Assembly: GCA_950295325.1 (NCBI GenBank)
Contig: OX485805.1
Coordinates: 8,742,501 to 8,806,500 of the forward strand
DNA length: 64,000 nt
Origin: Polytrichum commune
Lineage: Eukaryota > Streptophyta > Polytrichopsida > Polytrichales > Polytrichaceae
Direction: 5' to 3'
This document shows positions 1 through 64,000 of the stretch, piece after piece; position 1 is the first letter of the stretch, and every line of letters starts with the position of its first letter. Made by a program: the position numbers and the translations under genes. Below the pieces are notes generated by a model, which was not told where the DNA came from, made no database searches, and saw only the letters and a program-made list of their open reading frames with translations.

Positions 1-553
1 GGTGTAGTGGAGGACGTTGAGAAGGTGAGATTTGGGGAACCACCTTGTTGTACATAAGACCGCAAGGGGATTTGGCTACATGTATAGGAAGTTGGAAAGG
101 AGTAGAATGAACACTTCTAAATGGAAATGGCGATGTGTTTGAAAGATCAACAGATGCACAAATGTCATCTTCTGAATCTAATAGCACAAACACACTATCA
201 TCAAGGGGTTCCACCTTAACAGGTGCGATAGAGGGAATTTGAACTGTGGATGTATCGGATTCGTTTGTCAAAATGACAGTTGAAGCTTGCATCTGAGACT
301 CAGAAAGTCCTATCACCCTAAATGAACCAGGTCCTAAGATCCACATAAAACCAACATCAGTTCTATTTTGTGGAACCAAAATCGTTTCATACACCTCTCC
401 ATCTGCAGAGTACATCTCATGTTCTAAATACATGGTTCCTATCTGGAGGTTGAATCTCAAACTAAGTAAATCCTCTGAAACACTCACATGACCATCATCT
501 TGGAGTGGCAAGATGAAGGGAACAAAAGATCCATGAGCTCTAATGGTAGCCAT
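1..553 (-). CDS. Unrecognised protein, N-terminal 184 residues, runs off the window edge
   Basis: An open frame starts at an ATG (553-551, minus) and stays open for 184 codons to the left edge, so only the N-terminal part is seen. The protein begins MATIRAHGSFVPFILPL and continues with a mixed hydrophobic/polar stretch (SLRFNLQIGTMYLEHEMYS). An acidic, serine-rich part follows from about residue 95 (VKVEPLDDSVFVLLDSEDD). No signal peptide, membrane segment or known domain was recognised. The uninterrupted length and lack of low-complexity repeats favour a real exon over chance. The start is the first ATG in frame. The neighbour at 1076 is transcribed away from it, so the two probably share the 520-bp spacer as a divergent promoter. 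It could belong to a mobile element; function unknown. Confidence 0.5.
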   Translation of the reverse strand, partial: MATIRAHGSFVPFILPLQDDGHVSVSEDLLSLRFNLQIGTMYLEHEMYSADGEVYETILVPQNRTDVGFMWILGPGSFRVIGLSESQMQASTVILTNESDTSTVQIPSIAPVKVEPLDDSVFVLLDSEDDICASVDLSNTSPFPFRSVHSTPFQLPIHVAKSPCGLMYNKVVPQISPSQRPPLH

Positions 554-1075
554 AGAAAATCAAAAAAACATATGAACAACACATCACAAAAATATGGGGT
601 GAATGTTGGTTTTGTATAGAGTTGTATGAGGAAATGAATGGAAATGAAAACGTGTGATACAATAATGGATGGAAATGAAAGCGTGTGATACATAGCATCT
701 AATAATACAGAAGTGGACATAACACAATAATAGTCAGAGAATATTTATGAACAAAATATACAGAAAATGGCGTCAAATACTAAAAGTATTGGTAGAAAAC
801 AAAAATATATATGTGTGGACTGACGTAGATGTAGAAAGAATTAAAATTGGTTGGAAAAATAAATTACTGCTCATTATGAATAGAACAAAGTAGGTGTCAG
901 AAAATTTTGGCAGATATAACAAAAATAAACACATAATGACAAACGCGTCGAAATATCTCGCTCATTGAACGCCAATTACAACATGTGATCGTAATATACG
1001 CAGGATTTTGTGAGATAGATACATTGGAAGAATAAATGATAGTACCTGATAGAAAACATATCATGGACACCAACG
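554..1075. other. AT-rich spacer between two divergent genes
   Basis: This spacer separates the starts of the minus-strand gene (553) and the plus-strand gene (1076). It is AT-rich, with no coding frame I trust. Its position suggests a bidirectional promoter, but no convincing TATA box or repeated regulatory site was picked out. Confidence 0.3.
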
Positions 1076-1357
1076 ATGGTGGACGATGTAGAGAGAACAC
1101 CTGTGAGGCCGAAGAGAAGACGTAGGAAAGCTTTGTATTTCACTTCCGAGAAAAAGAGGTTCAGACTGAGTGTGGGAAAGAAGAATGCAAATAAGAAAGG
1201 GAAAAGAAACTTGTTGAGTACGGTAGAAGAAACTGTGAAGATACTGGATTTTGATGCGATGGAGGATGATGAAGGTGCAAAGAGCAAAGAAGATATAGAT
1301 GATCGTATATCAGAGTCCGAATTGAAGACGGGTTCAAAGAAGACGACAAACAAAAAG
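1076..1357 (+). CDS. First coding exon of a small basic/acidic protein
   Basis: An ATG at 1076 opens a 94-codon frame that ends at a strong splice donor, AAG|GTAAGT, at 1357/1358. The peptide carries a basic cluster near its start (RPKRRRRK) that looks like a nuclear localisation signal. A lysine-rich centre follows, then an acidic/charged tail (DAMEDDEGAKSKEDIDD). A shorter frame from an ATG at 1063 stops after 20 codons, so 1076 is preferred. No domain is recognised, and no downstream exon could be joined with confidence before the repeats at 1480. It might be a 5' exon of the locus that follows, or an independent or decayed gene. Confidence 0.35.
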
Positions 1358-1479
1358 GTAAGTCAGTTCAACGTTCACATAATTTGATAGTGCATAAGTT
1401 GTAAGTTAGGACGGAGAACCTTGTACGTTCACTCACATATCATGTAGTAGCAATTTATAGAGGTTATAAATTGGAAAGG

Positions 1480-1850
1480 AAAAAACCTATACATTAATGC
1501 ACATGGTATATAACAGAAATTTAGGAAGGCTAGAAGTCAGGAGGAGAACGTTCAGGGTTTATAAGAGCAACTTAGGAGGCGAGAAGTTTGGAGATAAAAC
1601 CCTATACGTTAACGCACAAGGTTTATAAGAGCAACTTAGGGAGGCCAAAAGTTGGGAGCTAAAACCCTGTGCGTTAACGCAGAGGATTTGTAATAGCAAC
1701 TTAGGAAGGCCAAAAGTTGGGAGGAGAAACCCTGTGCGTTAACGCACAGGGTTTGCAAGAGCAACTTAGAAAGCAAAAAGTTGGGAGGAGAAACCCTGTG
1801 CGTTAACGCACAGGGTTTGGAATAGCAACTTAGGAAGGCCAAAAGTTGGG
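1480..1850. repeat. Palindrome array A1, about 65-bp period
   Basis: About five tandem units of 64-66 bp, each centred on a palindrome whose half-site is ACCCTGTGCGTT followed by its reverse complement. Palindromes start near 1483 and 1599 (diverged), then 1664, 1729 and 1793. The last two are perfect 24-mers. Units are joined by a shared spacer (GAGCAACTTAGGAAGGCC). The palindrome recurs at 2280-2445 and 2996-3030 with different spacers, so the palindrome and not the spacer is the constant part. Confidence 0.85.
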
Positions 1851-2279
1851 AGGTAAAATGACTAGGAGAGCCTAAAAGTAAACAAATATCTATTGTATGA
1901 ATTTAAATCGATCTTCAGAGCGTAGGAACAAAAAAACCATTCAAAACGGGGTTAGAATGCAAGAAATGAGAAATATGTCTACTCAAGTATTCATGCAATA
2001 TGTTATAGGAGCTAGAAAATGACACAAAATAGCATAATTTTTTTTTTGCCCCGAAACCCAAAATCTACGAGGTGGCCCAAAACAAGAAAATAGATAGAAG
2101 AATAAGAAAAGAAAATGATTTCAAACCAAAACAAAATATAAGAAGATTTTGTAGCTACGGAGATTTAGATAATATAGCATATTTTATTTTATTTTTTTGG
2201 ACCCCATTAGCATTTTTCCAGATTTTACAAGTTTTGGCAAATCTACTAATTCCAGACAAAATTTTTTTTTAGCAAATTC

Positions 2280-2445
2280 ATGTCTCGGCCCTGTGCGATT
2301 AACGCACAGGTCTTATGCGCTAACGCACAGTGGCCTCAAAGTTGCCAGCGCAGACCCTGTGCGTTAACGCACAGGGTCTACTTGCCTAGCTAGAGGCTTC
2401 ACAAAGTTGGGCAAGTTAATGCACAGGGTCTGCGCTGGCAACTTT
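2280..2445. repeat. Palindrome group A2 inside a larger hairpin
   Basis: Further copies of the ACCCTGTGCGTT palindrome near 2289 (diverged), 2346 and 2415. The stretch 2333-2362 (GTTGCCAGCGCAGACCCTG...) is mirrored at 2415-2444 (...CAGGGTCTGCGCTGGCAAC). The whole segment can therefore fold into a hairpin of about 30-bp arms around an inner palindrome. Confidence 0.75.
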
Positions 2446-2499
2446 CTAGCGGCTATGCGGGGCACGAAGAGCCACGCTAAATATGGCCGCAAGGACGAG

Positions 2500-2512
2500 T
2501 AGTATAAATTGC
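2500..2512 (+). promoter_or_regulatory. Possible TATA box of the 3246 gene
   Basis: TATAAAT lies at 2503-2509, followed by a pyrimidine-rich leader and candidate 5' splice donors (ACAG|GTGCAG near 2590, CAAG|GTTTGT near 2601). A matching acceptor (TTTTAG) ends at 3236, ten bases before the ATG. If both are used, the palindromes at 2660-3030 lie in a 5'-UTR intron. This is inferred from consensus sequences only. Confidence 0.3.
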
Positions 2513-2659
2513 CACACCTTCAAAGCATTCAGTCTTTTTTCTCTCATCTATCGAACCGGAGCTCGTCGCTGCAAGCTCTCTCATCTACAGGTGCAGTACA
2601 AGGTTTGTTTGTACTTTCGTGATGACTGGGTAATTGCGCATAATTAGGCGTAAATTGCG

Positions 2660-2965
2660 GGCAGTTTGGGTCGGCCGACCCAAACTGTCTGCCTGGTTTG
2701 GGTCGGCCGACCCAAACTTTCGCCTAGTTTGGGTCGCTCTGTAGACGGATAGTTTGGGTCGAGCGACCCAAACTAGGGTGTACAGAGCGACCCAAACTAG
2801 ACAGACAGTTTGGGTCGGTCGATCCAAACTGTCCGTCTAGTTTGGGTCGCTCGACCCAAACTGTGAGCATGGTTTGGGTCGTTCGACCCAAACTGGCTGT
2901 AGGTGGTTTGGGTCGCTCGATCGAAACCGCGTGGACAGTTTGGGTCGTTCGACCCAAACCTCGCG
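2660..2965. repeat. Palindrome array B, about 40-bp period
   Basis: About nine copies of a palindrome with half-site AGTTTGGGTCG, two central bases, then the reverse complement of the half-site. Copies begin near 2662, 2695, 2727, 2749, 2808, 2839, 2871, 2907 and 2937. The first two and several later ones are near perfect, while others keep only one arm. Flanking bases vary. Long minus-strand frames across this region are a by-product of the repeat. Confidence 0.85.
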
Positions 2966-2995
2966 CCCAACATTTGTAGACCTGTAGTTGGACAC

Positions 2996-3030
2996 ACAGA
3001 CCCTGTGCGTTAATGCACAGGGTCTGCCCT
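2996..3030. repeat. Isolated A-type palindrome
   Basis: One further copy of the A palindrome (half-site GCAGACCCTGTGCGTT, with a single mismatch in the centre) placed after array B, about 215 bp before the ATG at 3246. Its extended arms match those of the hairpin at 2333-2445. Confidence 0.7.
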
Positions 3031-3245
3031 TGTAGTTTTGGGGTGAGCGGCCACCCTTATCGTACAATATTTAAAGGTGCAAATGGTAGTGTCTAGAATA
3101 ATTTTTGTTATTCTTCCCTGTGTTCGTGGTATTCTGTTGTTATTGTTGTTGCTATTGCTGTTGTTTTTGTAATGTTATTGCTAATGTGTTTCTACTGGTT
3201 TTGAAATATTTATGAAACTTATTTCATTTGTTTTAGGACCAATCA

Positions 3246-5740
3246 ATGGATTTGGAGAGAACGACTGTTATTTCTACTGGTGATGATTCTACAATGCATT
3301 CAACTCAAGATCGTCCATTTCAACAAGTTCATGTTCATCAGGATATATCGTCAAATCTTCATAATAAGAAAAAGAAAAAAATAAATGAATCTCTCGATAA
3401 TTTTGACTCGGATGAAGATAATGATGGTGACAATAAAACCTATCAACAGAAAGTCTGGGAGCTTACGGACAAGCGAAAGGTTAATTCCACTTCAACAATT
3501 TCCTCAATTCGTGCTGGACTGAAATCTCGTTTGTGTGTACCCTTATGTCGCATGGTTCCAATGCCTATTGTGCGTCCTGCTTTGAAAGGCGACATCACTA
3601 AATTGGAGGCTGACTTTTTCAATAGTTATCGTGATGGTGACCGTGTGTTTTATCTATCGGCTACCGACTTTAAGGGAAATTTTCAATTTGTGGATGACAA
3701 GGTTCGTGCATCTTAGAGCCCAAATTGGGCTCAAGCTAATGCGGTGTTTGAAACTGAATTAGATGCCGATCCTTCATTTACATCATACAAGAACAAGATG
3801 TTATTCATATGGGATGGTAATCACAGATTTTTTGCTTGGAAAAGTTATATTGACCGCTTGCATACCGAAGATTACGAGCGTCATGTCTTTGTGGATTCCA
3901 TCATTTTGGCGCCCGAGCTTGATGACATTCCAAGTTTGTTGACTGCTATACACGACATCAACAAGTAATGTTTTTACTTCTTTATTTTCATTTATTTCTG
4001 GTTTGTATTTTGTTATTTGAATTATATCATCCTAAATCCATGAATTCAATATTTTTTCAGGTCAACAGAAAACTCTCACGTTTCTACCAATTCGGTGCAT
4101 ACTTTGTATCGGATGCAAAGTATTGGCACCATGCCTTTGACTTCTTTTAAAAAACAACTGGATCCTAGAAGTTATAAGCGATGTGAGGAGAAGTCCGTTG
4201 AAACTTGGTATTCTTTGACGCGGCCAATTTTTCTTGATTATATGTACAGTGTAAGTTTTCTAGCATTTTCTACTATGTTTTTAATGTTTATTTATCTTTC
4301 ATTTACATCACATCTATATGTACTTATTAATTTTGGATTTTGTTTGATTTTTCAGCAAGAACTTGCCGAGGCTAGCGATATTGCTCTCAACCTTTACAAT
4401 GAAACCCATCCTCTTGAACGAACTTCAGAAGGAGATTCTAAAGCAATGTCCGCAGCTGTCAACAAAAAACGTGCAATGTTGTCTTCTAGTTTTACAAAAC
4501 AACTAGCAATTGCTGACATCAACCTTACCCCTGCTTTTCTTGAAGAAGTTAAGCACCATTGGGGTTCATTTTCGGTGCCTGAAATGTTACAAGAGAAACT
4601 TCATCGTGTTGCTGTTAGTAATGTGGATCCAGATGTCAAAGTCGGATGGCTCAAGCTTTGGAATGGCAATAGATTTGACAAAGATGCATTGCATTTTCCG
4701 AAATCACCCCTCTCTGATTCTGCACTTGATGATTGGTTATCAAAGGCTACATATTGGGCACAGTTAGAGAAAAAAGTTATTGAAGAGCTTCAAAGTATTC
4801 TTTCATCTCCTCTTCAATTGCCTGCAGATGTGCCTACTCTCTCCGAATATATCCAAACCTGGAAGTTTGCGGCTTTCAATTCAATATTCTATCGTGAATT
4901 CAAAAGCGGAAAAGTAAAAAAATACAACGTTTGGGATGAGCAACCGAATATTGATCTTGCTATGAAGCGTGTTCTATACAGGTACAACTTATTCTTTACT
5001 ATTTCTTGATATTTTTTCATTACATTTTACTTTTCATTCAATATTTGGCTTATAATATTTTTGTGTGTAGGTATTTCCGATATGTTTTGATTCCGCACAA
5101 ATGCGTTATAGGAGAACCTCGTTTTTTTCCAAATTGGTGTGACACTGGTGCGGAAGACTCATGCATGTTCACTACTGAGATTTGTTTGGATTGGTCGCTC
5201 CCACACTATGAGGATTGTGGTTGGTATCTTGATTGTCCTAAGGATGCATGTCCGTCAAGTGAGAAGACAATCCGTCAGATAAATGATGCCAAAAATGTAG
5301 ATCCTCGTGATACTGCAATTTTGCAAGCACAAATTGTGCAGCTTAAACTTAGAGAGCCAGAACCAAAAGAGACAAAACGTCGTAAGAGAAAATATGTTCC
5401 TGAAACCAAAATACAAGGTCAATCGGAAATTTCACAACATGAAGAATTGCTTGTTCTTTCCACTGATTTGGATAAGAATACACTTGGAGGCGAAAGTTCA
5501 AAATCCGGGTGCGATGTATTGGAATTTCATTACTCCAGCACCTATGACGCTATTCATCGTGCGCCAACGAATGTTTTGAGAAAATATTTATTCATACTGA
5601 AGAACTTTCTTACGCTCTCTTTTGCTCGATCTACTGCTGTCAAGAACAAGTCTGAAGGGGTTGAAGTAGGCCCTCATGAGTGGATCCAATGGCGGGCATT
5701 TCTTGAAAATCCAAGCCGAACCCGGATGATAGGTGTATAA
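3246..5740 (+). CDS. ParB/sulfiredoxin-like signature protein, four exons, one in-frame stop
   Basis: Four exons fit consensus splice sites: 3246-3964, 4061-4250, 4356-4981 and 5071-5740 (introns 89-105 bp). Together they give 734 codons before TAA. The first 70 residues are polar, with a lysine run (KKKKK) and an acidic stretch. Residues 105-230 hold a conserved-looking block (MPIVRPALKGDITKLE...) ending in LFIWDGNHRFFAW. DGNHR at about 190-194 resembles the key motif of ParB-like nuclease/sulfiredoxin folds; this is inference from one motif. The middle is helical and rich in W/F. Later there is a basic patch (KRRKRKY). One in-frame TAG (3714-3716) interrupts an otherwise continuous frame, so the copy is either inactive, a recent mutant or a sequencing error. 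The end (MIGV) may instead splice at 5732|GTGTAT onto the methylase-like exon at 8437, with which it is phase-compatible. It sits downstream of palindrome arrays A and B. Confidence 0.6.
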
Positions 5741-8436
5741 CGTGAGTAGTTAGATTTTTAAGGGAGATTAAATATGCGTCGTAGTACCTCCGGAGGTTAG
5801 GCCTTAGTTTTTTACTAGTGTGGCTTTAAACTCCACTAACCAATTTCATATCTAGTTCTAACCTTAATCTACAATCTATTCTACGCGCAGACGCACCAGC
5901 CTTGAAACCAAGGCAATCCTAATTTGTGAATTGGGATGGTTCTGATACACCCAACCGGGTGTGACTCATACCACCCTAACTCAACGAACGGAATAACGAC
6001 AATTTGATGGACCATTCAATTCTTCCTATTTCTTTATTTAGTTCTATTTAGTTTTCTAAGCGGGGGAACTTGGCCTAAGTCCCACCCTTCACACAAATTC
6101 CTTCTTAATTACTTACTTTTGTTTGCACGTCCTAACTTACTACATTAACATATTAGGCATCACCCCTTACCTCGGGTCTCTTGCCAACAAGGGTTTACGA
6201 TTTATTTTGTATGTTTTGATTGTTAAATGTGTTTACACTGGATAGACCACGAAATGCAACTCAATGGGACCAGGGTGACGGGCGACCTGTAGGTTCAACC
6301 TGTTGCGCAATCTTCATAAATTGGGGCCATTACTCCCAATCTATGGGGCCAACAACATAATAGTGGATTCGCGGGTCATTAACCCCACCTTTCCACCAAC
6401 AACATTCAGAGTGGTCGTGTCGGTGATTAATCCGACTTACCACATACGAAACTTGCTAATAAATGAAGCTACTACCACAAAACATACCAAGGGCCCCGAA
6501 AACAATGGAATTGGGTACTCCCTTGGCGGTCAAGTGGTCAAGCCACTTGACCTTACGAGATAGGTGAGTGGGTTTAGAGATGCGTACCTTAGCCGTGCTC
6601 CCTCCAATCCTAAATGGAAGGCTTAAGGTTAGTTAATTTACCTCAATTTTCCTCGGTTGATTTGGGCTTGATGTAGGCCGAGCCGCTACCTCCTTCCTTG
6701 CTCCATTTTCCGAGCGTCGACCTTGCCTCCTTCTTTGTAACTAGTTTGGTAGTAAGCGTTCTTTAGTTAACAATTAAAATATAAAGTGTTATTCTGCCCT
6801 GTAATTTAATCCTAAGCATAATATTTATACTTAGTGCACCAAATTATCTTTCCAATGATCTAAAAATCACTCTAATCGGATAAGAAATGCAAAAGTTATG
6901 AGGGTTGGAAGTGTGAGGTCGATTCAACCGACCCTTCCAACCCACCTATCTACCTTCTAACTTCAAAAATTCATAGCACATTCCTTACTACTTGGATCTA
7001 GGCTTTCCTTATACCATTGGAAAGCTATGAACAAGCTCTAACTAGAAAAATTATGACATCAGCAGGTTAAGCTAATAGAAATTCAGCGGACTCCTTGTAA
7101 CACAGCAGTCAATCAAGAAGGCTTAAACTATGTATCTCGCCTTCAACAATTCATATCTAATTCAAATCTTAGTCAAATCAAACGTTCTATATGACCCTGG
7201 AGAGATATTAAAAAGATGTATTTGATAAAAATATGTGATTAGAAAGGTAAGCCGAAGTGAACCCAGCAGGTCCTCTGTAATGCAGCAGTCAACCAAAAGT
7301 TCTCAAACTATGTGTCCCATCTTGCAGAATTCATATCTAATTCAAATCATGCTCAAATCAAATGTTCTAAGCCATTTTGGAAAGCTACACAAAAGTTCTA
7401 CTTGGGAAAAATATAATTTCTTGGAATTAAAATTCCTATTGGGCTCGCAGGTCTGATCCAGCAGCCGCTACCCACAAGACCACCCAGTTTTTCTACTCCA
7501 TCTTTGAAAATCCATAACTAATTGTCATCTCAACCAAATCACAAATGGGAAACAGCTATGGATGGCTATATGAAATCTCTCTAAGAGAAAAATGATAAGT
7601 ATCTTGTTCTAGCTTTTGAACTAAGCCTTCAGGGCATTGGCAGATGAGGTCTATAATGCCTCTACTCAAAACTCTACCATCCAACCTACCTCTACAAAAG
7701 AAGGAATAATTTTGTTGGTGTGTTAATAAACACACAACCTAACTAGGAGAGAGAGAGTAGAGGAGGTTCTCAAGCCTTTCTTTTAGACCATTGAGAATAC
7801 ATGCTAAAGGATTTTTTCCTAACTACATTGAAGCAGGGCTTCGCCCAAAAACTAGAGAAAGAGAGAGAGCTACAAGGTGGAAGGAGGGGTTTTTAAACCC
7901 TCTCACAAAAGGGTTGGACCCCTCCTCCACCGGATCCATTTTTCAAACCCTTTCCCGAAATTTTGGCTCGGGGGTTTTCCCGGTTGAGGTTGCCATCCTC
8001 TCGCCGAGGTGGCTCCGACAGAAAACCTTTAGAAATCTTTCTAATTTTTCCGCCATCGAGTTGGCAAGGGGGCAAGTGGGCAAGTATCCCTCTTGCTCTC
8101 TTTCTTTTTTTCTTCAAAATTCTTCACGCCGATTTTATCTTCTTACGTAAAACACCTCCAATAGTCTTGTGTGCCTCACACTAACTAATAAACTAACACT
8201 TGCTTAGCTAGCATCTACTAACATTTGCTTAATAACTAGCATCTACTAATATTTGCTTAGCTAGTTGTTTTTACTAGCTAGCACATTTTTTCTACTTTGC
8301 TATCTTCTAGCACTACTTAGTTTCATTTTGACCTTCCTTCTTCTAGGCTAAATGCTAAATGAACTAATTTTTCCTAAATTCCTTATCAATTCTAATTTTT
8401 AATGCTAACATTCTAACTAAAAGTGATCCCGCAGAG
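5741..8436. other. 2.7-kb non-coding stretch between the ParB-like and methylase-like exons
   Basis: No convincing coding frame on either strand. About 7020-7600 contains three degenerate units of roughly 175 bp, recognisable by CAGCAGTCAA and TTCATATCTAATTCAAAT. About 7740-8290 has GA-rich and TAGCTAG/CTACTAACA-rich sequence, a style also seen at 38640-38880 and 43370-43610. It may be one long intron filled by an LTR-like or other non-coding insertion, but no clean terminal repeats or target duplication could be defined. Confidence 0.35.
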
Positions 8437-11182
8437 TGGTGGACCACTCAAAGGGTTCACAGTTCACAATCTTCAAGGAGTGGCTGGGAGTCAACCGTCT
8501 TCGCCTATCTTCAGCTAGGCATAAGGACAAGACCACCAACCTCTTCCAGGTTGTACTACTTGTTCGTGCCACCAAAACAATTGGATCCGACCTTGATAAG
8601 CGGCCGCGGCACTTGTCATTTCGACTTCGCGATGCCAATGAGCTCAAGGCTCTTGGCATTGAGCTCGACATGGATGATGTGATCATGAATTATACCGCAA
8701 CTCCTCTCATGGACGGCTCCAAAGCTTGGCGTGGTCCCCGTGAGAAAGATATTGCTTTCATGTCCTCCTTGATAATGGCCACTACGGACATTGGACAGGT
8801 TGTGGTGGACGTTAATGCGGGCGTTGGTATGTCCTAATTCCTAGTTGAGAACCTCTAAAAACTTGGAAATTTGGCTATATGAACTAGTTGGTTGACTTAA
8901 ATCTGGCCTTAGATGTTAGAGGTCTGAGATGTTGAATTTGTGGCTCACTGAGTAAGGGGGCTGTATGAAATGTGGCCTTAGTTAGGCCTTGAATGAGGTC
9001 TGATGGGTTGATTTTGTGGGTAACTGAGTAAGGGGGCTGACTTAAATGTGGCTTAGTTAGGTCTTGAATTAGGCTCAAAGTGTTGTTTTTCTGGCTAACT
9101 GAGTAAGGGGCAGACTGAAATGTGGCTTAGTTAGGTCTTCCATTAGGCTCAAAGTGTTGTTTTTGTGGCTAACTGAGTAAGGATGCTGACTTAAATATGG
9201 CTTACTTAGCTCTTCAATAAGGCTCAAAGTGTTGATTTTGTGGCTAACTGAGTAAGGGGGCTGACTTAAATGTGGCTTAGTTAGGTCTTGAATTAGGCTC
9301 AAAGTGTTGTTTTTCTAGCTAACTGAGTAAGGGGCAGACTGAAATGTGGCCTTAGTTAGTTCTTTGGGATTCTAATTTCTGGCCATATGGTTTAGGAGTG
9401 CATGTTTGTGAGGTCTCAGGTTAGGCCTTAAGGGCATAGTCGGATCCGATAAAGCATCCCAGACCAACTTCAGAACCTCTAACAACTTAGAAATTTGTGT
9501 ACATGAACTAGTGGATTGACTGAAATGTGGCCTTAATGTGGCCTTCAATTAGGCTCAAGATGTTGATTGTGTGGCTAACTGTGTAAGGGGCTGACTGGAA
9601 TGTGGCTTAGTTAGGTCTTTAATGAGGCTCAAATTGTTGATTTTGTGGCTAACTGAGTAAGGGGCTGACTGAAATGTGGCCTTACTTGGTTCTTGAATTA
9701 GGCTCACAGTGTTGATTTTGTGGCTATCTGTGTTAGGGGCTGACTGAAATGTGGCCTTAGTTAGGCCTTCAATTAGGCTCAAAATGTTGATTTTGTGGCT
9801 AACAGAGTAAGGGGCTGACTGGAATATGGCTTAGTTAGGTCTTTAATGAGGCTCAAATTGTTGATTTTGTGGCTAACTGAGTAAGGGGCTGACTGAAATG
9901 TGGCCTTAGTTGGTTCTTGAATTAGGCTCACAGTGTTGATTTTGTGGCTATCTGTGTTAGGGGCTGACTGAAATGTAGCCTTCGTTAGGCCTTCAATTAG
10001 GCTCGCAGTGTTGATTTTGTGGCTATCTGTGTAAGGGGCTGACTTTGATGTGGCTTAGTTAGGTCTTTAATGAGGCTCAAAGTGTTGATTTTGTGGCTAA
10101 CTGAGTAAGGGGGTTGACTTAAATGTGGCTTAGTTAGGTCTTGAATTAGGCTCAAAGTGTTCATTTTGTGGGTAACTGAGTAAGGGGGCAGACTTAAATG
10201 TGACCTTAGTTAGGCCTTAAATGAGGTCTGATGGGTTGATTTTGTGGGTAACTGAGTAAGGGGGCTGACTTAAATGTAGCCTTAGTTAGGTCTTGAATTA
10301 GGCTCAAAGTGTTGATTTTGTGGCTACCTGAGTAAGGGGGCTGTATGAAATGTGGCCTTAGTTAGGCCTTGAATGAGGTCTGATGGGTTGATTTTGTGGG
10401 TAACTGAGTAAGGGGGCTGACTTAAATGTGGCTTAGTTAGGTCTTGAATTAGGCTCAAAGTGTTGATTTTGTGGCTAACTGAGTAAGGGGGCTGTCTGAA
10501 ATGTGGCCTTAGTCAGGCCTTGAATGAGGTCTGAAATGTTGATTTTGTGGGTAACTGAGTAAGGGGGCTGACTGAAATGTGGCTTACTCCGCAACAGGGA
10601 CTTGTATCCATGCATGCAGGCAGCTTGGGCGCCATGTTGTTGCTCTTGAGGAGGACGAGGACACCTTCAACCGTGTCCTTAAGCCACTCAAGAGTGTTCA
10701 GCCTGCAGTGAAGGCTCCATCCATTGTTGTTGCTCCCACGCAGGCTACACAAGGCACGCAGAAGAGGCAGCCGGCCTTGAAGCGATCGAGGCCAGAGCCC
10801 TCGCAGTAAGTGAGTATGATGACCTTCTTCGCTTATTTTCCTTGTCCATTCGACTTTTACACTTTCCATCCTCTTTCTTACAATTTTCGTGTTTTTTTTT
10901 AGACTTGGCGTTGGTGCGGATGTGTTGGGTACTCCCACCATGGGTTTCACATTGCCTATCTATGCCCATGATATGGCGATGGTACTAACGGCACAACCTT
11001 CTCCTACCGAAGCTAGTACTCCGTCTCCGGGTTATGACCCCCGTGCCTTAGACTTCTTCGACCTTTCCGCGGAGGTGGATAATGAGTGCCATAGCTTAGA
11101 TTCCACTTCAGATGAGGGCGGCCATGAGGGTAGTATCTTTGGAAGTAGGGAATCTAGTAGTGACGACCTCATTGTTGAGTGA
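8437..11182 (+). CDS. DNA-methylase-like C-terminal exons (SAM-binding motif)
   Basis: Three exons splice in frame: 8437-8826 (after a CAGAG acceptor), 10598-10805 and 10903-11182, ending in TGA. Joining the first two gives VVVDVNAGVG|TCIHACRQLGRHVVALEED. This matches motif I (D-x-x-x-G-x-G) plus the following helix and acidic loop of N4/N6 amino-DNA methylases. Upstream come IFKEWLGVNRLR and WRGPREKDIAFMSSLI, as expected for the region before motif I in beta-class enzymes. In that class the catalytic DPPW/Y motif IV lies further N-terminal. I could not find it here or in 5741-8436, so activity is doubtful unless an exon was missed. After the motif comes a proline/alanine linker, then an acidic serine-rich tail. 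It is probably the 3' part of the gene starting at 3246. ParB-like plus methylase fusions are known from bacterial plasmids and phages. Confidence 0.6.
8838..10590. repeat. Minisatellite filling an intron, about 75-bp unit, about 20 copies
   Basis: Degenerate tandem units built on GTGGCTAACTGAGTAAGGGG, CTGAAATGTGGCCTTAG and AATTAGGCTCAAAGTG. The array lies wholly between the donor GTATGT (8827) and the acceptor GCAACAG (ending 10597). Two unit variants (TTAGGCTCAAAGTG and TGAGGTCTGATGGG) alternate in blocks, which suggests segmental duplication within the array. Minus-strand frames here are repeat artefacts. Confidence 0.85.
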
Positions 11183-11579
11183 TTTTGGGTTTGATTGATT
11201 TGTTGGTTTGATTTATTGGTATATGGATTTATAAAGTGTGGTGTGGATTTCAATATTCCAATTATCTCATTGAATGCATCTTTTCGTTGTTCCCGCATTG
11301 CATTCTTCATTTTTGATCACCATCTATAATGTTCACCCTCAAATGTTCACCATCTATAAATGTTGAGCAATATACAAATCTTAACATGTCCTAACTATAA
11401 GCAATTGTGAAGAGTAATTCTGAGAGAATACCATACACAAAATTGCAAACCCAATCAAAACTTTATTCAATATCAAGTTTACAAATCATGTGTGAATTAT
11501 GAATGTACTTCAGTCGTTAACATTTATAGATTCAACTTTACAAAGAAGGGAACACCATTTTGTTAACAATTAACAAAAT

Positions 11580-11717
11580 GAGGGCGGCCATGAGGGTAGT
11601 ATCTTTGGAAGTAGGGAATCTAGTAGTGACGACCTCATGGTTGAGTGAATTTGGGTTTGATTGATTGGTATTTGGATTTATAAAGTGTGGTGTGGTTTTC
11701 AATATTCCAATTATCAA
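11580..11717 (+). pseudogene. Duplicated fragment of the methylase-like gene's 3' end
   Basis: This segment repeats 11113-11265 (tail codons GGHEGSIFGSRESSSDDL, the stop region and the downstream TTTGATTGATT sequence) with few differences and one short internal deletion. A second pair, 11490-11575 and 12470-12548, repeats the 3' flank (CAGTCGTTAACATTTATAGA...). The tail and flank were therefore duplicated as a block. Confidence 0.7.
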
Positions 11718-11754
11718 AAATGATATGAGGTGCACACCTGTATTACACAATGGT

Positions 11755-12172
11755 CTACATTGATGTTGATGACGTGGAGGACGAAGACATTCATGATGTT
11801 GTCAGTGTGGAGGAAGCCTTGGGGGTAGAGGAAGGCATACAGGTTGAGAACCTGGCAGGCGTAATTACTATCCTTGGTGATAGTGATGCAGATGAAGAAG
11901 GCAATCTTGATGATAATGGTTCTGGCTTGGTATTTGGTTTCCGGGGATGAGGTTGAGGTTGAGGTTGATGACGTGGAGGAGGAAGACATTGATGATGTTG
12001 TCAGTGTGGAGGAAGCCTTGGGGGTAGAGGAAGGCATACAGGTTGAGAACCTGCCAGGCGTAATTACTATCCTTGGTGATAGTGATGCAGATGAAGAAGG
12101 CAATCTTGATGATAATGGTTCTGGCTTCTATTATCGTTTCATACATTTTTTCAATGATTGCTTGCGATCTTA
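11755..12172 (+). pseudogene. Tandemly duplicated acidic coding fragment
   Basis: Two copies of a stretch of about 185 bp (11762-11946 and 11965-12140) encode an acidic peptide (DIDDVVSVEEALGVEEGIQ...VITILGDSDADEEGN). The copies are over 90 percent alike and lie in different frames, so they do not form one protein. No domain is recognised. They resemble the acidic tails of the nearby genes and may be leftovers of another copy. Confidence 0.4.
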
Positions 12173-13197
12173 GGCAGATGCTGGGTTGAATAAATGGTAA
12201 AGTACACTGCTAATGTTTGCTAATCCAGGTGGTAACTTAGATATCTGTTTTGAATTTTTTAGAATTCAGTTTATTGGTCATAAGGTTGTATTTGTGTTTG
12301 TTTGGGTAGGCTAGGTGTTTAGTTTTATTTGCAGACTCGTCGGTAGGAGAATATGTGCCAGTTGTGGGCATTTGTGAATGGGATTTATCATCTGTCTAGC
12401 CCCCTCCAAAAACAAGTCCGATACTTGACAACAGATCTTTCTAAATCTTATACTGTTTACCCTCATGTATTTATGAATGTATTTCAGTCGTTAACATTTA
12501 TAGAGTCAACTTCACAAAGAAGTGAACACCATTTTGTTAACAATTAACAGGTTTAACATTTATAGTGTGCAATATGTATGGAGTAGAATAAAGTAAGCAT
12601 TTGGAAATGGTTAACACTTATAGGTGTAACAGTAATAGAGGGTGGACCGTATGTGGAGATTTGTTTTCGCCAACCTCCTTTATGTCACGTTCAAATAGTA
12701 AATATTATTTAATTTACCGTATTATATAATATAGCACACCATTTCGGTAATTATAATTGTGACGTCATAGTGATGTAAGCCCTAATTTTGTATTTTATTT
12801 TAATATTTCTATGTTTCAAAAATCTATTAACTTTATGAATAGGGAAATGTTACTTTATTTCCACAGTAATAGAGTCCATAACTCTCCACATTTTCTAAAA
12901 ATAGTTCTTCCATTTTCCCTCAATCCCACGGTTATAGGTGCCTTTTCTCTCTCATATCATGTCTCAAATTGAGTTCTCCGCTCTTCGGTCTCTGCTCTTC
13001 GCTCTCCGCTCGCATACTAACTTTCCCCGAGTACTTAAAGCTCTCCCCCACATTGCAGAGCTCTTTTTTGCGGCAGACTCCAAGTGTGCGCTCCAGACAC
13101 CCGACGGAGGGCGCTCGACCCATTTTCTTGTGCGTGAACCGTACACTCATAGGTGTCAGACTGCCTTATTCCTCAAATACCGCCGCAAATACCGGAG
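12173..13197. other. Non-coding stretch before palindrome array C
   Basis: AT-rich to about 12900, then a GC-richer pyrimidine stretch (12930-13190, CTCTCTCATATCATG, CGCTCTTCGG) that may be the leader of the gene at 14605. No supported gene. Confidence 0.3.
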
Positions 13198-14480
13198 ACT
13201 TACGAACGCGCGTTCGTAAATCTAGAGTGCGCGCATGTGTGTAGGGATCAGATATATAGAGGTTGGTTGGATATTTACGAACGTGCGTTCGTAAATACCG
13301 CTTTGACATATATTATACATCCATAGATTTATAAACCCATAGATGATTCTGCAGTCAGACAATATGACAATGTTAACGAACGAGCGTTCGTAAATGCGAA
13401 TTTGGACGTCCGACATTCACTGGCAATGGGCAAGAGTCCACGAACGCGCGTTCGTAAACATTGAAAGCGCGGAGACGGAGTATGGTTCATCCTCAAATAA
13501 CAGTGGGGAGTTTACGAACGTGCGTTCGTAAGTGTCAACGCTTGTTTTCAACATGCGGAGACTCATGAATATAATGGGTAGGAATATGTATATAAAATAC
13601 TGGAGATTTACGAACGCGCGTTCGTAAATCTGGAGTGAGCGCATGTGTTTAGGGAACATATATATCGAGGTGGGTTGGATGTTTACGAACGTGCGTTCGT
13701 AAATACAGACTTGACGTATATTATACATCCAGAAATATATAGATCCATAGATGATTATGCAGTCAGACAATATGCCAATGTTAACGAACGAGCGTTCGTA
13801 AATGTGCATTTGGACGTCTGGCATTCACTGGTAATGGGCAATATTCCACGAACGCGCGTTCGTAAACATTGAAAACTCGGAGACGGAGGATGGTTCATCC
13901 TCAAATGACATTGGGTAGTTTACGAACGTCCGTTCGGAAGTGTCACCGCTTATTTTGAACATCCGGAGACTCAGGATTATAAGGGGAAGGAATATCTATA
14001 CGAGTTTGCAAACGGAAGTTCCTAAGTAGCATCGAGTTCACCAGATACACATATGACGTGCGAGAGTTCACGAACGGGCGTTCGTGACTTCCCCATGGAA
14101 GTCTCAGCGATGCATTCAGGACACCTCCCTGGGCATGCACACACTTATATATGTATTCACAACAAAATGTGAGACATAGATACGAACGTGCGGTCAAATA
14201 AATGCAAGGAATGTCTCTAGATCATGACTTCGGGATGTGGGAAACTGCTCCATTTGCCCCACATATAGAGAGTATGGGCGAGGGATGTGGATGGGGGGCA
14301 CATGGAAGAAGGCATTCATATGCGTCACTGACTCGGAAGTTTTGTGTACACATACAACAAGCATCCCTCCACAATGGATACGGTCCATGTTTTAGTTGAC
14401 ATACAGTATGACGGGGAACATTCGAACGCCCGTTCGTATATATGCCCAACTCAAACAGCATCGTGTCGATATGCAGACGA
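13198..14480. repeat. Palindrome array C upstream of the transposase-like gene
   Basis: At least twelve copies of a 20-22 bp palindrome with half-site TTTACGAACGC followed by its reverse complement. Good copies lie near 13200, 13273, 13373, 13436, 13509, 13607, 13680, 13780, 13847 and 13918. Weaker ones lie near 14063, 14175 and 14420. Central bases vary (CGCGCG, CGTGCG, CGAGCG) while the arms are kept. A block of about 408 bp carrying five palindromes is itself duplicated in tandem (13200-13540 and 13608-13945). The array ends about 125 bp before the ATG at 14605. Confidence 0.9.
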
Positions 14481-14604
14481 ACGTTTGGATATCCCCACTA
14501 TGACTTGTTCTGGATTGTGACTTAGGGAGACTAAACTCTTGCCGTCTTTGTGATTGACTTCGACTTGTGGTGATTCCATGTTCGCGTCTTGAGGTGGGTG
14601 GGCG

Positions 14605-17600
14605 ATGGATATGGGAGATAGTGCATTTGAGTTGTCGACGAATGCTTCATCGTCGGATACGGAATGTCGCCTCTCGTCGCCATCGGAGGATGATATTCGG
14701 TGGGTGAACGTCCTGGGTGTGTCTGGGGATTCATCCTCCCATGAGTCCTTGGAAGGGCAGGAACATTCCCAACATTCTGGGGATGGTAACGACGACATTC
14801 CATTGTGTGCCGGTTTCGGGAGGGAGCAGTGGGTGGACCTTGATGTTATTCTTGTGAACGAGGATGGTGTCCCCGTGGCAAATGGCATTTGTAGAAACTC
14901 CGATCCCCTTGAATGTATTGATGCCAACTCCCTTGGATTGGATGATGTTGGTGTTTGCATCTTGAATTCTTTGCTTCCATTGGAAGTCCCGTTGACTTGG
15001 AGATTTTCCTTGCGGCGATGGCCCCTGCGTCGAGTTCTCCATGAAGAAGTAAGCTTGTGGGATCATGGGCGACGGCACAAGCAAACGCAGTCAGCTTTGT
15101 TGGCCGCAAGACATCCTCGGAAAGGTCTGCGCAAATACGATTCTAGTCGCGTGTCTGGCAAACAAAAAGAACGTAGACGGGATTGCATACTTGGAGAGGA
15201 CTCTATCCATCAAGTGTCCACAAAGGATTGTTGCGCGAAGAAATGTTGCCAATTTTTTCCGCGGGAAAAAATTAGGTCCCTGCGTCAAGAGATGTGGCTT
15301 GCAGATTTTCGTATGAGGTCAGCAAAAAAACTTGAGGTCCACAGGAATTTGCACGTTGACACCCACGGCAATAAGGTGGTTACCCTTGAAAATGTGGAAG
15401 TGTGTTGCACTGCATGGTATTCCATCCATGCAGTCTCCAAGGCTGATTTTTATAGGTTTAGGAAGTATTCTTTGTTGGGTCGCCGTTCTCGATTTCATGG
15501 CAACTCAGGCACCAAGAAACCTAGGAAGGCTACACTCCAAGCGTCCGCGACACTCTCCACCATCATAGTGCCGTTGGCTGATGCAATGCCTCACAAGACG
15601 AAGACATTGTCGTCCGGGGAGAAAGTTGTTCAAATGGTGTTGCCCAAGGGCACAAAATGGAAGAACATCTTAACGGACATAAACGAAGTGGGTCGCAAAG
15701 CTAAATGTGGACACATTTCTTTGTCCAAGTTGAGTGTAATTAAAAACCAACAGTTTGCAGAGTACATTTTGAAAATACCCGGGGACAAGTTTGCCAAGTG
15801 TACGGCTTGTGAAAAATACAAAGGTCTTCGAGACGCCCATCCTATAGGCACAGAGTCCCATACTAGACACCAAAGAAAATACATTGAGCATGTCAACAAG
15901 CAGGATTACTACAAGAATCGTCAAGATTACTACAAGAATCGTGCACTATCGATAATGAGGCCTGCGGAGGTCCTTACTGTCATCCATGATAAAATGGACC
16001 ATGCCAAAACCGCGTGCCCTTGTTATACACGCAAAATAAAAGCTACAGATGGTCTCTTCAAGTTGCCCGTAGCTGTCACAGGTTCGTATGGAATCACAAA
16101 TGTGTTTGGAAGGATTTCCAATGTGTTTGGGTTTGTTTGGCATATGTCAAACTTCATCCGTCCGTTGAGTGGTTATCCCATATTTTTGTTGTTTATCCAT
16201 CGTTTTTTTTTCGCAGGTATGATCGCCCACGGCCATGGGGACGTTAAATATGCCCATTATGGTTTGGATTTTTACCCTGGCGATGCCAACCACATGGTTG
16301 GTTCATTTGCAAAACTCTTGCGCGATCTTGAGAAACCGCCGATTCACTCTTCCCGTGCCCTTTTTGATGGTTGTGGAACGACACCCCTTTATGAGGCAGT
16401 GCTTCAGGGGAAGGAGATTTGTATGTCGGCATTGCCGGAACTACCTACAGAACCCATTTGTGCAAAACCATTGCCTCCAACTCTCCATGTTCAACTTGAT
16501 AATTGTGCTAAAGACAACAAATGTCGATATGTGTTTTGTTTTTGGTCATTGCTTGTGGCAAAAGGCATATTCAAAGAGGTGTTTGTGTCTTTCTTGATGG
16601 TGGGACACACACACGACGACATTGATGCATCATTTGGACGTTGGAGCATGAAGTTGCATGAAGAGGATTTTCCCACCATACCGCTTCTCATGAAATCATA
16701 CATGGATTTGGACAATGTGCCCGTGATCCCGCACATGATTGAGGAAGTACCAAATTTCAAGGCCTTCATCAAGCCATATATGCTAAAGGGAGAGGACCGT
16801 TTGGTGGGACATACGAAAGCACAACAATTCCGCTTCTATATGATGGATGATGGTGTCCCGGCTATGCAGTTTAAGCTTTTGTGCACATCTCCTAATTGGT
16901 CTCCAGAGGATGGTATACTCGTGTGGCGTCAGAACGAGGATGGGAAATGTTTGCTTCCGGATGGGGATCCGAAGCCTTGCAAACCCGACCCCATGAAGAA
17001 TGGGCTGGAAATCATCAAAGGCATATCCGGATTCATTGAGTATTGGAAAGAGTTGTGTGAGGAAGACATACCAAACGTGTTAGGGATACTTATGAACCGT
17101 TGATCGTGTATTGGGATCGCATTCGCTCAGCCTTGATGACACTTGGTGGCGACACACGTATAACTTTGACACAAGGATTTTGGCCACAAAGTCGTTTGAC
17201 AGTTGTCGAGTCCGACACGATGTTCTTCGATAATGGAGAGGTCCGTGAAGAGTTTGCAATGGACGAGCATTACGTTGGTCCAGCGCGCAATCGGCCGGCA
17301 CCGTCGTTTCGTGTGGGTGTTGATTGCCATGAAGGGCATATGGTCCTCGTACGAGCAGGAGATGAGGAGCACCCCAAACCAATTTGGTTGGTGAAAGCAT
17401 TGTCTTCACCCAATTTTGTCCGAACTAGCCCCAACTTTCGTCAAATTGAAGTGGAATATTGCCGTCCTAGCACCAAAGACCAGAACGTTCTCCGGACCTA
17501 TTTAGGGTGGGACACCAAAAAGAATTTCAAGTGGACAGTGGACTCAGCATATGGACCGGTTTGGATAAACACGGATACAATACTTTGTGCTTGGAAACCG

Positions 17601-17741
17601 CGTAAGGGCTCTAAATCGGAAACAATGACCATCCCCCAAAAACATATAGATTTTGCCAAAGACAACCTGGCACGTATTGCAACTATGGAAAAAGAAGCCG
17701 AGAATGGATATGAAGCGGAATATGGAGACGGGGAAACATAA
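14605..17741 (+). CDS. Large transposase-like protein with VGHTHDDID motif (DUF7869-like)
   Basis: The frame starts MDMGDSAFELSTNASSS and is open for 832 codons, with a likely in-frame intron at 16082-16216 (G|GTTCGT...TCGCAG|GT). After an acidic N-terminus come a Cys-rich segment (CCAKKCCQFFP), a zinc-knuckle-like KCTACEKYK (about 15795) and MIAHGHGDVKYAHYG after the intron. QLDN (about 16490) and MVGHTHDDIDASFGRW (about 16598) follow. The last two fit an RNase-H-like DDE core and the family I know as DUF7869, often element-borne; I name it from memory. Near 17080 the frame shifts by one base: DTYEPLIVYWDRIR continues in the next frame to the TAA at 17741, adding about 210 residues with a PIWLVKAL chromatin-reader-like segment. 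Apart from that single break the gene looks young. A truncated relative starts at 42292, also behind a palindrome array. Confidence 0.7.
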
Positions 17742-18039
17742 CATAAGTTGGAATTAAATGGCTCAACATAGGGGGACTTTATAGATTTGGTATTATTGCA
17801 ATTATTATATAATGTATTTATAATATTCAAATTTATAAATACGTTTGGGATGTGCCATACAATCCCATAAGACCCTTATGTATGGGATGCGCATCCTAAA
17901 CTTTATAATGACATAATACTATTTGATTTTGGGATTCGATTGTTTTTTCCAAGTGTAGTGCATGTTTATATTATGATATGAAGACTTGCTATTTTTAGCC
18001 CTGCAAATATTCTTTGCGGACGAATTTGTAAACCGTCAT

Positions 18040-18142
18040 GTTCCCAAAGTTCCATATGTTCACAATATTGGCATCCCAAACTATGGGCGTATTTTATTTT
18101 GAGACTTTCCAAAGTCTCCGATTAACGAATATAGTGTTATCC
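18040..18142 (+). repeat. Terminal-like repeat shared by three places in the window
   Basis: The stretch ending GTCTCCGATTAACGAATATA followed by GTGTTA is found again, inverted, at 38209-38295 (about 85 bp alike) and as a match of about 30 bp at 45336-45365. It lies about 300-400 bp after the transposase-like gene and may be the 3' end of that element. Confidence 0.5.
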
Positions 18143-18810
18143 TCTAATTCTTGCCTCTTGTTCTGTATTCTATGGCATAGTTGATGAAGGACTGTTTGCT
18201 TTGTGAGGCATGATTATCATCTAATCGAATACTTCTTTGTCAAAAGAAGCATTGTTCAGGTTGCTAATTGCATGTATCTGTTTCTAAATTTCTCACTCTG
18301 CAGTTTTAGTTTAGTTTTTGGAAGGACCCCATGCACTTACTGCCACTTATTTCATTGTCTTTATTGTACACTTATATATGTGTCTCCGTTTACCAGTTTG
18401 AGTGATCAATGGGTTTCAGGAAAGGTTCTACTTTGGAGATAATGTGTTGCCTTGCTTTGAGAGTGGCATTCCATTGCTGAAGCAGATTATAGACGCACAA
18501 CAGAAAATGCTGTATTTACAGCTACTGGATGTTACATTGTGCAGGCCATTCAGCCCATGTCCTTTGATTGTTGTGAAATTGCCCAAGGAGCCCACAGCTT
18601 CTGAAGTGAAAGCTGCAAACCATGCACATGATACCTGATTGTACAAATCATTGTTATACATTTGGGGCTTATACCGGTAGTTCCTTAGATAACAACGAAG
18701 TGTAAATGAAGAGTAGTTGTTGTATGTTCTGAATAATATGTTCAGAACAATGATCAAATGAAATGAAATTATGGAATTATGGAATTATGTATTTACTTTT
18801 TCCTCCATTC

Positions 18811-18978
18811 TTGCAGGTCTGTATTCTCTGTAACGACTGTAGAAATAGTGGTGAAGTCGTGTTTCACATAGTAGGACAGAAGTGCCAAGGGTGTGGCTCA
18901 TACAACACCTGGTCTACTTGCCCACCTACCGTGGAAGTCCTACCTGGATTGGAGAGGAATTTGATCATCGAGGCGTGA
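18811..18978 (+). pseudogene. Last exon of a CHY/RING zinc-finger E3 ligase, isolated
   Basis: After a good acceptor (CCTCCATTCTTGCAG) the frame reads VCILCNDCRNSGEVVFHIVG, then QKCQGCGSYNTWSTCPP, and ends in TGA. The pattern LCNDC...FH..G.KC..C.SYNT is the C-terminal zinc ribbon of plant RCHY1/MIEL1-type E3 ubiquitin ligases. The CHY and RING parts were not found upstream, though 18402-18640 has an open frame of unknown origin. It therefore looks like a gene fragment left by duplication or capture by an element. Confidence 0.5.
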
Positions 18979-19578
18979 TCAAGGATGCTTTGCCAGTGAT
19001 CAGCAACCATGGCATCTTATGTGACCAACTAATTGCATCCTCAGATTGAACAATCTTGGCAAAACTATGTGCAGCTCCTATGTCAAGCCTTTCACGGTAA
19101 ACACTAAATGAGTGACAAAGGACAATTTGTATATCCGATCACCTGCTTAGAGACTAGGGTATCCACGGACAAGTAGGAAATCGTCTTGTTTCCTTTTGAA
19201 TTTTGGGCTTGTGCGTTTGTGTATTGGACATTCAGGATTGAATATCTTAATTTCAGCAAAATGGTCAAGAGCATAACATTGAATCCGAACATTCTCAACA
19301 AGTGCGAACTGCAATACCCATATGCACACTTCCAAACACAGTTTAATTGAGATTATTGCAGGCCATCTTATGATGTCTTGGATTGTATCAATCTTCCCTA
19401 TGTTAGTTGTGGGCCAGATTTCAATGCCAAGAACAAAAGTCAAACAATTCCATCTTGTTTTGTAGTTGTTTTGATGATTCTTTTCGTGTAAGCATCACTA
19501 CCTATTTCCCAAACAAACTCTCTGCTTTGCCAACTTCCTTGCGGACTTCTTCTCCCACCAGTAGTGGGCCTTTGGCCC

Positions 19579-22500
19579 CTAGCGGCTCGTTTCGTCATTG
19601 AAATTCTCCACCAACTTTCCAACCAATGACCCATCAATGCCAATTGTTCCAAATTCTAACTCGCCTCTAGTCACTTGCGAAGCACAATTCCTACATGAGG
19701 TGGAATCATAACTAGATAAAATGATATTATAGTCTCCGCACACACGACATTTTTGCTTGAAAACCTTTGGAAATTGTACGCGCTTTCGTTTTCGGGCAAC
19801 ATTTTGTCGTTGGTGTTTTTCCCTTGTATTTTTTGGCCTTGGTAAACCTTGCGTACTTATCTTAGTTGTAGTAGAAGGTTGGGTCATATCATCTTCCATG
19901 GTGACCATTGTGTCCTCTCCCCTCCAAGGCCTCCCGTGACCAAATCTTGTCCTAGTCACATGAGCTTGGATAGAAGAAATATTAGTTCCTGCACGAGGTA
20001 GACTAATTGCTTTGGGTGCAACCCTAGGATTAAATATTGATTTCGTGGTTCTCCCGAACACCTTAACCGCTTTATCCAAGGCATCAAGTTGTGGTTGACT
20101 TAGTAAATTAATTTTATCTCGCATGAAAAAATCACGCAGAATGGCTTGAATCCTATCATTTATGGAATCAACAGTAATATTAGCCCCTTGACTAACTTGG
20201 GTGCCCAAATCTTCCATGGGTTCATCTTCCAAAGATAATGGAAGCATACTGACATTTGCATCATTACATATTATGTCCTCTTCACCTTCAGCCTCCGTAA
20301 CTGCCTCTGCAAAACAAATGATTTTACGATTAATAACTTAAATCATAAGGTAATTTAATAAATTATGCAATGTCTATATCTCGATATCAACCCATTTTAT
20401 ACTTATATATCAAAGTTTCCCACATATCTCATTAAACAGCCACATAAACTCTACCACTCGTGTTAACTACATTAACATTCTCATTATATGTAGCTAATCA
20501 TTTTCCAATTCCAAATAATGCCTAGTTTGTATATGAGTTGAGTTTCTGACATACCTATTGGATTGCTTTCTTCGTAGTCAAATAATGTGTCATTTTTTAT
20601 TGACCTTCCCGCTTCAATTGAAGCTTCAACTCCAAAATTTTCATGTACAACATGTAAAAATCCCTCTTCGTTCAATGATAGTAATATCTTCAAATGTTTT
20701 AACTCTCGATCCAGTATCATGCGTACATCCAACATATGCTTACATATATGCACTCGGTCGTTGCACTCACACGAGCACTCACAACACTCAAATCCTAGGT
20801 TTAATGCATACCAAGCATCTGGATTTGTTTGACTTCGAACCAAAAATTCCATACTATATGGATCAATTATTTGTAAATGTCCTTTTGGATTATTTTGGTA
20901 ATTTTCAACAATTTAGGTCGCCCTTTGTAATCTTGCTGTGTAGTGCTTGTCTTAGCCACATGTCAAATATTTTCCCGATTCGCTCAATGAGTTAACATGC
21001 CAATAATGATTGACTAACGTTCCACTGCCAAAACCTGAGCCACTCCCATTTTCACCTACGTGTTATAAACACCAATGGACAAAAGTTAGGGACACTTCAT
21101 TGAATAGTGCATAGAGTAGGTTATGATTTTGACTAAAAACTTATAAAAAACCGGGAGTTTGTTGTAATAACTCTACATAGGATCTATGGAGACAATATTC
21201 AAACGTTGTAAGCCCATTAGAAAGTTCCATATTTGAGTTCAAAAACTCACGTATTAAATAAGTGTTAATGAACAAGCATGCGTAAAAGAATATTCACCAA
21301 TGAGAATTTGGTTATTTATTTTAACCTTTAAATTCAAGCTCTAGTGTAAAAGGAGGGGGGGTTAATTAACTCACCTATAAGTGCCCAAATCAATGTATCA
21401 AGCCTCCGGTTCACTTTTATTCGTAATAGTGTGTATTTGATATAATGCCACAATCTTTCAAGAAGATTTGTAGTGTTGACAAATCCATGTTCATATAGCC
21501 GATTATAATGAGGTCACATTCCACGCCATTGGGATTCAACTCCTACCCACCCGGTAGCCACGTAATTTAATACATCACGTTCATCTTCATATGTGATTTT
21601 AAATTCTTCGTACTTTGTGTTAAATGCCTCCTCTATGATACACTCCAATAATTCACACATGTGTTTGTACAAAGCCATTTTTTTTACCTCGGAAACTTTT
21701 GGTAAAAGGTTCTCAATCCAAGCTTTTTTAACATGAAACCAACATAACAAAATATGAAATTTTGTTTGTACCTTGCATGTTTCACTGATTTTCTAACACC
21801 ATAAATCTTCGTTAATAACATCTTTTAAGGCATTAAATTCGGTCATACATATACCAATAATAATAGCAGTTGGACGTACGGATCCCATCTTATATTAAAC
21901 AGTTTTCATCGTCAACTTCAAGGCCATGTTTTCTTGACTACTTTTAACATCAGATAAACATAACATAAGAAATATTGGCATTCCCAATCCTCTACCATTG
22001 GGACACATTGCTGCATAAAGGGGCAAACCATATTGGTTTGTCTTGAAAGTAGAGTCTAATGTCCATGCAGATCCAGGGGTAATCCGAAGTGCTAATTCCC
22101 TCATCCACTTCGTTTGTATAACTAAACCAAAAGGTCTTTTTTCGAGGTCTTCATTGGTAGGATCATCAGGTTGAAAAACAATTACCACATCACTGGTTAT
22201 CCAATCTTCAACCCCATTATTGACGTTCACCCAATCATCGTTGTGCACGTCTTGTTTTTTTTGGATGCTATAAGCCAAATTTCCAACATCCTTTGATGTT
22301 GGAAAAAATCTATATGAAACTTGTTCGTATGGTTCCGCCTCTTTGCGTAAACATCTGCTTGTGTTCTTGCAGCCATTAAGGCTGATTGCACGTCATTAAG
22401 ATTGTGGAGATTTTCCATACAATGAAATATGGCCATAGGATGAAGGGGTAAAAATAAAATATCTTCGTCCGATTCCGGAATATGTCCCGAATGCTCTCCG

Positions 22501-24735
22501 TGAATGTGAATCTACATAGTGTCATAACATTCATCAATAATGCTAGCACTCTACTTTTGAAACCATATAAATTATATTTGATAACAATTATAATATAGGT
22601 ATACACATGTATAATAAGAATAAATAAAAATAAATTTAAAAATAAAGCTTCCACACGTTGTTTTAAAAATTTTACCATCATTTATATATTGTTTGTTATT
22701 GATGTCTATGTTGAAAATTAATAAAACGATACAAAAAAATTATACGTAGCCCAACTAGTTTTTGAAATGTAATAATAAATTTGGAAAAACATGAAATATA
22801 TATGTCCACATTTTTTGTTGTTTTGATGGTTTTATTTATGGTCCGAATTTCTTAATGTTATATATAAAAAAATTAAAAATAAAAGGTGTCATAAAATTAC
22901 AATGTTGTGTATTTGAAATAATAAAAACAATGGACAAAAGTTGGATATCAATGGTATAAGAGAACTCACCTCAACATTCTTATGTGCTTCAACCGGCTGC
23001 ACAACTCTTATTGAAAATTCACATTCACAATATTTAGCCTTACTATATTGTTGTTTATGTGTCATTTGTTTAGCATGATCTGATTTTTTTTTCTTCCCAC
23101 GCCGATATGTTCCTCCTCGATTACATCCGTAATGTGTAATTGTGGCTGGAAAATGTACAGATGTTACACTATATGTATTGCATTGCCGCAAATAAACCTG
23201 AAAAAATTATACGACATAATAACCAAAATATTAAATAGCAAACCCTAATTGACCTTCTTAAAAGAGCATCAAACCGGCGTATGCCGGTTTGATGCAATTT
23301 CAAAAACATAGGTAACACTAAATTTGAGTTTTACTTAGGCTATTTTTAACTTAGTTTGTAAGTTGTTTTCAATGTTTATAATTGATTATGTAGAGTTTTT
23401 TAAGATAACACTCATACCAAGTATTGGTGAAGGTTCTAATCTATGTTATATTACGATCTAAAAATATATGAATAATTATAAATTAACGTGATAGTTGGTG
23501 GGGTTAAGGTTAAAAAGGTACTTGTGTTTTTTGGAAAATTCTTTCCACACCAAAGTGGAAACCTTCTTGGTACCTTTTTGAAGCTACTATACATGATTAA
23601 TTATTCATTTATTCACGCTTATTTTGCAAGTTCTTGTCTTCTTGTTGGGATAAATTTGCGGATATTCAAAGTTAATCATCATAGCATTGCTATTTAATAT
23701 TAATTGTTATATAATTGTTAAAATCATCTAGAATCTTATAAAGGATGGAATGAAAAAAACTTGTTAAATATAAAATTTATAATTATAATTTTATTGGTAT
23801 TACATTAAATAATGCAAAATATAAAAATAAATACATTAATAATACAAAAAGTAGGAAAATACCTGATAATTGAATATCAACTCTTTCATAGTGTCGTCAA
23901 ATGCTTCTGATGGTACTTTGATAACCTACTCAAAAATATATTTTTTACGTTTATGTCGAGTTGGAGTTTGAACCTCATTCGAAGATTTTGTGGAAATACA
24001 ATAAGAACATCCGTTAATGAATTCTTGGATATAAGCTTGTGAAATACCATGATTTCGTGCGTCGACCAACCAACCATAACTCGTAATATGATCTTCGGTA
24101 GCTATAATTCCCAAATGTGGTTCGCGGGAAATATGTGACAATGTGACAATTTGTTTTCACTCAACATAAAAAAGAATAAGATGAAAATATTTTGGAATTT
24201 TACTGTACAATTTATCTTAATCATTTGGTAACTTACGTACAACCACACTAGCTTATATTTTTTCCATTTCTTCAAAGTTTCCCGTTCCATGTCATCCGCG
24301 ACCCGATCTAAATTAATAAATTGTGGATCAACATCCAAAATCATATTTCCAGTGGGAATGATATCCCCTTTAATGCATTGGATCATGTAAATGTAGGCCT
24401 TGTGTGGAAACATGTACCAAGTAGAAGATAGAAATTAAAAATGATCAACTACAGTGTTTGAAATCTCAATATTCTCTTGCATTTCATAATCATTATCAAA
24501 TGCAGTATATTCCATGTTTCTTTCCTCATCACTGACTTTTTCAATATCCTCATAAAATATTTGATTTAAATCAATCTCCTCCATTCCTATAAAATCCGAT
24601 GGGTACTTTAGATTCACATTAACTTTATAAAATTGACTATTACAACATAGTCTTATATTGAAATTGAGAGTACGAATGACATTAAAATTGAGGTAGCACA
24701 TCAAAGAACAATAATAATTTATATTCAAAACACTC
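19579..24735 (-). mobile_element. Mutator-like (MULE) transposase gene with SWIM zinc finger, decayed
   Basis: Read on the minus strand, exons in order carry an acidic N-terminus (about 24600) and FPHKAYIYMIQCIKG (24400). HYGCNRGG followed by a Cys/His basic DNA-binding region comes next (about 23130). The DDE core has WTLDSTFKTNQYGLPLYA (about 22060), LLCWFHVKKAWI (21740) and TTNLLERLWHYIKYTLL (about 21460). A SWIM finger C-x-C-x6-C-x-H lies near 20760. The C-terminal zinc ribbon CRVCGDYN...CRNC is near 19700. The second catalytic aspartate appears replaced by glycine (near 21854). In-frame stops occur near 21890, 21790 and 21510, so it is inactive. Introns are short and AT-rich. No terminal repeats or target duplications were identified. 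Family assignment rests on the DDE/SWIM order typical of MULE proteins. Confidence 0.75.
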
Positions 24736-24739
24736 ATAA

Positions 24740-27700
24740 TTTATGAATTTGATCATACAACAACTTCACAAATACTTAGAAGTAAGTTGAAATATATTGT
24801 TGAAGAAATTTACCTCAAATTAGTGAAATACGAAAATGCACAATAAACAAACAATATGCTATAAAATCCTCCATTGTCACTCCTAAGTGTTCCTCCAATG
24901 TGTTTCAAAAGCAAAGTTTTGAGAGAAATTAAATAGATGGTAAAGAATAAATTATTACCAATAATATGAATTGTGTAGCCTCGTTGTTCCTCTACACTAC
25001 AGTAAATTAGCCATAATTTGCATCAATGTGTGAAGTAGAAGAAAGGTAGATAGAATATGGAAGAAGATTGAAGAAGAAAGCAGAAGAATGTAGTACTTGA
25101 GCAAAATATTCCAAAACCGCCTTAAAAAGTTCAGTCTAGTTCATAAGCTTTGTAGAGCAAATTGAAACTTCTTCTAATAGATCTAATAGTACAAATGTAA
25201 GATATGTAGGGATATAATTTCTCACACAAATTTTTAGCTGTTCTTGTATCCAAAATAAGAAAATTATAGCATAAAAATGTCTGCTAATATTGTAGGGCAG
25301 CAGTGACTGTCCAGACAAAAACAATTTAGTGTAATTCATGAATTCTTCAGAGAAAATCAAAACCTATTGTAATATATCTAACTGTACGGATGTAAGATGT
25401 ATGGTAATAGGATTCTTCACACAAATTTTCAGCCGTTCATGTATCCAAAATCAAAAGATTATAGCATAAAAATGTATGCTGGTATTGTAGGGCAACAATG
25501 ACTGTCCAGACAAAAACGTCCGCCTTGGCCTGTCAAAGTTAATATAAGAGTTACGTGTTCCATCCTAAATGAAAAGGAAACACCAAGTCTCGAATCAAGC
25601 TCTTATACAAGGGTGATGTATGACCTTCCAAGAATCTGGGTCTCAATTTCTCACTAGAGGGAGGGGATGAGCCTTAGATATGGTGGTAATATTAATATTA
25701 TTTTGCCTTCTTGAAAAATCATAATAAAATAATTATTGAGAAAGAAGTATGTTGGGAACTCCATCGCAACTAATGAAAGAAGATGGTAAAGCACGGCTAC
25801 GACGGCTTTGCGGCTAAAACGGCCAATGCAATGTCATGTGTTGAAAATTAAATTTCATCAAAATATGAGGTAAGTGGATTTAATGTGATTACTTTTTAAA
25901 AATGAACATCCATATTTAAATGACATGTGATTGGGTTTGGTCCTAGTAATGTATACCATGAAAACATGTGTTAAAAAGTTGTAAATTAGACTATATGTTC
26001 AAATTTTGTATTCAATATAAAACATAATCAAGGTAGGTGCACCTATATATTCCGGTTTGTGGCCTATTGTGTGCTCTTGAAATAAAATATAGAGTGGACA
26101 AAAACATGTATCAAAAAATAATAAGAATAATAATAAAATAAACATGACTTATGTTCACATATGGTTCGTCCACCGTATAGCACACCGTAATATAAATAAG
26201 TGAATGGAGGTTCCAACAAATAGCTATAGATTTCTTATATTTTAAATTAACATGAAGGCTTGTATAATAAGACATTGGAAATTACGTGCTCAATATTCGT
26301 TACCTAATATAGACTCAATAACTAACATATATGGGAGGATGTAAACAATCATTAAATAAGAAATACAATAATAACTTTAAGAAGACATAAGACATTACAT
26401 GGACTCAATAATGATGAGAAAAATAGCTACATTCACAATTTGGATTCAGTAATCATCTCACACTCATTGGGTGTTTCGTATTATTTGAGAAATGAATGCA
26501 TATATAAACATATATGAATAATACATGTATGCATTAACTTATGGTCCCATGTTCTCACAATCATGACATGTTAGAGAACTTCATAATAAGTTAGTGAAGA
26601 AGCAAAAATTATCCCATACAAAATGTGGTTCATGTTGAGGATGGGTGGCACAAATAGATGCCCCTATGTGACCACAATGGATGAAGGGGCCTTTTTCTAA
26701 GAAATCATATAATACATGCAATTACCTCAGGAGACCTTGAACGATTTAGTAGATTCTTAAGAAAAGTCATATTCTCATAATTGGGGATGCCTAAATGGTA
26801 ATTGTTTTAACTTATGAAATGTTCATTTTGATAGTGAATAGAATATTTACATGAGCTCCTCAAATTATGAAGAAAGTGGGCACGGGCACAAATTGGATGT
26901 GGTAATCATCTCGCACTAATTGCATGTTTGGCATCCTAGTATCTTAGTACAAGTGGCTGAAAATTGAAAATATCCGTTTAAGACCCTAAACCTTACAATG
27001 TTGGGGGAAGTTGGAAGTGCCCACATTGCTTTGAAGTTGTAAATTCATGTGTGAGTAAGTAAAAGAAGTGACCCAGCGTGAGCCATCCCTTGTCACTTAG
27101 CAAGTAAGGGTAACCAACTAGTTATTTAGTAAGCAGGCCTAGCCACCTAGTAAGTAAGCCAACCTAGCTGCCTAGCCCACCGTGCCCGCCTAGCCACTAG
27201 GCCCGACACCACCCTAAAGCCGGCCTCCCCGAAAAAAGACATGAGGCCCATGGCCCCACCCCGCCTTGGTGGCAAGCACCAACCCCCCCCCCCCCCGCCA
27301 CCTAGGATCATTGAGGCCCTTGGATGGGCCTTGGTGGATCAACGGTCCGGATGCACCATGCTCGCGAAATCAAGAGGCTCATTCACAGCACCTCAGTGAC
27401 ACGGGTGGGCGAGTGCAACTGCAAAGGCAACCATACAGTTGAATTTGAGACAAAATGCCTTATTTGATTTTAGACCAACCATTTGAGTTTTTCGCTGATC
27501 AGTTGAGTATTTGACCACAATCCATCATTTTGTTTCTAATGTACAATCTCTTTAGGAATTTTTCCAAACAACCTTATCCTTTGTTAAATTGGCGCATTTT
27601 GAAGTTGTTGATCGATTCGTGGAGCTTGAGTTTTTGTTGAGAAGTCCAACTTGACTGCACCTCAGTCATGGCTGTAGGTTCATCATATTCTTGTGTTTTC

Positions 27701-28895
27701 AACAGCATTCCACTTCCGATGAAACAACTACCGTTCATTAAATTGCAGAAACGTTAATCAACATGATCCTTTCAGTCTTTTTCACCACATGCTCTAACTG
27801 CATGAATTTGGTTGCATGATTTTGGTTTCATTATTTTAGCTGATGCAAGATTTTGAATTGAGCAACATGTTTTGTAACGCTTAACCCCTAAAGGACCAAG
27901 AAGCCCAAATTGGACATCATGTTTTTTTAGGAGCTGTACTCGAGCATGAATTGAACTGTGGACACAGGAGCAATGCATCCATGGCAAATGATCTACATGT
28001 TATCTCCAAATAACGGCACACAAAGGATAGACTTGCTGAGGCCAAGAGTAAGAGCGAATGCCATCATCTTCCATGTGAAGTAAGTGAACCATGTTCTAAA
28101 CAATCAACAGATAGAAAATCAGATGAAGCTACAGGCAATGCCGATGAATCTGCGTATGAACAAACAGAAAGCTGGTGATTTGCATGAAAAGCCAATATAT
28201 TTCACAAGAGTTTATTCTGTAACACTGAACATGGTCGCTGACAAACCGAAATTAAATAGCGTCATTGAGGGCCCCATTGAGGATCAGCTTGCACTTCCAA
28301 AGCTTGGAGTCTCGAGACCACCATCGTCGGCACCAGAGTGTTAACCTTCGGAACACACCAGGCGCCTACTGATACCTGCGCCAGCATTTTGTAAACTACA
28401 AGATATCTCCAGATTTGCAAAGAAGACATTGAGATAATCACTAACCTCTCTTACGATATAGGATGCAAAGTCTAGTTCTCCAAAAAACAGAGGCCAGGTA
28501 TCCTTGTTCTGACGCTGAATCCCATGCATTCCACACTATTTGAAGAGAATGATGGTATTGACTTCGGGTCTTCTAGTAGGGTCTCATGACCAATCAGGGA
28601 TCTAAGATCAAGTAACCGATTGTGTACTAAGATCTCGCTTTCAATTGAAGGTGAGGATGAAGTGAGTATTACCTAGTCATCAAGAATTTCAGACAAAGAC
28701 GTTTTGTGCAGTCTCCCATTTCCTCATCATCATCTTCATGGTTCTTGCAGAAGCAGGTGCCTGATTGTTGATTTCCTAACCTTTACCCCGTTACCCATCT
28801 CTGTGTATGATACTGTGACAGTTCATGTGCAGCCTGTCCATGTGCAGCTTCAAAACAACCCTGGTACGAATTTTAGTTGGATACAAACACCATCC
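24740..28895. other. AT-rich region without a supported gene
   Basis: Contains a tandem duplication of about 190 bp (25132-25322 and 25323-25525, both ending in GACTGTCCAGACAAAAAC), a CTAGCCACCTAG-rich patch (27110-27200) and a poly-C run near 27285. A short coding-like frame at 28019-28171 (KDRLAEAKSKSECHHLPCE...) has balanced composition but no start, no clear splice partners and no recognised domain. It may be a relic exon. Confidence 0.35.
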
Positions 28896-31800
28896 TCATC
28901 CTGTAATACAACCCAAATATCCCAATAGTCGGTTTAAGCAACTCCATTCAGCATCCTCATCAAGTCGTTCAAAATCTATCCGACATTGAGGACAGTATAA
29001 TGATCGGAATTGATCAAGGTCATCCTGACTCAAACTCCTGCATCTCCTCGTATCAATCCTTGTCAATGCAGGCAAAGGGTCACTGCTGCTCAACTTTAAC
29101 AACTCACTACATCCTTGGAGTTGAAGGATTTTCAATGCTGGAAACATCCCCAGATCTGGCAGTGCTTTAACGCCACTGCAATCCTCAAGCTCAATCTCGT
29201 CCAATGCAATCAAGGGCATACTGGTGCTCAATGCCGTTAAGCCCCCAAGCACTTTAATCTGAAGTATTCTCAATGCTGCGAACATCCCCAGATCTGGCAG
29301 TACTTTCAATCCACTGCAATCCTCAAGCTGAAGCCGTTGCAATGCAGATAAAGGTCCACTGGAGCTCAACGTCAATAACCCAGTACATCTTCGAAGTTCA
29401 AACTGTTGCAATGCTGGAAACATCCCCAGATCTGGCAATGCTTTCAAGCCGCTGCAATCCTCAAGCTCAAGCCCTTGCAATGCAGTCAAGGGCACACTGC
29501 TGCTCAATGTTGTTACCCCATCACATGCCATGAGCTCGAGCTTTAACAATCTTGGAAAATTACAGAGATCTGGCAGTGTTGCCAGACTGCTACAACCATC
29601 CACCACGAGTAGTGTCAATGCATACATGGGCTCACGAATTGCCAACCTTGTAAGGAAGTCACATTTCAAAATCTTGAGGGTCTCCAGTTGAGGCATGCTG
29701 CTCAGATTGGGTAGCTCCTTCACTGATACATACCCGATTTCCAAGCTCTCTAATCGTGAAAAGGCTCCAATGCTCATCACGTCTGCTACATTTATGCAAT
29801 CATAGAGCCTCAAAGTTTGCAAACCCGTCGGCATCTGATAGTCCGGAAAGTCAAAATCACCTAGCCTAAGAGAATTACGTAAGAGAAATTTTCCCAACCT
29901 CTGAGCATGGCACAATCATTGATCTCAAGTATTTTCAGTCTTGTGAGTCTCTGCAAGTCAGGTATTTTCTCCAACTTCATGCATATTTCTATTTGAAGAC
30001 TCTCCAATGTGCTCAAGTTGCTCAAACTTGACACATCTTTGAATGCACAGCTCTTCATGCTCAACATTTGTAAACTAATCAAACTCTGGAAATCAGGCAG
30101 CTCATCCACATCACTACAATCCTCAACATGGAGCGTATGCAACATCACCAAGTTGTCCAATCTTCTCAATCCAGCTAAACTCCATCCATAGATCCTCAAT
30201 TTTTGCAGGTTCGTAAGCTGCCGTAGATTAGGCCAGTCTATTACCTCTCGAAAATTGGCCACCAATTCCCGCAAGGAAATCAAGCTGTCGAAGCCTGGCA
30301 CTGCCTTCAAACGGCGATAACCAAAGTCCAGTACTTGAAGGTTTCTCAGCTTGTGCACATCAGGCAACTTAAAGGTCATTGGTTTTTGCTTTTCGGTCAC
30401 CCATATCCCGGCATGAAGCTCCTCCAGAACCACTAAATCACCTAGACCTGACAATTCACTAATCAATCCACACCCAACGATGTCCAATTTCCGCAATTTT
30501 CTCAGCTTCCGTAGATTGGGCAACCTCTCAAGGCTTCTACAGCTTAAACATTTAAGTTCCTCCAAAACAACCAAGTCACCCACACCCGGGCAGCTACGCA
30601 ACTGGTTGCACCCTTGCAAATTTAATACTCGCAAGTTGGTCAACTTTGAGCTCAACCCAGTCAAGTTGACCACATTAAAACAACCAGAAAAGACGGCCAC
30701 GCGCAATGATACCATACTTCTCATATCCGGCAGCTTGTCACCTCCATAATCAACGAGCTGCAAATACTGCAGCTCGTTAAGACACTCTATCTGTTTTATC
30801 AACTCTTGTACAGAGGTTGACTCAACAAAATATGAGGTGAAGTTCAGAAAATTGAGGTCCCTTGGCAAACCTTGAAAAACAAGATTATATGAATCATTCC
30901 CATTCACATCCAAGCTCTTGAGGTGGATAAGTCCTGATATATCTACCACCACCTTCTTTGATATTCTGAGATCCTTAATCTTCAATACTGTAACGTTGGA
31001 AAAATGAGTAAATTTCACTTTCTCCAAACTTCGGAACTCACAATCCAAGAAAGCCATGCGCTTCACATTCTCCCAACAAGTGCCAGACGGACTAGATTCA
31101 ACAAGTTCACTGCAGTTCACCTCGTCATAAATCCAGTGACGCCACCCTAACTCCCCAGATTTAGTTTCCGCGATACAAAATGCGCGCCACAAGTCATGCA
31201 TGCCAATCTCTGTTTTTTTTCCATCACCCACCTTCTCCAACAATGATTTTGTCTTGAGCCTCTGCAACTGCAACCCAAGCGCAGGTCATTCCTCAGTCTC
31301 ACTAGGCTACGTACGTACAAAATTTCACTCCTTGACAACCATACATTCAACTTCAATTCCCTTGCCAGGGTGGGATAAACACAAAGATGATAACCTTGAA
31401 GTGCAAGTCCACACCCAACAATGCCAAGCATGCAATTTACTCCCTCCATCCCATAATAGATGATGCTTTTGAGAAGAAAAAAATCTCCCAAATTACTTGA
31501 CGCAAATCATTTATTCAACTTAAAGTTGTTGTTTCACAGATTCTAAGAAAGCAAAATCGCAAGACAAGTGCACATGAAGTGTTTTTTGTCTGTGAATCTT
31601 GACTTTGCTCAAGTGTGGATCACAAACAACATATGAGCTTGCTAAAATCAATGCTAGCATATGTTCGTTGCATTAGAGAACACACTGCAACGAACATCAC
31701 CATCCTGCCACATGCCACACATACCATGTGCAGTATGATACTTTAGACAGGCAGCTACTCCGAAATGGCAACTTATTTGATGAAATCATTCTAGTTTACT

Positions 31801-33707
31801 TTATTTTTTAATTCTTTCAAAAGCATCATCTATTATGGGATGGAGGGAGTAGCACTCACTGCTCTCTTAACATCACCAACCCTTGGCATTTTATGCACCA
31901 TGCCAAGCCATTCGAACACGTTCCAACCACATTCGATACGTAATCGATAATAAGGTAAGAAAAGTGCAACATCCATAAACAACATCTGATCCTCCAGAGC
32001 CAAGGTATCGAAACTCTTTCTCAAAATGGAGAACATGGGATGGCTATCCTCCCTGGACTGGTTGAAGATGTCCTCATCAATCCTATCTAACAGGTCCACC
32101 CATTCCTTCAGATCAGTAAGCCTGGCCAACTGTCTGCCCAGCACATCCAATGCCAATGGATGGTAATGTCGACTGTCACTGCCATTGTCTTTTTTAAAAT
32201 AGCATCTCTGCACACCCCGTAGGATAAGTTGCTCCAAGTCCACTTCATTTCTCAACTCCAAGTCCGATGATTTTGCAAATAATGATTTTGCTTCTTCTAG
32301 GATCAACTCTGGCATTTCCATACAATTGCCTTCATCTATGTGCGGTCTCACACGTGTTAGCCAATCCTTGGAACGTGCAGTGACCATCACAATGCTTCCA
32401 GATGGGAGCCTTCCTGAAAGATAACTCTTCACTTGATTGATTGATGCATCACTATCTGACATATTGTCTAGAGCTAAAAAAAATGCATCTTTGATGATTC
32501 CTTCCTTGAGTGAATTGCGCATCTGCAGTCACAAGGTAACAATTTCACAACTTTTAGATTATGTTTGCACATACATCCTAAAGAATATTATATGAATCAT
32601 AACACTTTCTCAAATATTATATCCATCATACCTGATCTACATTGAATCCATCCAGGCGCTCACGACTTGTGTTGGTAAGGCTTTTAAGTACTTCGCGCAA
32701 TAACTCTTCTTCATTTCCTCTTTCTAATTCTGCATGACATACTCTCCCTCGAAACTCCGTAAAGAACTCATTGCACAAAACCTTGCAAATGGAGGTTTTG
32801 CCAGTACCACCCATCCCATACAATCCCACAATACATACCCTATAATTCTTATCTTTTTGCAAGGCATCAATCTTTTCTCGGATCACCTACAATACAACAA
32901 ATTTAGAAACAAGTCAAATTTCATGTCCACCTAGAAAGTCTAACCAAAAAGAAACTAAAAGCCTTTACAAAATGATTGAAGTTGTACAATAAACAGTTAA
33001 TTTGCATGAACCAAGAAACTATTTGAATATGTATTATCACCAACAAACAAGCACAATCCTTATGTGCTCACCATACATAACCTTGACTTTCCTTGGATAT
33101 GAGAATCTTCCAACTTGACTTCAGGAGGAACAATGTTACATATCTCGTCAACAATCTGCTCTTGAAACCTCTGTTCATCCAATCCGTCATACACCAAACC
33201 ATTTATTGAACGAAGAAATTTGAAAGCTATCTTCCACTTTTCAACTTTTACTCTTTTTGGATTCTTTAGAGCTAACTCATGCCAACATGAAAACCAGCGG
33301 CTTTGGTTTATGGGGTCATCAAACTCCTTAAGCGAAGTGCCAAAAAATATAGGAATGATCTTAAGGAATGACTTTCCCTTCTTGGCTTCATCAAGCACCC
33401 GGTCATGCATAGCCACCAGCTCCATCATTGGCCACTTGGATGTAATGAATTCTTCTGATAAAATCACCACTCCAATATGGCAATGTTGAATTGCATCAAA
33501 GATATGTTGTGGAAAATTCTCCCCAAGCGGTAAGCTTTCTCGACGTTTGTCAAAAAAAGGAAACCGGTTGCATCGTTCAAGCTCCACACAGAGTTCCTCC
33601 ACAAAAGGTTTTTGAAAGCCACTATGACTAAGGAAAATCTTATGCTTTGGTTTGAATGCATCTTCCCCACCATTATCCAGGCTGTCATTAGTCCTGCAAA
33701 CACCCAT
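28896..33707 (-). CDS. TIR-NB-ARC-LRR immune receptor, disrupted by a MITE and frameshifts
   Basis: Exon 1 (33707-33072, ATG at MGVCRTNDS) encodes a TIR domain: HKIFLSHSGFQKPFVEELC, LPLGENFPQHIFDAIQ, and SKWPMMEL, whose glutamate fits the NADase residue. Exon 2 (32886-32632) has the P-loop GLYGMGGTGKTS. Exon 3 (from 32522) has kinase-2-like FFLALDNMSD, RNBS-B GSIVMVTARSKDW, GLPL-like HPLALDVLG and RNBS-D LFMDVALFLP. The MHD motif reads GMHDLWRAF near 31200. LRRs follow to 28896, irregular at first and then a regular set (LQGLELEDCSGLKALPDLG). A 410-bp MITE at 31440-31849 interrupts the region between NB-ARC and LRR. Frame changes lie near 31290 and near 29890. Without these it would be a normal cytoplasmic TNL. 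As it stands it is probably a pseudogene, unless the MITE is spliced out. Confidence 0.8.
31440..31849. mobile_element. Stowaway-type MITE inside the TNL gene
   Basis: 410 bp bounded by perfect 33-bp inverted repeats beginning CTCCCTCCATCCCATAATA, with TA on both sides (31438-31439 and 31850-31851). This start and the TA target duplication are the hallmark of Stowaway (Tc1/mariner) MITEs. Perfect repeat arms imply a recent insertion. No coding capacity. Confidence 0.9.
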
Positions 33708-34525
33708 AAGCTTCAAGGCCAATAAGATGTGCCACCAAAACAACTACAGCAACACAGACCTGCAATGCAAACCAACTTCATTGATTTGTGTTTTTAAATG
33801 CCTGCTCATATAAATGCAGGAGACTAACACGTGACGCCCCCAGCTCAACCCAGCTATTACATTAGCATGACAAGTGCAAACTTCTCTGCCGCCATCCAGA
33901 CAAATTTGAAAGAAAAATTTCCCTTTGCAATCAATCTATGATCCATGGCGCATGCTATTCATTTCACTGCTACAGTATGCATGAAACAAAACGACCAACC
34001 TGTATGCACTGCTACTGGCCGGAGATACACAACTCTTTTGCGACATGCTTTATATCTTCGCAAATCTGCTGAACATATCAAAATTCACATTACGCATCAA
34101 AATCTGCACTACTCGGGCTTTCATTTCCAAATCACCTCTAAAACGATAAAACAAACACACCACACCTTGTGCAACACATGCATAGCAAAGATCCATTTAA
34201 CATTGGCGTGAAGTAAGGATGCAAAACTGGTGGAAACAGCTTCCCGCAAACACACCACTAATAGATTGAAAGAGATGCATTTTCTGAGCAACTGTATATA
34301 TCCTGTCACTATGAGCTCAAATTTGCCTACAGGCATGTCAACATCTTTCGCTGTGGCACTCACCGCCCTAAATTTTCATCTTCCACGTATTATCACATAG
34401 CCTCTGTCTCTACAAAGAACCTGTTAAAGTAAGAATTACCCTTGAAGCTACTCTAGCTTCCGTCCATAGCCAACTTACCCACAAAACCAAGATGCCCGGC
34501 TATGGCTCCTCCACGTCAACATTCA
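33708..34525. other. Upstream region of the TNL gene, no gene seen
   Basis: Lies 5' of the TIR-NB-ARC-LRR start. A candidate acceptor (TGCATTGCAG, near 33760) may mark a 5'-UTR intron. Plus-strand frames here show no recognisable domain. Confidence 0.3.
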
Positions 34526-34529
34526 AGTA

Positions 34530-34930
34530 CATTCTAACCTCGTTAGTACGACACTCGTTCATACGACACCCTTGATATTACGACACATTTTTGCATGACC
34601 ATACTTTTTAGTCCAAAACTCCCTCTTTTATACAACTACGACACTCGACAATACGACATTTAGAATCTTTGTTGTGTCATATTAAAAAGGTAATTATTGT
34701 TGAAAAAATAATTCATCTATTTTATGTACATCTAAAGTACATCCATTTTCACTTGGGAACTACTTGGGAACTTCACTTATCATTGGGAAGTCAATGATAT
34801 TAGGGTTACTAGTGTAGGATGGACTTGGTTAGGGTTAGAGTGGCCTCCTTCCCATTTTTTGTCGGATTATGAACCTGATGATGTTTACAACATGGACAAG
34901 ATTGGATTATATTTTAGAACACATCCTAAT
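34530..34930 (+). mobile_element. 5' fragment of a pogo/Tigger-like DNA transposon
   Basis: After TA (34528-34529) comes CATTCTAACCTCGTTAGTAC with repeated TACGACAC, the style of pogo/Tigger ends. About 300 bp later one frame reads SDYEPDDVYNMDKIGLYFR (34866-34922). This matches the first-aspartate region (IYNMDETGL) of pogo-type DDE transposases, then stops. The right end was not found, so this is a truncated relic. Confidence 0.55.
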
Positions 34931-35738
34931 TAAAAATCACAGTAGACAAGTGTTGTTTTGAGTCATGTCTTTCATTGAGAAATATGACATTGCTAGAATA
35001 CACTAAAGGACTCAAATCCATAATCAATATGAATTTATGTATCAAAAAATCAAAAAAATAAACTCAATATTGAAGGAATGCAGCTCAATCTAATTTTTAC
35101 TTTTTATATGGACCAAAGCCAACACAAGATAAATTGCATCTTACATACAAACACAAAACTTCTGACCATAACTTATCACGCAACTTGCCGTACTATCAAT
35201 TTTCTTCAGGTCAGTAATCCTTTTTATAAGTGTAGTATGTTGCCTGGACAGCTTTGGGTCCCCCACTGCTTTCTCAGTTTCTTCTAAAAACTAGATAAGC
35301 GACATTTTCACAAACTCACACACCCTATCTTGGGGAAGAAATTGCAGCATTGCACAACACAGAATAACACCATTCCCCATATTGTGATAAAAGCATCAGA
35401 AAGATCCTCAGAAGTAAATTCAAACTATTTAATTTCACTGTTTGTAGGGAGTGATCTTTACGAGGCCACTTCCCCAACTTCGATTATTCCAGGGCCCTAA
35501 TGAACCACCTTACAGCAATGGTCGGGGAAAACCGACGGCTAGTTCATTATCAGCCGATGGATTTCCCCTCATGGCCTGTCCAAATTTCCAACCATCGGAT
35601 GGCAATCCAACTACAATTTCAATCCTCCAGCAATTAGTCGATGCACCAGAAAATGTCCCCGAAATGTAGCCGATTCTTCTTGTGAGTTACTAGATTTCAG
35701 CCGGAAGAAGTATTCAAATACTGGCCGATACCCGGGAA

Positions 35739-36470
35739 ATGGTATCAAGTGAAATTATAGGTTCTAAGTATCATTCTATAGACTTGATTCGGGATCCTTT
35801 GGGTCGTGACTTAGAGAGTGCTTTGGACTTTCAAAAAACTTATTTTGAAGCGGTTTGTAGTGCTTTAAAGGCAAGATTTGTTGTTAATGACATTATAGGT
35901 TGTTTTAAAATTCTTAATCCTTTACACATGCCTCGTAGACAAGTAGGTTTGGCTTCTTGGGGTGTTGTGGAGTTGAATAGGTTGTTGCAGCAATACGGTG
36001 TACAAAAAATGCAAGGAGTTCAAGTCCTTCCGCTGTTGGTGAATGCAACACTGTGCAAGCAAGAGTTTTTTGCTTTCAAGATACAAGGAAGTACAGAGTG
36101 GATGGATCTTACTTTTGCTTATGTATGGACATCAATTTCTTGGTCTCCATCTTTGAAAGTGAAGTATTCTAACCTTCTGATTCTTGTTGAGATTGCTAAG
36201 TGCCAATGTGTGAGTACTGCAACATGTGAAAGCTTAGGGCGTTTTCTGTTCAAAATGGTATTAAACAAAAATTTCGTAATTGAATGTCTACATCTAACTT
36301 AGAAAGTATGATGCGTGTTGGTATAGAAGGCCCACACAATGATTTTGATGACATTCTAACAAGTGCTCTAGATCTTTGGAAGGATGTTGCTAAGTTTCGT
36401 TATTTGTATAGCAATCCAGAGCGCTATTTGTCTGGGGCATCTGATGATGCACTTGAGGAAGTACCCTAAA
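35739..36470 (+). mobile_element. hAT transposase C-terminal relic (ZNF862-like)
   Basis: The frame from 35760 reads DLESALDFQKTYFEAVCSAL, later VKYSNLLILVEIAKCQCVST followed by ATCESLGRFLF. This is the hAT dimerisation block (usual form NLL..EI.L.QCVSTA..ERGFS). A one-base shift near 36270 moves the reading to NLESMMRVGIEGPHNDFDD and SALDLWKDVAKFRY, the usual tail of this family. The first DDE residues and the BED finger are missing. Dead relic of a DNA transposon or of a hAT-derived host gene. Confidence 0.6.
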
Positions 36471-37092
36471 CCTTAAAGTTTTTGAATTATGCAACTTTTC
36501 CATGACCAAATCCAATTGCTTCTATGAAGAATTGGGGACCCTTGGCCTTCAAGCGGTGAAGGCATTGCTAGGTTCAATTCCTGCCAAGGATATTAACTCT
36601 TCAAATTTAAAGTTTTGAACATGCCTTTCTTTTCACTTATTCAAGATTTTTTACTAAGAAATGATTTCTAATCAATTTTCATACATTTTTTAAACAATTA
36701 GTGCCGATATGAATTCCATTTAATCGGATATTGGCCAATGAAAATATGAAAATATAGGCAATTGGCCGATTGATTTTACAAAAGACCGGCTCTTGCCATT
36801 GTAAATTGGAAAAAACCCGACCCTTCGTAGCAACTACCGGCAATTAGCCACTAAGGCTTCAAAAACTTCCCGAACTCTGCCTTACAGATCTTATTAGTTA
36901 TAAAAAGGAACTCAAGAACATCTCAATTGTCTGTGCCATCAAGTTTATATAAGAGAAAGTGATGTAATCCAGGAACAGACCTGGGTCAGGTTGTTCACTT
37001 GAATATTGAATCGTGCAACAACATCCTGGACTTCTCTCTTTCATGCCGAATGACATATTCTATCCTCTGCAACAAGATACAAATTGGTCTAA

Positions 37093-37466
37093 GGGCCGGT
37101 TTACACTACGGTGGAGAAGTCCACCGGTCATGAAAAAAAGGGCGTTTCTCAATTGTGATTGGTCGAAAATGCAACTCTTGACCGGTGGGTGTTTACACTA
37201 GGTGAAGAAAACAATGATGATGAACTTTTCTCATGGATGATAAAATGACATGGCCGCCTACATGGCGGCACTTTTTGGAGTTGGGCTTCTCCGGAGGAGG
37301 AGTTTCTTGTCCGGCCTCAAGAGGCCGGAGAAGCCCAACTCAATAACAATATTTTATTGCCTTTAATTCTTCTCCGGCACATCCACCATTTGCCTCATAT
37401 AACCATGTCTTGGCCAAGCATTCTTGACCGACCGGAGGCCTTCTCTACCGTAGTGTAAACCGGCCC
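37093..37466. mobile_element. PIF/Harbinger-type MITE
   Basis: 374 bp with inverted ends GGGCCGGTTTACACTACGG (about 27 bp, one mismatch), flanked by TAA on both sides (37090-37092 and 37467-37469). A second internal hairpin (37276-37345, GAGTTGGGCTTCTCCGG and its complement) lies near the centre. The 3-bp TAA duplication fits PIF/Harbinger. Confidence 0.8.
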
Positions 37467-38208
37467 TAAGTTCCATACCCAAACCAAAAGTAAACAAGCT
37501 CAGTTATATTAATAGATTTCTTCATTTCCAGGATTACAAGCAAGGTAATGGCATGCTCAGTATACCTTCAATTGTCCATTCTGACTTGTTCTGCTTGTTG
37601 ATCTTGCGTGTGATTGATATTTGTTTATTGGGATGATGTTCATCTTGCAAGGCAATTTTAATCCATCCTGAATCGTCCCCTCGCTTCACATAGTCCCCGA
37701 TACTTGATGCTCGGCCAAGCAACTGCATACAACCGACCGACCTTGAGAGCAAGCTTCCCATAAGCAGCCATGGCCGGGGTGTCCTAACCCTAGAAAGTGA
37801 CGTGGTCGTCTCAGAGGCCGGCATTTCGGGAAAGGTCTATAAGCCTCCTCCTCGAACATCAACACAAGGGAAGGTTAAAAGTTGGAAGTTACAAAAGGAG
37901 CGTGTGGGGGCATTCACGGTTGGGGTACTGCTTTTGGGTGTCTAACGGAAAAAAGACTTTTTTAGATAACTTCACATGCTTGGTATGCTTAGATTTGTAT
38001 TGTGAAGCATATTTTGGATCATACCTACAATTCATACTCCATATTGAGTACACCGACAAAGTTAATTTAGAAGGAATAGGGTCATCTAAGATATCATTTT
38101 GATTCCTTAAAGGACATTTAGGATTGTTGTCTTAATTGTTCACCTTAGGATCAAGGAATGAAAAGGACAACAAGAATTAATCGAAACAATCCCAATTTTT
38201 TTCCTCAC

Positions 38209-38295
38209 AACACTATATTCGTTAATTGGAGACTTTGGAAAGTCTCAGAATAAATTGGACCCATAGTTTCGGATGTGAATATTGTGAACGTAGGG
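38209..38295 (-). repeat. Inverted copy of the terminal-like repeat
   Basis: Reverse complement of 18050-18135 with moderate divergence, including AACACTATATTCGTTAATT and GGAGACTTTGGAAAGTCTC. Only about 85 bp match; sequence on both sides is unrelated. Confidence 0.55.
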
Positions 38296-38299
38296 AACT

Positions 38300-40400
38300 G
38301 TGGAGTCTCCAAACCCTCATTGCGAAACAGGAGAAATGAGAGAGAGAGAGAATTGGACCAAAGCAAAGGTGAAACCGGCAGAGGAGGAACGCGAGCGAGT
38401 GACTGAGAGCCTGCCGAAGTTTGCTGGTGACTGGGAGGCGGTTAGTGCAAAGGAACTGGGAGCCGGCGAACGAGGGGACGGAGAGCCAGCCAAAGAGCTG
38501 AGATGGCGGGAGACAGACAGGTGGAGGACGCCGGACGACGAGAGCTCAGCGAGGCCGGGCAGCGGGTAGGAGGAGAAGACCCGGTGAAGGACCCCCCCCC
38601 AGGCCGGGTATTTAAAGGTCGCTAAGAAACCAAAGGGCGGCTGGGGGGAAAAGACACGTTAGGTTAGGGTTGGCTACTAGGATAGGACATAGTAGCTAAT
38701 GGTAAGAAGGGTAGCTACTAGTGAGAATGGTAGCTAATAGTGAGAAGGGGAGCTACTAGTGAGAGGAGAGGCATAGCTAGAAGCTACTTAGTAGATTAGT
38801 AAGTAGAGATAGTAAGGGAGTAGGAGGATGAACCCGTAAAGGAGGATGACTATTTTTGGATGAACTTACCTAATTCCATTACCGTCAATGAATGGGGAGT
38901 AAACTTTGGAATGAACGGAGGTTATGGATGAGATTAGAAGAGTTGCACTCTTGGCACATCTAGACGCCTAATACATGCCCGAATGTACCCCATTGACTGA
39001 TCTAAATTTAGCACGTGTCAGTCCTATTAATAAGATCTGGCAGGGTCGGATTTAGACTGTAATTACATACAGTAGCTAAAATTAGTAAATACAAACATTT
39101 TACATTGAGAAAAGACCTAACCGCCTAATCCCCATTTTCCTAGATCTCAAAGCCTATATAAAGGGGGGCACTTAGGGGCCCTATAGGACCTCATTCAACG
39201 CAAGCAACTCGAGGTGGCGGACTAGAAGACCGGTGGCTTACGAAGACTTAAAGGATTGAAATATATCCTCGTGGAGTTTTAAAGGATTGAAATATATCCT
39301 CGTGGAGTTTTAAAGGATTGAAATATATCCTCGTGGAGTTTTAAAGGATTGAAATATTATCCTCGGAGGCTTTCGGAAACTTAAAAGGATTGAAATATTA
39401 TCCTCGGAGGCTTGAAGAAGACTGGAGGCCCTTGATACTGGAGGCCCTTGAGATTGGAGGCCCTTGATACTGGAGGCCTTGAGGTTGGAGGCCCTGGAGA
39501 TTGGAGGCCGTAAGTTAGAAAACCATTACGGGTCAACGATTCTTGGCGTCCGAGGTTTAAAAGTATTGATAAATCCTTGTGCCCGGAGACCGAGAAGGAT
39601 TCGGAAGTTTCTCAAAATTTAGAGAATTGGAGGACTTATAATTAGAAGAAAGTGGAGGCATAAGGCCGTGAAACAAAAGATTGGAACTTAGAATCTTTTG
39701 AGGAAAACTCGGAAACCGTGAGTGGCGTTAAATTAGAAATTCCACAAAAGAAAAGGGACTTTGGAGAACTTACCTTTTGAAGAGCTTGGAGATAATATTT
39801 TCAAAGCCATTGCATAAAAAGGAGATCTAACATGTGAGGGCTACCTTGGAGTTTTGGTGATCATGGATCGAAAAGTATGAAGTGATTTACTTGGTGAAAG
39901 GCGTCGGATTTCACCATCATACCAAGAGAAGGACGAACGAGAGATGGCTACATCGAGCATTACTCAGAATGTCATCTCTAAACACACCTCTTCAAATGTA
40001 CTCCAAATGATAGCCTAGGAATTGCAAAGGAACAAGGACTTGAGTAGATATAGAACAAAGATTCATCCAAATTATGTGAACTTTAGGAATTGAGTAGAAG
40101 AATGAAATCTTATGAATATACTTTAGTGAGGGAGTATGATTGGACCTTCAAAGGAATTGTGAACTTATCATAAACACACATTCTTAAATGGATTAAGAAT
40201 CTTTTACGATCATTCAAACCATGAAAGATATTGTATGTATGAACGATGTTCTCCCTAAAAACACTTAACCTTGACATTAGGGTTTCGGGGAACATAAACT
40301 TAAAGATATTCGTGCTAAATGACTTAAGACCAAGGTATAATCGCCTAATCATTGTCAACAATTAAATTACATCAATATTAAAAAGTTAAAGCATTTTTTA
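38300..40400. other. LTR-like non-coding region with short tandem repeats
   Basis: Contains TAGCTACTAGTGAGAA-type repeats (38680-38790), a TATA-like CTATATAAAGG (39152-39162), four 31-bp units from 39250 (AAAGGATTGAAATATATCC) and GGAGGCCCTTGA repeats (39411-39510). No coding frame was recognised. The promoter-like signals and composition suggest a non-coding LTR-type element, but ends and target duplication were not found. Confidence 0.35.
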
Positions 40401-40799
40401 ACTACAAACAATGAGTGAGACTAAATACAATTTCTAGTGTAGTAGGTATGAAACATAAATAATAAAACTAAACACGGAGGTATGGGTTGAATTCATATGC
40501 TTATAATATCTTAGACAATATTGCAGATGAATTCAATCCTTCCACACATAGGTCTAAGCTTGTATCAAAACAAAACGAGTGGGTATGTATTGAATTTATA
40601 TCCCTCTTGTACATTAAACAACCTTCGGGAATAAATAAATCCTTCCACACCTAGGTCTGAGCTTGTATTATTGCCTATAAGTACTAGCAAAATGTTGTTT
40701 TTGTTGGAGTTAATTTTGTATGGTGACATGTATTGTTGTGTTAAGTACTCAATTATAGAATATCAATATCAGACCTTAAAAACCATTCATCAAAAGTAA

Positions 40800-42152
40800 A
40801 GGTTTACGGACGCGCGTCCATAAACTTGCATACCTCTAGTGCCATGGTTCGGTATGGCACCTAAACTGACATCATGACCATGTGACATGTAGAGTATGGC
40901 AACGAGACTGTAGTGTCATAGAAGTTTACGGACGCGCGTCCGTAAACTTGCATACCTCTAGTGCCATGGTTCGGTATGGCACCTAAACTGACATCAAGAC
41001 CATATGACATGTAGAGTATGGCAACGAGACTGTAGTGTCATGGAAGTTTACGGACGCGCGTCCGTAAACTTGCATACCTCTAGTGCCATGGTTGGGTATG
41101 ACACCTAAACTGACATCATGACCATGTGTCATGTAGAGTATGGCAACGAGACTGTAGTGTCATGGAAGTTTACAGAGGCGCGTCCATAAACTTGCATACC
41201 TCTAGTGCCATGGTTCGGTATGGCACCTAAACTGACATCATGACCATGTGACATGTAGAGTATGACAACGAGACTGTAGTGTAATGGAAGTTTACGGACG
41301 CGCGTCCGTAAACTTACATACCTCTAGTGTCATGGTTCGGTATGGCACCTAAACTGACATCATGATCATGTGACATGTAGAGTATGGCAACGAGACTGTT
41401 GTGTCATGGAAGTTTACGGACACGCGTCCGTAAACCTCAAACCTCTTGGTGCATTGAATCTCTATTGCTTTGAGCATGTCTGTTGAGCTAGTAATGAGGT
41501 ACAGAGGTTTACGGACGCGCGTCCATAAACATGCATACCTTTGGTGCTATAGTTCTGTATGACACCTAAAATGATATGATGCCCATATGTCATGTAGAGT
41601 ATGGCAAGGAGACTGTAGTGTCATGGAAGTTTACGGAAGCGCGTCCGTGAACGTAGAACCTTTTGGCGAATTGAGCCTTTAATGCCTTGAGCATTATGTC
41701 CCCAAATTTACATCACGTCATTAAACCTACTTGCGTTCCGTAACCTACATGTGTCATAGTACTAAAATTTGACATTGTTAAAACACAATAGAAAGCGTGT
41801 ATGTTATTCTCTTCAAATTCGTATTGTCGTAAGGCCTGGGTATACATGTAAGTGGCGCATGGACCTCTTGGTTCCCTAAACCTCTATGTCTTGGACAACA
41901 CTAACTTTTGACATACGGATGTTTACGGACACGCATCCGTAAACCTATGTTGTATAGTTTGCCAAAGCCTTTACGCTTGACATTGACCTCTCTGACCACG
42001 ATGAGATTTAAAAATGCGCGTTCATAAATCTCTGGTGTTTTTGTTGTCTGAACCTTTGCGCCGACTATCCACAAACAGATGTATCCGGATGCGTGTGTGC
42101 TTGCACTAATAATGTTGTTACATGGAGGTATACGGACGTGCGTTCGTATACC
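40800..42152. repeat. Palindrome array D, 122-bp period
   Basis: Eleven copies of a 24-bp palindrome with half-site GTTTACGGACGC followed by its reverse complement. They start at 40802, 40924, 41046, 41168, 41290, 41412, 41507, 41629 and 41921, then diverged copies near 42005 and 42127. The first six are spaced exactly 122 bp, with a conserved spacer (TTGCATACCTCTAGTGCCAT...). The array ends about 140 bp before the ATG at 42292. Confidence 0.92.
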
Positions 42153-42291
42153 AATATGTCTTTGTTTGCACGCCATGAAAGCCACTATTGTCCACATTGT
42201 GTTTCATTGACAATAAACGTTATGATCATCCATGAAATTTATTAAATGGGATATTTTAACATACTCTTCATTTGGCTCTCTTGTAGTGGCC

Positions 42292-42884
42292 ATGGATTCT
42301 AACGCCGGTGATAGTGCATTTGAATTGTCTTCGGAAGCATCAAGCTATGGTAGCGACTTTATAGCTGTCGTGGAACATGAAAATACAATTGGTGTCCCCA
42401 ATGACGATGATGAAATCCTTCCACCATGTGAGGGTTATTCACGGGAATAGTGGATTGATCTTGATGTTGTCCTAGTCCTTGGTATGAGCGGAGTTTTAAT
42501 GCCTTCACTATTCCAATTTTAGGTCGTCGATGCCGCCTCTGCTGTTGATTATTCCAAAGACTGTGGGTTTGAAGACGGAGTTGTGGGTAGCCCTCCTGCA
42601 AAGGTAGCAAAACTCAACTACACTCCATCTTCATCTTCATCTCCTCCGCAATGAGAAGCACGTTCGCAACCCCACGGTCGACCAGACGTCTCTGCATGGA
42701 GGAACTCCGAAATGATGTCCGGACGTTTACGAACATCCCTGTCGTGCTTGTATCTTATCCCATGGATGTCCCCAAAGCTCAAACCAACACCCCCAAGGCC
42801 AAGGTGCCCAACTTTTGGAATTATGTGAGCCCAAAATGGTGCCCACATGTGGTGATTAACTCTTCGAAATCAATTTTAGTTTGA
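42292..42884 (+). pseudogene. Truncated relative of the 14605 transposase-like gene
   Basis: From the ATG at 42292 the frame reads MDSNAGDSAFELSSEASSYG, and later ILPPCEGYSRE-stop-WIDLDVVLV. This matches MDMGDSAFELSTNASSS and CAGFGREQWVDLDVILV of the 14605 gene. An in-frame TAG at 42448-42450 and later frame changes break it. Only the N-terminal part is recognisable, and the DDE core is absent. A TTGTAG acceptor just before the ATG suggests a 5'-UTR intron. Like its relative, it follows a palindrome array. Confidence 0.65.
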
Positions 42885-42889
42885 CTTTG

Positions 42890-44140
42890 ATGTGTTATGG
42901 TTATTCACAAAACATAAAAAGAGTGAAGTGTGGTTTGGATTTAAGTTTAGGCATTAGAATGTGTTGTGTAGTTATTTCAAGGTTTGATTTCAATAAGAGG
43001 ATGCCTTGATTATGTGAGTAGGGGGTAAAGTGAGGCAAGGTGAGTTCCGCGGGTTAAATGCCCACTTTTGGATCCACTTTGTTAGTTTAAGAAGAAGGAA
43101 GCTTGGTGGAAGGGGATTAGTCCCTACTTTGGAGGAGAGGGTTAAAGGATTGTGATTGGAGGTGCTAATCCTCTCACCCTATCCTCACCTCTCTCTCCCT
43201 CTCTCCCTCTCTCCCTCTTTGCTACTTAAGGTGTTTTTTCTCTCATTTGCCTCTCTCTCCATCAAGCGCTCTCAAGGGAGCAAGCTCTCAAGAGCTTGAG
43301 CCACGTGTGTGGGACATTAGTTTTTAGTGAATTTAAGTAGTTAAGCTCTTTCTCCCAATACCTCCCAAGTGAGTGAGCTCTTAGAGCTAAGATTGCACGT
43401 AGTGATTAGGTAGTAGTTAGTGAAAGTAGTGTGTTAGATTAGTTCATGAGTTAGGAGCAAGGAAAAGAAAAGAAAAAAAGAAGGAAAGACAACAAAAAAT
43501 GATTTAAAACAAATCTTTGATTAGTGATTAGAGGGGTTGTATTAAGGGTAGCTAGTAGCTGGAGTTACTACATAATTACTAGAACTGTGTGGGATTAGCT
43601 GTTGGAACCATTTACGACTGGAGGGATTAACTGTTGGACCCAGCTGCACTTGTGAAGATTAGCTGCTGGGCAGCAGCTACAACTGAAGGGGTTAACTGTT
43701 GGAACCCAGCTGCACTTGTGTGATTAGCTGTTGGGCAGCAGCTACGACTGAAGGGGTTAACTGCTGGAACCCAGCTGCACTTGTGAGATTAGCTGCTGGA
43801 ACCATTTACGACTGGAGGGATTAATTGCTGGACCTAGCTGCACTTGTGAGACTAGCTGCTGGGCAGCAGCTACGACTGAAGGGGTTAACTGCTGGAACCC
43901 AACTGCACTTGTGAGATTAGCTGCTGGGCAGCAGCTACGACTGGAGGGATTAACGGCTGGGACCAGTTGCGACTTATGAGATTAGTTGCTGGGCAGCAGC
44001 TGCGGTTGGTTGAGATTAGTTGTGGTTTAGCAAGTTAATATTAATGTTGTGTAGAGGGAACCACTAAACCACCCAATAGGGTGTTAGACAATTGTAGACT
44101 AAAATAGTTCTTAGACAAGTGTTAAGCAATAGAATAGGCA
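42890..44140. other. LTR-like non-coding region
   Basis: GA/CT-rich sequence (43130-43330, CTCTCTCCCTCTCTC), then TAGTAGTTAGTG-type sequence (43370-43610), with no coding frame. Composition resembles 7740-8290 (inverted) and 38640-38880. It may be an insertion that truncated the 42292 gene. Ends not defined. Confidence 0.3.
43590..44010. repeat. Minisatellite, about 80-95 bp units
   Basis: Five or so units built from GATTAGCTGCTGGGCAGCAG, CTACGACTGAAGGGGTTAAC and CCCAGCTGCACTTGTG. Some units replace the second block with CCATTTACGACTGGAGGG, so lengths vary. Confidence 0.75.
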
Positions 44141-44649
44141 AGGTGTGTGGAGCCTCATGTGATTGAATGTAACATTGACTATAGAGTAAAGTGTTTTTCA
44201 ACACTTGCACCTATCGTTCAAAATAACTTACTTGCATTATTAATGGAGAATGTGAAGGACTCTTGCAATGGCAAGAAAAATGGGGTGAAGATCAAAAGAA
44301 TGAGGGGAATGTCCGTAAGGGCATGTGCGGCTAAAGCCGCGGGTTGGACTCTTGAGAAAGCCAACTCTAGCACAAGCCAAGAGGCCAACATTAATAAAGT
44401 AAAATGAGTGAAACAATACATGTTCATTTGGACATGAAAATCACCTTGCACATGGTTCAATGTTGTAATAGATAAATGTGATTCTCAAAGTCATCACCCG
44501 GACTAGGACGCTTAAGGGTGGTGGATTTGGCCTCACACCTTCTAAAATTTTTCTTTGATGATTTCCATGTATTAGTGCATTTCCGTTTCTTGGGTTTTCG
44601 AACTTGCATCTGTAATTGCGCCCACTTATACTAACCCTCTTCATTATAT

Positions 44650-45020
44650 AAATTTATGGTCGTTGTTTCAGACCCCACTGTACTCGAATGTGGGCCGTTC
44701 ATTCTCGACTTCGTCATTAGATAGGAGAACCCTAAAGATTGCTTCTTGCGAGTCCGATCATTGTTTGGCGCTTCGGAGGAGTGCAAAACATTCGGTTTCG
44801 CAAACGCATTCGTATTCCACTTACAATACCACATCCCACAATTTGGTAGCCGGTCGGCAAATATAAACGAATGGCACATATTCCGGACCAATGAACAAAC
44901 AAGGTTAGAGCTGCAGATCCGAGATCTTCAGAGCCATGGAGGCCATTAAAACAGAAGAAAATGAAACGGCTGCAAAGGCTAATATTGCAAAAATAAAAGT
45001 AGTACGTTGTATTGATGATC
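44650..45020 (+). other. Possible exon remnants of unknown origin
   Basis: A candidate acceptor (GTTGTTTCAG, ending 44672) is followed by overlapping short frames such as NVGRSFSTSSLDRRTLK. A later frame, FRAMEAIKTEENETAAKA, ends DDPDI-stop near 45031. No domain recognised. They may be 3' parts of the element whose start is at 42292. Confidence 0.25.
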
Positions 45021-45295
45021 CAGACATATAGGTCATATCGACATACAATTAGTTGTCGCATGTACTGGTTGGTGATTGATTATATTTTAAGGACTTTGGC
45101 CCAAATATTGGATATTCCATTTGTATTTTGTATTTCAACCGTATTCAATAAATATGATACCAATTTTGTATATGCAAATATTTTTATATATCCCATTTTT
45201 TATTTTCGGTATGTATAATTGCATGCATTTGAGTCTCATAACTGTATCCAAAATTGGGAACATAGCATGTTTATAGTCTATTCCTTCCTACACAT

Positions 45296-47265
45296 GTGAA
45301 ATCCATGTCCTTAAATAGTCTCAAAATCATCAAAAAATCTCCAATTACCGAATATAGTGTTACATCCTCCAAATCGGACGTGAAGGAGTTGGAAGCGAGC
45401 GGCAAAGTTTCGGAATCCGGTGAGGAAGAGCCCGACATGGAGGAGGATACGGAGACCGACGTACCGGCCGCAAAATCTACTCGTAGTGGGGAGGCATCGA
45501 AACTTCACCATGGTAAGAAAACCGCAACCAAACCACCTCCACCACAGCAACATGATAATGAAACCATGGGCAATTCTAGGTACCCGGATAGGCCTCGCAA
45601 ACCGCTTGGGGAATGGTGGAAGAACCACATTCCGCAACCCCAAGATAAAGAGCATGCAAACATGGCAATCGTTGGGAAACCTAGAAATTTGAGAGAAACA
45701 TTTAAGTCGAATGATGCGAGAGAGTGGGAGTCGGCTATACAAGAGGAGTACAAATCTCTCATAGCCAACGTCACGTGGGAGTTGGCCCCATTGCCGAAGG
45801 GCCGCAAGGCTGTGAAGTGCAAATGGGTATTTCGCATGAAGAAGGATGCCAACGGCGTGATGATGCATTTCAAAGCAAGGTTGGTGGCCAAGGGGTGCTC
45901 GCAAGTGGAAGGTGTGGATTTTGGCAAAACATTTGCACCGGTGGCCAAATTCAACACCATACGAGTTATCATCGCAATCGGAGCCGCCATGGGGTTGGAA
46001 ATGCATCAAATGGACGTCAAAACCGCATTCTTGAACGGGGAATTGCACGTGGTCATCTACATGGAGCAACCGGAGGGGTTTGTCTAAAAGGGCCGCGAGC
46101 ATTCATATGCAAGTTGAAGAAATCGCTCTACGGATTGAAGCAATCCGGACGAGCATGGTACGAGTGTATTCACATATTCTTTGTGAATAGAGGCTTTACG
46201 AGGAGCCATGCGGACCACTCGTTGTATGTTCTCCAAACTTGCGACTACATTGTGATTGTAATCATATATGTAGACAACCTCATCATCTTGGCAAGTAACG
46301 TGGAGGTGATCAACGAGTTGAAGTCTAGCCTCGAGCGCGAATTCGAGATGAGTAACCTCGGCGAATTGCATTTCTTCCTCGGAGTCCATTTCGAGTGGGA
46401 TAGGAGGACGCGCACCATCACCATGCATTAACGAAGCTACATCGAAACCATTTTAGAGCGATTCGGTATGGGTGATTGCAAGTCCATTGCAACCCCGCTC
46501 GACACCAAGACCTCATTGGCAAAGCTTTTGGAGGAGAAATACAAGGAGCATTCACACGAAATGAAAGACATTCCGTATCAAAAAGCGGTGGGGTCGTTGA
46601 TGTACGCAATGGTGGCTATAACACCGGACCTCGCATTTGCGGTAAGCGTGGTAAGTCAGTTTATGTCAAAACCGGGTCCGATGCATTAGATGGCCGTCAA
46701 ACGAATCATGCGGTACTTGAAGGGCACCTTAGATATGAAGTTGCGTATCGGATGTCATCACATAAACCTTAAAGATTATTTGGATGCGGATTGGGCCGGC
46801 AACGTGGAGAACCGTAGGTCTACGTCCGGATACGTTTTCTTTGTTGGAGAGGGAGCCGTATCATGGAATAGCAAACGACAACAAACGGTGGTACAATCTA
46901 CAATGGAGGCGGAGTACATGGCCATGAACCGATGCACGAGGGAGGCCATTTGATTTAGGCAACTAATGGAGGACGTGGGTTGTTTTCAAGAGGAGGCCAC
47001 GATCATCATGTGCGACAACCAAAGTTCTATGACACTCACCAAGAACCCCACCAACCATGATAGGTCGAAGCATATAGACGTGCAACATCATTTTATTAAA
47101 GAACAAATTGAAAACAAAATTATAGAGCTAAAATATTGTCCAACGCAATATATGGTAGCGGATATTCTAACAAAAACATTAGCGAAAGATAGGCATGAGT
47201 TGTTAAGTGAAATAATGGGGTTGGAATACAATGCCACCTCGCAAAGTGGGAGTATTGGAGGATAG
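45296..47265 (+). mobile_element. Ty1/Copia LTR retrotransposon fossil (3' part of pol)
   Basis: Recognisable parts in order are a charged linker after integrase, reverse transcriptase (about 45680-46430) and RNase H of the Copia type (about 46760-47210). The order RT then RNase H at the 3' end is typical of Copia pol. Sequence after 47265 to about 47460 (promoter-like and A-rich) may be the 3' LTR, but no matching 5' LTR was seen. The copy is broken, with roughly four breaks, and gag, protease and the integrase core were not found. Long open stretches suggest it is not very old. It cannot be dated without paired LTRs. Confidence 0.85.
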
Positions 47266-47469
47266 TATTAGGATGCATCAACGACATTGTCCCATATGGG
47301 TTGTCAACGCTGGTCCTAACCCATACATATAAATAAAAGCATAAGGGGAGGAGCTAATCAATCTCTCTATTGTATGCAATCCTTGTGTATTGTGTTTTTG
47401 TTTCCTACGTTGATTTTTTTGCTTTCTTCTCTCATTTCCCAATAGATCAGTCCTCTGTAATAATCTTTG

Positions 47470-47830
47470 ATCTTAGTATCTTGCATTACGTTCTGCATTG
47501 AAATCTGCATTAGTCTCCTGCATCAATCGCCTATATTAAACTTTTGTATTACTTTCTACATCAATCCACTGCATCAACCCTCTATATTAGTCCCCTGCAG
47601 TAGATTCTACATTAGTTTCCTGCATCAACTTCTATATTACTTTCATGCACTAAGTTCGGTATTATTCCCCTGCATTAGGTTTGGTGTTAGGCTTGCGCTA
47701 CTGTTTTGCATTAGTTTTTTATATCAATATTATGTATTCGTGCTCTGTGATCATGTTCTGCATGTCATGCACTAGTGTCATGCGTGTCATGCAGTAATGT
47801 CATGCAGTAATGTCTTGCGTGTCATGCGTA
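47470..47830. repeat. Degenerate CTGCATTAGTYTCCTGCATC repeat
   Basis: A low-complexity array of about 20-bp units (CTGCATTAG, TTCTACATTAGT, CCTGCATCAA), shifting to GTCATGCAGTAAT units near 47770-47830. The same motifs resume at 49615-49710 (GTCATGCAATAG, CTATATCAGACCCTACATTG). This suggests that the DNA between them was inserted into one array. Confidence 0.6.
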
Positions 47831-47837
47831 TCTGTAG

Positions 47838-49612
47838 TTAACTTTTTGGTTACAAACAAAACCCAGGGAAACACTCAGGGAAGACTTAAAAGGTGATTGT
47901 GGTGATATCTAGGTGTCTCAAATAGGTTTGCTTAGGGAAATTACCAAGTTATTATACTTGTAATTCCGGTTTGCAGCTCACATATGGATTGGAAATACAT
48001 AACAAAAGCTGGTAAATCTCTCATCAACAGTCAATGCAATAGTGGCAGTCACTCTCCTCACTCTATTTCCCAGACAATTGTCTGGCAGTGGGTTCATTTC
48101 AATTAAACAATAGTGCGGTGCACAAGCATAGGCACAGCCATAGACCATTGTCATGAATAAAGTACCACATTTTGGTCTAATTCCAAAGGCGAGGGCCCCC
48201 TGGAGAAACCCATAGACTTTCCTTCATTAATCCCTTTTAATATACCTTGAAATGTCAGTTCAGTAATCCTTACAAGGTTGTTCTGCATTCCTTAATTAAA
48301 TAATCCTTTTAATGTGCCAGTCCGACAATTATCTTTTTGATTAGTACCTTGTCACCGCAAAGTATAATGCCATGGTACCTGTTGTTTTTAACATCACTCT
48401 CTGATATTGCTTTCCTTCAAGTGCATAATTTCATTTAGCTTATGGGATTACCAATTGTTTTACATAGAATAATTAAGCAAGCTCAAGTCACATTTTCAAT
48501 ATACTCATATAAATCAATACATGGTACCATGAGAGCAGATCAAAGGATTCCAGCAAACTCCAATTGGTAATTCCAGGTTCTCTTCACAGACAATGGACTT
48601 CTCATCTCGCCCCTTCAGCACCACCTGAGTCTATCGACAGTCACCAAGTGACATACACTGAAACCGCTTCATCTTCAAAGGTGTAAGCCGTCGTGACAAA
48701 TTCGGCTGAGTCTATAGACCACTCAAACTGCTCGTCTATTGCCCTGCAACTTCACGACCACCGGCACAAGCACTCCGGCGATTGAACAACTTTATGCTTC
48801 CTTCAAACTTTACCCTTTCCAGGCTATGGTGAATGCGACAACGACCTCTCACAACTTATTCTCTCGTGCAGACAATTATATTTAACAAGGGAAAATCTCA
48901 GCACGGTGATCAGAGGGGAAGCTAAGTTTCTGATTCTACTTCGGAACGCTTCATCAATTCACAATCATTCTCGATCATTCAATCACTCTGTTAATATGGT
49001 ATTGATGCCAGCAACTCGGAGTAACTGAAATCCAGCACAATTTATTAAGATGATAGTCAAATTGATGATTTACTCTTTAAACTAGCTCAGCCATCTCTCT
49101 CGTTGAATGCACACAAAATTGATAATAACAGACAAGTCCAATCACACACTGTGACAGATAATGGACAAAGTAAGTATTTCAAAACAAACTGACTCAGGGA
49201 TCACACATGAATAACCTCGCAATCTTCTGCGTAAGTTGACCACATATTCAACAACATATGATAACTTTATCTCCGGTTGCAAAACAAATCCAGAAGTTGG
49301 TAGAATGGAATGATCATTCAAAAGTCAGACAATGGCACAATGGCCGAATAGCTTTCTATTCAAAACAATAATATGTCAATTCGCCAAAGGAGAGAGTGAT
49401 CCCCTCTCATAAGTCATTTTCAGGCTATATACTTTCTCTGAGAGAATCCAGGGACTACACTTCCCTGAATCAGACCGTAGCCCTTATAATCCCGAGTTCC
49501 TGGAATCTCGAGATAATAGCCTCTACTTTGCGTTCTAGTTTGATAATATCAGGCTATTGTCCTACCATGTTCACATCTATTCCTGAAATGGTTACTCAAA
49601 ACCAAAAAAGTT
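47838..49612. other. 1.8-kb non-coding segment interrupting a repeat array
   Basis: Flanked by the two halves of the CTGCATTAG/GTCATGC array. Its ends show weak inverted similarity (TTAACTTTTTGGTTAC near 47838; ACCAAAAAAGTTGGATG near 49600). No coding frame recognised. It could be a solo LTR or a large non-autonomous element; class undecided. Confidence 0.3.
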
Positions 49613-49798
49613 GGATGATAGTGTCATGCAATAGTTTCATGTGTGTCATGCAATAGTGTTCAGCATTAATCCTCTATATCAGACCCTACATTGGTCTCCA
49701 ACATTATGGTAATTAGAAGGTCATTGCTTGGAGGCACTAGAGTAATACACCCATCCGGCCAATCTTGTGAATTGTTACTTCGCTTGGAGTAAGAATTG

Positions 49799-52700
49799 TC
49801 ACCACACCAGGCGAGTCAAAGAACTTAGGTTCTCCAATCCCTCAGGTATCGTTGTTAAGTCCCTACAACCGCTCAAACGAAGGGTTGTCAAAGAACTCAA
49901 GTTCCCCAATGCCTCCGGTATCGTTGTCAAGCTCGTACACTCAATGAAACATAGGGTTGTCAAAGAACTCAAGTTCCCCAATGCCTCCGGTATCGTTGTC
50001 AAGCTCGTACACTCAATGAAATATAGGTTTGTCAAAGAACTCAAGTTCCCCAATCCCTCCGGTATCGTTGTTAAGCTCATACACTCAATGAAATATAGGG
50101 TTGTCAAAGAACTCAAGTTCCCCAATGCCTCCGGTATCGTTGTCAAGCTCGTACAGTTGCTCAAATTTAGGGTTGTCAAAGAACTCAAGTTCCCCAATCC
50201 CTCCGGTATCGTTGTTAAGCTCCTACAACCATTAAATCGAAGGAATTTCAAAAAACTCAAGTTCCCCAATCCTTCCGGTATCGTTGTCAAGCTCGTACAG
50301 TTCTGCAAATCTAGGCTAGTCAAAGAACTCAAGTTCCCCAATCCCTCCGGTATCGTTGTCAAGCTCGTACACCCAAACAAATCTAGGGTTGTCAAAGAAC
50401 TCAAGTTACCCAATCCCTCCGGTATCGTTGTCAAGCTCGTACACCCAAGCAAATATAGGGTTGTCAAAGAACTCAAGCTCTCCAATCCCTCCGGTATCGT
50501 TGTCAAGCTCATACATTTGCTCAAAACTAGGGTTGTCAAAGAACTCAAGTTCCCCAATCCCTCCGGTATCATTATCAAGCTCCTACAGTCACGCAAATGA
50601 AGGGTTGTCAAAGAACTCAAGTTCCCCAATCCCTCCGGTATCGTTATCAAGCTCCTACAGTAGCTCAAATTTAGGGTTGTCAAAGAACTCAAGTTCCCCA
50701 ATCCCTCCAGTATCGTTGTCAAGCTCGTACAGTTGCTCAAATTTAGGGTTGTCAAAGAACTCAAGTTTCCCAATCCCTCCGGTATCGTTGTTAAGCTCGT
50801 ACACTCAATGAAATATAGGGTTGTCAAAGAACTCAAGTTCCCCAATGCCTCCGGTATCGTTGTCAAGCTCGTACATTTGCTCAAATTTAGGGTTGTCAAA
50901 GAACTCAAGTTTCCCAATCCCTCCGGTATCGTTGTCAAGCTCGTACAGTTGCTCAAATCTATGGTTGTCAAAGAACTCAAGTTCCCCAATCCCTCCGGTA
51001 TCGTTGTTAAGCTCCTACAACCGTTCAAATATAGGGTTGTCAAAGAATTCAAGCTCTCCAATCCCTCCGGTATCGTTGTCAAGCTTGTACACTTGCTCAA
51101 AAATAGGGTTGTCAAAGAACTCAAGTTCCCCAATCCCTCCGGTATCGTTGTTAAGCTCGTACATTCAATGAAATTTAGGGTTGTCAAAGAACTCAAGTTC
51201 CCCAATCCCTCCGGTATCGTTGTCAATCTGCTACAACCTTCCAAATCTAATTCCAGTAAAGTGGTTATTGAAAACATTTCTTTCAGTATTTGATTCAAGA
51301 ATGAACATCCTCGCAATTGCAATACTTGTAGTTTTCCAAAAGATTTCCAAAGATTTGCAGTTGTTAATAGATTTCCACAAGTCTTCAAACTCATCTCACC
51401 CCAACTTAATGGTTTTAGATCTATCATAAAACATTTCAAGCTCAAAGCGTGTGTAGCAAGTGAACAAATGCACTTTATGTTCTTGATGACATGTGAAATC
51501 TCCTCGTTTTTGCTATGTAAACTCAATAAGCGAAGATAGCTCAGACCACCATCTTGGATTTGTTGAACCTGAGATAGGTTGTGGTTTATTCCATTGCCAA
51601 AGTAAAAACAACCTTCAAGTTTTTCCACATCCTGTTTTTCAAAATACATGAAAGTATTAGCATATTATACTTGTGTAAATTTTTATAATAGTACTAGTAC
51701 TTGACTTGAGTTTGTGCTAAACATCTATGACATGCTAAAAATTTGCCAAATATCCACCCAAAATGTCATTCTAAATTGAAGAATTTCCATCAAGCCAAAA
51801 GTTTTAAAGCATCATTTGCAATTATAATACATAAGAGAATGTCTTAATGTAGACAATGTTAGTAAAATACCGAGCGGCTTGTAAGTCCGTTTGTGTTCCA
51901 AATTCGAGTACCTGCATACTCCTTCTCAGCAATCATTTGTCCCATGGCACGTAGTTGGTCGTGCATTTGCAGAATTTCATCACCGTCACCATCAAGTTCT
52001 ATGGTTACCAATGCTCGATGGACCAAATTCTTCAATGCGGAAATTGGAGGGATGTTGTTATCTGTCCATATGCGTAGGGCTCTTTCTTTTGACATGCCAC
52101 TAGGATGCACATCTCTACCGAAGAAGCAAGCTATGTCCAAAAACATATTTTTTTCTTCTTGAGTTAAACCATCATCGAAGCTTACTCTTAAGGTATTCCA
52201 TATTTCATCATCCTCCCCGTCCAAATTTCTTCCCCTTTCCATCCTTTGCAATGCACGTTCCCAACTTCGCAATTTTCCCTTTCCATGTAAGTATGCCCCC
52301 ATGACTTTCAAACTCAAAGGCAAGCCCTTGCAACCTTCCACAATTATGTCGTGTATATCATTAAATTGTGGTGATAATTGAGATGCTTTCCAAGAAGAAT
52401 GAATGTTGAAGAGAGTTTTTGCCGCAACATCATCTAACTTGCTCACATCAAACCTTCTACCACCCGCCCTCACACGATTTCTAATTGCACCCCGATCACG
52501 AGTTGTTATAATAAGTGTGCTACCCTTGCTCCGATCTAAGATGACCGTTGGTATAATGTCATCCACTTGAGCTTCATCCTTAATATCGTCCAAGATCAAA
52601 AGGACTTTCTTTTTGTCCAACAATTCTTCCATCAATTTGTGCGCATGTACTAAATCCTTGGCTTCTTTGTCCATGCCAAATTTTGATAAAATTTCACGTA

Positions 52701-54721
52701 GAATATCAAGCAAACTCCTACTTTTCAACTGCCCCACAAAACATGATGCATCGTATGTGGACTTCACATCATCGAATATGGCCTTTGCCAATGTGGTCTT
52801 CCCTATTCCACCCATACCCACAATACCCAAGGTATTCACTTTTTTGAGGTGATCTTTCACCCTTGCAAGCTTGTTCTCGAGACTAACCACCGTTGGATCA
52901 TTTAGCAATGTTCCATCAAACACCTATATGTACAACACATAAAAACATCAATACACTCTATCATATCTTACCGCCAAAAAAATATGTTGAACTTCAAACA
53001 TCCACAATAATAAATCAAAGCAATTAATAAATTGAGAACAACTTAAATAGTGAGCTCACTGTAATGGAAGTGGCATTTACCTTCTGAACACTGTGATTCA
53101 TTTCTTCTTTGCAACCTTTCAACGTTGTTGACAACTTTGGAGAAGGATTCCTAACTCCATCAAATTGCGGAACCATATCACTCAAATATGTTCCCTTCAT
53201 GAACATTTTCTTCAAGCCTATAAGTCTCTTGCAAATATCCGAGAATGTTGGCCTTTGTAAGGGATCCTCTTTCCAACATTCCTCGATCAATTCGGTAAGC
53301 TCCCCACAATTGATAGGTAGCTCCGGCCTTTCACCCTTCTTTATTTTTGGAAGAATTTCTCTCATTTCATGTGTGTGATGAAATGGTACCTTCCGGGAAA
53401 GGATCTGTGAACATGTCATAGCAAAAGACCATACATCCGCTTGGAAAGGACATGCCATACGAGTGAGGTTTATTTCCCTTTGCTCAGGTGCCATATACCT
53501 TGGTGTACCAACAATATAAACAGGTTTTTGTTTTTGCGGTTTGCTTTTAACTTCCATTTTAGATGTGCCATAATCAATCAATTTGACATTATAATGAGAA
53601 GGCCTTGTACCCTTTGCTCCATCAATGGTCATGGAGCTTAAAAGCACATTGTCTGGCTTTAAGTCAAGATGGGCAACATGCATGTCATGAAGATACCACA
53701 TGCCACTTCCAATTTGAAGCATAACATCAATTGCAACAACATATGGTAAGAGTGTCTTATTGAGCTCCTCCAACATTTTTGTCAAACTCATGTCCATCAA
53801 CTCCATCACCAAATACAACTCCTTACGTTCTTCGTCTATTCCACAACAAAAGTATTTGATGAGGTTTGGGTGGCTCAAGCCTGCCAAGATCCCAACTTCT
53901 TTGCGAAAACCAGACAAATCCTCTGGAACAATCAACTTTTTTGTTGCACTTGGCAATCCCAACCATTTTGATTCGTACACTGACCCGGATGCACCTTTAC
54001 CCATTAGTTCCCCAAGTATAGGTTTTGGAAAATCTTTAGGTATTTCCAAAGCATCCAATTCTGCGCCTTTCACTTGTTGCAAGTCACATTTCAATCTCTT
54101 CCACAAATGCTTTGCTAATTTGTGTTCTTTGGAGTCCTCAAACACATTTTCAAGTTTGTTCAACAAGTCTTGTTCATCGCCTTCGACTTCCTTCAAAGTA
54201 GCCACATTCAAATCTGTACACATTGTGTAGTTTTGTGGATTTGGATGGTTTGTCAAGTATATCTCGTGCACTGCCTCCCAACAACACTCCAAATCATACA
54301 CGAGTTCCCGAAAGGCCTCTTTGTTGTTTAATTGGAAAAGAGCTGCACAACACCAATCTTTACGCCCACATTCATTCACCAATGCTCCCCCTTTTTGTAT
54401 GATACGATGTAACTCCATCACCACCATCCTAACTTTGAAGGATTGCTTGATGGATGTGATCATCTCAATAATACTATGCATGGTTGTAGAAAGCTTGTCG
54501 ACAAGCTTTTTGCATTGTTGCTTATTCAATACATCATCTCGTCGAAGAATAGTTTTCATTTTGATCATTTCCTCCTTTTTCCATTGCAAAAATTCCAAAA
54601 ACTCGCATGCATGCGGTGCCTCTTTCTGAACAAGTGTCAAGAAGTATATGAAGCAAGTGTTGATGAACTGCCAAAGCATTGACAGTTGCTTTGCCAATAC
54701 TCGCCGAAGCTCAACGGCCAT
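49799..54721 (-). CDS. Protein kinase-NB-ARC-LRR immune receptor (moss PNL class), intact
   Basis: Three phase-0 exons (54721-53081, 52923-51871, 51631-49799) give 1,508 residues. Residues 1-230 are helical and Cys-rich. The kinase domain (about 236-503) has GKGASGSVY (241-249), Lys261/262, Glu275, HLDLKPDN (351-358, Leu replacing Arg of HRD), DYG in place of DFG (383-385) and APE (411-413). It is thus a non-RD kinase with key residues present. NB-ARC has GMGGIGKTT (583-591), LLILDDIKD, GSTLIITTRD, GLPLSLKVMG, LDIACFFG and MHDQLRAMG. The LRR region ends in 20 units of 24 residues, consensus SLTTIPEGLGNLSSLTTL. Splice sites are consensus (AAG|GTAAAT, CG|GTATTT). Kinase-NB-ARC-LRR proteins are known mainly from mosses, where they are presumed intracellular immune receptors. 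No defect was seen. Confidence 0.88.
49815..51260 (-). repeat. 72-bp tandem repeat encoding the LRRs
   Basis: Twenty units of 72 bp within the last exon of the kinase-NB-ARC-LRR gene. Units differ mainly in the variable surface positions (for example NLSNC, YFIEC, FLSKC), while the framework is almost identical. The near identity also opens long frames on the plus strand, which are artefacts. Confidence 0.9.
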
Positions 54722-55259
54722 GATGGAATAAAACCTACATTTTACATCAATTTTGCCAACATTTCATATTCTATGACTTTTGTAAACATACACAAATCCG
54801 ACACTCCCAATTTCACTTAGTACAAACAAATTATTTTAAACACCTCTGCAAATCACAATTGTAAAATTCATTCTAATTGAGATTTTCTTGATCTAGGTAA
54901 AGCCTTGAAATTCTCAAAAAAAGATGGACGATGCGCCAATAGAAAATAAGCCTTCAAATTAAAGAGCACGTTTCATTTGTTCTCCTCGTCTAATTGTGCT
55001 CATAATCAAATCTCCCTTCCTTCTAATTCTCCCAACATAAATAACATGGCCACATGTTTTTGTGTGAGCTCATTTATACTGCTTGGGAAAATGTTTTTGT
55101 GGGAGTTCCCATGCAATTCAAAAACTCATTGCATGCATCACTAATCATTAACAATGACTGACATAGGAAATCTAATGAGTAGAATAGGCATCCTCCGCAT
55201 ACAAGCAACAAAACATGGTATTAAGAACAAGAAACTTAGATCGTACTCTCATCTACCAT
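54722..55259. other. Upstream region of the kinase-NB-ARC-LRR gene
   Basis: AT-rich 5' region. No clear TATA box or other gene was found. Confidence 0.3.
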
Positions 55260-55267
55260 GGCAAAGT

Positions 55268-55602
55268 CGGGGGGGGGGGGTAGTCATTGGTTGGAGTAGC
55301 AATATACGTGCGAACAAATGATAGAGTATTTTTAAAACATGGGGGCAAAAAATTATAAATGGACTTAAGAGTAATATAGGGTATCAAAAATGACACTGGA
55401 CATCTTTAAAGTACTATAGGGTATGGAATAATAGGTAATTTGGAATTATAAGTAATGCAAGCCATTTTTCTATTAACCCAAAGTAGAAATTTACATAATG
55501 ATAGCATGTGAAAATTTTATTTTTTTTGAAAGTAATACCCCCTATAAAATAATGGTTGTTCGCACCTATATCCTTAAATTTTTAACACACTACCCCCCCG
55601 AG
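55268..55602. mobile_element. hAT-type MITE, copy 1
   Basis: 335 bp starting CGGGGGGGGGGGTAGT and ending ACTACCCCCCCGAG, flanked by the 8-bp duplication GGCAAAGT (55260-55267 and 55603-55610). The 8-bp target duplication points to hAT. The inner sequence is nearly the same as the two halves of the element at 57398-59013. Confidence 0.85.
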
Positions 55603-55610
55603 GGCAAAGT

Positions 55611-57397
55611 TACAGGATTCAAGTATTTTGCAAACACATAATGCAAAGATTTCCTATAACAATTCAAATAATGAGCCATATATGTTGATTTCAATACTCA
55701 TTGCATTATTGATTCTTATCATAGAGGATGCAGAATCAGAGTTCCGTTGGAGCTATAAGTTAAGAAGTTGCTTTACATGCCGCTTAGCCTAATGAGTTTG
55801 GTTGCTTTTGCATATATTTTTTTGTACAATAATATGTCAAGTAAAATAGAAATGGAAGAGAAAAGTTCATGTCTTAGGGACTTCAAAGAACATTAATCCA
55901 AACATTCAATTTAAGGACAAGGTTATGGACATAATTTCATTGACATTGATGGGTTTTCACTGCGGAGGAGCCTAAAAACATCCAAAATAGGGGGTGTATA
56001 AACATTATCCATAAGGATTATTGATTGAACCTCATACAATTCATCAATCAATACTAATGCATCCCAATCATCAAGCATCCTATATCCATGTAATACATTT
56101 AAAGTCCTTTGCCCCTTATAATCATAACCCTATGTTACTATAAAACCTATGAACTTACTTATTTTTGTTGTATACATCACTATATTATGCCATTAAATAA
56201 TATAAGGCACCCTATTGTTTTTATCGGACATAGCTTTTAAAAATGAGAAAATGATTGAAGTCAACATAAATTGAATATTTGTGAGTTTAACCCCAACATC
56301 CTCACATTGAGGATGTAAGAAATGATTATTGAAGAGTAAAGTAAGACATATGTGATTTGTGGATCACAAAACTTGATGCATGGATGACTCCCGTTGTCCA
56401 CAATACAAGGTTTAAAACGTGACCATACTTTGAGACATTTTGTCCCTAAGCAAATAGAAATCTCACTATGACTTTGTTCAAGTAATATAATAAATAATGT
56501 AGCTCACATACTCCCATATGACAAAACACAAATGCAACATGAAAGTGGTCATAGGCTCACCTTGAAGTACTCTTGAATATTCTCCTCAACAAAAATTAGT
56601 GTTGGTGCCACGTTAGCTATGCTCAATGTGGGCCTAAACACAGAGCCAACGAAAAGATCACAATGAGCACACATGGCCACTAGTATATTTGACATATTGT
56701 AATAAAAGTAATTTAAAGAGTTTCATAAATTTGCATAAGCTACCCACTCATCGCAATGTTGTTGCTCATTCAAAGGTTGCTGGAATTTCATGTTGTATAT
56801 TTCTCAAAAACATCAATTGAAAGTGTTTTGGTCTAGCAAAATGCAAGAGGGGATTGTTATTCTAAGGTATTGCTAAGCAACAGTGCAAAATCAAGCGTAC
56901 AAGTTTTACACTATCTATTCATTTGCAGAAAATACATGCAAGTAACATTGACTCCCAAATTTAAAGCGTTGAAAATCCTTGCATTCTAGGCTAAATGTTA
57001 CTCCAAAAACATAGGTGATGAGTAAGGTAGGCACTTTGGTGTTAAAAACCTAAGTCTACAAGGTGACTCATGACCATCTATGGAGGTTGGATGCTTGATG
57101 TGGGGATGAGAATATAGATTTAGCACCAAAGTTGCAAATGCTAAGTGATGAAACATCTGAAAGGAAAGGTCAGGCAAGAAAGCAAAAGACAAGAAGCTCC
57201 ACAAATATGACCAAAGCATATTCGTTCAAGACACCACCTCAGGATTTCTAGAGCTTGTGTCGTATTTTTTATAGGAGATCCACGTGTCTATGAGACGGAG
57301 CTACTTTCTAATCCTACAAAGAAGAACTATAACTTAATTATCTTGTTGCAGATCGACCAATTAGTTGCATTCCTAAAGAATTGCATCCTCTTGATGC
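55611..57397. other. AT-rich intergenic stretch, nothing supported
   Basis: No coding frame with a recognisable domain, no structural RNA and no clear repeat was seen in this stretch. Confidence 0.4.
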
Positions 57398-59013
57398 CTC
57401 GGGGGGGGGGGGGGGGTAGTCATTGGTTGGAGTAGCAATATATGTGCGAACAAATGATAGGGTATTTTAAAAACATGGGAGCAAAAAATTATAATTGGGC
57501 TTAAGAGTAATATAGGGTATCAAAAATGACACTGGACATCTTCAAAGTACTATAGGGTATGGAATAATAGGTAATTTGAAATTATAAGTAATGCAAGCCA
57601 TTTTTCTATTGACCCAAAGTAGAAATTTACATAATGATAGCATGTGAAAAAAAAAAAAGAATTGAAAGTAATACTGTCACCAAAAAGCCTCCACCCTTCA
57701 ATTTCGTCCTAGCCCGAATGGAGAAGTTTATAATGACATGTAGAGATTTCTCTCTTTGTAACACAATGTATGATTCCAATCTATCGTTGGAATATACGCA
57801 ACTTAGCCAAGTCTATACTATGTCTTCTTACACTCTTTAATCTCAAAGTTTGGAAGTTTGGAAGTTTGGACATAGTCTCGGTTTTTTGGCTCTCAAAAAT
57901 TCATATGAAGTCCAAAAAATGAGTTCTTGGTATCCATGGATAGGTAATGAAGTCCTCTACATTAATATGCAATAATATTTCTACTGCCACAAAGTATATG
58001 GTCGTAATTCTACGCTGTTCCCTTTGAACCTACATTTTTTCACTAGTTTTTGGAAGTTTGGACATAGTCTCGGTTTTTTGGCTCTCAAAAATTCATATGA
58101 AGTCCAAAAAATGAGTTCTTGGTATCCATGGATAGGTAATGAAGTCCTCTACATGAATATGCAATAATATTTCTACTGCCACAAAGTATATGGTCGCAAT
58201 TCTACACTGTTTCCTTTAAATCTACATTTTTTCACTAGTTTTTGGAAGTTTGGACATAGTCTCGGTTTTTTGGCTCTCAAAAATTCATATGAAGTCCAAC
58301 AAAATTAAATGCTCCAATAAGAGACTTTGCACATCCGCATAAGTATAAGGCTAATCAATGTAAATCCAAGTATTCAAACAAAGCCATAAATTGAACTTTA
58401 AATCATTCACGCCCAACTATTATTAACAAGAGGTCAAGCCCTCTTCAAGGCCAACTAGCCTTAGCTCCTAACCTTACATCTATGCACACACACGTGCTCC
58501 TATCTTGCTTCCCACGCACCCACACTTATAACACGTGGAGTGCCAAGGAGCACGAAGGAAAGAGATGATGAGTAAGGGAAGAATGAGGGATTATATAGTG
58601 AGTTTGAGGGGGTGAGCACCCTCAAGGCTCACGATAAGCCCTCAAGATTTCCTCCTACTTTGTAGGCTCTTATCCTATCTCCTAAGCCTTCCTCCCTCAA
58701 ATGATCAACAAGGATCCTAATTCAAATATTTAACTAACCTTGGCTTTCTACCTACCACACTTTACCAAGGTTTGTCCTTCTCCTACTTAAATCCACTCCA
58801 CAAAAGCCTAATGATTCAAACTAAGCTTTCTTCAAGCTTCACTCTTTTTATATTTTTGTGAATAATCATAAATCACCAAAACACCACTTGTAATGTTTTA
58901 CAAGTGTTAACAACCAATGTGGGCATCAATTTTGGGCTCACAAATACCCCCCTATAAAATAATGGTTGTTCGCACCTATATCCTTAACTTTTTAACACAC
59001 TGCCCCCCCCGAG
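57398..59013. mobile_element. hAT-type MITE, copy 2, split by a nested solo LTR
   Basis: Begins CTCGGGGGG and ends CCCCCCCCGAG, flanked by the 8-bp duplication CTTGATGC (57390-57397 and 59014-59021). The first 277 bp and the last 70 bp align with the copy at 55268-55602. The middle (57675-58942) is a later insertion. Both MITE copies are very similar, so the family was recently active. Confidence 0.85.
57675..58942. mobile_element. Solo LTR nested in the MITE
   Basis: 1,268 bp starting TGTCACC and ending CTCACA, with the 5-bp duplication AATAC on both sides (57670-57674 and 58943-58947). TG...CA ends and a 5-bp duplication fit an LTR retrotransposon reduced to one LTR. Inside, a unit of 192 bp is repeated about 2.3 times (57862-58300). 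It must be younger than its host MITE. Family not determined. Confidence 0.75.
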
Positions 59014-59021
59014 CTTGATGC

Positions 59022-61620
59022 TCTACATTCTCTTAAGCAAATGTTTATAAATTCCTTCAAGTTTCAAACTGAAGAATATACATGAACTTCCCATGTGTAT
59101 GATTAGTCGCTCAACAATGACAAGCACCACTCAGATCAATATCCAAACGCTAAGATTTTAACCATTTAAATATCCTTAATAACGCATGTGAGATTGAACC
59201 AGTTGGCAACATGGTACTACGACACCTACTTGTACTCCCCTGGATATATGTCATTGATTGCATTCAGCATAAGAGCATGTAGATGCGACCCCTTTAAGCA
59301 TCAAATCTCTAAAAATCTCATGAACTCACGATATAGGAACACCTCAGAAGTTAAGTTTTTGGGCACGGTCTGAAACCACGGATACTGACTACAAACTTTT
59401 GGTTGGAAACCACACCAAAAAACAAAATGAAAGTTGGCCTCTTGCAAAACTACATGTCGCTGGAAAAAAAAGAACATATCCTTTAAACATAGCAGGATAG
59501 AAAAGACTAAAGTATGTGTGAAGATAAAGGATGAGAGCGTCAATGAAACCCTCGTCACTCCAAAAACATCGATTGTCCAAAGGATCTCAATGGAATAAAA
59601 GACAGTGACACAATACATATTATAGTCCTTCTTGACTTTCACCTATGATGTTATACAACATTCAACCTTGTACATAATGCCAGAATAATGCGAAAGGAAG
59701 GAGGAACTTAAATGAATCATGAGGCTAACAAAATTGGACACGTCTGGCGTTGGATCTCAATAAGCGGATCTGTAACTTGATGACACATAAAGCTCTCAGT
59801 AGACTTGTGGTTCTCACACTCCCTACCTCTCCAAATCCGCCATGTCTAGATCCTCACGCTTTTCAGAATGAATCATATTAAATGTCCGCCTTTACCAAGG
59901 CAAGAGTTGAAGCCCAAGGTGAAACTCAATGCAGTCGGTCAATGCATGATTAGTCAAAGACGGCGGGGAGGAGCACACTTTGAAGCAACCAAAATACGAA
60001 GGGGCAGGTATGGGCCAAGCCTCACACATTAGGTTCAACATGCCGCCTTTGGAGGCTCAACAATCTTGGATAGAGAGATAATTGTGACTAAACTAATGAT
60101 GTTGGCGTGTCACTTGAGTTTAGTTCAAACTTGGTAAGTGGGGCCACCACATATATGCACCTTCATTATCCACATGTGCCCCTTATTTCTCCTCCTCACA
60201 GACCCTAGAGTTTATCACGTCTATTCCCACAACCAAGATGTACCAATTTCACCTTCTAGGTACTTCAAAACATCGGCAACAATCGGGATCAAATTCAACC
60301 CAACCCGCATCCCTTAGACCATCCTGAACCGCCCACTCTAATGCGCTTAATGGTAGGATCAAACTTCAAAAGATTGCAATTTTAACTCGAAATGATACAA
60401 CATCACCATGTATGATAACTAAGTGTTTTGAAACCTTCAAGTACGTCCCAACTTAACCACCATAGGCGCCACCAATACTCAAGTTGCACTCAGAATTTAT
60501 GAAATCATCGATGTTGGCTGCATAGTCACAACCTTGAATCAATACAACAAACATCACGTTTCCTCAAACGTTGTCAAATGTCCAAGTATTAAAATAGTTA
60601 TTACATACAGTGGATCGTGTGCCTGCTAAACAATGAGCAACATGGATGCATGTTCTCGTGCTCAAGATCCCACGAGACACATTTCCAATGAATTAGATCA
60701 TACTCGATACCCACAAAATTCAAAGGCTTCATAAATTTCCTACTACTTCTGAGACTACAGCAAATATCCTAACTTGTATGATGTTCCTCCATTTGGAGTA
60801 CAAAAACTGCTTGGTTCACTGACTTGCACAACAAACATACACGAACACTCAATCACAAAACTCAATGACCTTATCTCCAAATCCACCACCATACTTCTAA
60901 TGAAATCCACACACATTATGACATAAAATATCACACATGTCTGACTCTAAACAAATGATAGTTAGACCACCAACGACCAAAGCGTTCAACTTATAAGGCT
61001 CTGCTCGTTGAGATCCCACACCTGATTTTCACGACTGTCATTAACATTCAAGTCGAACTCATAAACATCATATTCGAAATAGGGAAACTTAATGGACAGC
61101 GATTCACTACGTCCCCTCCAGCAGATCTACAGTAGAGGAGCATGGCTATGGTGCTATGCCACCTTTCAAGGTACTCTATTGCCGTTGGCCGATCTCAGAG
61201 GTCGACTGTAACTGCAACATCAAGTTTCTGAGAATGCTCTATGCCTCTCCAATGGACTGTGTGGATTGCACAAGTAGTTGAACCACAACACATCTCGTCT
61301 ACCAATTCGCACAACAGATCACCAAGCTAGTCTCACAAACAAAACCCTCCGCCCACGAGCACAAAGATAGATCCAGGGAAGAAGACAGAATCTGTGTTCT
61401 CTATGAAGCTTCAGCTGTAAGTGCTCACTTAAGATGCAAAAGATGGATCCAGCAACGCGGACAGCAGGCACTAGGAAGTTGGAAGTTGAGATGATTAATA
61501 CTTTCGACATCACTCGGGAACGAGAGCGCACTCCATCACATGCAGTGTCTGGAGAATGATTTGCAAGCCATGAGCGAGGAGTTCTAACTTAAGTACAGTA
61601 GCAAAGCTAACTTCCAGACA
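59022..61620. other. Region without a supported gene
   Basis: Frames are short and show no recognisable domain. A minus-strand WRIWRGRE-like peptide near 59840 recalls the C-terminus of plant LINE proteins, but is too short and too interrupted to call. Confidence 0.35.
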
Positions 61621-62385
61621 CAACTACACTACCAAATATGATATTTAGCCCTAACATTACCCAACCCAATACTCTTAACTCCGGCGCGGAGTTCGATGCG
61701 GCTCCGATGCGGCTCCGGGGAGGTTCGGATGCCAGCTCCGGTGGGTCCATTTTTCTAGCCCTCCCCGTTTTGGCCCCTTGATGATTTTTTTTGGTTTTTT
61801 TTTGCTAAATTTGGGTTCTATGGCCCCAAATTACTCTAGGAGGCCCCTTATGAGATCAAGTAAGGCCCCACCCAATCAAAAAAATAGGGGGCAATTTTTG
61901 CCCCAACCCACCCGAACCCACCGGAGCTGGCATCCGAACCTCCCCGGAGCCGCATCGGAGCCGCATCGAACTCCGCGCCGGAGTTAAGAGTATTGGGTTG
62001 GGTAATGTTATCCGATATTTAGTGGCATATGGTGTTTAATGTCACTGTGGTAACTTTTCAGATGACGCTTCTTATGAATAAGCGAACAAATATTGTCATG
62101 GACGATGGATGAGTTCATTCATGGGGCATAACCCTACCGTCTCTTGTCAGCAACTTGTGATGAAATATTGTCACGGATGATTATGATTTCGATGAACAAT
62201 CACTTAGTAGGTGACAGTAACTGCATCACTGTAAATCTATAATACCCAAACAATTTACAAGGAATGACAAATAATATTGGGTTAACATTTAGTGTCGTGA
62301 CACTATACTGCAATTTACAATCAGTATTGAGCAAGACAATTAGAATTTATGATACTAAATATCATATTTAGCGTGGTAGTTGGAG
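61621..62385. mobile_element. Non-autonomous element with ACTAAATATGATATTTAG-type ends
   Basis: The left end CAACTACACTACCAAATATG is mirrored at 62355-62385 (...CATATTTAGCGTGGTAGTTG). A related end (AACTACACTAAATATGATAT) occurs at 63627. No target duplication could be fixed. It contains the foldback at 61652-62010, which is apparently a nested insertion. Confidence 0.45.
61652..62010. mobile_element. Foldback element with 95-bp perfect inverted repeats
   Basis: Arms 61652-61746 and 61916-62010 are perfect reverse complements over 95 bp, starting TAACATTACCCAACCC. The GC-rich inner part of the arm repeats GATGCGGCTCCG twice. The 169-bp centre has no coding frame. The outermost bases read TA at both ends, compatible with a TA target duplication. 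Perfect arms imply youth or active gene conversion. Confidence 0.85.
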
Positions 62386-62467
62386 GAAGGTGAATGCAAC
62401 TAGGCATGCAGACAATTGTTCCCCCACTCGGTACCTGGGGGACATGATCAGTAAACTCCAATTTCTA

Positions 62468-63090
62468 AGAGCTTGTGGCGGCCCTCCTTGCACGGCAACC
62501 ACAATCGTGGCATTGACTTGATCAAATATATGTAAATTATTCAATCACGTAGTACAAAACATTATTTGGCCATGTGGGTCGGTTCCATGACTCTATACTA
62601 TGTCAATTGAATTCCATGGGTCCCCGAACAAAGTGGGAAAACATTTATTAGAGCTTGTGGCCGCCCTTCTTGCACGGCAACCACAAGTACAACATGATTG
62701 ATCTTATCAAATATGTATAAGTTACTCAATCACGTACTTCACAACATCATTCGGCCATGTGGGTCAGTTCCATGACCCAGGACTATGTCAATTGAACTCC
62801 ATGGGGCCCCGAAACAAAGTGGGAATTGTCATTTATTATTCGTACATTCATGATGAACTTCGAAACATTTAAGAGCTTGTGGCAGCCCGCCTTGCACATC
62901 AATCACAATTGCGGCATTAACCTATAGTAATCAAAGATGTGTAAGTTACTCAATCACGTAGTTCACAACATTATTCAGGCATGTGGGTCGGTTTCATGAC
63001 CCTGGATTATGTCAATTGAATTCCATGGGTGCTCAAAAAAAGTGGGATTATTCATTTATTATTCATACATTCATGATGAACTTCAAAATT
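62468..63090. repeat. Three tandem units of about 180-220 bp
   Basis: Units start near 62468, 62650 and 62872 (AGAGCTTGTGGC). They share TTACTCAATCACGTA, GGCCATGTGGGTCGGTTCCA and GTCAATTGAATTCCATGGG. The third unit carries an extra TTATTATTCATACATTCATG also present at the end of the second. Non-coding. Confidence 0.75.
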
Positions 63091-63626
63091 TGGGTGGAGT
63101 TGTACTACTGGCACTATGCACAAGAATCATGGTTTATCCCAATAATATGCGCAAGAGCCATTGTTCATCTTAGCATTATTCCTTGACATTGTTATTCATA
63201 GTAGAACTATTAATGAAAATGCCGACATTATTCATAATATTCATAATATTCCTATTGGCATTATTCATGTTGACAGTGTTCATTATTCATTCCAGTGTTA
63301 GTTCTTCCTAATTTTTTAAGTTTCTTCCCATTAAGGTAAGATAGTGGAGGCCCATGTTAGATGATATATAGAGAATGGAACACAACCATGCACCTGAATA
63401 ATGGGGAGTTAGAAGTTTTTGCACAATCTAATTTTGATCCAAGGTATTTTACATGGGTAAAAATAGGCAACCTATACACAAAGGCAACCTAATTGCACAT
63501 ATCGGTGTGCATTAAATAGTCCTATTAGTGCGGGTGGAGAATTATAGTGGAAATAATTAGTGTGGACCACTCTAATTGTCTAACAGGGGTGAAAACTACG
63601 TGGGTTTGCCTCCGCCACAACATGAA

Positions 63627-63905
63627 TAACTACACTAAATATGATATTTAGTGTTTGATAATATTTAGTGTTGTTACCATCCTATCCTGCACAACACTAA
63701 TTTTCAATTATTTGATAATTAGTGGTAGATATAAATGCGCCGCCACCTCCCTTCTCCTTTTATCATTGTTAATTTTATTTCATATCCTTACTAACACTAA
63801 ATTCATGCATGTAACTTCCACATATTACCATAGTTGATTATTAGTATTTGAGTTTACATTGAATGTTACTTACTTTCATAGGGTTAGTGATATTTAGTGT
63901 ACTAG
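63627..63905. repeat. Second copy of the ATATGATATTTAG end
   Basis: AACTACACTAAATATGATAT at 63627 and GATATTTAGTGTACT near 63888 resemble the ends of the 61621-62385 element. It may be a short related element. Boundaries uncertain. Confidence 0.3.
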
Positions 63906-64000
63906 AAAAAGAGGGTCAAGGGGACACCATAATGACACGGAGATGACACCGTTCTAACCATTCTAACAAATATTAGAGTTGAAGTGGGGTAGCCTTGGTG

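Follow-up and report, generated by a model that had tools for sequence, protein, structure and literature searches.

Why three gene starts in a single stretch of moss DNA should each be preceded by an array of long palindromes, and what might recognise those palindromes, is the question raised by the locus studied here. The window, by which we mean the whole 64,000-nucleotide stretch that was analysed (C3:8742501-8806500), comes from a genome of 407.8 Mb in 64 contigs. Perfect palindromes with arms of at least 9 bases are far more abundant in it than in random sequence, with 23 in the window versus a mean of 0.45 and a maximum of 4 in 20 order-1 Markov random windows; nine of them belong to arrays A/B, six to array C and three to array D. 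The first-pass annotation, which had described the arrays as made of perfect palindromes, was right about their abundance but not about their perfection, as many of the sites in the window are imperfect. It had also placed the end of each array 125–280 bp ahead of an ATG, and this was borne out: the last site ends ~164 bp upstream of the ATG at 14605 for array C and, as read from the sequence, ~140 bp before the ATG at 42292 for array D and ~220 bp before the ATG at 3246 for arrays A/B. Of the arrays, which it took to be unrelated or distantly related in sequence, A/B are unrelated to the others and contain two different palindromes, whereas C and D represent two subfamilies of one transposon clan, with a single mirrored base in each arm distinguishing their palindromes (Table 1).

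Table 1. Positions in the window of the palindrome arrays and of the elements and genes associated with them.
Feature	Position	Strand	Observations
Arrays A/B	1480..3030	.	Belong to a different repeat family; two kinds of palindrome, CTGTGCGTTAACGCACAG and GTTTGGGTCGNNCGACCCAAAC
A/B-family gene	3246..5710	+	In-frame stop at 3714-3716 in the window copy
5'-truncated family-1 transposon copy	13029..18138	+	Matches of several copies begin at 13029; relatives extend upstream to the left terminus
Array C	13187..14500	.	12 TTTACGAACGNNCGTTCGTAAA sites at ≤4 mismatches; majority inside two 408-bp tandem units
DUF7869 gene, probable transposase	14605..17741	+	PF25273, E=2.8e-39
Right terminal inverted repeat	18111..18138	-	AACACTATATTCGTTAATCGGAGACTTT on the minus strand
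Degenerate family-2 element	38209..45361	.	Terminal inverted repeat matches at 38209 (+) and 45361 (-); blastn to the complete family-2 element
Array D	40802..42152	.	Sites of the GTTTACGGACGCGCGTCCGTAAAC type, a good number of them inside 122-bp units
DUF7869 N-terminus remnant (MDSNAGDSAFELSSEAS..)	42292..42450	+	In-frame stop at 42448-42450; similar start in the complete family-2 element

The window region 560-5710, which includes arrays A/B, belongs to a different repeat family; of 1629 candidates, 27 were scored, and the long matches among these are 93–98% identical. Its palindromes are unrelated to those of C and D, with 502 exact copies of CTGTGCGTTAACGCACAG and 9231 of GTTTGGGTCGNNCGACCCAAAC in the genome (control 0 for each), and in places the two share clusters; one GTTTGGGTCGNNCGACCCAAAC cluster on C1 spans ~10 kb (616088-626110), like the clusters of the DUF7869 elements described below. 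Repeated partial matches suggest that the number of tandem copies differs among members of this family. Its gene contains WDGNHRFFAWK, which appears ParB-like by eye, and pieces of it had no significant match in Pfam, NCBIfam or PHROGs. Possibly, the two kinds of A/B palindrome are read by two proteins. Elsewhere in the window, a long 75-bp tandem repeat of unassigned nature lies at 8930-10586, and minus-strand frames at 28896-33743 and 49799-54763 resemble, as judged by eye, NLR-type resistance genes, the latter with ~20 tandem 72-bp leucine-rich units and an adjoining protein-kinase-like frame.

Both C and D are located within members of one clan of DNA transposons of 16–17 kb with short terminal inverted repeats. 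A search with the gene that follows array C gave 749 initial candidates, and all of the 40 that were scored matched that gene; the terminus pattern AACACTATATTCG, at ≤2 mismatches, has 1077 + 1086 = 2163 matches in the genome (reversed control 0). A perfect 4-bp target duplication was present in nine of the ten facing terminus pairs examined and absent from one, and it is these duplications, together with the terminal inverted repeats, that identify the group as a DNA transposon. Three complete elements were examined, F018 and F027 of family 1 and G56 of family 2. The first of these (contig C2) is 16,279 bp long, starts with AACACTATATTCG, ends with CGAATATAGTGTT and has AAGT on both flanks, while F027 (contig C4) has an AAGA duplication, as read from its flanks; when both were extended upstream, the left end was found to have the same terminus as the right. 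G56, which combines L056 and L057 (C1:27947644-27964956, 17.3 kb), has the three genes of family 1, in unchanged order. The right end of the window's family-1 copy, at ~18138, is reached by 18 of the 20 copies fetched, L009 and L012 stopping earlier. No matching target duplication was found at the two TIR-like ends of the window's family-2 element (38209..45361), where Copia-like retrotransposon frames (45266-46431, judged by eye) occur at the terminus at 45361; a 65-bp tandem repeat with a further palindrome, TAGCTGCTGGGCAGCAGCTA, lies inside that element at 43588-44001. The clan may be an undescribed group of DNA transposons, as no such element was described in the titles and abstract starts of the papers listed in searches on DUF7869, ParB-like proteins and transposons, moss and bryophyte elements, and palindromes.

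Each of the three complete copies has a DUF7869 gene, a NIF-type phosphatase gene and a fast-evolving ParB-like gene; the orientation used for F018 places the DUF7869 gene at the right, and exon limits are our own reading of the frames. The DUF7869 gene, on the plus strand, scored 135.2 bits against PF25273 in the window copy (Pfam gathering cut-off 26); that copy has a frame shift near 17080 and consists of two overlapping frames. In L018 it is open from stop to stop for 1060 codons, a probable intron included, and the full 507-residue last exon is open in seven of the 20 fetched copies. Its product is the probable transposase, a role that we infer from the conservation of DUF7869 and its location beside the right end. 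The NIF phosphatase gene is on the minus strand (PF03031, E=1.2e-15), as is the multi-exon middle gene, which has the motif WIIDGQHSLEAS and is interrupted by a stop in F018 and open in F027. A ParB-like nature is weakly suggested for the product of the middle gene: it had no significant Pfam match, one of the four ParB-like pieces searched, the family-2 core, matched PHROG 1033 ‘ParB-like partition protein’ at E=0.004, and nothing comparable was found in PHROGs for two family-1 pieces. The core also matched DUF6551, DUF1015 and GmrSD_N at 0.04–0.09, under the Pfam cut-off, and these we take to be members of one ParB-like Pfam clan; a YEATS match in one member of the protein family, at 0.011, fell short of significance. 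Sequence searches of the PDB, the ParB-like protein included, gave no matches, nor did the NCBIfam search, and no DUF7869 relatives were confirmed in the viral contigs scanned. AlphaFold models of DUF7869 exon 2 and ParB-like exon 1 had mean pLDDT values of 29.1 and 32.5, respectively. No demethylase domain was found among the element proteins searched.

The palindromes occupy particular places in these elements. At ≤5 mismatches there are 26 sites in F018, 29 in F027 and 19 in G56, which lie upstream of each of the three genes and within introns and seldom fall in coding sequence. In F018 coordinates, sites precede the NIF gene (2358-2490), the ParB-like gene (8262-8727) and the DUF7869 gene (11737-12566), occur in ParB-like introns (5314, 5431, 6850 and 6908), and are present immediately past the stop codon of the ParB-like gene (3792) and in that gene's last exon (3902 and 4290). 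Only two of the 26 F018 sites are coding, versus 48% of the element's length (P=1e-5, for F018 alone and with our gene models). F018 and F027, with ~76% DNA identity across the region of the ParB-like gene, have sites at corresponding positions. In L033 and L034, two palindromes lie at corresponding places inside the last ParB-like exon and would be translated. None of the three complete elements has a site within 2.3 kb of its left end or 3.6 kb of its right end, and the distances from the two ends to the nearest sites are 2.4 and 3.7 kb in F018 and, in L055, which is shorter, ~1.6 and 2.5 kb. For this reason we rejected the possibility that the palindromes are subterminal transposase sites.

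It had been anticipated that other genomic copies of the gene would also have palindromes upstream, and this was the case for every copy examined in this genome. In 20 other DUF7869 copies, fetched from the 40 listed, there are between 1 and 12 upstream sites each at ≤4 mismatches (20/20; the fewest in L012 and L025, with 1 and 2, respectively), and the last site ends ~164 bp before the DUF7869 start in 13 of the 20. No sites were found in any of the 20 in the 3.5 kb after that start, a span that reaches the right end if there are no insertions, and the reversed-pattern control over the same copies gave 0.

One element shows that the sites can outlast the genes. Both ends and the intergenic parts survive in L055 (about C1:639070-648560, 9.5 kb), almost all of whose coding sequence is gone, and this element has 42 sites at ≤2 mismatches, many within a 160-bp tandem unit. 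The retention of sites by so gene-poor an element suggests that they help the DNA that carries them, beyond any effect on a neighbouring gene. Ratios of CpG were 0.92, 0.95 and 0.77 over the whole of F018, F027 and G56, respectively, and 0.55 and 0.57 in two element-free parts of the window; within F018 they were 1.42 in the promoter array and 0.49 in a site-poor intergenic part. These values fit a young or unmethylated element, yet they also follow from the CpG-rich sites themselves, and for that reason we have not used them as evidence.

A comparable layout is known from the VANDAL21 system of Arabidopsis, in which VANC21 binds a short motif in the non-coding regions of VANDAL21 and causes loss of methylation. 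The regions with the motif, ahead of VANA21 and within introns of VANB21 and VANC21, consist of tandem repeats, and these vary from one related copy to another (PMC5735166, PMC10398659). The two systems are alike in being multi-gene DNA transposons with a family-specific motif, arranged in tandem ahead of the transposase gene and inside introns of the other genes, in having targets that vary between related elements, and in combining a conserved transposase, a probable one in the moss clan, with a variable partner protein. They differ in the long CpG-rich palindrome, 4-bp duplication and terminal inverted repeats found here, and in their proteins: DUF7869, NIF and ParB-like in the moss clan, and DUF1985 and DUF287 in the VANC protein (PMC5735166). 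No match to DUF1985 or DUF287 appeared when pieces of the accessory proteins were searched against Pfam.

Based on this match in layout, we propose that the palindromes are binding sites of a homodimer that the transposon itself encodes, which would coat the element's non-coding DNA and keep its promoters free of silencing, and which may also auto-regulate the element's genes. That the sites serve an element-encoded homodimer which probably coats the element and counters silencing, like VANC, is the reading we favour, with moderate confidence. The idea of a methylation-controlled 5' region, raised in the first-pass annotation, is still viable for the arrays. The main rival is that the palindromes are simply operators through which an element-encoded dimer auto-regulates three promoters, with no anti-silencing role. 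The position of sites ahead of all three genes and their dimer-like symmetry are what such operators would lead one to expect, but the additional sites in introns and beside a stop codon exceed what operators need, and L055 retains large arrays though its genes are nearly gone; we therefore consider auto-regulation alone a serious but rather unlikely explanation.

Evidence as to the kind of protein involved in the proposed coating comes from the palindromes of the two subfamilies. The type-1 site TTTACGAACGNNCGTTCGTAAA (ACGAACG) has 2909 exact copies in the genome and the type-2 site TTTACGGACGNNCGTCCGTAAA (ACGGACG) has 1147, with none for either control. Thus the change of A to G in one arm is paired with T to C in the other at 1147 sites and unpaired at 43, these being the half-and-half hybrids (17 + 26; control 0). 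By nearest type, all sites of F018 (26/26) and F027 (29/29) are type 1, whereas 15 of the 19 in G56 are type 2, with two ties and two of type 1. Array D was assigned to family 2 by blastn to the complete family-2 element, and the element that holds it has nine sites at ≤2 mismatches, counted over its whole length; in 1.4-kb pieces of four more elements there were type-2 sites in two, a single short type-1 palindrome in one and none in the other. In a profile of 125 sites, there is almost no variation at the core positions, although selection of those sites at ≤2 mismatches itself favours conservation; the two central bases vary, and the changes tolerated at outer positions occur as mirror images (15 sites with T>A at position 2 and 13 with A>T at position 21). 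A mirrored base change with variation of the central two bases is as expected if two identical protein halves read the arms, and dimer-type recognition of the palindromes is well supported. The rarity of hybrids could also come from amplification of a few founder sites rather than selection, and the sites shared inside arrays derive partly from tandem duplication. The proposal in the first-pass annotation of sites for a dimeric, element-encoded DNA-binding protein is now well supported, with candidates for that protein.

The type of site follows the protein clade where our lists overlap. A search with the family-2 ParB-like core gave, among the best 150 of 927 candidates scored, 120 matches at 76–100% identity and then, after a gap, 30 at 54–55% that represent the family-1 clade and with which the scored matches end. 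Among the matches listed (100 places), six of seven type-2 clusters have a family-2 core within 10 kb and one has none, one of the six being the query's own element; the corresponding figure for type-1 clusters, again among the matches listed, is zero of six, one of these clusters being a single site and one having a listed family-1 core. Six of the 11 hybrid sites on C1 are within 10 kb of a family-2 core among the matches listed. Protein clade and site type therefore appear to agree, as far as can be judged from these sequence matches. Identity between families 1 and 2 is 32–55% for the ParB-like exons, 63–64% for NIF and 71–86% for DUF7869, and for F018 against F027, both of which carry type-1 sites, it is 82–83% for the ParB-like exons compared, 92% for NIF and 91% for DUF7869 exon 2. 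The ParB-like protein is thus the fastest evolving of the three, also where the site type has not changed. As a single site switch was observed, across which all three proteins differ, the switch cannot name the binder. A conserved probable transposase with a fast-changing partner is, by analogy, the VANA/VANC pattern, and the best candidate for the binder is the ParB-like protein, the DUF7869 protein being the putative transposase.

Bacterial ParB spreads from its parS sites, and a more specific form of our proposal builds on this. The ParB-like protein might load at parS-like palindromes, spread and so keep the element free of silencing, as a clamp independent of VANC in which site and protein change together and sister families are kept apart. 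In both cases palindromic sites lie close to a gene whose product carries ParB-like motifs; the differences are that this is a eukaryotic-type transposon with dozens of sites and that the best support for a ParB fold is E=0.004, and we regard the idea as speculative and rather unlikely. Recognition by a host factor, the palindromes being enhancer-like sites captured for expression, would account for the retention of sites in non-autonomous copies. It is improbable, however, given that, within this one genome, a single mirrored base separates the two subfamilies at most of their sites, that site type goes with the clade of the proteins which the element encodes in the places common to our lists, and that the unrelated A/B family has entirely different palindromes. 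Even less credible is the formation of RNA or DNA hairpins that act through transcript structure or small RNA, since, for all that the sites are inverted repeats and some lie within introns, the sequence itself is conserved beyond pairing and a two-base centre cannot make a loop unless the stem opens. Passive tandem repeats with a chance palindrome, grown by slippage, would explain why C and D are tandem and why site number varies among copies, but are very hard to reconcile with the recurrence of one palindrome at separate places in the element, in introns and at three promoters, and with its presence at matching positions in F018 and F027, two elements with ~76% DNA identity in the ParB-like gene region. 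A simple satellite and an RNA hairpin were both rejected.

The clan can be compared with other known transposon groups. MULEs have a MULE transposase and a target duplication of ~9 bp, in contrast to the 4-bp duplication in nine of ten pairs here and a conserved gene in which Pfam detects DUF7869 alone. Elements of the Spm/En (CACTA) group have terminal inverted repeats beginning CACTA, a 3-bp duplication and subterminal TnpA sites near both ends; the element-encoded TnpA binds repeated sites and counters methylation, which is the point of likeness. The comparison with Spm and TnpA made in the first-pass annotation fits poorly, as the sites here are palindromic, internal, with the outermost ones in F018 lying 2.4 and 3.7 kb in from its ends, and present also in introns, and membership of Spm was rejected because the ends are AACACTATATTCG rather than CACTA and the duplication is 4 bp, not 3 bp. 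Fungal DNA transposons with a TET/JBP dioxygenase similarly have an accessory gene tied to DNA methylation, but that gene encodes an enzyme (PMC12730594), whereas site-specific binding is proposed here. The moss clan may best be likened to the self-protecting, site-array kind of transposon known from VANDAL, with palindromic codes that are specific to each family.

How transposons escape silencing without harm to the host is an open question, for which VANC is the main worked case. If our proposal is true, the moss elements would represent a second, independent case of anti-silencing besides VANC, with unrelated proteins. Their code is very clear, being a 20-base palindrome that differs by one mirrored base between subfamilies and is present in thousands of copies, and this clarity, together with the open frames in several elements, makes the co-evolution of site and protein and the insulation of sister families directly testable. 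Potentially, ParB-type spreading in a eukaryote could be tested as well, and new sequence-specific tools for the epigenome could follow.
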